Positions 1 through 64,000 of a stretch of 64,000 bases of DNA are shown here, one piece after another. Made by a program: the position numbers and the translations under genes. The stretch comes from Gavia stellata (lineage: Eukaryota; Chordata; Aves; Gaviiformes; Gaviidae): NCBI RefSeq assembly GCF_030936135.1, contig NC_082603.1:26750880-26814879 (forward strand), read 5' to 3'. The notes under the pieces were generated by a model. It ran no database searches and was not told the DNA's origin. It saw only the letters and a list, made by a program, of their open reading frames with translations. The stretch's first letter is position 1. Every line of letters starts with the position of its first letter.

Positions 1-1544
1 ACCCCAACACCAACTTGCCTGTGGCAGATCAGGACTGGATCCGCCACGGCTCTCTTAGACCTACGCTTCCCTGCCTGAGCCCTGAGGGGAGCAGAAGTGC
101 TACAAATGTCTGCAGAAAAAGTAAAGCGAGAATAAAAACACATACAGACACAAACAGGGGAATAAGTGATCCTGGGAAATAATCTGGTCGGTGAATTTTT
201 ACTTGGACTGTAGAATAAAACCACAAGGAAATGCTTAAAATAAAGGGCTGAAGAATCTTTTCCAAAAGGCTGGGTGGCTTTTACATTTAAAAAGGAAGGG
301 AGGAGGATGATACAACCTGGTCAAGATCACCTACTTGCCTCTGTGGAAAAAAGCTTTCGTCCCGCTCTGCTATTGGAAATACTTTCAATGAAGTTACAAA
401 GTTGAAGGTTGTGATTTTTACTCCGCTGCGGGATATGTGGAGGGATCTGCCACTGCGTTTAATGGCGTAGACATCGCCGCCTGTCTTCTCAGGACATGGA
501 CATCTAGCTACGTATAAGGCTGGGATCTGGCTACAAAAGCCCCCCCAGTTTGTCCAGCCTACCCTGATGCAGCAGCTCCCTTACCTGCTCTGGGCCGGGC
601 TCTCCATGATCGGGCATCTGGCTTAGAGGTGATGCTTAGCAGCAACGGGTGAGGACGGTGTGAAAGCCCATGGCTCTTTTGGTGCCGATAAAGCAGCTAG
701 CAGCCCCCCAGCTCTGGTATTGGCATATGCCATGGATGGGGGGCTGCGGTTCAGCCCAGCCAGGTCTGGAGTGCAGGATGAGACCTGAAGAGGTTTTCCC
801 TGAAACCCAGAAGGGCTCTCTGAGTCCGGTGTCTTCATTCAGCTTCAGCCGTGGGCTGAGCCCCCCTGCAGCGATAGAGAGACCCCCGCTTGCCCCATCC
901 GTCCCCAAAGTGCCACCCCTGTCCCTCATCCCTTGCCCATCTCACGGGAGGTACCTGCGGGCAGCCCCGAGCTCTGAGGACCGTTTTCCTCTCTCCCAGG
1001 GGAAAAGAAAAAAACTTTTCCCAGGATTTCCTTACCCAGGACGTCTCACTAGGCTGCAAAGTAACTAAACGGGGGGGTTGGTTTCGGGGAGAAACCCCCG
1101 GCTGCTGCCGCCGCTGCGTCCCGCCGCCGCCTCTGAGCGCTTTTCCCAGGGAAAAAAGACAACGAAATCCACGCGGTGGGGGGGTCCCGGCGGGAGGTTA
1201 CCTGCTCTGCTGCTGGGGGCTGGCTGCGGCACCAAACTCGCCCGGGTCTGGTCCTCGGGACTCATTTTGTTTAGTTTTTCTCCCGGGAGGAAACACGGGT
1301 TAAAAGGAAAGCAAAGCGCCACGGAGAATGGCCCGGAGCGGAGCCGGCCGCCGCGCTGGCACCCGGGACCCCCGGGGGAGGGACCCCTCGGGGGCATAGC
1401 TGCGAAATAAAACCTCGGGGAGAGGCTGGGGGATTTAGCCGTGGGACTCGGGACCCCTCCCCAGGGGCCTCCTCCTCCTCCCGCCGGGGGAGAGGGGCCG
1501 GGGCGGGCCGGGCACCGCACGCCCCTCCGGGGGGGCGGCCGCCC
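1..1544. other. FOXE3 upstream flank
   Basis: No gene is visible. The first 900 bases are of ordinary composition. From about 940 the sequence becomes strongly GC- and CpG-rich and runs without a break into the FOXE3 promoter and coding exon, so this is the upstream shoulder of a CpG island. Open frames here have no recognisable domain. CMPK1, the neighbour upstream of FOXE3 in human, is not seen and would be expected outside the window. Confidence 0.6.
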
Positions 1545-2880
1545 TATATATTGCAAAGCGGCTCGGGACCGACCTCCCCATCGCCGGGAGCTGCCGCGGC
1601 GCCTGGCCCCCCTCCCCTTCCCCTCCCTCTCCCCCCTTCCCCTCCCCTCGGGGGGGCTCTTTCTCCCGCCGCCGCCCCCCCCATCCTCCGAGGAGGAGGA
1701 AGGCGAGGGCCGTATATGAACGCGGCCGGATTCCCCTGCCTGCGAGGCATGTGCACGCTGCCGGCCACCAGCCCCGCCGCCGCGGCCAGCCCCGGCTCCC
1801 CCGGGCCGCCCCGGGGGTCTCCCCCCGCCGGCCAGGCGCCGCCGGTGAAGCCGGAGCCGCGGGGCGGTGGGGGCAGCCCGCAGCCGCCGCCGCCCCCCGA
1901 GGAGCCGCCGCCCCCCGCCGGGGGCCGCCGGAGGAAGCGGCCGGTGCAGCGGGGCAAACCCCCCTACTCCTACATCGCCCTCATCGCCATGGCCATCGCC
2001 AACGCCGCCGAGAGGAAGCTCACCTTGGGGGGCATCTACAAGTTCATCACCGAGCGCTTCCCCTTCTACCGGGAGAACCCCAAGAAGTGGCAGAACAGCA
2101 TCCGCCACAACCTCACCCTCAACGACTGCTTCGTCAAGATCCCCCGGGAGCCCGGCCATCCCGGCAAGGGCAACTACTGGACGCTGGACCCAGCCGCCGA
2201 GGACATGTTCGACAACGGGAGCTTCCTGCGCCGAAGGAAGCGCTTCAAGCGCACCGACATCACCACCTACCCTGGCTACATGCAAAACTCCAGCGCCTTC
2301 ACGCCCCCACCCACAGGCCGCCCCACGGCACCAACAGCACCCTACCCCAACACCCTCTGCTCGCCTGGCTATGGCCCCCAGCTCTCCAGCACTGTCTTCC
2401 ACCCCTACGCGGCCGGGGCAGCACCGCCGGCACAGCATCCCAGGATGTTCAGCATTGACAGCCTCATCAGCGGGCAGCAGGCCCTGCAGCCCTCGCCGCC
2501 CGCTGAGCTGGGCCACCCATCGCTGGGCTTGCCCGGGGCCGAGCTGGCTCCCACCTGCTCCGCTGGCAGCTCCGAGCCTCCCTGCTTCCAGGCGCAGCCC
2601 GTCAGCCCCAGCTTGTTGGGCCGAGCGGGCCCCAACACCCTGGCTTACCCTTATGCCGCCTCGCCCCCTCACCTGCCCGTGGCGCAGGGCAGCTACTCGC
2701 CCGGCAGCCCGCAGCTCTACGGGGCTCCCAACAGACTGGCCCTGCCGGCCATGCGGCCCCCTGCCTGTGCCGAGCATGGCGAGCAGCTCCTGGGGCTCTC
2801 CGCATCTCCCCTTGGCCAGTTTGGCTCCAGCAACGCCTACATGAGGCAGCCCAATTTCCCCACTAGCCTGGAGCGGTACA
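940..2880. other. CpG island over FOXE3
   Basis: The stretch is visibly dense in CG dinucleotides and in C/G runs and covers the TATA box, 5' UTR and the coding exon. CpG islands covering entire single-exon developmental regulators are typical of Polycomb-regulated vertebrate genes. That regulatory reading is inferred; the composition is seen directly. Boundaries are approximate. Confidence 0.75.
1545..1551 (+). promoter_or_regulatory. FOXE3: TATA box of FOXE3
   Basis: A TATATAT sequence stands alone in very GC-rich surroundings, about 165 bases upstream of the FOXE3 start codon. With usual spacing, transcription would begin near 1575, giving a 5' UTR of roughly 140 bases with no upstream ATG that I can see. 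The start site itself is inferred. Confidence 0.6.
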
Positions 2881-2885
2881 TGTGA
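1716..2885 (+). CDS. FOXE3: Forkhead box E3 transcription factor
   Basis: A complete 389-residue forkhead protein in one uninterrupted exon; known FOXE3 orthologues act in the nucleus in lens and anterior-segment development. The forkhead domain spans about residues 81-179, opening with [10 protein letters not shown] and ending with RRRKRFKR; the [15 protein letters not shown] recognition-helix region has the T typical of FOXE. Upstream are Pro/Gly-rich sequence, a VKPE SUMO-type site at 44-47 and a basic GRRRKR stretch. Downstream, MFSIDSLI (244-251) is an EH1-like Groucho-binding motif. The C-terminus (YMRQPNF, then LERYM) matches mammalian FOXE3 endings (YLRQP, LERYL). The segment after the forkhead ([10 protein letters not shown]) resembles FOXE1 instead, so FOXE1 was considered; the linked FOXD2 and the tail favour FOXE3. 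It is longer than human FOXE3 (319 residues). I chose the first ATG after the TATA box; it has a T at -3, and Met12 is an alternative start. Confidence 0.93.
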
Positions 2886-3550
2886 TGGGGTTGGCGGGGG
2901 CTTGGCTGGACATCCCCAGGATCCCACAAGCATCTCCGGACATGTGGACTTCTCCCTACCGTGGGGATCAGCTGGGGTGGGGTCGGGGGTCCCCAGCCTC
3001 TGGCTGTGTGCGGACACACACCTTGCGGGGGGCCTAACTCCTCTCTTTCTCAGCTGCTTTTTAACTGGAGGCAAGGTGATCTATTTTTCTGCCCCATCCC
3101 CTCCTGGAAAAGGTGCCCTCCGGCTGCATCTGCCAGGCAGGGCTCCCCACGGCTGTGGGGTTGTCCCTTCTGCACAGCCCGACAGGGATGCCGACTGCGG
3201 CAGGGCACCCTGAGCACCCCGGGGCACCCCCGGGATGAGGAGGAGCACACCCAGGAGGTGGGTGCCTGGTGTAACGTGCAGGAATGCAGAGAGCAGGAAC
3301 TGTCTTGCAAATGGGCTTTTTCCTCTCTTCCCTGGGTGCCTCCTCTGTAACTGGAATGAGAGTTACCCAAAAAAACCCAACCCACTAAACCAATTCACTG
3401 GATTTTAAATGAGTATTTAAGATGTTTATAATTTCCTTCGTCTGTAGGGAAAAAAAACCCTCACCCTGACTACTTCTTTTTACTATTTTTAAAAAATAAC
3501 TTCTATTGTTAGAAAGGACTTTTTTAAAATAAAGCTTTTTCTTCCAACAT
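2886..3550 (+). other. FOXE3: FOXE3 3' UTR
   Basis: About 650 bases lie between the stop codon and the first good poly(A) signal. Composition changes from GC-rich to AT-rich from about 3360, with several T runs and AT-rich stretches near 3400-3530 that could carry mRNA-stability elements. The extent is inferred from the poly(A) signal. Confidence 0.65.
3528..3533 (+). terminator. FOXE3: FOXE3 poly(A) signal
   Basis: A canonical AATAAA about 640 bases after the FOXE3 stop, followed by a T-rich stretch (GCTTTTTCTT) and, shortly after, a TGTCCAGTG sequence that can serve as a GU-rich downstream element. It is the first AATAAA after the gene. Confidence 0.7.
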
Positions 3551-4784
3551 GTCCAGTGCTGCCGTTCCTCCGGCTCCGGCCAGACCTTGGCGAGAGGAAA
3601 TTATCAGTCTTGTAACCGGTGGGAGACAGACTCGTGCTGCTGTTGTGACACTGCCATGTCTTACGTTTTTAGTGACACTTTCTAAACTGTCTATTTTATT
3701 ACGATCTTTTAAAAAGCAAATGGTAACTAACTACTGCTGAGCCATGCAAACGCTGCAATAAGTTCTCCGTCACCTGCAAGGTTTGCCCACGCAGCTCTTA
3801 CTGGACTCGATGGTTTCCACTTGTGTAGCAGGGAATGTGTCTTCCCTTTGAGGAATCCCTTGCAGGTGAAATTCTGGCTTAGCACATCAAACTAGGAGAT
3901 CGTAGCTTCCCTTCCTACAAAATCAATTAAAATTCCAATCTGTTCACTGGTCGGGCTGGTGCTCCTTATTTACAGGACTGCCAGCCAGACCGTCTTGCCA
4001 GGTTTGAAGGCAGAATTCCCCACACCCGTATTTAGCTCTTTTTGTTTAAACATCCTGTGGGTAAAAGTGACAGGCTAGGATTTCTCTCCTGTTTTTCGGG
4101 AGTATCCTCTCAAGCAAAGCAGTTTCTCATAGTGCCTATTGCACCTTCCTCCTGCTTAAGGAGGAGTTGGATGTCAGTTGAGCTTTGGTGCAAAACTGAG
4201 CAGCTCATTCCCGGCTGCTGGCCGTGACCGAAAGCTGGGTGTACAGAAATGTCCAGGCGGGTACCCAAGGAGTCAGCTTTTGCACACAGCTTGGGAGCTT
4301 GTGGCTTTTCCTTCTTTTATCCCATGTCCTCGTAGAAACTGAGAATGGGGTTAGTATGAGAGTGGAGGGAAGAAAATGCTTTTTTCCTCTGGGCCTCCAT
4401 AAAATTGGGGTTTTAGCTGTCTCTAAAAACTGGCCCAGCTCTGGTCTGCTGCCTTCGGCTGAGCCACTGGGCTCTGGGTCTCCTCCCTGGTCCCTCCAGC
4501 TGCCCCTTTTCAGCTTTCACACTGCTCCCAGCAGCAGCTTCTGTGCTTTTCCCTTAGTGACAGCCCTGCTCAGAAAGCGTGTTGTGAAAAAACTTATCCC
4601 TTAAAATACTTTTGCTCTCTGTAGAAAGTATCAATAGACAGAGATTTTTTATCTAATGGAAGTTTGCAAAGTGCCATTCCTTTAGGTAACATACTGTGCC
4701 TATAGTGGACTGGGGGGATGCTGAAATAGTTGTTTGTAAGGACAGTCAGTAGAAAGGACACTTGTCGTAGCTCACATTCATTCC

Positions 4785-4800
4785 CAGGGCCTGATCCTGC
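4785..4800. repeat. Possible end of palindromic MITE-like repeat
   Basis: The sequence GGGCCTGATCCTGC closely matches the terminal sequence expected for the palindromic element at 9441-9558 (complement of its GCAGGATCGGGGCC-like end). Only this end is recognisable; the remainder, if present, has decayed. Confidence 0.3.
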
Positions 4801-5699
4801 AATGTTTTTCAAACAAAAGCACTTTTGAAGACTCGCCTAAGTATCCAGGGGGTCAGAGCCAGACACACGCCCGAAGCGCTGGGTCTGCCAGCTTCCCTAC
4901 AGCATCGCTGGGCACCAGGCTGGGACTCTGCTGGGTTTGCACCACGAGTGGGAGGGTGTCTGAGGCAGGGGAGAACTGACTACCAGGGTAAAAGGAGAAC
5001 GATGTTGGGTGGAGGGGGTGGGCAGGAGATGCTGTGGTTCTGCCCAGGTGGGATGCACCAGGAAGAGGTGGCCAAGCCAGGACATCTCACACTGGGCTGA
5101 TCCCGCTCCTCCCCAGTCACCTTGGAGCCCTGCAGGTGGGGGGACCTGGTGTGGGAAGGGTTTTTCCAAGTTCCTGGCATCTCTGGGTGTTAGCTCAAGT
5201 GCTGGTGGAGCCAGGGGGGCTCAGGGTCCCTGAAGGGCTGGGCTGTGGCTTGCTCCTGTTTCCCAGCCGCCTGCACCCTCCTGCCACGGGCTCTCTGGAG
5301 AGCAGCACCCAGTTCCAGATCTAGGGGGGGTCTTCAGGAGACCCATCCCACCCCCGTGCCTGTGCAAGAGGGGTCTCTTCAGCCAAAGGGGCTCTGGCGT
5401 GAAGCAAGAGCCACCACAGTGGCCTGGATCCCTGAAAACCTGGCTTGGAGAGAGCGGACAACCCCAGCCTGGTGTGTCAGGACAAACCCTGGTGTGCAGC
5501 ATTGGGTTGCACATCTTCCCAGGGCTCCATATCTCCCCATCTGCCGGACAGCCCCAGCCCAGAGACCCCTGCAAGTGGCAATAAGCCACCCTCACCACGG
5601 GCCTTATGCTGCCAAACAAGCTGGAAAGCACAGGGAGCAAAGCCCTTTTCTTCTATAGATAGAAGAAACCCCTTCTCCTATAGATATTAATCCTCACAT

Positions 5700-6130
5700 G
5701 CACAAACCTCTGGCACTTGTATTGTGATTGTCATTAAATTAATGCCTTAAGAGTGTCTTCCTGGTTAACTTAATGTATCCCAACTAGGCTTTTAAGCTTT
5801 CATTTCAAAGCTTTGTTTACAGTTAGGGTGAATCTAGCAAATGAGTAGGATTAAAGTGTCATGTAAAGCATGAGCCTTGCTGGGACAGAGTAGTTTTAAG
5901 CTTTGTAAAGTTTATACCTGTGCCCTTCATCTGTTTTAGTGTCTTTTCAATCTCCCTGTTTAGTGAATAAGAAGGATTTGAATGAAACAGGAGTAATTAT
6001 CACCCAGATTTCAGTTGTGAAACCAAGTCTCCTTTGAAATCCTCCCCTCTTTATTTAGCAATACCCAAGGAGTTTAGGGAATATTAAGTACAGACAATCA
6101 TAACTATCTCAATCTTGATCACACAAAAGC
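5700..6130. promoter_or_regulatory. AT-rich candidate enhancer block
   Basis: An AT-rich, non-repetitive segment between GC-richer flanks. It holds a homeodomain-type cluster (CATTAAATTAATG at 5732-5744) and several AAGCTTT/CTTTGT stretches compatible with SOX/TCF sites. Such blocks in the flanks of forkhead genes are often conserved enhancers, but conservation was not tested. Confidence 0.3.
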
Positions 6131-6539
6131 CAGAGGCAAAACTTTCTTTGCTCTCCAAGACTGTGGAATGAACATCATCCTTCAGTGTGGTGGTGAGAGG
6201 TCCTCTGGACATCCCACAGTGGGGAGAGCCCCGTCTTGAGCCTGCGAGATGCAGAGCGGGGCTTGGAGTTGATCCCGAGCACCAAAGAGTTTTGGGTGGC
6301 GATCTGGGCTATTGCCAAGACAGTCTGACTTCTCAAGGAACAGCCCTTTGAAAAGCAGGCTGAATTCAGATCTCTCAGGCTGCACTTTCAGAAACAAATA
6401 ACCAAAATAAGCTGACACTTTGAAAAATATGTTTGTTTTCCTCTGGGAAACACTGGCTGCCCAGGGAGGACTGACCGAGCTGCAATGTCTGTGTGCGTAT
6501 GACAGCATTCTGCATGGTTCATGAGTGTACTACCTTCCT

Positions 6540-6740
6540 ACTGCTTCCCCGCAGGTTAAAACAAGCAATAAGAAACGCTCTTTCCAGCTGATATTCCCAA
6601 GTTATAAATAGTTTTTTCCATCTGGTTGCAAACAAACACAGCATTAGCTGAAATTTAATCAAAGCACATTTCCTAAAGAACTTGTCGGTCCCTCTGGTAG
6701 TGTTAGATTTTGTCTGGATGCTGCCAGCTGTCCACTGGCA
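6540..6740. promoter_or_regulatory. Candidate enhancer with a forkhead-type site
   Basis: An AT-rich unique block containing GCAAACAAACACA at 6628-6640, a good match to the forkhead core (RTAAAYA/GTTTGTTTGC). Homeodomain-like AGCATTAGCTG and a TTTAATCA sequence follow within about 25 bases. A forkhead site beside two forkhead genes would fit auto- or cross-regulation; this is inference only. Confidence 0.3.
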
Positions 6741-9097
6741 GTCCCAGTGTTGGAAATTTTATACCGTAACTAGCTTTTATTCTCTGCAATGCTTTGCCCT
6801 TTGCAAATGCACAGCTTGAAGACAGTCAGCGGTGTCTCTTTGAGGTCAAGATTGAGTTGATGAAGTCAGCTGGTGATGGGGAGGTGGGCAGTGGGTACAG
6901 TGGGACCAGCTGAGATTGGCTTTGCCAGCTGATAATGAGTTTCTAACAAATTAGTGTCTGGGAGTCAGCACCGCCCGAGCACTGAGCTACATTTCGGGGT
7001 ATCGGGGGATCTGCCACCGCCTCTGCTACGTTATATTTGGGTCCTTCATATTCGGGCAGGAGCGGGTGATGCAGCCGCTGTGTTTGAATAGGGCCAGAGC
7101 AACACTGCCCTCCGCCGCTTTACCCCACGGGTGTAGCGCCCGGCGCGGGGGGTGGCAGGGGGGAGGTGGCCCGGGGGCCAGCCGCCGTGTTCAAGCCAAC
7201 ACTGACCTCCAGTGGAAAGCCCTGGGAAGCCGCTCCCGGCCCCCACCACGGGCCCAGGGACCGGGGGGGGCCTCAGCATGTACCGGCAGCATCCCAGCCT
7301 TTGGGTCCGTCCCGGTCCCGGCTGCGTGGGGAAGGGCAGGACATGGTGGACGCTTGGGGTATGGTCAAGATGAGAATGAGAACGGGGTGAGGCTCCTTCC
7401 GGGAGGGTCGTTATTAAACACGGTGGGCTGGATGCAACCTCCAGGCTGGGAAATCCCTGAAACACCAATTACGGACTCTAGGAAGACTTCAGAGAGGAAG
7501 GATTTCTCTGGCCATACCCTCTTTTACCCTTCTCCTAAGCAGCCGCTGCAGGCCACCGCTGGGGCCAGGATACAGGGCTGGGCGGTGCTGGCTGTCCCCC
7601 TGCAGCTCTTCTCCCTAGAGTGAAAACAGAGAAACAAGTGGAAGCACAGCGAGAATCTGGGCCCTTGATCGAAGGTGAGGGGGCAGTGGTGAAGGAGCAC
7701 TTGTCTGCAGCAGCCAGCCTCGTTGGCAGCCTGACTTTGTGTTTGAAACGCACTACACGGTGTATGTGAATGGTGGAGCTGGCGGCTGGCCTGACTCTTC
7801 AGCACCCGAGAAGCAAGGCTGCGGTTAGGCAGCAAAGCAGCAGAGCCCGAGCACTGGCAGCGTAACACCTACAATCTCTTGGGAGAGCATCCAAGGTCCA
7901 TTCATTTCACAGTCTTTGTACTGGAACTGCTGAAGTAGTTGCACTGCAACAGTTGGTTTTATGCATGTATTGAATCAACTGTGCCATTCCAACGCCAACA
8001 AGCAGCCCTGGCTCCTGGCACCTCGGGGTGCTCCATGGAGGAAGGATGCACCTGAGCCAGTTACATACATGCCTGGGAAAAGGTCATTTTCCATTTGCAT
8101 CGGTTCTGCCAAGTCAAAGGAAGCAGTGTACGACAACTGCAGAGAATGGGCCTGGCTGTCTTAGACATTCTGGGTGCTTTCCATCTGCACCACAGACATC
8201 TCTACTCAGTTTTAAAACTCCTTCTGCTAACCGGGTGTTGGAAACCAAACCCAGCCTGTAGATCCATTTTCAGGAGGCTTCAAGCAGCCTAACCTGGCTG
8301 GAGAAAATGGATCTCAAAGAGCACGACATGGTCCAAGCGCATTGCCACTGGCCGTCCTGGCTCTTTGCTCAGAGCAGGCCATGGGTTTCAGCAGAGGAAT
8401 TAATTCACCAGTGCAGGTCAGGCCAACTCAGGTCTTGGTTATACCCTTTTCAGATGCTCCCTACTTGAAAGACAAGAGACTGAGTAATGCTAAGGGGACT
8501 CTCCTGTGCCACACTGTTTTCAGTCTCAAAAAGATGCTTCACATGGAACCATAACTCCTCTGAGCATCCCATCCAGCACTTGTCCACAACAGAGATGTGT
8601 TTGCTGGGGGAAAACAGGAGGCTGCTGAACCAATCTCATCGTTCGGAGTCTTTACCCTCAAGAAATCACAAGTTTTGCATCCCGAAGACATGATTAGGGA
8701 ACATTTTCCTGCCAGACCCCAAATGCATCCCAGAACAAGTACATGTTCCCTACATTGTATGGAGATGGCAAAACTGGCCACTTGGCCAAGGTGCTCCCTT
8801 CGAGTCACCATGGAAGCGATGGAAGTGGAGTATGGTTTTGCCTCCTGCACCGTAGCCAGCACCCACGAGATGGCAGCCAGGTGATACCCTGGCCACGACC
8901 CTGCAGCCCACCGTCAGCTCTTCTGCCCAGACCCCACCAGCCACAGACCCTCTCCAAGCAACATTTACTCCTTGCTGCTTACTTATTGTTAGGTTTTCCG
9001 CAGTGTTGGTTTAAGCCCGTCTCCATCTTCCCCCGGCTCGAAGCCCTTTCTTTCCAGGCTGTCTGCTGCTTGGATTCTCCCCGAGCTGATGCTCACC

Positions 9098-9250
9098 CTC
9101 TAAGTATAATTGCAATACAAAGTAGTTTCAGAATAGCATGCAATAGTGGCTAATTATTTGGAACAATTATACATAACAAAGACAGAGCCAAGCAGCAAGA
9201 GGGCTTAATTGTCTGGCCAAGCATGAAATAGCACAGGATTATCGCTAACA
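9098..9250. promoter_or_regulatory. Homeodomain/SOX-site-rich candidate element
   Basis: An AT-rich block with TATAATTGCAAT, GGCTAATTATTTGG, AACAATTATA, AACAAAGA and CTTAATTG packed within about 110 bases. These are consensus-like homeodomain and SOX/TCF cores. It looks like a compact enhancer, but no alignment or activity data support it. Confidence 0.3.
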
Positions 9251-9440
9251 GGGGGAGGGGAGGCAATGGAGGAGAATTGCCCCATAGAATAGGCAAGAAT
9301 CCAGGCTGCTCGGGAAGGCAAAGTTTATTGAAGAACTTCAAAATTCCCCTTTGAAGCATCTTCTGAGATGCCAGAGAAGACATGAAAAGGATAATGACCC
9401 AGAATATGGGCTTAAGGCACAAATCCCCACGCTGACAGAC

Positions 9441-9558
9441 TCCAGGCCTACAGACGCTTAAGCACATGCTTAAATTTTAAGCACATGAATAGTCCCCTTT
9501 GACGGCTCACGTGCTTAGAGTTAAGCTCAGGCATAAGTGTTTGTAGGATCGGAGCCCA
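9441..9558. repeat. Palindromic MITE-like interspersed repeat
   Basis: The block contains two direct copies of TTAAGCACATG (9458-9468 and 9477-9487), then inverted counterparts (CACGTGCTTA, AGTTAAGCTCAGGC, ATAAGTGTTTG), and ends in TTTGTAGGATCGGAGCCC. The whole folds into an imperfect hairpin, and the left side (AGGCCTACAGACGCTTAAG) is a decayed complement of the right end. This is the architecture of a non-autonomous DNA transposon with long inverted repeats. From memory, near-identical sequences are common in sauropsid genomes, but I cannot name the family. Confidence 0.6.
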
Positions 9559-11059
9559 GATTTTTATTACAACTAGGCTCTTCTCAGTAATGACAGGAAA
9601 TAAGAGACCTATAAAGCACACAAGCTCCTAGGGCGATGCCACAAAGCCCCTCACTCCACGTGAGTGGCCAACGCCTGTGATGAGCCGTGGGGACACCCAT
9701 GCCTTCCCTCCCTCCCATGGAGCAGGGGGAACACCAACTGTGTGGGTGGTGAGAGCAGCATCTCCAAGACATGGGCTAGGAGTTGGGCCTGAGAGCCTAC
9801 TGGTGTGGGGCAGAAGAAGGTGAGGAGGGTGCAAAATGGAAACAGGATCGCTGTTAAAAGCAAAAAGGTGCTGCGGATGTTGCTGGGCTTCAGCCTTGCT
9901 TGGGAGCACCAGTGAGCACCATCTTGGGGAGCTTCTGAGATGGTGGGAAAAGAGGGAATAAGCTTCATTATAAAATGAATAAAATATAAAAAAAACCCTT
10001 GCAGAATACGAGCAAATCAATGCAATAGCAGCTCCTCTCCAAATATTCTTCGCTTAAGCATGCACTTGCTTTTTCTGCCAAATAAGGTTTCTCTCATGTG
10101 AGATCTTCCCTGCTCTTTCTCCACCTCTGAAGGTTTTTTTGCAAGGCTTCCCGTTTTTACAAGACAGCTACCTGCTGAGCAGTAGCACTTGTCCCTCTGC
10201 TTGGACCTAGATCACTGTTTTTCAATTATCTTTAGGGCTGGAAGGATTTGTTTTTATTAGTGGGACAACAACCTTGTGCTGGTGGCTGCGGATGTGCTAT
10301 TCACTGGTAGTGGTAGAAAAAGTGGAAGGTGTGGAATACCAATACCGTGGGCTTCGGTGGGCTGACTCTGACCACAGGGGGTACAAGACCTACGGTACCT
10401 GCTGTCCCACATGCTCCCACATCGCATGTCCCAGACCTACAAACACGCCTGAAGATTTGGATGAGGGTGCCCATGACAGCAGCAGAGTATGAGAGCAGTC
10501 CAACCTGAGAGGTTAGCCGCGAAGGAGATTTTTCCTTAGCAAAAATGAGGGGACATGTGGATCTGCCCCATGGGAGGCCAGACCCCCATCCCCACTGCTG
10601 GGCTGTACCCTGCACACCCATATCAGCCCCCCTGGGGCTCTGCAGGTCTGTGCTGCACAGGGTGGGAGCTGCTGGTGGAGGAGGTGGCTCTGCCACTGCC
10701 TCCCTTAGTACACCTGGGCACTCACCTATGGCTCAGGAATTGGCACCCATAGGTCCAGGACTGCTGCTAGCAGCCACTGGAGGGCATTATATGAGATATA
10801 CAGCCTTCTTATCCTTGACATGTGCAGCCTCCTTACCTTTCTCTTTCTTCTTTACATCCAAATGCCCATACCATGGGGGGGCTGGGCAGCTGACATCACC
10901 TATGGGGAAGGGACAGGCCAGGATGTGCCAGTGTGGGCTGGGATGGCCCTCAAGGGCTCAGGAACCTTCCCGAGCTGCCGCAATGCCTCGGCGCATCGCC
11001 AGCCTGCCATAACGTGCCTGTGCAGCAGCCCGGAGCAGCAGGGCACGGATGGAGGATTT

Positions 11060-11330
11060 TCTCTGAAGCCAGAGGTTAATTATGCTTTATTGGATAATTT
11101 TCAGCTGCCAGTCCTGGCAATGAGGGGGATTTCCTCTAGATGGCATGCTTATCTCTGCGCTGGGAGGGAAGCCCCACTGTCCTGCTTCCCCCGCAGGACC
11201 CCAACGATGTATTTTCAGGGAGCAGATAACTTACCCAATGCCTCGTGCCCTCTTATAAGACAACATCTTGATTATGCAAAAGCCTGGAAAATGGTAATAA
11301 GAAAAAGGCATTTCGTAATGAGCGTTGGTT
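11060..11330. promoter_or_regulatory. Homeodomain-site-rich candidate enhancer
   Basis: An AT-rich block within GC-richer DNA with GGTTAATTATGC, TTATTGGATAATTTTC, CTTGATTATGC, GGTAATAAG and CGTAATGAG. CAGCTG and CAGATAACTT (GATA-like on the opposite strand) are also present. The motif density is suggestive; conservation is untested. Confidence 0.3.
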
Positions 11331-12923
11331 AGCTGGGTGATGCTGAGTACTCATCCAACAGAAATTAGGTCTTTACAAGTAATGTAGAGCCAGATGTGAA
11401 ACATCAGCCTTTCCTTCAGAAACCCTCAGTATCGTTTCTTCTATCCGAGTGATGCAGCTTCCTCTTCCCAGCAAAAATAAGCAGAGGCTCACCTACCGTA
11501 AGTGAAAGAAGGGGGGATGTTTGTGTACGTGAAGCTTCAACCCCCCCAGAGTGGCTGGATTAATTTTAATCTGTGTGTTTACAGGCTTTCCCTCTCTTGC
11601 CTCTGTGCAGATCAGGGCAGCAATTTCTCCTGGTGGTTTGAAGAAAGGGGCAGGAGAAATTCACACCAGTCTGGAGATGCTGGGGTGGGTTTCTTGCATG
11701 TCCCTTTTACCTACTGTGCACTGCGGAGCACCTATTTTATAGAAATGGAGAATTGTCCCGTACAGCCACACTGACACTGCCACAAAGTCAGCCTGGGATG
11801 TGCCAGGGCTGTGTGTCCCCGTGCACAAAGCAAGGATTAGCTCTGGGTCCTGGACCCAAGGGAAGGAGCTGCCGGGGTGTGGAAAGGCTGGAGCTGGGCT
11901 GTGGGGTGAAGCCGTGACCTGGTGGAGATGCAGTGGAGGAACGGGCATCCGCAGCCATGTGCAGGGGGGCAACAGGGCTGAGGTTCACCCTTCTGTGCAG
12001 ATTCAGCCCCAAACTGTTACATTGGTGACTGTTTCAAGATTTTTGCTTCTTGTTATCTGACCCAGATGAAATGTCCACTGTCTGCCCCTCCCCTTTTCTA
12101 CCTGGCTCTCCTTTGCTGGATAAGGGGAGCGGGTTAAGGTGTTTGGCTCTGCCTCTGCTTCTCTGCATGCAAGAAATATTTCACCTCCCTCCCCATACTT
12201 TAGGTTGCAAACTTTTTCCCTCTGTTCATCCAGCTCCTTCCCAAGATGGGAACAGAGAAAAGGAGCCCTGCGCTATATTCCTGTGCAGTAGCAGCATCAC
12301 AGCCTCCAGCTGACTGAAACATAGTCTTATTTGAGGTCAAGAGGCAAAATATATCTACAAACATGTTTGTGAGGCAAATCTGTAGGTATCAGCATGTATG
12401 TGCAGGGCTGATTTCTTACAAGGTTAGAGCAGATCCACCCCAACCTGATCCCCAGCTGGAGATTGCTGGATACTTCCAGGCACAAAGAACCCTATCCCCA
12501 GCCATTTACTACATGCAGAAAAAAATAAAACCAAGTCAAACACTTTTGTCCCAATCAAGCTATTTTCCACCTTTTCTGTAGTTCCCTCCTTTGAAGGCCC
12601 TCTCTCTGCATTGCTCCTGGCCTCCAAGTTGAGGGTCCTCAGCTGGTGTTTCTGGCAGAAGTGGACTTTTCAAAGTCAGTGGGTGAGGCAGGCACTCGGG
12701 CGGCTGAACTGCTGAAAGCAGAGGACTCAGCAGCAGGGATTTCCTGGGCACATTTGGCATGATCAGATGCTAACATGGAAAACCTGGACTCAGAAACCTG
12801 ATCATGGATTTCTACATTTCTAATCATGGGTTTCTACATCTTTGTGAATCTGGCCATTTATTTAGGTTCTTCCACTGATACACCCACTTTTGGAAAATCT
12901 GATTCCATCCCACATATATTCCT

Positions 12924-12950
12924 CCCCCCCCCCCAAAAAAAAAAAAAAAA
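12924..12950. repeat. C11-A16 homopolymer junction
   Basis: Eleven C are followed directly by sixteen A. The A run may be a degraded retroposon tail or simple slippage product; no recognisable element lies immediately upstream. Confidence 0.8.
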
Positions 12951-14079
12951 TCCTCTCTTTTGTTTCCAGGGGATTCAGGGAAGAAGGAAATGATTTAGCA
13001 GGCTTGTTTTCACAGGGATATTTTTCCTTGTGTGGTAGGCACAGTTACCAGGCTGTTCTATACACTTTGCCATGTGCCAGATCATAACTGCCTTCCACAT
13101 GCATCGGCCTTTGGCTAATGTGTTTTTTATGGCAACCAGGAGAGCTGGATGTCGTGAGTCTCAAAAGTGCACCTGGTGGTTTATGGCTTGAAATCACTGC
13201 GTTCCTCTGAGTCATGTAAGAGTGTGTGTGTATTCATCTCTTTTCATGTCAGATTGCTGAAGAACAATATGAAAAAAGCTTATACCAAGCCAGAGTTAAT
13301 CACTTGAGTGTTAAGCTGCATATGAGTTTTCCTGGTGGGCTTCAAGTCCATGTGGGATGGGATCAGTTATGAATAGGGGGCAGCAGACAGTTTTTGAACT
13401 GCAAGTCCAAAACCAATGTCCTAAACTCAGACCACAGCCCCTAAATAAATGCATATGTATGGGGGGAGAGGAGTTTCCCACTTGTCTGAAGAGCAGGAAA
13501 GACAGGGAGACCTGTTCTCCAGAGGTTCATGGGGGTTCAGCCCTGCATATGAGGTGTCTGGGAAAAGCCTCCCTTGAAATCTAGGCCTTTTCCAGTGTGG
13601 ATTTTGGGACACCTGCATTTGAAAATGCAAGTCAACAAAACCGAGATGTCTGCCATCTGAGCGCTGCAGGGATGGATATAGGCACTTGGCTCCAGTGGTT
13701 TCCAAACTGGGAATTTCACGCATCTCGTCCTATCTGGCACGACCATTCCCACTTACCTCCCTGCGCTGGGAGCTGTATGGTGTGCAGGCTGCAAACAGAT
13801 CTTTGCAAGCTGGGAACTGGGAGTACAGGGCTGGAAAAAATGTTGAACTGCAGGGAGCACTGAAGGTCTGAGCCTTGGATATGGAAAGAGGAGAAATAAT
13901 ATCAAAGGAAATCACATAAGTGGAAAAAGAGCCCCCTGGGGCAGCCCAGGCAGCAGCAGGTCTGTCTTGTTCATGTTTTCAGAGAAGTTAGAGGTCAGCC
14001 AAGCTTGATAACGAGGTAATACAGAAAAATCCATCACTGAGCCTTGAGGGACTTGTAGATGCGGTTCTCATCAGAATAA

Positions 14080-14190
14080 ACGAATTTAGATGCTGCTCGG
14101 CAGGGGAAACAAGAACGATTATGTATTGCAAAACCAACAGATCATCTAGAAGGATCTGGGAGCAATATTGGCTGGGCTGGAGCTAAACCC
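14080..14190. promoter_or_regulatory. Candidate regulatory block upstream of FOXD2
   Basis: Unique sequence at the edge of the GC-rich domain holding ACGAATTTAG, GAACGATTATGTATTGC and GCAATATTGGC. Together these look like homeodomain/CUT and C/EBP-like cores. It lies about 4.5 kb upstream of FOXD2. Only the composition and motifs support the call. Confidence 0.25.
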
Positions 14191-15875
14191 CCCGCACGGC
14201 AATGCACGGAAACCCTGCAGGGCCCGATGCTGCCCTTCTCCAGGCACAGCCGTGCAGGATCAGGGCTTTGCCCCCCGGTAAACCCCAGCGCCGGGGGATG
14301 CTCCGGGCAGGGCCGGCTGCCTTACGCGGGGGCATGGCCAGTGCCGGGACAGGAGCACCGAGCGCACCCCGCGGTGCTCTGGGGTTGGTCTCCTTGCCCT
14401 CCCCTGCACCCCCCCGGCAAATAGCGGTCTCGACGGACAGGCAGGGAAGGAGCTTTTCCCCATGGAAAAAAAAAAAAAAAAAACCGTTGTTGCCGTTTTA
14501 CAGCTTTCAGGCGCTCCGACCCGCTCCCACGCAGCTGCCCGGGAGGGGGCACCGGCAGCCCGGGGGGGTGGGAATCTCGGCCCGGGGGGATCCACCTGCT
14601 GAAGAGGTCTGCAGGGCATCAAAACGCCGACCCAACGCGCCTGCACCAAAAGCCTCGTTCAGACAGGCGGGACAGACAGTGAAAGTCAATTTAAAGGAGG
14701 AAAAAAAAAAAATCCTGATGGGCTGATGCCCCTTTCTCCCCGCCCCCCCCCTACTTTAGAGACTTTTTGGAGACTCTCCCCACTCCGCCAGCTCTCAGCC
14801 CCAGGAACGTTTGATACTGCAACTTAACGTGAACTGTAGAGCAGAGTCGGGTTAAAACGGGAGATGGGAAGGGAGGCTGTCTTTAATGAAATACTTCAGC
14901 GAGGACAGCAGAAAAATCAAAAATCTGCCCAAGGAAAAATGTTTCTCTCCCAGCCCTGCACGGCTGGGAACAGTGGGACGATGACAGGGCAATCTTTTCG
15001 GGTAGATCGATAGGGTTTCTCTTTCGGGAGACCGCATCATTTCTTACCCCGACGTGCAAACCCGTGATTAAAACTCACCCCTCGCTCCGTGTGTGGATGC
15101 ACGGCCGGGAGCGTGTGTGTGTGTATGTACGTGTCTGGGATCCGACCGTCTGGTTTGCTTCACTCCCGGGTTTCCCTTTTCTAAATCTTTTCGGGATGGG
15201 GGTAGTTTAGGTACTTTTTCTCGTTTTGATTCGTTTCTGCAGCCGATCTTGCGTGGCAGAGCCGAGCCGAACGCCGACTCGGCGAACCCGAGCCGCTCGC
15301 AGACGGAGGGACCGGGACTCTTCCACTGTCGTTTCCTTTCGGGTCGTCCCCGACTTTAACGGGGACGATATTTTGCCTTCAAACAGGCAGGAGTCGCGTC
15401 GATGGTGGCTGATCGGGACATGCTATTTCTCGAGCTGCGGCGGCTCTGGATGCGCGATGCTGAAGGGGAAGGTCCCGGCAGGAGCGGGACAAGGCACCGG
15501 CCGCATCCCGTCAACAGCTGCCTCGAACCGACCCTTCTCGCCCTCCCCCAACCCCATTTTCGGGCTCATCGGGGTCCCGATGCCCATGAGTACAGCGGCA
15601 AACGGCTCCACCCGAGCCCCCCGTTGCCGGGGGCTCCCCCCGCGGGCCGCCCGGCGCTGCCCGCCCTTCCAGGCCGGGGGAGAGCCGGCAGCCGGGGCAG
15701 GGCCGGGGGGGTGGTCCGGGCCGCAGACACCCACATCTGTTTCACTCCCATCCGTGCGGGGCCAACCTCCAGGCAGGGCGATCGGGAGGCGGCCGCGGAG
15801 GGGCGCGGGGGGCTGCGGGGCATCCCCCGGGCGGTGCCCGCTGCCCTCGGCCGCTCGCAGCGCGTCGGTTTGCTG

Positions 15876-15895
15876 CCCCCCCCCCCCCCCCCCCC
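15876..15895. repeat. C20 homopolymer
   Basis: Twenty consecutive C on the + strand inside the CpG-rich domain upstream of FOXD2. Such runs can form G-quadruplex (opposite strand) or i-motif structure and are often length-variable or misassembled. Confidence 0.9.
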
Positions 15896-16224
15896 GCCCT
15901 CCCCTTCGCCGCCTTACAGAGGCACAAGGCGCAGCTCCCGGCGGTTCCTCGCTGCCATGAAATGCACCAAGTGGAAATTCAATCGCCCCGTTGTGTGTGT
16001 GGTCGAAATCTCTGGCAGCTGCTTCGGAATTTTTTATGACACTTTCGTTTATGTAGGGGAGGCATAACTATTATTTTACTTAATAAAAATGGAAAGCGGC
16101 TCCGGTCTTTTCCCTTCCCGCTCTCTTCCGTTTATTCTTCCCATCGCCTATCAGCGGGGCTGACGAACGGAGAGTTTAAACAAAGTCGGTAGGAAAGATG
16201 CGGCGTCTCCGAAGCATTTCTCCG

Positions 16225-16330
16225 TGTTAGCTAATTAGGTATATACATAAGAAAATATATATAAGGAAAAATGTATGAATACAAATATATATAGCTGAAT
16301 ATACATATAGACATTCGATAGGAGATGTAT
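16225..16330. promoter_or_regulatory. AT-rich island in the FOXD2 upstream CpG domain
   Basis: About 100 bases of strongly AT-rich sequence with GCTAATTAGG (homeodomain core) and repeated TATATA/ACATA steps, embedded in GC-rich DNA about 2.4 kb upstream of the FOXD2 start codon. It may be an enhancer or simply TA-rich low complexity. Confidence 0.3.
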
Positions 16331-16671
16331 GCGTTCTTGTTGCAAAAGCAGGTTACCAGCATCGGAGGAGTATAAAAGTGAAAGAGTTCAGGGAAGCTCC
16401 CCCAGCCCTCACACACGCCCGCAGGACAGACTTCCCACCTTCCTGAGCAACTCTCAGCACAGTTATTCATCTATTTTCCCCTCCGGTCGAGAAATTCTCC
16501 CCGATCGCAGCGTTGGCGGCGAGGGAGGAGGATGCGACCGAGTCCGCGCAGAGGCTCCGGCTCTGTAATAGCTGCTTCAACTGGAGCCGTGCGGGCGAAG
16601 CGCCGTCCGCTCCTGCCCGCTCCTGCCCGCTCCTCGGGGTCCCCCCGAGCTCGGCGAGCCTCTGCACCGAG

Positions 16672-16830
16672 TCGTTAGGGCTTGAGTAATTGTGACCGGC
16701 ATTTGGAAGCGGGGCCGCGCAGCTGTTTGGCCCGGCTCCCCGGTATTAGTGCTGGAGATTTTATCACCAAATGCTCGCACCTGTTAACGGCAGCGACTGG
16801 CAATTCATCACCGCGGATTCTCACACTGCT
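16672..16830. promoter_or_regulatory. Candidate proximal regulatory block of FOXD2
   Basis: A unique segment of balanced composition in the CpG domain. It includes GAGTAATTGTGACC, GAGATTTTATCACC (HOX9-13-like TTTTAT and GATA-like TTATC), GCACCTGTTAACGG (E-box CACCTG plus GTTAAC) and GGCAATTCATCACC. It differs from the low-complexity G/C-rich flanks, which is the main reason for listing it. Confidence 0.28.
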
Positions 16831-18098
16831 GAACGCGGCCCTGGGGGGGCGGGAGAGGTCTCCCCCTGGCACCCCCTTGGAGGAAACCATCCCCTTGCTC
16901 CCTCCCCAGGCATCCTTCCCCTCGGGAAAGCGGCTGCGTGTTTGCAGAGCCTCCAAGGGGAAAAAAACAACCGTGCGAGCGTGGCTCGGTGTGTCCGCGG
17001 CGGAGACAGGGACACCGGGCTGCTACAGCCACCCACGGGGCGTGGGGTGAGCGGCTGCAGCCGTGGCCGTGTCCCCTGCCCTGCGCCGGGGTGGCCACGC
17101 CGGCCTTGCCCTGGGAAGGGGCGGCCGCAGGCAGGGGAGGGGGCTCTGCCACCCGCGGGGACACCGCTGTGGCTCGGGGGGGGGCTGGGGTGCCTCTGGT
17201 CGCAGGGAAATCCTCCCGCTTCTGCTGCAGTCCGCGGCAAGGTGGGTGTCCGCTGCCCAGCACCTCCTTCCTGCCAGCCGTCGGGGGATGCTGCGCCTCG
17301 GGGGAGCGATGGCAGGAGAGCGGCGGACACGAGATCCCGAGGCCGGAGGAGATTCCCCGTCCCGGAGGGTGCCCGGGGCCTGGCCGGGCTGCGGGTGGGC
17401 CACTTCGGAAAGCGGTACCCGGCCGGGACTCGGGAGCCGTCCCAGCACCCCGCGGACACGCACAGCCTTCCCTTTGGTTATTTCTCGCGTGGGGGAGGCT
17501 TGACTGAGCGTTGCTCCTCGCCTTCCGCCCCGCACCTGCCGGGCGGCAGCATCCCTTCCGCGGGCGTGGGCCCGTGGGAGCCCTCGGGGAACGCGGGTTT
17601 CCAGGCAGGGTGCTCCGGGCTCGGTGACGGGTCGGTGACGTGAGCGTGTGCAGAAGGGGAGCGGGGATCCCCAAATTCACACACACACCCCCTCGGGCTC
17701 GGCCCTGGCGGAGCGAGGGACCCCGTCGGCGAGGCTGCTGGAGGGCGGCAGATCAGCCCCCGGCCCTGGGGGTGGGCAGCCCTCGGGGGGAGAAGGGACC
17801 CTCCGCGGTCCCCGGGCGGAGGGAGGCGGCCGTCGTATCCCGCAGGAATGGGCCCTGCCAGCCTCCAGCACCGCGGGGTGCTTGGGGCGGGGGGGGTGGC
17901 TTTACCCAGCGCAGACCCCCCCCTCCCGCACCAGCCGGCTCCAAGCGTAGCCGGGGGCATCCGAGCGCCGGGGGCGCAGCCAGCGCCTTTCCTCGAAAGC
18001 ATCCCCGCCGGGGGCGGGGGCCGCGCTCCCCAGGGACCCGGGCCGGGCCGGGCAGCCCCTCGCCGTGCCCCGCGGGGGCTGCGGCGGGCGGCGGGCGC

Positions 18099-18126
18099 CA
18101 CGTGATGCCGGGGCGGCCGTATAAAG
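18099..18126 (+). promoter_or_regulatory. FOXD2: FOXD2 core promoter: E-box and TATA box
   Basis: A CACGTG E-box (18099-18104) is followed 15 bases later by TATAAAG (18120-18126) in CpG-rich DNA. With normal spacing, transcription would start near 18150, giving a 5' UTR of about 500 bases that contains a T-rich stretch at about 18305-18335. The motifs are seen; the start site is inferred. Confidence 0.6.
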
Positions 18127-18653
18127 GCCTGGGGAACGCTGGCAGGAGGCGCAGAGTGGGAGCGTTTCCATCGGGTCCCGGCTCGGGAGGGGTGGGGAGG
18201 GGGGAGCCGCCTTCCCAACTTCTGCCCTCCCCCCTCCCTCTTCCCCCGCCCCTCCCTCCCCCTCCGTCCCCCCAGCCCAGCCAAGGACCCGCCGCACCCC
18301 CCGCTTTTTTTTTTTTTCTTTTTTCCTTTTTTCCTTCTCTCGCTCTCCTTGTATTATCATTATTACTATTATTTATTATCGCTGCTTCCAAGCTGCCTGC
18401 CCAGCCTTGGGGCGTCCCGTCCCTCCGCCCCCGCCCCGCGCCCCCTCCGCCGCCCCTCCCTCCGCAGCCACCACCCCGCAGCCCTGCCGCGGCCCCGCCA
18501 GCAGCGGCGCGGCGAGTGCGGCGCGGAGCGGCGGCGCCGGGGCGCGGAGTCCCAGCGGCGGCCGCAGCCCTCCGGCACGGCCCCGGGCCCATCCCGGGAG
18601 CCGCCGCTAGGTGGGGGGGGGAGCCCGGCCCCGGCCGCCCCGGCCGCACAACA

Positions 18654-18982
18654 ATGACTTTGGGCAGCAGCGGCGGCGGCGGCTGCGGGATCATGTCCGA
18701 GCGCTCCCCGGAGGAAGAGCCGCTCTCCGAGGTGGAGGACGCGGATATCGACGTGGTGGGCCCGCCCCAGGATGGGGGCAAGTACAGCGAGGACGAGGAG
18801 GAGGAGGAGGAGGAGGACGAGGAGGAGGAGGACGAGGAGGACGGCGGCGATCCGCTGGGGCTCGCCCTGCCGCGGAGCGGGGCCGCCAAGGCGCGCATGG
18901 GGGGGTCCCCGGAGCGGCTCTCCCCCGCCGGCGGCTCGGAGCCGGCGTGCGCCCGCGGCGCCGCGCCCGGGGAGAAGGCGCC

Positions 18983-19013
<31 letters not shown>

Positions 19014-20003
19014 GCGGGGGGGAAGAACCCGCTGGTGAAGCCGCCCTACTCCTACATCGCCCTCATCACCATGGCCATCCTGCAGAGCCCCAAGAAGCGG
19101 CTGACGCTGAGCGAGATCTGCGAGTTCATCAGCGGGCGCTTCCCCTACTACCGGGAGAAGTTCCCCGCCTGGCAGAACAGCATCCGCCACAACCTCTCCC
19201 TCAACGACTGCTTCGTCAAGATCCCCCGGGAGCCCGGCAACCCGGGCAAGGGCAACTACTGGACGCTGGATCCCGAGTCCGCCGACATGTTCGACAACGG
19301 GAGCTTCCTGCGCCGGAGGAAGCGCTTCAAGCGGCAGCAGCAGCTGCACCCGCCGCACCCCGAGCTGCTGCTGCGGGCCGGGGCCGCCGACCCCGCCGCC
19401 TTCCTGCCCGGCTTCGCCTACGGACCCTACGGCTACAACTACGGCCTGCAGCTCCAGGGCTATCCCCACCACCACCACCACCACCCCGGCGGAGGCGGCG
19501 GCGGCGCCGCGGGCGCCTTCCCCTTCCCGGCGCCGCACTGCCCGTTACCGGCTCCGCCGCCTCCCGCCGCCGCCTCCGTCTTCTCCGCCGCCTCGGGGCT
19601 GCCCTCCTTCCTGGGCGGCGAGCTGAACTGCAGGAAGTCCTTCTACCACCCCCAGCTGAGCCCCACCGCCCTGCCCGCCGCCCTCCTCCAGACCCTGAAG
19701 CCGGACCCCACGCCCGCCGGCGGCGGCGGCGGCGGCAGCACCAACCACCCCTCCCGGCCCTCTTTTTCCATAGACAACATCATCGGGGGGGCCGTGCCCC
19801 CGCCGCCCAGCACCAACCCCAGCGCCGCGCCCGCCGCGCCCTACCCCGCCGGCCAGGCGGGCCCCCCGGCGCAGGTCCTGGCCGTGCTCAGCCCCGCCTT
19901 GGCCCCGGCACAGCCCCAGGTCAGCCTGGCACACGAGCCGCTCCTGCAGCCGGCCCAGAACTTTTCCAGTAAAATCACAACCCTGAGCAGCTGTCATTTT
20001 TAA
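18654..20003 (+). CDS. FOXD2: Forkhead box D2 transcription factor
   Basis: A complete 449-residue forkhead protein in one exon; FOXD2 orthologues act in the nucleus in kidney, somite and craniofacial mesenchyme. The N-terminus MTLGS, an early second Met and ADIDVVG match FOXD2. An acidic run (about 45-66) and a poly-Gly tract precede the forkhead domain at about 129-227 ([15 protein letters not shown] to [23 protein letters not shown] recognition region). Low-complexity His (272-277), Gly and Pro segments follow. [10 protein letters not shown] (EH1 at 371-377) should recruit Groucho/TLE. The protein ends in SCHF as in human FOXD2 (495 residues). The start has a favourable A at -3; although the frame stays open far upstream, that part lies before and across the TATA box and is not coding. 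FOXD1, FOXD3 and FOXD4 fit the N-terminus and the FOXE3 linkage less well. Confidence 0.95.
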
Positions 20004-21075
20004 AGTGTGCTGGGGAGGGGGGGGGGAGAGTCGCGAAGCAAACGGCCCCTTCCCAGCTCTCCCCCCTTCTCCGAAACTGCTCCCCTTCCCTCTCCCCGTC
20101 CCCCCCCCATGTCCTCCTGTTGTGTTTTAAGGTAGGAAATATTTCCTCTTTTTTTTTTTTTTTTTAATTTTTACTTTATTTCCAGGCTCTGTGGCATCCA
20201 GATCTGTTTGTGTCTCTTTGCTCGGAAAAAAAAAAAAGCAACCCACCCAACCAAAATTAAATCGGGAGAGCGGGAGGGGGGAAAGAATAACACGATTTCG
20301 TCCCGCAAGCGCCAAAGCGTATTTATAAAGTGGCCGTAACAGAAGCTGGGACCTGGGCTGGTTGAACACGCAACGTCTTGCGGGGGGTGAGGGGGGGGGG
20401 TGTTAAGAAAGAAGCGGTCTTAGGGTGGGAAATGTTTCCTTTGAGAGGTGCGGGTTTTCCGCGGGGGTCCCCCAGATCGCCTGGGAAAGCGGCCAGGGGA
20501 GTTGCAGCCGCCCCCGGTTGCAGCGAGCCCGGTTTCTTTCCTGCAAATCTCTCTCCCCGGCGGTTTTGCCATGTGTGTCTGTCTCTCCCCTGCTCTCAAA
20601 GAAAATGTTTTAATGGCTCGATCTTATTTTTAGTTTCTTTGAAGCTTCGGGTTTGGTTTTAAAAGGCACTGGTTAGGGTTTCTTTATTTTTAAGAAGAAG
20701 AAAAGTCGGTGAAACTCAGGACTGCGGTTTCTTTTTTTTCTTTCTTTTTTTTTTTTTTTTTCCCCCAATGAGACGTTCAAATGCACGTTTAAAAGAAAAT
20801 CCGATCTGTCAGGACGTTTGGAGAATTCCCATACTATTTTTTTTTTTTTGATCCCCGTTTTCCCACCCCCTCTGTGCGTGGGTTTTTTGGTGTATTGGTA
20901 ATTATTTGTATATAGATTATTCGGGAGCTAATGAGCGGAGTCCAGTTAACTCTTCACTGGTTGTGCATCCGTCATACCTATTTTATTGAGAGAATCTGTG
21001 AATAATTTGATGTGGAAAAGGCAACAGAATTTTGTCCACCGTTGGTGTAAATTAATAAATGTTTGTGACCTGGTT
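20004..21075 (+). other. FOXD2: FOXD2 3' UTR
   Basis: About 1.05 kb from the stop to the first good poly(A) signal. It is punctuated by many T runs (for example near 20150, 20730-20760 and 20840) and two A runs. The interval shows no coding character. The extent is inferred from the signal at 21054. Confidence 0.6.
21054..21059 (+). terminator. FOXD2: FOXD2 poly(A) signal
   Basis: AATAAA about 1050 bases after the stop, followed by the GT-rich TGTTTGTGACCTGGTT. A second AATAAA at 21712-21717 is a possible distal alternative. The A15 run just after the first site is genomic and could cause internal priming in cDNA data. Confidence 0.6.
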
Positions 21076-22149
21076 AAAAAAAAAAAAAAAAGAATAATCC
21101 CAATCGTTCTTTGCGATGTCCTTTGTCACGCTGAGAGCCGAGAGCCCCGCTCGGGCCTCGGGGAAGCGAGTGGCTCCCACCCTCGGGCTGGCGACACTCG
21201 GCCGGTCGCGGAGTTTCGCCGCCCGAAGCCGGCGGGGCTGAGCCCTCCCCTCCGCCGCCGGGCGCGCAGCCTGCGCGGGGCTGCTCCGCGCCGCCTCCCT
21301 TCCCACCGCTGCAGCCTGCCGCAGCGGCGGTGCCTCCCCCGGCCCCTTCCCCGGCCGGGCCGGGGCGGGGGGGGGTGTCCCCGCTTTGGGTCCACGGGCC
21401 GGCAAGAGAAAGGACCCCCCCCGGATTTTTTTCTGTTAATTTTATTTTTTCTTTCTTTGTTTGCTTTTTGGTGTCCCCCCCCCAAAAAAACCCCTCTGCC
21501 TGTTTCCAGGGGGAGGGAGGTGGGGGCCGGGAGAAAGGTTATCCCTTCTCTCCCCCCTCCGCTTCCCTTTATTTTGTTTGGAAAAGTTGACACATGAGAA
21601 AATAAGTTGGAGGGTTTCCCCCCCGCACACACGTCCCCCTTGGGCCTGCAGCATTTGAATGACCGAATGAAACTTGATCTCCGCCTAAATTTTGCAACAA
21701 CTTACAAAGTAAATAAACATCTTTAAGCGCTCCCTTCTCCTCCAAACCTCCCCCCCCCCCCCCCAATTATTTATTTCAGGGACCAAACGTGGCTCTTTGG
21801 TTTGTTTGTTGGCAGGGGCGCTGATATAAAGAATCGAGGCCTTTCTGCCCGTGCAGACAGCTGAAGGAGAAGGAGAAAAAGAAAAAAGCTGAGACGTACG
21901 AGGCAGGGAGCGGGGGACGGAGCCGGTCCCCGGGCGAGCGGGGCTTTGTGCGGGGCCCGCCGGGGCGCAGGCAGGAGCCGGGCGGTGTGCGCCGGGGGGG
22001 GGGGGGGTGGTGGTGTAGTGTGTCGGCCTTTCTTCCCTCTTCCTCCCCCCACTTTTTAATTCCCCCCTCCTCTGCCCCTGTCTGTGCCACCTCGAACCTC
22101 CGCGCAGTTTGTTGATGTTGTTCCTGAACGTGCCGCCTCCCCGCAGCGA

Positions 22150-22470
22150 GCGGTCTCACATCTCGCCTTCACACACATTTGCTTTTGAAAAGCGATCTTC
22201 GTGTCCGGCACTTGGTTGTCTCCCTTTCATGTCCAGCTCCTACAAAAGAGGCTACAAGACTCGACATGGGAGAAAAGAGGAGGCCAATGAATCTATTTTC
22301 CAGATTGCCAAGCACATGGTTGGAAATTGAAGGGGCTTTTGTAGCATTTCCCCTTCCTCCCTCCCTCCCCGCTCCTTTTCTTTTGCTTGTGTGCAAATTG
22401 TTCAATTGCTCTGGCAGGGGTGTTCCTGACAAGCTCATTACTAGAAGGTGCCAGACCCCTCCTCTCCCTC
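22150..22470. promoter_or_regulatory. Candidate conserved element within CpG domain
   Basis: A CpG-poor, balanced-composition, non-repetitive segment set in CpG-rich DNA. It includes CTACAAAAGAGGC, GGCCAATGAATCTATTTTCC (CCAAT plus homeodomain-like), GCAAATTGTTCAATTGCTC (SOX-like inverted pair around TTGAACAATT) and CTCATTACTAG. This sharp change of composition is typical of deeply conserved enhancers next to developmental regulators. Conservation has not been checked. Confidence 0.4.
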
Positions 22471-25042
22471 TCCCCCGAAGTCTTTGATGAAGTTAAAATG
22501 CGCTGATAGCTGCTTTCGGGGCTATCTTTGTTCAGCCTCCTTTAATAACCGAGCCTGCTTTGAGGAGACGGGATCCGAAGGAAAAAAGCGATGTGCAGCG
22601 AGGCTGGGTGGTGGTTCGGTGTCTAGAAGAGGGGGGGGCGGGTTATTTTGATATAAAGTAGCGATTTTTAATTTTTTTTTTTGGCTTGTTTGTTTGCGAA
22701 ATGCGGGAGGAAAATGAGCCGAGGGTGCCAGGAGCGGCTAAAGAAATAGCGGCCGGTGCCGGTGGGGACGACCGAGCGCGTCTCGCCCCTGCAGCCCCCG
22801 CTGGGTGCAGGGGGTTCTCCAAGTTGGTGGTCTCAGGGTTTGGAGGGATGGAGGGGGGGGTCCTCTCTGCAGGGAAGCCGTGTTTCCCTGGAGAGACCCC
22901 TTCCCCCACACGCTCAGGGGAGGGGGCTCGGGGGTTTCTGGGGCTGGGACACCTTTCCCCGGCTCCGTTCCCCTTCTTCTGCCTTGCGGAGTCATTGCGG
23001 GGTTTTAAGCCGCGGTGGCCGGCCGGGATTGAAGCTGAGCTGACTTGGGAGCGGGGGGATTTTCCCCCCTTAACCGGGAGCCGCGGTACCCCCCGCAGGA
23101 AGGGCCGGGCTGGACTCGGCTCTCCCGGGCCTGCGGGGGCTGCGAGCGCCGGCGCCGTCGGGTTTTTTTTTTGGGGGGGAGAAGATCCCCAAGCGGCTCG
23201 AACTTTAGATTTTTCCCATCCCCTAAATTTCCCTCAAGCACCCGAGCTCTTTCCGTGCCCCGGTCAAACCCACGCCGCCTGCGAATATCTGCGTCGCTTG
23301 GGGAGCCGAGGCGGGGGGATCGGCGGAGACCCCCCCCGGGAACCGGCTCCCCCCCGCCGCCGGGGCGGGGGGCGGAGGGGAAGGGCTCGGGGGGGCTCCT
23401 CTGGGGCCGGGAACCCCTGGCCGGGCTCGGCTCGGGGGGTTAACGCGAAATCTTGCCTCGGCGAGGCAGGACGGATAATGGCTCCTAATTACGGGGCTGG
23501 CTGGCTCCGCAGCCCCGATCTTCACGGGACATTATTTTTAAGCGTTCAGCGAGGATCATTTTTCACGCCTCGCTGCCTAAAGGAGGGTTTTATTTATTTA
23601 TTGGGGGGGAGGCGGGGAGGACACCAGCAATAACCGAGCACTGAAAGGAAAATAATTAGCTGTTGCAGTCGCTGCTTGGGAGTCCCTTGCCAAAAAGGCG
23701 ACCCGGCATTTCCCTTCCCTCTCGCCCGTCGGCGAATCTGCCCACTTCTCGGTGTTGCTTTCCGTCGTTCTTTTGCCAGCGTTAAAGCCCGGGCAAAGCC
23801 GGGCCGGCGGCGACCCCGCTCCCGTCGCGGGGCCCGATCCTTGGCCGCAGGTTTGGGGTTTTTTCCCTTCTCCCTTTCGCGCCGGGACTGGGCTCGGCGG
23901 CTGTTTCCCAGCGGGGCCGGGGGGATGCGGCTTTCCCCGCCTTGCCTCCCCGCCCTTGGGCAGACATCTGTGGAGCTGATTTTTATTTTTTTTTTTTTTT
24001 AATGTGTCCCCACTCCTCTCCTTTCTATATGTCAGATGAAGGGGTTGTAACAAAAGCGCGATGCTCTCTGCGTATTTACTCCGCGGCGGTTTTCCGTGTG
24101 TGCGCACCCCGGCCGAGGCGGAAAACGGGGGGTTCTCCTCGGGTTCGTCGGGGCGGGATAAAACGATCCTGCCCGGAATATCCCCGTCGGGACCGCAGCG
24201 GGGGGTGGTGGTGTAATTTCTTTCTCTGCTTTCGCTTAACTAAGCCCGTGTTAAGCAGAGCGGATCCCGAGGAAGGAAGCGAGTGGCCCTTCCCTCGCCG
24301 GCCGGGCTCCGACCCACCGGCTGCGGGCTGGGGGGTGCGGGACCCCGGCCCGGCCGGCCCCGCTGCACCGCCCGCTCGGCCCTCGCCTCCTGCCTCCTCC
24401 CCTGGCACCTTCTGCTTTCCATTACTGCCGATTTGGAGAATTAGGAAAGGTCAAGATCTTATTTCTTTCTCCGGTAGCTTTTTGGTTTTCTCTTTCTAGT
24501 TCCTCGCAGCCCCGAACAAAAATAAATCAACCTGGATTATAGAAACCACCTTTAGACATCAAGAGCATCTTTTCCATTAGCTCGGCCCTTCCTCCGGGAC
24601 TGCCCTGGCCCTTCCCCGTGATTACGCAGAAACTCCCGTTTTCACGGTGGATTTAGGATTTAATAATAACGCCCAATCTCCCTGTGCCCCAGTGCCCGAC
24701 CTGAAAACATTTTCCTGCCTCGTAACTTTAGAAAATAGCTGCCCTCCAGCATCTTCTTTCCCTCTCCATCTCCCTTTCGTTTCTTTCCTTTCCCGGCACA
24801 GAAAGTAGAGAAACGAGGTTTTAAAAAAACACCCCATTTTCCAATCGGGGGAGGGCGGGAGGAGCTGTCGCAGCCGACTCAGCCGCAGGAAAATTGCCTT
24901 GGAAATTAAGTTGGTGCTTTTGAAATCCTGCTGGAGATGTTCGCGGTAGGTCAGGGCCCTGCACTCGCCCCTGCCTCTGTCTGCCGGGCGAGGAGAGGGG
25001 CCGGGGCTCCGCGCTCTCCCCTCGCCGCCCGGACCACGGCTC

Positions 25043-25562
25043 GTCTTTCCTTCCTCCTTCTCTTCCTCGCCTTTTCTTTCTCGTCCTCTCTTTTCTTCTT
25101 TTTTCTTTCTCTTTTCTCACTCTCCCCCTCTTCCTTTCTTCTTTCTTTCTTTCCTTCTTTCTATATTCTTTCTCTCTCTCGTTCTCTTTTTTCTCCCTTT
25201 CTCTTTTTTCTCTCTTTCACTCTTCTATTTACCTGTTTCTTTTTCCCTTTCTCCCTCTTTCCCTCTTTCTTTTTATCTCTTTTTCTCTCTCCCCTCTATC
25301 TCTCTCTATTTTGCTTTTCCTCTTTTTCTCCCTCTTTCCCTCTTTCTTTTTCCTCTCTTTTGTTTTTTCCTCTCTTTCTCTCTTCTTTTTCTTTTCTATC
25401 CTCCTCTTTCTCGCTCGCCCTCCTTTCCTTTTTCTTTCTCTTTTGCTTTTACTCTCTTTCTCCCTCTTTTCCTCTTTCCTTTTCTCTCTCTTGCTCTTTT
25501 TCTCTTTCTCCCTCTTTTCCTCTTTCCTTTTTCCTCCCTTTTTCTCTCCCTGTCGGTCTCTC
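25043..25562 (+). repeat. 520-bp polypyrimidine tract
   Basis: The + strand is almost purely C and T (mixed CTTT, TTTC, CTCT and CCTT units) for about 520 bases, with only rare purines. On the minus strand it is a polypurine tract. It is too irregular for a clean microsatellite. The Phe/Ser/Leu-rich open frames across it are a direct consequence of the composition and not a protein. Confidence 0.9.
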
Positions 25563-26284
25563 CAGTCTCACCCACTTCGTCCCGTGTTCATCGTGCTTTC
25601 CCGCTCTCTCCAGGAGGCTTCCAGCTCTGCCCAACCCCGGGACTCTCTCGCCCGGCCGCAGCGGGGGGGGGGGGTCTCCCCTCCTTTGAACCAGGGGAGA
25701 CACCGGCGGGCCCCCCCCGGGCTCAGCGGTTCCCCTGCCCGTGCCTGGAGGGCTGCGGGGCAGCTCAGGGCGCGTTTCCCGGAGCCCAGCACCCCGGCCC
25801 CGGGAGCACATCCCCGTACACCCGCCTTTTCACCGGCCCGCCGGTGCGTTTACGGGGGGGTCCGTGCTGGAGGCAGCGCTCCCGGCCCAGGCGGGGTTGT
25901 AGGGACGAGCGTGTGCCGGTCCCCGCTCCCCCCGGGCTCGGACGGGGCCCGGCGCCCGTGCGGGACCAGTTCACATTTTCTTATTTTATTAACTAAGATG
26001 CAACTTGCCGCCCCAAGCCCGTGGCAGCAACAGGTGACTCTGCGATTCGGGACGGGAGAAAAAACACTCGCGGCAGGGTTTGATGGCGCGTTTCCGACCC
26101 TTCCTCATCATTCAAACGCGAATGATCTCCTCGGGTGGACGGCCCCGGGATGCGCCCGCCCGCCGCCCGGGAAGGGGCTCGCCCGCCCGGCCCGGCCCCG
26201 CTGGGCAGCCGGTCCCGAGCAGCCCGGAGGCCTTTCCCAGCCGTGGGCAGGCGGGATGCCTCTCTTCCCAACCGCCCGCATCCC

Positions 26285-26400
26285 TCCCCCTGGGATCCGG
26301 ATGAATTAGATATATGGAGTGAATTGTAATCGTTCAGTTCTCCGTGTGCCAAAGCAGGTCTCGTAAACCCTAATGAAAACCTGCAAGGGAGATAATGTCC
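26285..26400. promoter_or_regulatory. AT-rich island with homeodomain-like cores
   Basis: A short balanced segment in CpG-rich DNA with GATGAATTAGATATATGG, GAATTGTAATCGTTCAG and CCCTAATGAAAACC. TAATC/TAAT cores recur (PITX/OTX-like GTAATCG). It may be a small enhancer; composition contrast is the main support. Confidence 0.28.
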
Positions 26401-29359
26401 CCGTTGAGAGGTCGGGCGGGAGCCCGAGGGGGTGTAATGAGTTTGTGTGTCGGTTCCTACAGGGGAAGCTTCGTGTCGGTGCCTCTGGATCTTTCTGATT
26501 ACCGATTTGGTGGTGTTTCTCCCACCCCTCGACCCTTTCTGCGTATCGAGGGTCGGGCTCCATGTCGCAGCGTGGCAGAGAAGCGCTTTTCGGGGCCGTC
26601 TTTGTCCGTTTCGATCAGATTTCGATTTCCCCGCTTTAACTCGCCTTTTAAGTGAAATTACATTCCTCTTTCGTTAGCACCGCGCTTTGAAACGGGTTAA
26701 ACCAACACCGGCGATTCCTTTCACTCTCGCAAAAATTCCCAGATACTCCACTCTTCCCTGCCCACGGAGGCGAGCCGAGAGTCCCCGGAAAGTCCGTGTG
26801 ACCCGAGTGAGCCCCCACTGCCCCCCCCCCAATCACTCCTCAGCAGTGAGAGCCGTCTGCGGGGCACACGAACGCCTTTAACTCCAGCCGGACTCCCTGC
26901 AAAATCTGTGGGAATTTTTCTCCCCCCCAGGACGAGATTGCCTGCGGTGCCCCCCATGGTGCCCCCCCCCCCCCATCACCCATCAGCCCTGGGCAGAGGG
27001 AGAGTGGGGGACACTGGACAAGACCCCGGGTGTAGGAAACCCTACAGCCGGCTCGGAGCGGAGCCGTGATGGGGGCACCCCCGGCCGCAGCTCAGCCGGA
27101 CCCCCGGCGGGCCGGGGACGGAGAGGCCGCCGCTGTCGCTTTAAATTTAAACAAAGTAAGTGGAGAAGGAAAAAAATTCCCCAGCCTGGGGATGGGGCCA
27201 AAAAATGCCAGGGTCCAGCCAGACGGACCCCCCTCGCTCCGGACCGCCGCTCCCCCTCGGCGGCAGGTCCCGGCAGGGTGCGTGGGGGCGAGGGGAGGGA
27301 GATGCGAAGCGGCGGGGGGGGCAGTGCGGGCCCCCCCTCCCGCCTGCAGCGCTCCTGTGGTCTCCTCTTCCCAGAAGAGAGACGTGGCCGCGAAATAGAG
27401 GCAACAAAAGGAGCGGGCAGCGCCCGGCCGAGAGCCGGGGCCGGGCGGGAGGGCGTCCTCTGAGCCGGCGCGGGGTGCAGCGCCGAGCACCCACCGCCGG
27501 CCCGGGGGGATGTGGGGCGCAACCCCTTCCCTAGGCGAGCCGGGTCTCCCAGTGACGCTCTCCTGGATCTGTGCCCCCCAAACGCACCTTTCCACCGCTA
27601 AGCCCCCGAGATTTTACTGGGGTTATTTCTGAAATGCCCTGTCCTCTTCCCCCCCCCGCCCCCCCTTTTTTTTTTCCTTTTTTTTTTTTCCTATTTAATT
27701 ACTTCTCTTGCAAAACCCGGGGCCGCTGCCACCTAACGCGGCACTGAAATCCATGTCTCCTCTGTGACTTACAACCCAAATCCCAGTCCCATGACCTTTC
27801 TCTTCCCCCCCCTCCCCGGGTCCCCCACCCTCGGTCATGTGGGACACGAGTAAATTTATCCACCCCGGTGGAAAGGCCTCCCTTCTGCAGTTGCTCCGGA
27901 GAAGCCCGACACGTTCACCGGGAGGATAATTTCGTTTTCCCACCTTTCTCTCTCTCTTTCACCCTTCTTTTTAATTCGGTTTTAATTTCATTTTCTCCCC
28001 TGCCCCACAACGCTCCCATCTCCTCTCGGGCAAGCTCCCGCTCTGTGTTTCTCTTTCTATAAGCCCCTGCCAAGAGGATCACTTCAGAGGGACGTTTCTA
28101 ACGACTCTTGAGCTCAGGAGATCGTCGAAAAGGGCATTTCTGGCCTCCCGGGAGCTGCGGCGAGCTGAGCCCCGGCTGCGCCCCGGCAGCCGCCCTTCGC
28201 CCCGGGGCTCCCCTCCCGCCGCACCGCGGAGGGTCCCACACCCCCTGCGCTCTGCCCCAAGGAGCTGGAGTTGTGGCTGGGGGCCGGGACCCCCCCTTAG
28301 CAGTGCGGGAGGGGACACCCACCCGCGGCCGCCTCTCCGTCTCTCCCGCGGCTCCGGACGGTCCTTCCCCCCAACCCCGCCGCTCTTCCCCGCCCCAGAT
28401 CCTGGGGGGAGACCGCACCCTCGGGTCCCCTCGGGGAACCGCGACTGGCGAAACCGCCCACGCCGGCTGTGTCCCCCCCCTTCCCCAGTCCAAGTGCGTT
28501 TTCCAGCTGCAGCCGGAGGTGGGGAACCTGTGGCCGGGCCGCGGGGGGGATCTTTGTCATCGTCCCCCCATCTCTGCTGAGAGGTGGGTGGCATTAGAAT
28601 AGGGTGCCCCCCCTCCCGGGGGCAGCGAGGCAGCTGCAGAGGTTTTGTGTGAGGGAGGCAGCTCCGGAGGGTCGTGCAGCCCCTGGGGGAGGCCGGGGCC
28701 AAGCGGTGCCACCCAGACCCTGCAACCCCGCAGCGCCGGGCCCCGCCGTCCCAGTCGCAGCGCGCCTCGGCCCCTTCCCCGCCCTCGACGGGCGCTCCGG
28801 TTGGGGTGCCCGGAGTCCCCCCCCGCGTCTGCCCCGGGGCGCTTGGCGGATGCCCTGCGTGGACGGCCCGGTGCCGGAGCCGGTGCCGCCAGCTCCGCCG
28901 TCGGGGCCGGCCGGAGGAAGCTGCTCCGCCGCCGTAAACCGCGTGTGAACCGGCTGCGGGCGGCTCCGGTTCGGGTTGCGCCGCATCCCCCTTTTTTTTC
29001 TGGCGCTGCCAGCCGTGGGCACGCTCCGGGTTCTGTCCGGAGTGGGGATTTATCCCAGTCGCGGGCAGGTGTCGGGCACATTCTGGTGGAGGAAATGAAA
29101 CCACGGCTCTGAGAGGAGCCGTCTGGTCTGTCCCCTCTGTCCTTGCCCGGTAAACTCCTGCCCACGGGTTCCCGTGGAAAAAAAATGGCCAGAAATTGAT
29201 GGAAACGACTCGTTTCCCGGCCTCGCTCAGAGTTCGGGAAAGACACTCGGGAAAGCGTCGCTGAAATCTCGGAGAGCCCGGTTTCAGGCGCTGCTGTCGG
29301 CTGCCGCCGGCGAAAGACGGGCAGAACATTCTGCCATGTGGAAAACACACATATTGGAG

Positions 29360-29530
29360 CCCCCCGCCAGATCCAGTTAATATTACAGTCGATATTCTCA
29401 GAATTTTCCTTTTGCTTTTGCACCGTATTCCTTGGTCGCGCTTTTTTATGTGCCCGGGAGAGAAGAGATGGGAAATATTCATCGAGAGGGAAGGGTGTCT
29501 TGTGATAATAGGAAACACCGGCCCTTTTTT
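29360..29530. promoter_or_regulatory. AT-rich island in CpG domain
   Basis: A balanced segment with CCAGTTAATATTACAG, CTTTTGCTTTTGC, GGAAATATTCATCG and GTGATAATAGG (GATA-like). It stands out from its GC-rich flanks and is not repetitive. It is a candidate enhancer only. Confidence 0.28.
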
Positions 29531-30194
29531 TAAACACCTTTTCTCGCCCCAAATTTCGAAGGAAAAAAACCAAAAATGCGGGAAAGCAGCGTAGCAGCGC
29601 CGATGAGAAATAATAAAGGCAAATCAATCGGAAACGAACGTTTTCCCAAAAAACAAGTGGCGAGAAGTGAATTTCCAGCGCGGGGCCGGGCCGAGGGAGA
29701 GGGTCTCACCGCCCGACCCGCAGGTGCCTCAGCGGCGGCTTTATGACCCACAGGTTTGTACCGTTTTCCCCGCTCCCGGCGAGCGCTCGGGGCAGGGATC
29801 GACCCTCCCTCCTTCCCGCTCCCAAATCCCGGCCGCCTGCGCCCCTTCCTCGCGGGCGGGAGCGCGCTCCGCTCCCCGCGCCCCCCCCCCGGCTGGAAAC
29901 TGACCACATTTGGTCAATTTCACCTTCCGCGGGAGCGGGGGGCGGCTCCGCGCTGCTCCCGCCGCGTTCCGGTTGTTTTCCCTCGGCCGCTTTCCCCGGG
30001 AAGGTTTAAATAAACCACCACCCACCCCCTCCCGCCCCCCACTTTGTTTGCATCTGGTACTGGTGTTATTTCCCGGGCTGCCCCGACGGGAAAGGTGCGG
30101 GATTTTGCCGGGCTGCTGTCGGTTTTTAAGGAGGAAGAGGCACGGAGGGAGGGAGGGCTGTGCCCGGGAGTGGGGCGGGCGGCGGCTGCCGCCT

Positions 30195-30420
30195 CTATTT
30201 TAATGTCATTATAGTTGCCGTGGCAACCCATTGGATCACTCCTCCTGGAATGAACCTTGTGACAATGGTTGGTTTGAGAGAAATCGGTAAATGTGCAACC
30301 GAGGGACACAGCTACATTACCGCGAACAACAGCGAGGGTTTAACATATGACCCTTCCAATTACACTGATGATGCCTCGGTGCAGCTGCCTCCGCCGCGCT
30401 GCGAAGATGTGGCTGTTTGG
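30195..30420. promoter_or_regulatory. Candidate RFX X-box / CCAAT / SOX enhancer
   Basis: GTTGCCGTGGCAAC at 30214-30227 is one base from the consensus palindromic RFX X-box (GTTGCCATGGCAAC). An inverted CCAAT box (ATTGG, 30230-30234) follows two bases later, and a SOX-type ACAATGG sits at 30262-30268. The segment continues with unique, balanced sequence (for example AACATATGACCC, an E-box, and CCAATTACACTG, a homeodomain-like core). An open frame of 90 codons crosses it but has no recognisable domain. The closely packed sites make a strong enhancer or cryptic promoter candidate about 10 kb 3' of FOXD2. Confidence 0.5.
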
Positions 30421-32737
30421 GGGTTTGGGTAGGGGATCCCGGGGCTGTCTGGGGACACAGGGCCGCAGCCCGCACGCCTCTGTCCTCCCGGAGAGCCCTA
30501 AGAGGGGAACAGCATCTCTGCACCGGGACCGCGAATGTGGTCCCAACCCCTCCAAAAAAGAAGAAAGGAAGAAAAAGCTTCTCCGGGGGAACGTGGAGGG
30601 AGCTGAACATGCGGAGGGGCTGTGGCTGCGGGGCTGGGGAATAAGGACCTGCCTGGGCGATGGGCAGGGACCCCCCCGCCCCGGCCAGCCGCCCCCGGAG
30701 CACATAGTACCGGCGGCACATCTGTGGTACGGCTGCAGGGAGGAACGAACAAAATCCGCCCCCTCCCCGCAAAAAAAATAGTTTGAAGCCTTAAAATATG
30801 GTTCAGAGAATTACAAGTAATCAGAGCTGCGGGGGTCAGCAGTGCAAACTTTTTAAGACTAATGTTTATTTAGAAAAGTGAGTGGTGTCTGCGTTGCTTT
30901 TCTAGTGCCCCAGCACAAAAGTCCTAATGGCTTTTGCAGACTTTCCATCACAAACTCCTGCACAGGGCGCGGGGACCACCGCCGACAGCAACCCCGAGCC
31001 GCCCCCTTTCAGAGGGAGCATTGGCACAGGGTTGTGAACCGCCCCCGCCGTCTTTCCATGGATCAGTGACAAGATTTTCTGCACCCCCTCCCCAATTTTG
31101 CCCCGCTTTCGCGTTTGTTTGATATAACCTCGATAATACCGGGGAGGAGAAATCGGGGTATGGGGACGGCGATTTCCGCCCCCTCCCCAGCCCCGTTCAG
31201 CCCCGGACGGCTGCGGTCCTGAAAGCAACGCGGGGGTTCGCCCGAGCTGGAAACCTCGTTAGGAGGAACCCGGGGGCAGAGGCAGGAACCGGCGCGGGGC
31301 GGGCTGGCCGGTGTCCATCGGGGAGGCACGGCCGGCAAACCCATTCCCCCCCTCTCACCCCCTCCCCGTTGTCACCCTCCAGCCGCTCTCCCGGGAGCCC
31401 AGCCAACCACCAGTTCCCGTGCAGTTTTGGGGGTCTCTGCTGAGCCCACCCCCAGATTCGGGGGATTTGACTGCCCTTGCAGAGACTCAGGTCTCCATCT
31501 CGGGATGCTCCTTTTGTTCCCAGGACTGGAGGAATAAACCCAGCAACCCCCAAAACCTTGCATGTCTTTTGGGGCAGCCCCCCCTCAACTTTAAACAGGA
31601 GGTGAATCCAGGGGAAACCCACACCTGGGATCCCATTGGAAACCAGCGGAAGCAGTGCTAGGTACCTCATAGCAGGGCTGGGAGAACTCAGCTGGGTTTA
31701 ATTCCCCCCACGTCACCCTGCTGCCCTTGACAGGTGGCAGGAGCCGGGAGGGCTGAGGAGGGCGGGGGGCTCAGATCCCTTTCCAGCAAAGCACAGCAAT
31801 TGCAGCCTGGACGTGGACTGCAACCATCAGCAAACCCACCTCCTTCCCAGGGTCCCCAAGGGAAGGGCAGAGGTATTGGGGCTGCTCAGGAAAATGCCTG
31901 GGCTTACCCCCTGTCCCCATGCTGTGTGACACACGGCCCTAGGAGCTTTCTATTTACTCTCTTTCTAAACACAGACCCTTTTACAAGCCATGAGCCCAGC
32001 CGGCAGAAGGTGGTGTGCTGCTAAAATCCCCCTGTTCCTGGCAAAGGTGAGACCTGATCTAATTCACTGCCTAATCCGTGGGGGCTCACCGGCCACCCTG
32101 GGAGACCCCAGCCCCTTTCCCATCCTCTGCAGGTCTCGGTAGGTTTGAGTGTGCCACAGCAGAGAGACAGGTTTAGCCTGGCCGTGCTGAGTGAGCAGGT
32201 CTGTGGGGGATGCATCCCCCTGTGTGTCCCCAGGGGATCCCGCTCAGCAGAGCAGCAGCTGGGAAAGGGTTGGGTGGTGGAGCCATGGGGAGCGGAGACC
32301 TGGAGAGAGCCCCATCTCTGGACTGGGGGGCACGAGGCTAGTGATGCCCCCTCTGTGTGTTGGGTTCCCAGTATGGATGCACTGGGGAGCCGCCGGCGTG
32401 GCTGGGATCAGCCCTGGGGTCTGATGCTGTTGTCCCCCCTCTTGTCATTATGGTTCACAACTTATCACCGGGGCGCCTGGGGAGGCTCTGCAGCAGGACA
32501 GTGCTCTCAGCAGTGGGGTGCGCAGCAGAGAAACAGGGTGGGGGAGAGGAATGGGGTGGAAGGGGACTGGATCCTGCTCCCTTTCCAGCCAAGTGACTGC
32601 CTTGTCCTTCTCCTGGAAAGGTGAGCTTGGTTTAACCCCTTCTTAGATCTGTGTAGGGAAAAAACTATAGCTCAAACCTGAGAAGGCTGAACCAAGCAAC
32701 AGCAGCTGAAGGTGCCTCTGGAAAAAGACACACACCC

Positions 32738-32805
32738 GAGGCCTGATCCTGCCTTCCCCTCGCCAAGTCAAGCTCAGGTGCTCAGCTCCGTCAGGACCGG
32801 GTCTA
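32738..32805. repeat. Possible short relic of the palindromic MITE-like repeat
   Basis: AGGCCTGATCCTGCC on the left and GTCAGGACCGGGTC on the right form decayed inverted ends about 55 bases apart, similar to the ends of the element at 9441-9558. The interior (GCTCAGGTGCTCAGC) is itself partly palindromic. The match is short, so this is tentative. Confidence 0.3.
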
Positions 32806-34865
32806 GGGCTGAGGATGCAGTCCGTGCTGGGAGGCTGAGTGTGGCGGAGGGAAGACATTGGTACTTATAAACTGCTGAAATGTGCCTGACACTTGAGGGA
32901 AGATCCTCTCTGCTTCCTCAAGGGCTTTCGTTTGAAGGGCTTGACTCTGCCCTTCAAGAAGTTGATAAGACCTTCTGGCTCCCATTATCTCCCCGAGGGC
33001 CCTGCATTGGCCTCCTCACCTCGCCTGCTGAAGCACCCAGATCACATCTCTGTAATTGCTTGGGGAATGGAGGGCCCCCAGGCAGGACCTGGCACCTCTC
33101 TTCAGGGTCTGGCCTTTGGGTGCAAAACTGGGCTGTGGAAGGGGGCTGGGTGGCACCAGCCCTTTGCTGTTCTGCATCCCTCCATCCCCCTTACAAAGCA
33201 CAAATGCTGGGAATGCTGTTCAGCCCCAAATTGGGAACATTTGGGCTGAAATCTTTTGAATGCATTTGAAAAGGGGAGGGAGGGTGGGGAGAGGGACATG
33301 GGAAGGGGAAAGAGCTACAGCCCTGCTGGCACGTAGTTGATTTGTCTGGGTCCTGTCCCTTTGTGGCTGTCATCCATCACGGTACCCAGCAGATGCTGCA
33401 AACCATGTGCAGACGAGGCTCAGCTACGTGAGAAGCATTCCCGTATCAGGTATCACGACACTGCACCCACCTTGCCTTGCCCCCCAATTTAAATCAAAGC
33501 TGTACTTCTTCCTGGCAGTGAAGGGGTGGGAATTTCAACCAGCTCCTCCTACGTCTGTGTCCCACTCCCCAGGACCTTGCTGGGGCAGAGAGGTGCGTGT
33601 GATAGCCTGTGTGACGGTGGGTGACGGTGCAGGTGCCAATGGGTGGCCCAGGGAGGCCAGGGACTGGTGGAGCAAAGCCCCTCCAACCCCCGGGGGCTGG
33701 AGCCAGCCTGATGCTCCAGCAAGGCTTTTCGTCTGCCTCCACGATGTCAGCAAAGCACAAAGGCAGGGGAGAGGTGAACCCCTCTGTTAACACACGTGTT
33801 TTAAATAACTGGTATTTTTATTTCTTCCCTTCGGTGCGGTGGGCTTGGCACGCATCTTTGTTTGCACAATTGCCCTGCCTATACGTTCTGTTGCCCAAGT
33901 AAGGAGAAAAAGATCCCATGTGTGATCTGGAGGTGTGCTTTGCTGGTTCTGACGTGTAAATATTAATCAAGAAATAACACCGAAGAGACATAAAAAGCCC
34001 TCCTACCCTTGAACCCCTTCAGATCCCTTTATTGTCCTGGCAGTTGTTGCACTTGGACTGGCTTTTCGCTTTCTCCTCTCAGAGCGGCTGGCTCCAGCAA
34101 CGGTCCCCAGATTCCTCAGCTACATCCTACTGAGGGAAAACATTTATTGAAGTTTTGAGATTATTGGGGAAATACATATTTCTGCTTCTTTTCCAAACTC
34201 CACTGTCATCTCTTCTAAGCCAGTGCTGCGTGTCAGCGTGGGGGCAGGAGAGGTATCCTCTTGCTCTCCTTTCACAGCTCCTCCTGCATGAACTTTGAGT
34301 ACCCAGAAATGCCACGGTGGGGGATTCCTACCACTGCTGTGTGCTTCATTAGTGGGCAATAGCGGTGAGCGTGCATGTAGTTTATTTTCCTCCATAAAGT
34401 GGCACTTCAGCTCACTCACACCTCTGAAGAAACAGAGGGTATGGACACACACATCCAGCTCCTCAGATAATCACATTTCAGATGACCTTTGCCGAGGCAG
34501 CATCAACGCCTTGGTGCTGTGTGGGAGGAAGCGGAGGACCGGGGGCTATCGAAAGCGAGGAGGTCAGAGAAGGAGGAAAGGTCTGGCATAAAGCTCCCCT
34601 CGCCTGCGACTGAACTGCAGGTACACATGTGGGGTTGGGCCATGTCCTTGACTGGAGCATCCCTCTTCGTTCTGCCCCCATGATCCTGTGAGCTGGCAGG
34701 ACCCGCTGCCTGGCGCTGCCTGTGAGCACCGTATGTGCCCAGTGCTCGCCTCCTGCCTCCCAGCACCCCAAACCAGGGTCAGGGTGCTGAGCACCCCCGG
34801 GGAATCACCCTTGCCAGCAAGCAACAGGTTGCTTGCTCCAGTCATTCCTACTGCAGGCTCTGCTC

Positions 34866-34978
34866 TGTGTGCGCACTTGTGTGTCTGTGCGTGCGTGCGT
34901 GTGTGCATGCGTGCGGGTGTGTATGTGCTTGTGTGTGTACGTGCATGTGTATGCAGGTGTGTGTGTGCATGCGCATGA
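34866..34978 (+). repeat. GT/GTGC-rich microsatellite
   Basis: About 110 bases of alternating pyrimidine-purine sequence made of GTGTGT, GTGCGTGC and GTGCATGC units. It is prone to Z-DNA formation and length variation. Confidence 0.9.
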
Positions 34979-35983
34979 GCTCTTCCTTGGCAGCACAACG
35001 GAACAGCAAAGTGTAAAATGCTCCTGTTCTGGCTCGGTGGATAAATTGTCTACAAAGGGCTCTTCAACCTGAACACACGCCACAAAGGCGCATGGCACTT
35101 CTCCTGGCGAACAATGGCTGAGACTGAGTCACAGTGCTGCCGAGAAGCATCCCACCGCTGCCTGTCAAGGGAAAGAGACTCATGGTTTACCTCTGAGACA
35201 GCTTTTATTAATGAATTCCCAAGATCACTGTGGGATCAGGGGCACAGAAAAGAAGAGGAAAGGGAGAATAGGGATGAAACGCTCAGGCTCTGTGTCTGTG
35301 GGTCAGACACAATGCTCACAGCAATAAGCAGATCTACAAGTTATGCTGGTCCCTTTCCAGTTCCCATCCCAAGAGCTGGGGCTGGGACGAGGGGGAGAAG
35401 GCAAAGGCGGGTGCCCAGTGAAAGGACCAGGCAGCCTGTTTCACATGAAGAAGAAGAAATACCTTACGGCACCCCATAAAACTCAGTCTACTATGGCTCT
35501 CACTCTACTGGCAGCTTCTCAGTTGGTAACTACTAAGCACTCGAGTCTGGATATGGCCTTTAGGTTCAGATGTCCTTGAAGGTTGGCAGGGTGCAGTGGG
35601 GAAAGGATTGGTCTGTGCTCACTGTTTCTGATATTTTCTTTCTAAGCATCCATCCCCAGCCACTGCTGGAGAGGAGATACTGGAGCTTTGGACGAAATCC
35701 CACAAATTTTCATGGAAGCAGAACGGCAGGAAGGCAAACAGGAAAGAAGAGGAGTAAGGTACTATTCTCGGGGGCACTGGTTGAATTTCTCTCCTTGCTT
35801 TGCTGTGTTGTTTCCTTTTCCTCCAGCCACATGCTACAGAATTATGGCAAATGAATTAAGGGATTAAATCATAAGGGGGAATTAGAATCCTGCTGATTTA
35901 GAAGCAGAAGCCCAGATGGGCTTATTGAACTCTAGATGATGCAAGAGCATCTTGGGTAGTGTTGTGGATGTAGGTCACAAGAC

Positions 35984-36235
35984 AATTTAGGCTGGAACGA
36001 ACCTCTGAATGTCTCTGATCCAACAGCCCTCAAAGCAGAGCCAACTTAGATCAGGTTGCCCAGGGCTTTGTCCAGCCAAGTTTTGAATGTCTTCAAGAAC
36101 GGAGATTCCCTCACCTCTCTGATCCCCTGTGTTTAACCATCCTCAGGGTGAATTTTTCCCCTAATACCTAATCAAAGCTTTCCCATCTGCAGCTTGTGTT
36201 CATTGCATCTCCTATCACTGTGCACCTTGGGTGGA
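35984..36235 (-). repeat. CR1-type LINE fragment
   Basis: The + strand shows the familiar complement of a CR1 3' region in order. GGCTGGAACGAACCTCTGAATG corresponds to the TGGAAGGGACCT segment. Next come ATCAGGTTGCCCAGGGC, then CCAGCCAAGTTTTGAATGTC, then CCCCTAATACCTAATC, then CTTGTGTTCATTGC. The copy is diverged and non-coding. CR1 is the dominant LINE of birds, turtles and crocodilians, so this is one of the best clues to the host group. Ends are approximate. Confidence 0.8.
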
Positions 36236-36850
36236 TGTCCAGGTGCATCAGGGACCTATTCAGGCCCTGTTGTACTTGCCTTGTAAGCCAGATTGCTGGG
36301 CACAAGCTTCAGAGATGGTCCCAGATTAGACAGCACGTTCTGGTCCTCGCGAGCCCCTTGGACTCTCCCCATGTGAGCAGGCCTGGATGGGAGGTCTCAC
36401 CTCTCCATGGTGCATCAGTACTGCTGTTGAATCGGTCTCCCCTGTGTAAGGACAGGGTGAGGATTTGCTATTGCTATGACTGGAGACATCCCAAACAAGA
36501 TCCAAGGATTGCTCCCACAACCTATTTCCAGGGTCATCCAGGAGATGGTGGGTCTGGGGAAAAAGGACATAGAGTGGCCTTTGGTCTGCTGCATCCACCT
36601 GGGGAAACATAGGCACGGATAAAAAAGATCACCTGCCCACCTTCACTGCTGGCAACTGAGCCAAGCAATTCCTTCTCCCCAGTGCCATGAGTACTCCTCC
36701 GTGCTGCCTGTGGTCACATAGCATGAGGCCACGCTCAGCCACGGCTTTTGGTGACAGGCTCACAGGCAGGCAGACCTCCTCCAGTACATTTTGGCAGCTG
36801 GGAATCATCTCAGTGAAAGATGGAGGTGTGATGTGTTTGGCTGCGCTGTG

Positions 36851-36922
36851 GAAAAGAGAAGAGAAGAGAAGAAAAGAGAAGAGAAGAGAAGAAAAGAGAA
36901 GAGAAGAAAAGAAGGAAAAGAA
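36851..36922 (+). repeat. (GAGAA)n-type purine microsatellite
   Basis: Roughly 70 bases built from GAGAA and GAAAAGAGAA units without any pyrimidine. A simple repeat. Confidence 0.95.
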
Positions 36923-37607
36923 GTTGTCTGCAACATCCTGGCCTGTCTCTGCCACTGGGAATGGATGTGAGGTCTTGTTCAGGGAGGAGGTAGCCTGGCC
37001 CTGTGCAGCGAGGAAGGGAGAGGCAGAAGTCGTGAAACAGGGCTCTGTTTGGACCCAAATTCGATTTGCATGGTTAAAACTTGTTGATCCCATACAGGGT
37101 TTTCCTGGCTGGGAGCTAAACTTGGTTCCACAGCCAAGCTTTTTTCTTTTCCAGAGTGTTCAGCATAAATCAGACTTTCACAGCCGCCTTTGAGTGGAAG
37201 GAGCAAGAAATCACGTTTTGTCTCTTGTCCAGGAGCTCTGGGAGAAAGGAGCTGTCAGGAACCAGCCCAGATCCTCTGACACGTGCTCTGTGCATCCTCG
37301 CTGCCTGGCTCTGCATTCCCCCATCTGGTGTAACGGCTCCATCAGCTCCTGTGCGCTGCCTTCCCCAGCTGAGATCCCAGCCAGGCTGCTGACGTCCAAG
37401 TCGAGCTGCGCCCCAAGCAAGGGACACCGTAACAGCTTTCAGGCCGGGTTATGTTCTCCCTTGCCTCTCACCCAAGCCATTAAGTGGGTTTTAACACAGA
37501 TCCAGATCTGGCGTGGTGCCCTGCTGAGACCCCCTGCACCCCCCCAGTGTCATATCTTTAGGCTCTTTTTTTCTCTAGAGGATTGGCCCAGGGAAGTCAC
37601 CCTTCCA

Positions 37608-37835
37608 CGTGCTCTTCAAACTCTCTTGTCACTAGTCTCACTAGGAATTATTTTCCTAATATCTAAGTAGAATTTCCCTTTCTGTACCTTGTGTCCATTG
37701 CCTCCCATGCACCTCCAGGAAGAGTGCGGCTCCGTTTTCTCTATAACCACCCCTTAGACTTCTCTGGCCGAACAAGCCCAGCTTCCTCCACACCTTCCAA
37801 TTTGGCAAAGTACTGCAAATTTTTCTTCTACTGCT
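37608..37835 (-). repeat. Second CR1-type LINE fragment
   Basis: The + strand carries TTTTCCTAATATCTAAGTAG, then CTTGTGTCCATTGCCTC, then GAAGAGTGCGGCTCCG and TGGCCGAACAAGCCCAGC. These match successive parts of the complemented CR1 3' region. It has the same orientation as the copy 1.4 kb upstream but covers a partly different interval, so both could derive from one old insertion later split, or from two insertions. Confidence 0.75.
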
Positions 37836-37849
37836 TCACACGCATTTGA

Positions 37850-40060
37850 GGGAGAGGGGCAAGTTGCCACAAACACTACACGGGACACCTATGCCTGAGC
37901 ATCTCCTGGCAGGTAGGGAGGGCTTTGGTAGAGGTGGCTGCAGAAATCCTACCAGCACCTGCAGTGGAGCTGAGCGAGGGACCAAGAGCTCCATTGCTGA
38001 TCCTGTTGAAACAGATGGTTAAAGCCTTTCTGCTGGAGCCATTCCCTGCTAGTGAGATCCATACAGTCCATTAAAATTAGGGATCTTATTATGGGCTATA
38101 TAAAAAAGGTAAAGAGGAAATGAGAACCTTATGAAGGGTTTCTTATGTGTGCAGATGGCAAGGGCATCTGAGGCCAAGAAAGCCTCTCCAACAGGCTTTT
38201 TCCAAACAGAACTGCTCACTTTACAGGTTTTCCCCTCTTTCAGGACTATCTTTTCTGCACAGCTCACCCATGCTGACCAGCCACACTGTCCTCAGGATGG
38301 AGAAACAGACCCTAAACATGTGTCATGCTCTCAGGAGCACAGTCTCCTCTCCTTCTAGCACCAAATTCAGCCTTCAAATGCACTTTTGTGTCATACTCGG
38401 GTCTCTCCCCAACCCAAAGGAGCTGACTGTTTGCTGAACCCCCCAGCCTAGTTGAGGACCGGTGAGAGATCCTCTGTCCATCAGTATGGAGGAGCTATTT
38501 GAGTCTATTGAGTAGCATCAGGAGCACTGAGAGCCAGCTAAAACTGGGAATTCAGCCTTCCAGCAGTGGCACTGGGCCACTGCTCTGCCTCTGTTTCAAG
38601 ACAGTAGAAACCAGGGACCTTAAATACGGGACAGACTTTGGGTCTGTAGCAGAACCAGAGACCCTTATAGTCTGGGCATCCATTTGCTGGGATGACCACC
38701 TGCTGGGACATTTATTCCCTTTCTTCTTCTGTCCCTACCTGCCGTGCGTGGCTGTGCTGTCATGTGGCAGTGCCAGAGTGGGAGAAGGTCCCAGAGCTGC
38801 TCTCTGAACCTGTAGGATCCTGTGGGACACCTTGGCCACCCCCTTGGGTCCTGCTGGGGCCCCAAAGGGACTACAGAGGCTGGAAGTGTCCCTGGAGCAT
38901 GATCCTTATTTATACAGAATTATAATCTCTCTATAGAGTTGTAGGGGAGAGATTTTTGTCCCCCTGTGCAGGCTAAGAGCTGAAGCACAGTGAAGCTAAG
39001 TGACATGATCAAGGTTGTGCAGACAACCTGTGGCAGAGCAAGAACAGCAGCCCAGTGGTGTCGTGAGCCCTTGTCACTGCTGCTTGTCACCGCTGCTTGG
39101 TGGTAGAGCTCTGGCCACCTTGCCTCCCCGGCTGCCGAGCCAGCCAGCTCACGCCTTTCTCCTTCAGACTCCTACAATAAGACTCGCAAAGGCTCGAGTG
39201 TGGTTTCGTTTTCACTAATAAATCCCTGCTTGCACTTGAAGCTGCTGTGCCTTTTAAAACATTATCCGTGGCTCTGATTACACTCCTGATGAAAGCAGGC
39301 ATGGGCCTATTAGTTTTCATGGCAAAAGGCACTGCCACGTCCTGCTATCCTTTATGCATGCAGTGTAACCCAAGTTTCACAGGAAAGGGAGGGGGCAAAA
39401 AAGGCATCTTGTAAAGGCAGTGTCTGTCTCCACCTTCACTTCAGACTGAGAACATTACACACTTGAAATCTCCCCCTACAAACAGCTTTGATTAGTCCAT
39501 GCCATTTTTTTAATACTTTTTTTAAAATTATTTTTTTATTTGCTACCAACAATTAACTCCTGCTCTGCAACTCCAACCTGATGCCTCTGCCTCTCCAGCC
39601 CCTGCAATGGGCTGCACCAAGCAGCAGTAATGGGCATGGGGTGGGGACAAGGGAAACAGGAGCTACTTAAGCAGTGATGAGCAATAGGTGCTCTGGAGTG
39701 GTGTTTCCTCTTCATGGCTCAGAGAGGAGGTGGATATTTGGGGAGCAGAGTTAAGTGTCCACAGCCAACCAGTGTGAAAAACCCACCCCATGGCAACAGG
39801 TTTGCTCTGGGTCATTAACCCAGATATGAGGATGGGAGGCACAAAGGGGTTAATGCTCTCTCGTGGGAGATGATGGGGGGAGAAGGGGAGCTCTTCCAGA
39901 ACTGCTGAGGTGAGCTTTTCAAACTCCTTCAGCTTTGTTCTGTCCCTTAGGAGATGCTTGGAGAGCTTTTTGGAAACAGTGAAACAGTTTGTAGTGAAAG
40001 CAGAGGGATGGTGCTCAAACAGGCCTGCAGGCACCAAGCACAGGGACATGCGACCATGGC
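37850..40060. other. Spacer with a MIR-like relic
   Basis: No gene is recognised. A MIR-like fragment at 38.96-39.05 kb is listed separately. A block at 39.16-39.36 kb (CACTAATAAATCCC, TTAAAACATTATCCGTGG, CTGATTACACTCC, CCTATTAGTTTTC) has the look of a conserved element, with several OTX/PITX- and homeodomain-like cores, but this was not tested. Confidence 0.45.
38962..39052 (-). repeat. MIR-like SINE fragment
   Basis: The + strand reads GCTGAAGCACAGTGAAGCTAAG, then TGACATGATCAAGGTTGTGCAGAC, then TGTGGCAGAGCAAGAA. These follow, in order and spacing, the complemented MIR core known from amniote genomes (GAGGCACAGAGAGGTTAAG, TGACTTGCCCAAGGTC, GTGGCAGAGC). It is an ancient, diverged copy. Confidence 0.65.
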
Positions 40061-40061
40061 A

Positions 40062-40225
40062 GTGAGGAAAGGAAAGGGAAATAGGGAAATAGGGAAAGGG
40101 GAAGGGAAGGGAAGAGAAGGAAAAAGAAGAGGAAAGAGAGACAGAAGGCAAAAGATAGTAAGAAACAAAAAAGAGAAAGATAAAAAGTGAAAAAAATGAG
40201 AATATGGAGGAAAGAGGGAAGAAGG
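40062..40225 (+). repeat. Purine-rich low-complexity tract
   Basis: About 160 bases consisting mostly of GGGAAA, GGAAGGGAA and AAAGAGA-type sequence with few pyrimidines. It is the strand mirror of the polypyrimidine tract at 25 kb but shorter and less pure. Confidence 0.85.
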
Positions 40226-41569
40226 CAAGGAAGCCCCTCTGCAGCTCCTGGGATGGCTGGGTGCCTGAGGGCTGTGCTCCCCCTCTCCTGCGCAGGATCA
40301 CGCACCACCACCTGTGTCCAAGCACGTTTCCTCCCCTGCAGAAGGGCTGGCTGCCCTGCCCACCCCAAAACCAAGCCTGACAGCTGTTGGAGGGGCCGGT
40401 GGCCGAGCCGCTGCTGCAGCCGGGGAAGCGTTGGCTTGGCTCGGCCGCTGCCCGCGCGGAGCAGCCGGGAGAGGGTGGCAGGTGAGCGAGGCACAGTCAT
40501 TACTACAACAGATGGGAGAGGCATGACATTACATGGCAGGGCTATTATTTACTGAGTGCTCATGTTTGTCATGGCTGAAGATGACATCTTATTAAGGAGT
40601 CATGACACTGGGGGATTTTTTTAAGCCTGGGGGCCAAGAAAGCTAATGAACAGGGATAGCTCTAGGAATAGATGGAGGGTAGTGCCGTTTTCATGTCACA
40701 GGCAAAGCTGACTAACGTTTCACCAACCCGACTTCTGGGAGATTTCCAGGCTGTGGCACATCTCCCTCCTGCTCTTTAGGGATGGACACTCCTTGCCGTG
40801 GCCTGATTGTGCTGGCTCAGGTGGAAGTGGCTGTCTCAAGAGACCCTGCTGTAAGGGAGCAAAGCCTGGGCTATGTTACCAAAAATCTCCCACCTGTACC
40901 TAATAGCTGTGAACAACCAAACACTGGTAGTCCTGCAAACAAAGGCATGTGGCAGGGAATGGCTTTTGGACAGGTTTCCCCAAATTCCACCTTGCAGGGG
41001 GTTTGGAGGAGGACTTTCAGGCAGCGCATGCAATAGTTGTGGGAGAGTGGCAAGCGGGACCCCGCCGTTGGTGTGGCACTGTCACCCCTGTCTGATGCTT
41101 ATCAGGACAGCTAGACCAAAAGTGGGGCTGCCTGGCCCATTTTGTCCCCCCTCAGCCTGCCCCGACACCATCTTCGCAAGCCTTGCCCTCCTTCGCCTGA
41201 AACAAGAGCCACATCCCTGCAGCTCCCATGCGCCAGCTCCTTATCGCTGACCCGCTCTGTCAGTGTGGATGCTTGACTAATGTTCCCTTGTAAAATGTTG
41301 TGTTAAGCACATTCCAGCCGCTGACATTAAATACTTGGGCCAGGGCAGCGCTCACCCTCTGGCGGATGGAGCGCCGAGCCAGTCCCAGCCACACGCCCGA
41401 TGCTGCTGCAGCCAAAACATTTGCTCTTTTCTGCCCCATCTCCACCTCTCCCCTGCCCTCCCTCCGGCACAGGCAGCGTGGGCAGGGTGGGAAGGAGACA
41501 GTGGGCAGGACCACGGCTATCTGGCAGATGAAATAATAATTAGCCCAGCTGCCTCCCAGCCTCCCTTGC

Positions 41570-41710
41570 ATTCCTCCGTGCTAACAGCTCGGCTTATTTT
41601 GTTTTCATCCACAAATATTGACTCACTGGGTTCTTTTCACCTCGTGCCTATTAAAAAGGCATTGCTCATAGTATTGTTATTGAATTTGTTCTGCAGCTGC
41701 AAGAAGCGTC
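41570..41710. promoter_or_regulatory. AT-rich candidate enhancer with FOX/SOX-like cores
   Basis: A unique block with GCTTATTTTGTTTTCATCC, CACAAATATTGACTCAC (FOXA-like plus AP-1 TGACTCA), CCTATTAAAAAGGC (an inverted CCT...AGG pair around TATTAAAA, MEF2-like) and GTATTGTTATTGAATTTG (SOX-like). The density is suggestive only. Confidence 0.33.
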
Positions 41711-42099
41711 CAGCGGCTTCAAGGAATTCACCTGCGCCGCTAGCATGGGTCCTGAAGGCTGTGTGCCCTCAATACCCTCAGAAACTGCTTTGCCTGCTGC
41801 TCTCCAAGAGATGGGACCTGGGGCTGGCTCAGCAAGACTGTTGCCCAACCTTTCACCAAGGGGGGCATCAGGGTGGTGCTGGGGATGAAGCTACAGAGAT
41901 GTGGTCTGCTCCTGGGGGATGCTGCTTTGCTGCTCTGTGCCTCAGTTTCCCTGTTCAGCCTTGTGATTCCTGACAATTTTTGTAATGCACAGTGAGTGTT
42001 AGTGAAAAGACATGTGATTTAACAGTCTGACCTTTTGCTGTTGTAACTTGTCCTTCTATACTCAGTTCGGGTTGAAAATGTGGGTGTTGTTTCCAGATG

Positions 42100-42200
42100 C
42101 CTTAACCTGGCTGGGGCAATAACCAGAAAAATAAACCCCGTCATTACCTCGTCCGGGTAATTAATGAGCGTGACAGCAATTGCTCACACAGCCCCAGTCC
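42100..42200. promoter_or_regulatory. Small homeodomain-site element
   Basis: A run of unique sequence with GGGCAATAACC, CCGTCATTACCTCG, CCGGGTAATTAATGAGC and GACAGCAATTGCTC. It keeps several CpGs in a CpG-poor area and has TAATTA-type cores, a pattern consistent with a constrained regulatory element. Confidence 0.33.
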
Positions 42201-45200
42201 CGAGAGTTTGGGATCGCGGTTGTGGTGGAGGGGTTGATGGCTGTCCCCCATGCAGGGGGGGGTTGGGCTGCAGGAGAGGGATGTGCAATCTCTCACTGCT
42301 TACTCCGCAGTGTTCAGCCGAGGGCAGGGGCAGCGGGACAGCAGCCTGCTCGTGAGGAAACCCCCTGTTTCGGCAGCTGTGCTCAGCTTTGGCGTCTCTC
42401 CCAGGATAAAATTGACTGGCACCACATTCCCGGGGACTCCCCTCTGTCCCCAGCCATCCCTCCAGGGGAAATCCCAGGGATGCCAGCGCTCTGACAGCGG
42501 ATCTCACCTGATTCCCAAATCCCAAGATGGGATGGGAATAGGGAATTGGGACAGGTGAGAAAGGCTGCAGTATCAGCGGGCACCCAGGGGTGGGTATCCT
42601 CATCGAAACCTCTCCCTGTTCCCTGTGAATTGTCTCAGTGCCACCTTCTCCATCAGAGGTCTGACAGACGCCCATTCCTGTGGGTGGGCTGGGGTGTGGG
42701 CAGCCTTGGGATCCTCTATGTGCACATCTCCTACGGCCTCTGGGGGAGGGAAGGAGCCAGGGCGGCAGCTCGCTGGGGTGAGGTCTGCACATATAACCAG
42801 TGACAGGGCTGCCTCTCCTCCTCCCAGCTGGTCTTGCTCATCTGCAGGACAACTGAGCAGCAAATCTACGGAAAAGGACTTTCTGTGCTGATCTGATGGA
42901 CCGCCCCTTCCCGTCCTCTGGCAGGACCCTTGGCTCAACTTCTTCACCCCTCTAACCTCCCTCCAGATGCCTTTTTAACCTCCACCAGCATGAAAAGAGC
43001 CATCAGGTGAAATCCCAGTTCGCCACCCCTGCCTACACTCCAGCGATAGCCACCAGCCAAGCGTGGGGGCTGCTGCCGGCACCGGCATTGGGCAGAGCCG
43101 TGACCCCCTTGATGGAGGGGGTCTTTCGGGAGGAGGGATGGGCTCCATGCTGGCTGCCTGCCCCTGCCTGATGAGGCCATACCTGCTGCTGCTGTGCCCT
43201 GCTCAACCCTCCCACTTGTGGGGCTGCTGCCTTGGGGACCTTCCAGTCCCTGGTGTGGGTACAGCAAAGTGTGGCAAGAGATGTTTAACCCTGCAGAGAC
43301 ACTTGGGAGCATTGCCAGGGCTCAGGACATGGTGGCGGGCTCAGTGGGAGAAGAGGTCTATGCGAAAGGGGTCAGCCGGGGCACATCGGGGACGGCCGCA
43401 AAGTCACAGGGGCAGACACAATCCCAAATGCCCCATGTCAAGGGGGTTGTCTCCTGCCTTGTGACCAGCCTGCAAAAAATAACGCTGCTCCCTCCTTCTC
43501 CCAGTGCCTGTTAGTGGAAAGCAAATGTCAGTGTTGCCATGCCCAAGTGTTTATTTTGGCAACGGCTGGGGGCCTGGCCAGCAGGCACGGGGGGACATGG
43601 GGAGCTGGATTAGCCACCCAGTGGCAGCTCCTACGCTGCCCTGTTGAGGATGCAGTGCGGCCGGCGGGCACTTTTCTTCTGGCTTCAGGCAGCACCACAT
43701 CGGTCCATTGTAAATACCGACTGGCTGCAGGGAAGGCATCACGCCGGGCCCGGGCAGCAGCCGAAACCTGGAGGAGAACAAGGACCTGCCTGTGGGTACC
43801 ACTGAACCCTGGGGTCACCCATCAGGGCACTGGTTCCGGCTGATGCCTAGGGTCATTCCAGGCATAGCAGCCCCACGTCCCTGCCGCGGGGGTGGGAAGA
43901 AATCACCGCCAAGGAGTGTCCTGTTCTCCTGACCTTTGCTCTCCAAATATTTAGGATCCCACAGTGCACAGTCACAGGCCTTGTTCGGCTTCAGCGCGAT
44001 GCCATTTGCCTCCTGTCTCAGCTGTCCTCGGTAATTCATCTCCGGCTTTCTGAGCCGGGGACGGGGAAGACACGCTTGCACCACCGGCCTCCCCCGGGGT
44101 GAGTGCAGGGACTGGAGCACCTTCCCAAGCCCTGTCTGTCCCTTGTTCCCTGGGTCCTGCCTTGTCACAGGTCCATGGTCAGCAGGGATGGCGGGGAGCA
44201 TCTGTGGGAGGGCAGTCCCCTGTCCCTGGCAGGGCACACGGTTCGCTCCCCTGTCTGCATCCCTCACACTGGTGGTGATGAGGGAGAGTCCAGGCATGGT
44301 CAGCAGACCAAATGACTTTGCATTAGGGAAGGTCCTGGGAGAGTGCGTTTGGGGAGAGATGGTGTAATAAGCAGCAGGAGAAAACTGAGGTGCCCGTGAG
44401 CCACTGGCAAGCCAGAGAAGCAACCCCAGATCCCAATGTAGCCTAGTGTTTTTTGGTTAAGGGCTTGGGCCGGTGGCCTTATGAAACTGTACTGCACATG
44501 CTGTAATTCCCAGCCTGGGCACATGGCCCTGGGCAGCATCTGCTGGGGTCTGCAAGGGGTCTGAGCTTGCTGTCAGGAGGTGGCATAAACTAAGGAGGGT
44601 GCTCTTATCTCTTGGGATGGCTGCAGTTATACAATCCCTGCTGCATGAGTTCCTAGAGGTGCCTCTGCCCCGTGGCGGCTTCGAAGAGATGCCTGGTTGG
44701 AGAGGTCTGAGTGGAGGCTGGGACCTTCAGAAGAGGATACAGGAGGAGGAACCTCATTTGGGCAAGATCACCCCCTTGGTGAAGGAAGGAGAGTGCTCAG
44801 GTGGCAAATCCTTGGGGAAATGGTACTGACTATCATTGAGCATTAGTGACCTGAGGGTGCAAAGTAAGAAGAGCACAGGAGGAGGATGCTGAAAGCAGGA
44901 GTTACATTTTGAAAGGGGCAATAGTGGCTGTTGGATTAGCTCTGCTCTGACCACATTTACAGATAATTATATACGCTAAAATCCTGGGGTTGGCCATGCT
45001 TTTGCTCCCTTTGGTTGAACATCCACTGCTTCCACAGAGGACTTTCCCATTCATACCTGACACAGTGAAAGAAGAATAAGGACTGCTGTAGTGAAGATAC
45101 CACATCAGAGTCAACGCTTTAAATGAGACAGAGCCATAGGGGATGTGTCCATCAGAGACCATTGAGCCAGAAGGCTCAGGTGGACCCTCCCATTCAGCAG

Positions 45201-45354
45201 TCCCTTTGCTGATCGTTGCCAGGAGCTGAGAATGGCAAAACCCCCAAACCGCAGCTTGCGCGGTTTTATGATGAGCTAAAAGTTTATGGTATTTCACAGG
45301 CAAATTTTTTTTAAGGTCTTTTAAAATGAGATTTTATGAAACTATATTAGCACT

Positions 45355-45435
45355 AATTAAATTTTCATTTTTTAAAAATGAAATTACAGATGATTTTTCA
45401 CTATGCTCTTTGAAAGAACTGATAGCAGTTCTTTT
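45355..45435. repeat. Two short inverted repeats in an AT-rich block
   Basis: A near-perfect palindrome AATTTTCATTTTT/AAAAATGAAATT (45360-45385) is followed 30 bases later by a perfect 6-bp stem GAACTG-ATAG-CAGTTC (45416-45431). Both lie in an AT-rich block at about 45.3-45.7 kb. They may be remnants of a small DNA transposon or chance hairpins. No terminal repeats or target duplication could be identified. Confidence 0.4.
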
Positions 45436-47900
45436 ATTGGCCTGACACTACATTTTCTTACCAAAAGCCATATTTCTGATGGTTTCCAAAAATAACAATA
45501 ATTTCAATAAAAAATACTTATGAAAAATCATAGAAAAGGTGCTGGTTTCAAAGCATGTGAAATGGGACAAAATGTGAATTTTTTTCTTTTTTTTTTTTCA
45601 GATGGATTTCTTTCTATTTCCAATCAACTTTTGATCATCCAATAACAATGTGTTTTTGAGAGAAAAGAAACCCTAAGTGACCACAGCAACACGGCTTAAA
45701 TTTTCAGCTGATGCAAGTCAACCCATCTCCACAGTGGCTGGTGCAGTGTTGCACAGAGGGAAGATTTAGCCCTGTGTCTTTATGTCGTGTCTTCACACCC
45801 CTCCATTTCCTGCTGAAAGCAGTAGCAGCACTCCTGCCTGGACCAACAGGGCTGCGACTGAACAGTGTAGAGCTAAAAACCCCGTGGAGATAGAGAGAAA
45901 ATCATGAGTAAATGAAAAATGGAAGTTGAAAGGTGAGGTTTGATGAGGGGAAGTGACTCATGGGTTGGGAATGAGGGATGGGGTCTTGGGGAGGCTCGGC
46001 AGCTCGAGCTCCAGTGACCCCCGACTGCGAGGAGTCGTGGGGAGGATGGAGGAAAGGCCAAGCATGGAGCAATGAAACGAACGGTCGAGCCCAGGGAGAG
46101 CTATGAAAACCAGGAAGACAAGCCCATGGCGGTCATGCAGAAAGTGGAGGGATATCCAGCCTTTCCAGACTGTCTGTGCTGTTTATCCTTCCCTTGGCTT
46201 TGATCGGGGGCTGTGTGAGACATGACGAGGTAGAGACCTGAGGAAACCAGTAAAGCTGATGCATCTACAGCAATGGTTTAAAGCTGCATTCAAACTCCTG
46301 ACTCCGCATCTGCTGTGCTGTGCAGGGAGAGGCAGTGGTACTTCCTAAGCCACGCTAGCATAAAGGAATGGGGTAGTATGTTTTCAATAATTTGGATGTC
46401 CTCAAATGAACTCTCTGATCTTCTCCTGCAAAAGCCACAGAAGCCAGCAAAGCCATTGTGTGTCCACAGCCAGGGCTGGGTGAGTTGGGGAAGGATGTAT
46501 GGATGCTGCAGCGGTGCACATGTACCACATTAAGCAATGCAAATGTGGGGGTGAGTCAGGGACCCAGTCCTCTTCACACCACTCTCCAGTAAATCTGTGT
46601 CTATGTGTAGTAAGGCTTGGTGTATTTGCATCTGGTTGTAAAAAAAGCTATTTGGACACCGGCTGTGCCTTAGCAAATGGTGCCTGAAATAACATGAAGA
46701 AGACGTCGTGCCTGTAAAAACGGGGCTCACGAGTTGGAGAGCTACTTGCAAAGTTGCGCAGTGGCAGCTGGAGATCAAGCTGCATGCTCACCCACTGGCA
46801 TCCTCTGCCTGCTCTAACCCTGGCTCCCCGCTGCCCGCACCCTCCTCTCCCACCTCACACAGGTGGTGGCTTCCGTGGCATCTTCACAGCTCTGAGATCA
46901 TGCAGAGTGCAAGTGCCCACAGGCATCCTTGGCTGACTCTGGCAACATTGAGCTCATACTGGCTTTGTTAGAGCCTGATTTGCATAGAAGGGAAATAATT
47001 GGCTCTAATTGACTTAGACTGGACATGGTCTTCAGAGGGACGCAATACTTACAAGGCAGTTGTTGTGAAGCAACGTGGCTTTTTCCACCATTCTAGGGAA
47101 GGGACAACATATAGATATGTATATTGGTAGTAGATAACTGTTTTTGTGGGTAGATAAAGGCTTTTGTTTAACCTCATTCTAATAAAACCAGATTTTAGCT
47201 TTCGCTATAGAACATCCATTTCTGAACATCCCAGATACACCTCTGTCACTCATGCATGGCTTTGCTGGAGTATTTCTAGGGATAAAGCAGGCTGGAGATG
47301 CTGCTTTCTCAGCAGAATGCAGCAGCTGTCTGGAAACCCTGTTGGTGCCTGAGCTGCCATGTGCCAGGACACCAAAAATATTTAATTCAGGGCATATTTC
47401 CCCAGGGTTATACAGGACAGCCTCAAGGAGGTGGAGCTGAAGGAGGCTCCTTTGATCTCTTGGTCCTTTTACCTTCATATCTGATCGTTGTTTCAGGCAA
47501 CAGAGGAGGCAGAAGCCTGTTATTGGGAACATGAAATTATTAGGTGAGATATTGCAGCATGGAGACGCTGTATTTCCCAGTTCCTAGCACAGACGCTGAA
47601 AACCACAGCTGTTAATGTCCCTTCTGGGTGGAAAGCCCCAGAAATACCACACAGAGCCTACCAAAGCCCTGGCCAGGCTTCAGCCGCCATGGAGCGGTTT
47701 CCATGCTCGCATCCAGAAGGCTTGTGGCCAACCTCAAACTCAGTTCAAACTCAGCATACGGCAGAGCTCAGCGTGGAAGGGAGAGTCAGTCAAGGTACGC
47801 TCGATGCTTCCCATCTCTTCTGATAAATCTGCAGCACTCATGAACTAAAACTGAGCTTTTGCAGACTACAGCAGGGGAATTTCTCTCCCGCTTTCCTAGG
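45436..47900. other. Spacer, nothing recognised
   Basis: Unique, mostly CpG-poor sequence. I see no gene, no interspersed repeat that I can name, and no clear regulatory cluster. Open frames are all below about 120 codons and show no domain. Confidence 0.5.
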
Positions 47901-47904
47901 CCAG

Positions 47905-48230
47905 CACTTGGATGAGGCTCGGCAGAAGTTTTAGGGTGGATTGTACTAGACATAATACCGGAGCCTTTAATTGTTGTAGGAGTTGGCTCGGACTCCTCTA
48001 TTTCTTGAACGTTGTTGAGACAAACATCCCGGCCGAGGAATCAGCCCAGGCACCCCGTAACTCGGAGGCAGTAACTTGGGCCAAGTATTGCTGTGAAGCA
48101 CTGAAGAGCGCTCCAGCATCCAGCCTGGCTTTGCCTTTAATGCAGAAGGCAGTAGGTGCCATTAATTTGGACCACGCACTTAAGGAAGATCATTTAAAGG
48201 ACCCAAACCCTGCGAAGCAGTGCTGCTATG
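47905..48230 (+). promoter_or_regulatory. Candidate constrained block upstream of isolated promoter
   Basis: The block retains many CpGs in a CpG-poor neighbourhood and is open for 134 codons from an ATG at 47912, ending just inside the downstream tandem repeats. The translation shows no domain, signal peptide or repetitive bias that I recognise. It includes CATAATACCGG, TTTAATTGTTGTAGG (SOX-like), CATTAATTTGG and GATCATTTAAAGG. I favour a conserved non-coding block serving the promoter at 48.3 kb, but a short coding exon is not excluded. Confidence 0.3.
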
Positions 48231-48307
48231 GAGCCAGGGCAGCGATGCTCCTGATGCGATCACAGCTTGGTGGCCACCCTCTGTCTGTGTGTCTTAGCCC
48301 TACCTCG

Positions 48308-48367
48308 TCACAATAGACCCCGACCCGTCACAATAGGCCCCGCCCCATCACGACAAGCCCCGCCCAC
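48308..48367 (+). repeat. Three tandem 20-bp GC-box units
   Basis: Three head-to-tail units of exactly 20 bases start at 48308, 48328 and 48348. Each begins TCAC (unit 1 and 2 TCACAATAG, unit 3 TCACGACAAG) and ends in a CCCCGMCC GC box; units 2 and 3 have the perfect Sp/KLF site CCCCGCCC. The preceding GTCA gives a CRE-half-site-like GTCAC at the first two junctions. The array ends 12 bases before a TATA box. Confidence 0.85.
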
Positions 48368-48379
48368 ACGAGCCTCTCC

Positions 48380-48387
48380 TATAAATA
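48380..48387 (+). promoter_or_regulatory. TATA box of an unassigned promoter
   Basis: TATAAATA, followed by GC, is a near-ideal TATA box placed directly after the GC-box array, the layout of a strong regulated core promoter. Transcription would begin near 48410. Splice-donor-like sequences follow (AAGGTGCGG at about 48424, GAGGTGTGT at about 48460). The gene it serves is not recognised; FOXD2 is 28 kb upstream and does not need it. Confidence 0.55.
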
Positions 48388-49312
48388 GCCCTTTATTTGC
48401 AGCAGCCTCTGCTCTGCAGCATAAGGTGCGGAGGGTGGGGAGAGCGTGGAGAGCGTGGAGGTGTGTGCCCTGCTCGGAGGGGAAGCGCAGGAAATTTAGG
48501 TTGCTGGCAAACCCTGTGCAAGTTTTTCTTCTGCTTGTCCTCTAATTAGGCAAGCAATCTTGCTGCGGTGCTTGGAAAATACTCTCTGTGATATTCACAA
48601 GCGATGGATTTGTTGATTGTAAAATTAAGGGAGGCTTTGGGATTAGGGATCCTGACCTCACATCTAGCTCTTCTGAGGCTGTGGATCCAGGCTGGTGTTT
48701 TAGCTGGAAAGTAGAAATTTTTGAGCTAGCAAGTAACAATAAATGAGCTTAATGTTGGTTTGTTATGCATCTGTTAGAAGGGTTTTAAATGTGGAGCCCT
48801 AATTGTAGAGACAGCCAGGTTAATACTGAGTAAGGGAAGCTGGCTGGAGGTTTTTTAAATTTTGTTTTGGAAAAACTTGAGTTTTTTGTGGGAGAAAAAA
48901 ATGTTTTACTTGCTTTCTGAAGCTATTTTTAATGGAATTAAAAAAAAAAAAACATGAGCTGAACTTTTTGTGTATAACTGGTATTTCCTCTTTTTCCATA
49001 CTAAAATGGTAGGGGAAAGATAAAGGAGCTGGGAGAGAAGAAAAAAAAGCAATATAAAAGATTAGCCCTTCTCCCCTAGTCTTTCTGATAAAGTAGTTAT
49101 AAAACATTTTTTAGAGAATAAATGTTGTGCCTTCTTGAAGTATATGGGATGGAAATGGTTGTATTGTGGTGGAATGAACCTTTCGCTTTTTAAAACCAAC
49201 TTTGGCAAAATATCTGTAACTTAACTGGGGGGTCTTAAATTGCATTCAACTTGTGACCTCAGAAGTCCTTCCATTACTTTCAGAAAACTCTGACATCTAT
49301 TTTTTTTTTCAG

Positions 49313-49386
49313 GTAGAGCAGTGGAGAGATGTTGCTGAAGAGACGTGCCTTTTTTTTTCTGATGATCCTCCAAACCTGCCTCTGCT
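49313..49386 (+). CDS. Possible signal-peptide exon of an unknown gene
   Basis: A T-rich tract and AG (49311-49312) form a good splice acceptor. An ATG at 49329 opens 19 codons reading MLLKRRAFFFLMILQTCLC, with a basic start, a hydrophobic core and a small/Cys-rich end, which is the form of a secretory signal peptide. A perfect GTAAGT donor follows at 49387 in phase 1, the usual phase after signal-peptide exons. It lies about 0.9 kb downstream of the promoter at 48.3 kb on the same strand. I do not recognise the protein. The T9 run encoding FFF and the short length mean chance is possible. Confidence 0.35.
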
Positions 49387-50014
49387 GTAAGTCAATGACA
49401 AAATAACTGTAGTCTGGATAAAGCTTTTAGTGCTAAACATGAAAAAATAAGCAATGGGAATGGGGCTAATTTGTCTCTCCCTTGGAGAAGGAAGACTCTT
49501 GTGGCACAGTTGCCATAGTGTCAGCCAGATCTGATTTGCAAATGAAGGGTCTGCAACTCTTGCATGAACCTATTGCTGCTTCAAGAGTTCATCCCATAAT
49601 TTTCTCTGTGCTTTTGTCTGCTTTATTGCTCAGGGGTATGGCCAGGTGCCAGTAATATGACAGCAAGGGGTGAGCACTGCCAGCAGATCCATTTTGGGCT
49701 TAGTTATGAGTATCCCAGGTGAAAAGTGTTAGCTAACAAAAATCTGCTTGAAGTGTCAACCTCCATCTCCAGGTGGAGGCTCTATCTGGGATGTCATTAG
49801 AGAAAGGGAAGAACCTGCCCTGGATTCTTCTACTCATTTGCAAGATTGGCTGCAGCTTTTAAGCCATCATTACCAGGGCTGTCCGTGTTCCACATTCCCA
49901 CTAGAATTGCTTTAGGAAGATGTTAGTGAGTGACAGAATTGAATGATTGGTGGCTGGGGGGAGAGGAACATCTTGGACAGCTTGTGATGGGTCTCTGTTT
50001 TGTCTTCTGCCCAG

Positions 50015-50096
50015 GTTCCCTGGGGTGCCAGCAGCTGGGATCAGTGGTCAAACAGGACAGCAGTGCCTGGCTGTAAACTTGCACCTGGATTGCAAG
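50015..50096 (+). CDS. Possible second exon of the same unknown gene
   Basis: A TCTGTTTTGTCTTCTGCCCAG acceptor tract and an AAG/GTAAGG donor bound 82 bases. Joined to the phase-1 donor at 49386, the first acceptor gives about 20 further residues (CSLGCQQLG...) and a stop at 50074-50076, a 39-residue product. Using a CAGCAG acceptor 17-20 bases further in instead keeps the frame open to the donor (GISGQTGQQCLAVNLHLDCK). Neither product is recognised. It could equally be a non-coding exon or chance splice sites. Confidence 0.22.
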
Positions 50097-50099
50097 GTA

Positions 50100-53000
50100 A
50101 GGACACAGAGGCATGTTTTATTCCAAAGGCAGAGAAGAAGCTATGCCAGGCAGTCAGCTTGTCCTTCTGGCCTTATGTGCCTCCATATGTCATGGGCTCA
50201 CAGGTGAGAAATACTTACTATTCTTGGAGCGCTAAGTCTAAATGTGAAGCTGATTTGTTGTCATATATTTATTGATATTGCTTTACTGTACCCATGTGGA
50301 GCTTATCACAACTTTACCCTGTTCATATCTGTCCCCAGTTGTCCTGTGGTGTTTCACAGATTCATTCTGGTTAAGTTCTTTGTGATGCTGCTTAGGGTTA
50401 ACTTTGTCCCTGTCTGATGAACAGGGCTCCTCTTCTAGGTTTGAGGACTGAGATGTGACATGGATGGCAGTTACTTTTATTTATATTGTCAAAGGGAGGG
50501 TTAAAAAATTGTTTTGATGTATGTTTTGTATTCAAAAGGAAATCATATCGGAATGTGGATTTTTTGCTGCAAAGAAATGTGATTTTTGTCTTGTTAAATT
50601 GTGTGGACCTTCAGAAAGTTACCAAATGCTGTTTTTAAAGATAAAGGACTGGATGTATTTGTGTTGTCTGCTAAATTGTCCCATGTAGTAATGCAGGCTG
50701 GTGGGACAGCAGAAGGTCACCTGCAGAATCTGAGGTTTCATGGCAAACAAACCTACTGAGCAACATATGTGGGTCTTCGATTTGCTTGCAATGGTCCAGG
50801 GTGGGAGAAGTTTCAGTAGTATGTGAAACTGCTTTTGAAGTCTGATTCTTCTGTTTTTCTTTTCCAGCCATGTTGTTTTAGGACAGGTGGGGTGATTTAC
50901 TACAGGTGTTTCTCAGGGGGTGGTGAATGAGCTGTGAAGGAGATCAGGTGTAGCTGGGAGTGTAACCAAATACTAATTCAACAAACCAGGTCTTTTGGCT
51001 CTGTGAAACCATGTTGAAAATATTTTTTTCCTCATGGGGAAGGATGTGCTTGCAGCATCTGGGATTTCTGGGAATTCCTCCTTCTGGATGGGCTTAACCA
51101 CAAGTAGAATAGAAGTTGTGCTCATCTAATATGCCTGTCCATTCAGCTCCAGCCAGAGACTTCACCAGGTGATCCTCACATCTGGCACAAAGTCCTGGGG
51201 CTGAGCAGTGTCTAATGGCACAGAAAGAAAATCAATTTCAAACTGAAGCTACTAAATGTTGGGGAATGCATGTGCTCCTCTTGTTAACTTCACGCTCTGC
51301 TGAGATTTCCTAGCATATTCTCACTCTGCTGTTTGTCCAAATCTCTGGATGACGCATTGGGCATTTTGTTTGAGAACAAATGGAGATGTGTCAGTGGGAC
51401 CCAAGCAGGTCTGGAAGGACTTTGGGGTTGACTTTTTTCTGGGTGATTGGTCTCCTTGGCTGTGAGGTTCAAGACAGCAATCTGTTCAGCTTTAGGTCCA
51501 ATCTTTAGACGGATTTTGGGGATAATTTAGGCCTGTGTAGTATCTTATTCTATATGTAAAATAGGCATTTATTCCTTGTAAACAAGTTTTATATCAGTAC
51601 AGAGACAGTAATCCTAACAAATCCCTTTTCCTTTAGTTAGCAATTAAAATACAGATTAGAATCCTCACTTGACTGGGTGAAAAACTTTCTGCAGATACTT
51701 CTTGACCCTGCTTTATGTCCTGGTGTCTGTTACCCATCTTTGGCACAATCAAAGCACTTCAGTACAGCAGCTGAAACCAGATTCTCTAAAATGTTGGAGT
51801 GGTATGTTTGACCTGGTGTTAATTATACGTGTCAGTGATATTTAAGTGGTAGAGAGAGTGGAGATGTGCCAAAGGTTGAAGTTTGCTGGGCCAAGATTCA
51901 GTAGCAAAACAGGACATGGCTTTTACAAAGAGAATCCCAGTTTCTGGCAACATCAGTTCCAGATCCTGGAAGCCAGAGCCCACAAAAATGGGTACTACTC
52001 AAGTTTAGTTTGCTTTGATGCAGAAGGCAGGATTAGATCTGGTATTATGGGGGCTGGGGAGGGGCTGAGCACCTGATGCCCTTGTTTTTGGAGCAGAAGA
52101 GCTGAGATGTTGCCTTGTACTCAGGCAGGATGTCTTCTGTTGGGAATGAGACCAGCTGTTTCACAATCTCTTGACCAGCTCTTTGGCATGTGAGCTCCAG
52201 AGTTGTATCCTGGAAATATGCAGCTTAAATGGCAAGGCTGTTTCTGACCCATTTCATGAAATGTAAGAAAATTCTGCTTTAAAGGAAAACAAGGCTTTCC
52301 TAAGCAATTTCATTTTGCATGCGTGCTTGTCTAAAATGTTGTTTTTCAGCAATGTGCACAAGGTGCATCTGTTTCTGAGCTGTTTGTGGTGTTTAGCTGG
52401 CTGTATTTCCATGTTTGTGGGACAGTTGATCTGTCTTTGTTTCCTTTGTCTTGAGGGACATAAACTAGGCTTGCTTTCTTTTTCTCCTTTGTTTCTGCCC
52501 CCTCCCCACCCAATTCACTGCAGTTTTATTTTTTAAGTTCAGTAAAGACTGGTCAAGGGGTAGAAAAAGTGCAAGAATGGGCTCAACATCTTTAGGGGGA
52601 ATGGAGAAATCAACAGAATCATTGCATCAGTGTCTTTAGTGTTAGCTCACAAGCATAAGATTATAAAGTTAAATATTTTCATCTCAAAGATGAAATTGAT
52701 ATGACTTTGTTAGTATGTGGACTGCTACCACCAGGAGAAAATGTATTAATCTATCTTCTTGGGGCAGGGGGAAGAAAAATAAAGGCTGGATGCCAGACCT
52801 ACATTCAAAGTAGAATTACAACACACATCTCTTTTTTTTTTTTTTTTTTAAATAGTGAGGAGCAAGCTGCAAAGAGAAATGGTAGAATCTTCATCTTTGG
52901 TCTTAATCAGTATGAGTGTTATTTTTGATGTCCTGGCCTCTTGGAAGTTACCGGGCTCAATGGAGGAGTAACTGGGTTAAGTTCTGTTCTGGGTGTTACT

Positions 53001-56000
53001 TTGGAGGGTCTTACCTGCCCCTTCACATCTCTGAAATGCAGCACACAAACCAGGAGACTTTACAGTAACACGTCATGTGGGACATGTTCCTGTAGTGTCT
53101 GGCCTAATAATCTGCATGTGTTATCAACTCAAAAACAGATCAGGGAAATAACAGGCCCTCATTCAAGGCTGTACCTGTCTGGAAAAAGTGAATTTGCAGT
53201 TGCTGGGGCCAATACCAATTTATGTATGAGGGTCTCTCCCTGCTGGAGTGATGGCAGGGTTGAAACCAAGCTGGGTTAAAGTTGGCTGCAGTGGGGTTAC
53301 AGTTTGGAGCTTCTTGGGTTTCCTTTTAGAGTCTCTAAGATTTTTGTCTTCATTCTGTAGGCTATTCACATCTTATTTTGCAAGTCAGTAATGAAGCTTT
53401 CAAGAAAAGGTGTATCGGGAGAAGGAACATGCTGTACAACCCTGGTTCTTGCATTATTTCCGATTCTTCTGTGGTCCTGTGGCAACTGTTGGCCAACAGG
53501 TAGTACTTTGTAGCTGCTCCAGTGTCAAAGCTGGCTTACAGAATGAGCTGGACCTTTCATTTGGCTTACTTTTGGTTTCAGTGGGGTAGATGTTTACCCT
53601 GTGTTTGCTCTGCACCCTATGTATAGCTTAAAGTTCTCCTAGATGCCTTACGACCACAAGTTCCTCCTGAAAAAATGGAACAGGATACCTTTTTGGCTGC
53701 CTTTAAACCATGGAAATTTTGCTGAGATTTTCTGTGAAAGGGGAACAATACAGCCTCAACAGAGAAGTTAATTATAGCAATGGAAATTTTTCTTAAAGGC
53801 TTTCTGACGTGAGGCTGGTATTGCTTTTCAGCAGGATAGAAGTCTCAGAAATGTCACTTTTAATGAAAAATGTTTTAATGGCAAATACTTTCCACAGTGT
53901 AATGGTTATTCTTGGGTTTGTCTGAAGCCTATTGAACCTCTGTATTTCTTTGTGGAGTTATATGTAACATGTTTGGCTCTGACTTTTCACTCTTGCTCAA
54001 CTGCAGTCCTGGTCTAGGTGAGGTAGACGCTGGGGAAGTCATGGGAACTGAATATGATAATTGTGCAACTGTTTTTCAATGTTGTAATCAGACTGTGATT
54101 TGTATTGAACTGCTGTACAAAGAAAGACAGTTCTGAACCTTGGACTGGTGGATATTTGTTTTTGCTATTCTGGCCCCTCTGAAATCATAGGCCTTATTCT
54201 CATCTCTATCTTAAACTCCATCCAGCTTGAGCAGTTACTGATATATCTGGGTTTAAATGTGGGAGAATTCTCCTAAGAATTGATCCTGTAGGCTGATTGT
54301 CAAGGCAGGACTGCCTTGGATGTCAGCAACAGGTATCATCTCATACAGATACAATCCTAAAGCAGGGTTCTGGCAACAGAACAGAATTTTACTCTGTAAT
54401 GATGATTTTTTGAGGAGGAGAAGGCAGAAATTTTCATATAGCTGAGATCCCATCTGTTCTTATCCTGTTCCATCTCTGGACAGTCTGAACTGTGCTTCAT
54501 TTTCTGAGTTTGTGGTGCCAGACCTGCTGAGTTCCCCCACTTCTCTGGAAATATCTGCAACTATGATTGAGGACGGCTTATGCTAGCTGGGAAGGTGTGA
54601 AGCAAGTGGCCAGGCTGGGTCATGGTATCAGGTTGCCACTGGCACTAATAAAAGGACTGATAATTTAGTCATGGTTTTGAATACTGAAGCAACTTCTATG
54701 GCCTTAATAATACAGAGAGGAGGAGGGGAAGGGAGTGGAGAAGGGACTGGCCACAAATAAATTCACCTGTAAATCTGTAAAATAAAAAGAAGCAAGAGCT
54801 TTGTAGGTCACTATGGTCTTCTCTCTGGATCCTATGGAGTGGTACAGTCAGAATTTAGATACCGTGGCCAGAGCTGATACAACTCCTCCAGCACCACGCT
54901 CTGCCCCGGCAGGCACCTGCCTTTGCTACACCACAGATAATAAAGTTGTGGGACTCTGCAGTTTAATGGCATTGAGTTCACCACTGGTGAGGGTGTTAAG
55001 GGCTGTCCTCTTCCTTCTGAGCATGTTAATGGCTAGACATGTGTGTGAGACACCTGGGGTTTTGGTGGCCTGTGGCTTCTACTTCCAATGCTACTTTTCC
55101 ATGTTAAGTAGTCACTCTTGGATCCAAAATAAAACATTAGCCCTAGTATTAGAGTTCAGCACTTCTCAGATCACAGGACAAAATCTGGTCCCTGCTTGCT
55201 TTTCTCTTTTAGGCCCTGTAAATGTAGTGTGGTAATACGGTCTGAGGGAACCCTTCATCTTTGGAGGGCGTGAATGGAGAGCACAGGCTGCAGTCCCCCC
55301 TGGCTGTGCTGTTCCCCAGGTAGGGTGCTTGCCACCAGGTGACTGTTCAAGGTCTTTGGGATGCCTCCCTTTCTGCTGAGCTTTGGAAGAAAGGAGATAG
55401 GTATCTGTGCCCAAATAAATGATAAGTTTTTTACTGCAGGAACAAATTCAGGGTGAATCCCAGTTTCTGAAGCACTAGTGGAAGCCTGTTGTGTAGGGGC
55501 CTCTGTTTATTGCCTGAACAGTAATATACTCAGCAATATGAATTACAGAGCCTTCTCTAGCACCCATAAATCTTGGAGGAGAATCAGTCTTCAACCATGT
55601 ACCCACCCAGGCTAATACTGTTTCTTGCAGCTGGAATTAATCATGGCATTAGGCAAACAACAGGGGTTCATTAGGACCAAAGGTGACTTTAATTTAATTG
55701 AAATATAACTTGGCAAGTAAAGAGGTGATCCAGTTCACAACACCTAATGGGAGGTCTGGGTTATATATGGAAAAGTTAATGGCCGTAAAAATATCCAAAC
55801 AACATATTTGTGCACGTGTTCCAGTAAAAGTCCGAGCCAACTACTTTTTAATGGTTTGGGTTTTCAAATGTATATATTAATGTTCTTAAAACAAGAATGA
55901 GACTATATGAGCACACACAGCATAGAAATATGAGGCGGGTGGGGGTGTGAGGGAGGGGAGCCTCATGGTCAGGACAGCATTGGTGGAAGCCACGTTCCTC

Positions 56001-59000
56001 CTTGTGTTTGAGGAGGCTGCTAAACCTCTTCATTCCCTAGAGCATGTGTCTGTGTAATGGATATGGCAGCTTTGCCCTTATAGGTTGAGGAATAATGGTT
56101 CTTATCTGTTTCTTGTGGTATTTTGAGTAAAGGTGCTATACAAATGTACCTGAAAAGGATGTTTTGGGTTTTTGGCAGTTTCATGTACTTTGGTTTCATA
56201 AAATTACATGAGCCCATGAAATAAATGAAAAGCCCTCAAATGATGATATTGGCATTCCCTTGTGAATGACCACCCACAGCCCTCAAAATAATAATATATA
56301 AATATTAATTAAATCAGGCAGCCTGTAAATCAGTGCAGCAACCCAGCCTTTTTAACCTTTCCTCGCTCTTGTAGAACAGGTCCAGCCATTTCTGCATAAA
56401 CACTGCCTTGTAAATGGACTCCTACATAAAATATTATTTATATTTTAGTAGGTAAACATATGACAGTATGCACACATCAGTGGGCTGTGACATCATAGGA
56501 CCAGCCTGCAGAGTATGTAGCTTTATACCTATTTTATTCTCCAGGCTGTTTTTTGTAGAGAAGGGGCAATCTACATTTTCACGGGGATGCAATCTCTATA
56601 TCCAGTGGTGAATGTGAATCTGTATTTTGAAACAGACTGTTGGAAACAAAACTAAAAACCCACAGATTTTTCCCTTCCCGCTGTTTTTTTTTCCTTCTAA
56701 ATTTCTTGTGCACCTTGATGAAAGGGCTCGTCTGATGGGCCATGATGGAACATCATCTTGTAATTGACTTCACGGGGAACTGGCCAGTGCTGGTAGTGTG
56801 ATGCCAACATTGTGAAAGCTTGTGGGATGCTTGATTCTGCAGTGGTTGGATCAAGAAAAGTAGGTGAAAGAGTCTTAAAAGATGGTGAGTTAAGAGTGCA
56901 TAATGGAAGAATGTTTATGCATGGGAAGTAAAGAAAAAAGTGGAGGGGGGGAAGAAAAAGCAAGGTAGAGGACAGGGAAGAGAAAAGGGTCATGCAGGAG
57001 ACTCAGGACATCTTAGCTGAATGGCTTGCTTGCTGTTATCACTTTGAGCAGGTCACTTAGGATGCCTCTGTGCTGAAAGAGGGACTGTTACAAGGTGCTT
57101 GGAGAGCATGCTAGCAGGCGCTGAGTAGGAATACATCTCTTGAGGGCTTGGCTGAGATTGCCATATGGTTTTGCTTAGACAGTACGTCTTGGGGCCTGCT
57201 CTGCCTTTCGGTGGCCTGTGTGCCTGTTTCTCATTTCAGCAGTTTCTCTGGTTTTATCTCCATGTCCTTTGGGTTTTGGACCACTGGGGAGGAGACAGTC
57301 TTTTCAGCAGCTGACTTGAGCCTTCAGCAGGGCTCACCTTGTAGTTGAGCTGGCTTTAAGCATTTCCTTTTCAGTAAAGCAGCTGTCTCAGAAGCTTTGT
57401 GAAACCCACAGTTTGGGAGGAGGAAAAGAAAAATGAGATAAAGTGGCAAATGAAAAACTGCTGCCGCAGACAGGCGGTGGTGGACTTCCAAGCCCCAAGG
57501 GGAGGAGTGTGATTGAATGTTAATAGTGAACCCCTTTCATTAGCTCTATAGCAGATGAGAGATAAGAGCAGAAATGACTGCCAATCTCTGGTTTTAGCAC
57601 GGAAATGTGTCTGCCAGACACCACCTCCCTGTGCTGGAGCTGTCTCCAAAGGGATCTCCCCAAAAGGGGGAGCTTTTAGCCCACCATATGGCGTGTCCCC
57701 AACTGGCTGGCCTGTTTCACTGTGGTGGAGACCCTGTTGGACAGAATGCATGTCTTGCACCTTGCAGTTACCCCCTGAAACTCAGCCATACCTTCTGCTA
57801 TGTGGGAAATGAGGTGTGAAAGTAGCCACACTTCACTGAGAAAGTCATGGCTTGAGTTGCTTCTTATCAGAGCCTTGCCACCCCCTAAGACTTGGAAAAT
57901 TTTCCCCCAGAGGAGGTCACTTGCCTTTTGTTATTGCAGGGAAAGAAGCACAGGGGGGTGAATGATTCTGAGGTCCCTGTAGGGGCTGGCAGGAGATCCC
58001 AATCTGACAGCTCTGCCCACAACTCCTCTCCTCCTACTGACATCTGCTAATATCCCTGCCTGTATGGTGCCTTAAAAGGCCAAAATGCCAAAAGATGTGT
58101 GTTTGTCTTTAACTGGTGATGGCATATTTGACCTTCCCCAGCACTTTTGACACCTGTTGTCTTGACTAGTTTTGCATGTGTGACCCTGCATCTGTGAATC
58201 AGCCCTAAAGGACTTGGCTTTAGATAGGTTTCACTTGGTGTGTGGAAGCATGATATTGTCACCTTTACTGGCCAGACTCCAGCCTGGCATTGCCCATGCC
58301 GGCTCTGGCCCTTGTACCCTCTGCCAGCTGATGCCTGGCATAGCCCCCCTGTGCAGCATGCTGACCCCATACTCCCTTCATGCCTGTTGTATAGCAAAGG
58401 GGTGCAAGCAGAATAGCTGACGTGCACAAAAACCTCTGTGGTGGGTGTATTTGCTCAGCACTGAGGTGGCCTGATGTTGGCTTGGTGCCCTTCAGCTTGG
58501 CCAAGAAACCAGGCAGACTGAAAGTGAGCCAGCTGGTCCTCTTTAGAAATTTCCTTGGAAGAAATCTAGGTTGGGCTCAGCCCTACTGCCCTCCACCAGA
58601 GCTCCTCGGTGCCTCGCACCGAAAGCATGGCTCTCTTCTCCACCACCTCTCTGACTCCCTGCAGGCTCCTGGGCTAAACCGCTGTGGCTTTTCCTGCTCC
58701 ATGGGGCCCAGGAGTCTGCGAGAGGCACCGTAGCCACAGGCAGGGATGGGGTGGGGAGTGGGTTGAACAAGATGCTGGGATGACAAATGCACCCTGGCTT
58801 CTCCATCGCTTCACCATCAGCCTTCTCCCAAGGTTGGATGTGACTATTGTTGAAAGTTTGTTTCTGTCCAAACCTGGGGGCTTTCTGGGGACACTTAAGG
58901 GTGTTGAGCTCAAGCCCAAGCTCTTGCTCACATGCTGGGGACTGAACATGTTTCTCCTAACCCCTCCCTTGCTCCCCAGCTTGGACTTGCTGGTTGCTGT

Positions 59001-59089
59001 GCAAAGCCAGAAGCGTGGGCAAAATCCAAGGAGTTGATGGGGCTCAACTTGCTCTTGTGGGCTTCTGTGCAAAGAAGTATTTGTCAGAA
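50100..59089. other. CpG-poor spacer, no convincing gene
   Basis: Unique, CpG-poor sequence. Splice-bounded stretches can be found, for example 53361-53499 between a CTGTAG acceptor and a CAG/GTAGTA donor, open in one frame, and an open frame of 140 codons at 54813-55235. None has a recognisable domain or links into a gene model. A T18 run at 52832-52849 may be a retroposon tail on the minus strand. TRABD2B, the gene after FOXD2 in human, is not visible. Confidence 0.5.
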
Positions 59090-59420
59090 GGTAAATGAGG
59101 TAACTAGTTCCTAATTAGTCTGCACAAAGGGTCTAATGCTATAAATGTGAAGTGAGCACCATAAATCCAGCCTGTAGCTTGCTGCGTGGTAATTTCCCCG
59201 CACAGACAAGCCTCAAGTCACAATTCATTACGGCTCTCTTCGTAGACCCTCCGATGTTGTGCTTCCCCTTTGCTGAGGGCAGATTGTCAAGCTGTGACCC
59301 TGCCTTAGTTAATTAACCTTCAAATGGGATTTATTTTCCCTTAGTTACTTGTGCATGCACACATTTGGTAATAATGACTGTCCGCTTCCCTTGTATTTGC
59401 TAAAAGGGGAATAAGTAATT
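59090..59420. promoter_or_regulatory. Candidate conserved element with HNF1-like palindrome
   Basis: A unique block with TCCTAATTAGTC, CACAATTCATTACGGC, the perfect palindrome GTTAATTAAC (59308-59317; a close match to the HNF1 site apart from the missing central base), TTTGGTAATAATGAC and CTTCAAATGGG. The motif set and composition contrast resemble deeply conserved enhancers. Conservation was not tested. Confidence 0.35.
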
Positions 59421-61020
59421 TGTTACAGTGTTTTACCAGGGGTAAAAAAATAAAATAAAAAAAAAAGCCAGGCCTCAACTTTCATGGAAAATTGATAGCT
59501 TTATGCCAGAAAGAGACAGTTCCATCACAGCCACTTCTTCAGCTGTCTGCAAATATTTGAAACCCTGAGATATTTAATGTTTTTCAGATGGCGATAAATC
59601 TGCAATAGTGTGGGCTCGCTTGAGCTTAGTGAGAGATGAAGTGAGATAGGAGAAAACGCATGAGCCAGCACGGGAGAGGTATTGCTGGTCACACTTCTGC
59701 CGATGTCAGGACAGGTTTTCAGGACCTTGCGCATACCAGCTGGCTTCTCTTCGCCAGGGAGAAATATACACAAACGCAAGCTTCCAGTTCATTTCCCATC
59801 CAGTTGTGAGCTAAATGTTTGCTTTTTTTGCCTTCTCCCCCTCCTTTTTTTATTATTTTTGCAATCTGACATTAAAAATATGAACCTACAGCTGGGGAAG
59901 GAGAGATGTCGCTGGCTGAAAGCTTTTTTTTTGCATCTGGCAAGCCTGAGACATTGCTCGGGGTTTGTTTGTTTAACCTTTTGTTTGCTGTGCAGAACCT
60001 CAGTGGCAAGTTGCAGAATGTGGTTTGGTTGCAGAGGTGTTGGTGTTTTGCTTTTCTTTTTTTTTTAAAAGGAGGAAAAATAGTCGCATCATCTCCATGT
60101 GCTTTGCTAGTCACATTGTCTCTGTCTGGGGTAAGCCTTGGATATCTTTCCCCATTACTCTGATGCACCTGATGTGCCCTGGGGTTGGTCCGCAGGGAGA
60201 GGCATGGGTCTGGGGGGAAGGCTGTGGGGTTGGCAGGGACCTCCAGGTGTGTTGGGCAGGAATGAAGTCTCACCTGCAGCACATGCATCACCTGGACAGG
60301 GATGAGTGCTGAGAAGGGGCAGGAGGGGTTTCTGTGTGGCTTTCAAGACACTCAGGCTGTGCATGTCTTGCAAGCAGAGCAGCAAGGTGACCAGCTGGGG
60401 AAATGTGGCCCAGCTGGGGGGGGGGCAAGGTGCAGATGCTCAACTGAGTAAATTGGCACCATCCTGCTGAAATACGGATGGTGAGCTGCAGAAAAGCCCG
60501 GTAGCACTGGAACAGGAGAGGACCTGAATGTTTTCTGATTTATTTTCCTTTGCAAGTAAGGAGTCAAATAGTTATGGCAGAAAATGCTGTTTTATTTGTT
60601 GGGAGGAATCAAAGAGCAGTCTGGTTCTCCGGACACCAGCACCTTTCATGCCAAGCGGAGGTGCTGTGAGCAGTGCTAGCGGGGTTGTGTGTGGCTGTGA
60701 GCCCCTGCCTGGGGTGGCAGAGGGCCGGGACTGTATCTTGGTTTGGGTTTCTTGCTTTCAGGCTGCCATGGCTAAATTGAATTCCCCCACCACAGCTGTG
60801 ATTCACTGATGGTTTTTGTCCAAGTGTCTGTTTATGAAGTTTTAAAGAGACAGAAACACCTCAGCAATTTGATTTTGGCAAACAGCTGTGAGCCAAGTGT
60901 GGAACAACAACAAAAAAAATCCCTGTAAAAATCAGGGAAAATGCCTGCAAATTTCCACACATTTCACAGAGGCGGTGTGGTCTCAGAGGCAGCAGGGTGG
61001 TCTGGATGTTTTAGCACTGG
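59421..61020. other. Spacer, nothing recognised
   Basis: Unique sequence with several short A and T runs (for example near 59447-59466, 59925 and 60058-60068). No gene or named repeat is recognised. Confidence 0.5.
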
Positions 61021-61024
61021 TGTA

Positions 61025-61165
61025 GAAAACAGGCGCTCCTGTGCTCGAATGCCAGCTCTGCCACTGATGTGCCGCTTAGCCTTGGCGAAGGCACTTGACC
61101 TTTCCATGTCTTGGTTTCTCTCCTCTTCCCTTTCCCCCTTTTTACTTAAAAATGAGAATTGGTGG
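61025..61165 (+). repeat. MIR-like SINE
   Basis: The + strand follows the MIR consensus in order: CTCGAATGCCAGCTCTGCCACTG, then GCTTAGCCTTGGCGAAGGCACTTGACC, then TCTTGGTTTCTC and, after a pyrimidine insertion, CTTAAAAATGAGAAT. In MIR these are CGAATCCCGGCTCTGCCACT, TGACCTTGGGCAAGTTACTTAACC, CCTCAGTTTCCTC and TGTAAAATGGGAAT. It is an old copy in the opposite orientation to the one at 39 kb. Confidence 0.7.
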
Positions 61166-64000
61166 CCCCACATCACAGCCTGAGCTTGGCATGGCCAGGG
61201 AAGGTGGGGCGAAGGTGGCTATGTTCCCAGGTTTCAAGGGCGGCCAGGGACTGGAGATGTTCCAGGAATAAAGAGCGTCTTTGACCTCGGTGGAGGCCCC
61301 GATCCTGTAGCACAAGCTGTTAACGCTTAGCTGCCTCCCACCTCCCTGCTCTGCTCAAGTATCCTGGAGAAGTGAAGAGGTTTTTCCAGGAGTTCAACAT
61401 CCCGAATGGGACTTTATTAGCACCCGGGCAGCCTGGTTTTGGCAAAGCCCATGCAGTCTCCACACCCTGCTTTTACATATTCACGCCTGTCCAAAATGTT
61501 CCCTTCTGGTCTGGACTTTCCCAGGCTTTGTCTCTGAGCTCGTGGACTGGGGGAGGGAAACCCTTTTGAAAGGGGTGAGTTTTGGGCAGAGCTGCAGCAG
61601 CTAAAATAGCCAAATGCTGCCCTCAAAGATGGGGTGAAGGGGGAACAGTTGTGGGGAGGTGCAGGGATGACTTGGGCTGTGAGTCTGGGGACAGGAATGG
61701 GAAAGCAACGCAGGCATCCTGGCTGCCCACTTTCCTGGGCAGCTGCCCTCCCCTGCCTGTCCTCTTACTGACCATCCTGATCCCTCTGCTGTTGAATGAA
61801 TGGAAAAGCTCCAATGGGAATTGATTCAGGCCCTAAATTTTGAGTGCTCTGAGGATGTCCAGAGCCTGCTGCCAAGTTCAGTGGAGCTTTGTAAAATGTG
61901 CAGTTCAGTTACTGTCACTTTTTTATCTTCTGGCATTTCAAGAACAGGATTAGGAATTGTAGGTGAAACAAACAGGGAGAAATAAGAATAATTGGTAGAT
62001 CAGGTGTGCCAAAGTTGAGGATATTCCCCTGCAGCCACTTGCTTTAATAGGTTTGTCCTGCTGGTGACCATGGCACACAACCCGCAAGCTGCTAGCTGAG
62101 GGGGACCTTTTGTGCTTATCCTGTTTCTGCCTGCAAACATCCCCGAGCAGCTGCTGGCAGAGAGCTGCTGGGCTCCTGAACCTGCGATTTCCCAGGGCTG
62201 TCCTGGTGCTGGTCACCAGGGTGTACCTGTGCTTTCATCCCCTGTGCAACCTCCCCGGTGCTTCCTTCCACCCCTGCAGGTTTTTCTTTAAGGAGGATGG
62301 TGCTAAGCATCCCTGAGAGGCAACTCTAAATCAGAGCCCCTCCAGGGCATCTGACTTGCATCCGGAGGTGTCTTGGTGACACAGAGTCCAAAGGATACAA
62401 GCAACTCTCTGTGCTCCTTTCTCTTCTCCTGGGCTTACACCCATTAATGATTACAGTAGAACAAACAGGATACATGATGTGGTTGAGTTAACATTGCTCT
62501 TTTGACTGAGACCATCTGAAGTGGAAACACCAACATCATTTAAGGCTTCTGCCTTTTTTTCTTGTATTGATTTTATTCTGGACTTAATTTTCTCTCCTTC
62601 CGTTATTCAGCTTAACAGGGACCTAGCCACAGGTCAGGCTGCCTTACTTCAGTGCTAGCTCCTGCCAACTCTCTGCTAAAAAGTGAATAACTGGAGAGCT
62701 ACCTAGCAGAATAGTCAATGAATGCTCCATGTAGCTCTCTTGGAAACAAATATTATTTGCTTTTCTAGATCCACACAAATATAGTTGTTTGTTCTGCATA
62801 ATTGGCTTAAAATGAATTAACTGTGTATCACCTTAATATTATGAAAATGTTCTTAAAGTAACTATGGAAAGTTCTTGCCTGTTGGATTTGGAGTATAACC
62901 TGCATGACTTGAATTTTAATAATCTTTGCTCAGCAAAAGTGCCTTTGTCTCTGATTAGGAATCCAACACCTCCTTATATTCCAATTAATGCACTTAACTT
63001 CCTGGCAATTCATGTTTTCTTGTAGCGAGCTGTTCTAGGGTAGTTAAGCAGAAAGCAGTAAAGAAGTATTTCTTTGTGAGATGATGCTATTTTCACAGTC
63101 TATAGTACAATGGCTTTACTGACATTTTATGATTTATTATCAAAAGCAATAGGAACCAAAATACTTTTGCCAAGGATTGAAATTATTCTAATATGTTTTG
63201 TAGTATGTTGTATGTATGTCTGTACTTTTTACCCTTTCTCCAATTTCTTTGCATCCAGATCCAACAAAGCACTTAAACAACGCACTATAAGAATTTTTTG
63301 ACAACCCATTCCTCCCCTACTGTTCCCCTAACCCATGTTTGGAAACTGCAGCTTTGACAAAAATGAGTTTTTTAAAGAAAACTTCCTGTGTTCCCTGTGA
63401 TTTCTGTGGGGAGTGACTCCTTCTAGCAGCCCTTTGGTTAAGACATGAAAATGGGACATGGGGGTGGCTCCAGACTTTACTCTGCTGGGAGAAGTGTAGG
63501 GTTTGGTCCAAGGCATCTCATGCTCCCTGGGAGCGGAGTGGTCAGGAGGCTATACAGTAGGTAGGAGTGGGGGATCTGGCTCTCTTGCAAGCCTTGGTTT
63601 GGGCTGTTCAGTTTTTTCTGAAGTGTTCAGGAGTGGGTTGAAGTGAGGTTGTAATGCCAAGTTCTTCTGCCCCTGTAGGGAGTGTAAAAGGCGATGCTCC
63701 AGGTATGCATTGATAGGCATTGAGTACTTGCCAAGGTGCCACCGTAGTCCTGGAGCTCTCCACCATGGGATGCTCCACAGTGTCCACAGACCAGTGGCTG
63801 AGACTGCCATGGGGCCAGGATCTGCTTGTTGGCCCTCTTGCAGAGTGGGCAAGGGCTGGCATGTCTCTCCTCCTGTAGCCTTGGCTCTTCTTCCCTGTTT
63901 GTTGCAGGAAGAAATTTCTAAAAGATAAAATATTCTTGAGATGGGAAAATGACTGGAGGTCCAGCTCTTCTGCGTAAGCACGTGCTTAGTTTTCAGTTGT
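61166..64000. other. Spacer to the window end
   Basis: No gene is recognised. From about 62.45 to 63.30 kb the sequence is AT-rich and unique with TAATTGGCTTAAAATGAATTAACTG, CCAATTAATGCAC and similar homeodomain-like cores, so it may hold regulatory elements. GGCCCCGATCCTGTAGC at about 61296 resembles an end of the palindromic repeat at 9.4 kb. The last 600 bases are featureless to me. Confidence 0.45.

Follow-up and report, generated by a model that had tools for sequence, protein, structure and literature searches.

The early promoter of SV40 carries 21-bp repeats, and transcription usually starts ∼30 bp below a TATA box. The promoters of long non-coding RNAs (lncRNAs) less commonly have a consensus TATA box. 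Transcription can also leave its mark in base composition: one account of the human genome describes an excess of G over C and of T over A on the non-template strand after transcription (PMC10030826), and a report on vertebrate genes, whose species set may lack birds, describes TA skew as positive throughout the gene, with GC and TA skews climbing at the 5′ end (PMC2927911). An orphan promoter could be judged without expression data, by asking whether strand asymmetry steps up at the predicted start.

We analysed a promoter-like block in a stretch of 64,000 nucleotides of a vertebrate chromosome (the window). Our favoured reading, which we hold with moderate confidence, is that a TATA/GC-box RNA polymerase II promoter opens a germ-line-active + strand unit of at least ∼15 kb, most likely a spliced lncRNA. 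As to the parts of this reading, a + strand transcription unit likely starts at ∼48.4 kb and runs for at least ∼15 kb, it is probably active in the germ line, and its product is best read as an uncharacterised lncRNA or as a gene with most of its coding sequence outside the window. Because an apparent promoter and a transcription imprint occur together with no clear sign of a protein, the start of a non-coding RNA is the most likely interpretation. Under this model, 48306-48410 would be a core promoter of the TATA type for RNA polymerase II, whose Sp1-type GC boxes (two complete, one degenerate) are set at a 20-bp pitch on one helix face; it would drive rightward transcription over at least ∼15 kb in the germ line, the first exon closing at 48425 or 48460 and further exons lying perhaps at 49313-49386 and 50015-50096.

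A domain scan placed one forkhead gene at 2 kb and another at 19 kb of the window, which we take to be FOXE3 and FOXD2, and the promoter-like block lies ∼30 kb past the FOXD2-like gene. In human, presumably, no gene lies in this orientation between FOXD2 and TRABD2B. Literature searches on FOXD2 with TRABD2B, FOXE3, lncRNA and bird TATA promoters returned nothing on the locus among the titles and starts of abstracts listed; one human association study (PMC8093242) names either FOXD2 or TRABD2B in its abstract. A CR1 tail motif, which could have marked the lineage, was absent at up to 3 mismatches. Elsewhere in the window, ∼500 bp at 25040-25551 are C+T-rich on the + strand and contain numerous overlapping tandem-repeat rows.

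Tandem-repeat search and motif scan identified three degenerate 20-bp tandem units on the + strand (48306-48325, 48326-48345 and 48346-48365), followed by a TATA box (TATAAATA, 48380-48387) with a start site predicted at ∼48410. The initial annotation had described three exact 20-base units, each with a GC box. We rejected exact repetition on comparing the units: across 48306-48365 with period 20, units 2 and 3 are 90% and 70% identical to unit 1, and in the register beginning at TCAC the three unit pairs match at 17, 13 and 15 of 20 positions. The GC box CCCCGCCC is indeed present in units 2 and 3 (at 48338 and 48358), but unit 1 (48306-48325) has CCCCGACC in its place. Units 1 and 2 both contain GTCACAATAG; in the same two units CGTCA is presumably a CRE half-site and ACAATAG is taken here as SOX-like, and it is a matter of speculation that these motifs could direct expression to testis or embryo. 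The TATA box stands where it had been annotated, 12 bases past the array in the TCAC register (14 bases in the register with units from 48306). Since the last GC box begins 22 bp before TATAAATA does, the GC boxes and the TATA box follow one another at a pitch of 20-22 bp, a layout in which Sp1 and TBP would be the expected ligands. Just below the predicted start, at 48439-48460, we also observed 2.4 copies of a 9-bp unit, GGAGAGCGT, with 100% matches.

The combination of motifs is rare. We defined the cluster as a pair of GC boxes 8-16 bases apart with TATAAA following within 5-30 bases, and with both strands counted it occurred once in the window and not at all in 12.8 Mb of simulated sequence modelled on each half of the window (6.4 Mb each). 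The pairwise match of the three-copy array (48 of 60) compares with a maximum of 37 among 200 simulated 32-kb sequences, and a score of at least 48 was reached at one other site in the window, a purine repeat at 36.85 kb. That site is a purine-rich 20-bp array (36851-36913) of 3.2 copies that are 97% alike. On its two strands together the window has 16 copies of CCCCGCCC, of which only those at 48338 and 48358 lie right of 31.8 kb, and 7 copies of TATAAATA. The MEF2 consensus CTATAAATAG, like that overlapping the TATA box, is found at 12 places in the window and for that reason has no evidential weight, so a MEF2 reading of it was dropped; neither TATAAATA alone nor the MEF2 consensus alone is evidence. 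GC boxes immediately above a consensus TATA box are thus present beyond chance. A CpG island, in the sense of extended high G+C with a CpG observed/expected ratio >0.6, was not found, with one of eight 200-bp bins above 0.6 (0.63 in the bin starting at 48200, and at most 0.44 in the five bins that follow).

The best new evidence, and evidence independent of the promoter motifs, is a step in strand asymmetry at this position. From 48410 to 64000, the + strand has an excess of G over C and of T over A, which we interpret as the imprint of a transcription unit running off the window. The summed skew, (G-C)+(T-A), was positive in all 16 1-kb bins from 48001 to 64000 (mean 0.178), compared with 14 of the 18 bins that cover 30001-48000 (mean 0.046). 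The change point of the combined skew fell at 48424 in all six ranges analysed, which overlap each other, and block permutation gave p-values of 0.0005-0.0025 (four block sizes from 300 to 1500 bases, three ranges). Among 52,000 positions, the biggest 6-kb skew contrast was at 48418. A posterior for the step, whose over-dispersion was estimated with the split set at 48410, had its median at 48408 and 66% of its mass no more than 250 bp from 48410, as opposed to 1.8% if uniform. Excision of the C-rich array and core moved the step to 48220-48282, excision of 48250-48650 moved it to 48671 and excision of 48000-49400 moved it to 47908, with p-values of 0.001 to 0.033 overall. Because the step persists beside the excised array, it is not produced by the promoter's own letters alone. 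The sign of the skew fits transcription on the + strand, which would be the maker of the asymmetry.

Downstream of the predicted start, a non-coding first exon on the + strand would span 48410-48460, ending at the donor AAG/GTGCGG (GT at 48426, score 3.80) or GAG/GTGTGT (GT at 48461, score 4.64). The acceptor, ATG and 19 leader-like codons that the initial annotation had placed ∼0.9 kb downstream are all there, in a candidate leader exon of 74 nt (49313-49386, + strand) with a strong acceptor at 49312/49313, an ATG at 49329, the 19 codons MLLKRRAFFFLMILQTCLC and a mediocre donor, GTAAGT at 49387. That donor had been called perfect, which is true of its intron side, but as a whole GCT/GTAAGT scores 1.85, a value that 5% of the 3129 + strand GTs scored across the window equal or exceed. 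Two more candidate exons follow on the + strand: one of 82 nt (50015-50096), whose donor AAG/GTAAGG scores 7.26, the best of 48.4-50.3 kb, and a weaker one of 85 nt (49634-49718), which would keep the leader frame open through the next exon.

These candidates suggest a second explanation, namely that the same promoter serves a gene whose product is secreted or sits in the membrane, with its leader in 49313-49386 and its mature protein coded from 49634-49718, 50015-50096 and further exons, or mainly beyond 64 kb. We regard this as possible but doubtful. On both strands the window has just one leader-like ATG exon that combines a strong acceptor with GTRAG, compared with 0.05 per 16 kb in 60 simulations, a figure that is flattering because the search criteria were set after the exon had been seen. 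Joined in the order leader, 49634-49718 and 50015-50096, the exons leave 75 codons open and end in phase, with an N-x-T site directly after the leader; this open chain speaks for a protein, and such a chain might also arise by chance. In addition, the asymmetry has no clear end before 64 kb, so exons past the window are possible. Against a protein, the leader donor is only in the top 5%, the leader codons contain a run of nine T, and the leader spliced straight to the best-spliced exon, 50015-50096, meets a TAA at 50074-50076. Codon scores in the leader frame are negative in both downstream candidates (-4.0 for 49634-49718 and -2.0 for 50015-50096).

Searches for coding signal likewise weigh against a protein gene. 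We used a home-made chain scorer with splice and codon tables of human type and with junction stops unchecked. At an intron penalty of 8, the best + strand chain scored 12.9, compared with 13.1 on the minus strand and 17.5, 17.1 and 15.5 in other control stretches; free simulations at this penalty had a mean of 10.4 (sd 4.3) and a maximum of 23.0. At a penalty of 10, the best + strand chain scored 10.9, above two of the four controls and level with one (9.1, 14.6, 9.9 and 10.9). A chain forced to use the leader scored 7.6, with a stop at a junction, against a simulated maximum of 7.9, the maximum being the only usable figure because many runs gave no chain and their mean is meaningless. Since these scores lie within those of controls and simulations, there is no clear coding signal within the window.

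Homology searches gave a similar picture. Pfam returned no families for + frames of 48.3-64 kb and minus frames of 46-64 kb at E-values up to 1, nor for + frames of 49.6-50.1 kb at E-values up to 10, and the three + frames of 49-64 kb had no PDB relatives at E-values up to 0.1, so that a recognisable domain or relative for a signal-peptide gene was not found within the window. In a control scan, the forkhead domain was recovered in two of four frames, one per forkhead gene, together with one weak sub-threshold match. No Rfam family reached gathering score anywhere in the window. A known gene at the locus was rejected because the frames and stretches scanned had no Pfam, Rfam or PDB match. A sequence-pattern scan gave no hits in viral contigs and 45 stretches in genome contigs, all bacterial by title and taken as chance. 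The proposal of a real regulated gene therefore divides: motif statistics and the skew step at 48.42 kb uphold its promoter, but the signal-peptide gene drawn from it lacks a Pfam or PDB relative and a clear coding signal, and its frame meets a stop in the best next exon, although the chain through 49634-49718 is open.

A third explanation is that the motif cluster is chance or decayed sequence and that the step has another source, for example a zone of replication initiation or a boundary in base composition. G+C declines across 43-50 kb, being 0.58 at 43-45 kb and 0.44 at 48-50 kb, which indicates a compositional boundary near the step. The two skews also differ in where they change: GC skew alone put the step at 44270 in four of six ranges, at 39626 in one and at 48424 in one, and TA skew alone put it at 48494 in five ranges and at 26688 in one. 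The location of the combined step is broad by some measures, with a bootstrap 95% interval of about -3.6 to +3.2 kb (∼7 kb wide) and a posterior 5-95% range of 46257-48979; restricted to 42-56 kb with 48000-49400 excised, the p-value was 0.033. With 48000-49400 excised, the top 6-kb contrast of the window moved to 20098, and the 4-kb contrast was greater at 20341, beside the FOXD2-like gene, than at ∼48.4 kb. This second step, at ∼20.1-20.3 kb, is a hint that + strand genes do register in the measure, but it lies near the 3′ end of the FOXD2-like gene, not its start. Within 20100-26000, the summed skew stayed high, at 0.16 to 0.24 in the four bins of 20001-24000, then 0.08 and 0.19 in the two that follow; an extended 3′ end, read-through or an additional + strand transcript might account for it.

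A change of skew sign is expected at a replication origin. At 48.4 kb there is no such change; the 6 kb to the left are near zero (GC skew 0.039, TA skew -0.012), compared with 0.153 and 0.104 in the 6 kb to the right and 0.097 and 0.082 across 15 kb. The step also coincides with a cluster that was absent from the simulated sequence. Skews do serve to locate replication origins as well, according to one report (PMC10030826), and the values here are high for transcription: GC skew over 15 kb exceeds the <0.06 given for transcript bodies in primates and rodents, and the same source describes weaker asymmetry in mammalian genes without CpG islands, the type to which this promoter would belong (PMC2927911). 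On balance, we consider it unlikely that chance or decay explains the cluster and a non-transcriptional process the step.

More ambitious than our favoured reading, and improbable in our view, would be a human-absent gene between FOXD2 and TRABD2B in this lineage that is strongly transcribed in the germ line, whose Sp1/CRE-like units, gained by duplication in tandem, tune its output through their number and whose product is a small secreted protein that belongs to no known family and opens with the chain 49329-50096. Least probable is that the TATA promoter comes from a transposon remnant, for example a solo long terminal repeat, since, although such elements can also carry short tandem repeats above a TATA box, the first AATAAA below the TATA box comes only at 48738, no transposon domain was found in + frames of 48.3-64 kb or minus frames of 46-64 kb, and a solo repeat was rejected for want of any TG..CA frame (terminal inversion of at least 4 with a target duplication of 4-6 bases; left end 47901-48305, right end 48420-49200), an absence that says little because the shuffled mean was 0.54.

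If the lncRNA reading is right, a sizeable transcription unit lies beyond FOXD2 and could be located from sequence alone; the unit itself seems an ordinary kind of thing. Its predicted promoter resembles TATA-type, non-CpG-island Sp1 promoters in having a consensus TATA box, GC boxes within ∼70 bp upstream and a low CpG observed/expected ratio, but differs from them in that its GC boxes form a 20-bp tandem array and no known gene is attached. The SV40 early promoter is alike in layout only, with GC-box units of ∼20 bp directly above a TATA box, whereas the present block lies in a vertebrate chromosome and has just two full GC boxes. Like the promoters of vertebrate intergenic lncRNAs, it lies between genes and heads a strand-asymmetric unit that has possible splice sites but no clear coding signal; it departs from what is usual in that class in having a consensus TATA box, and it is known here from its sequence.
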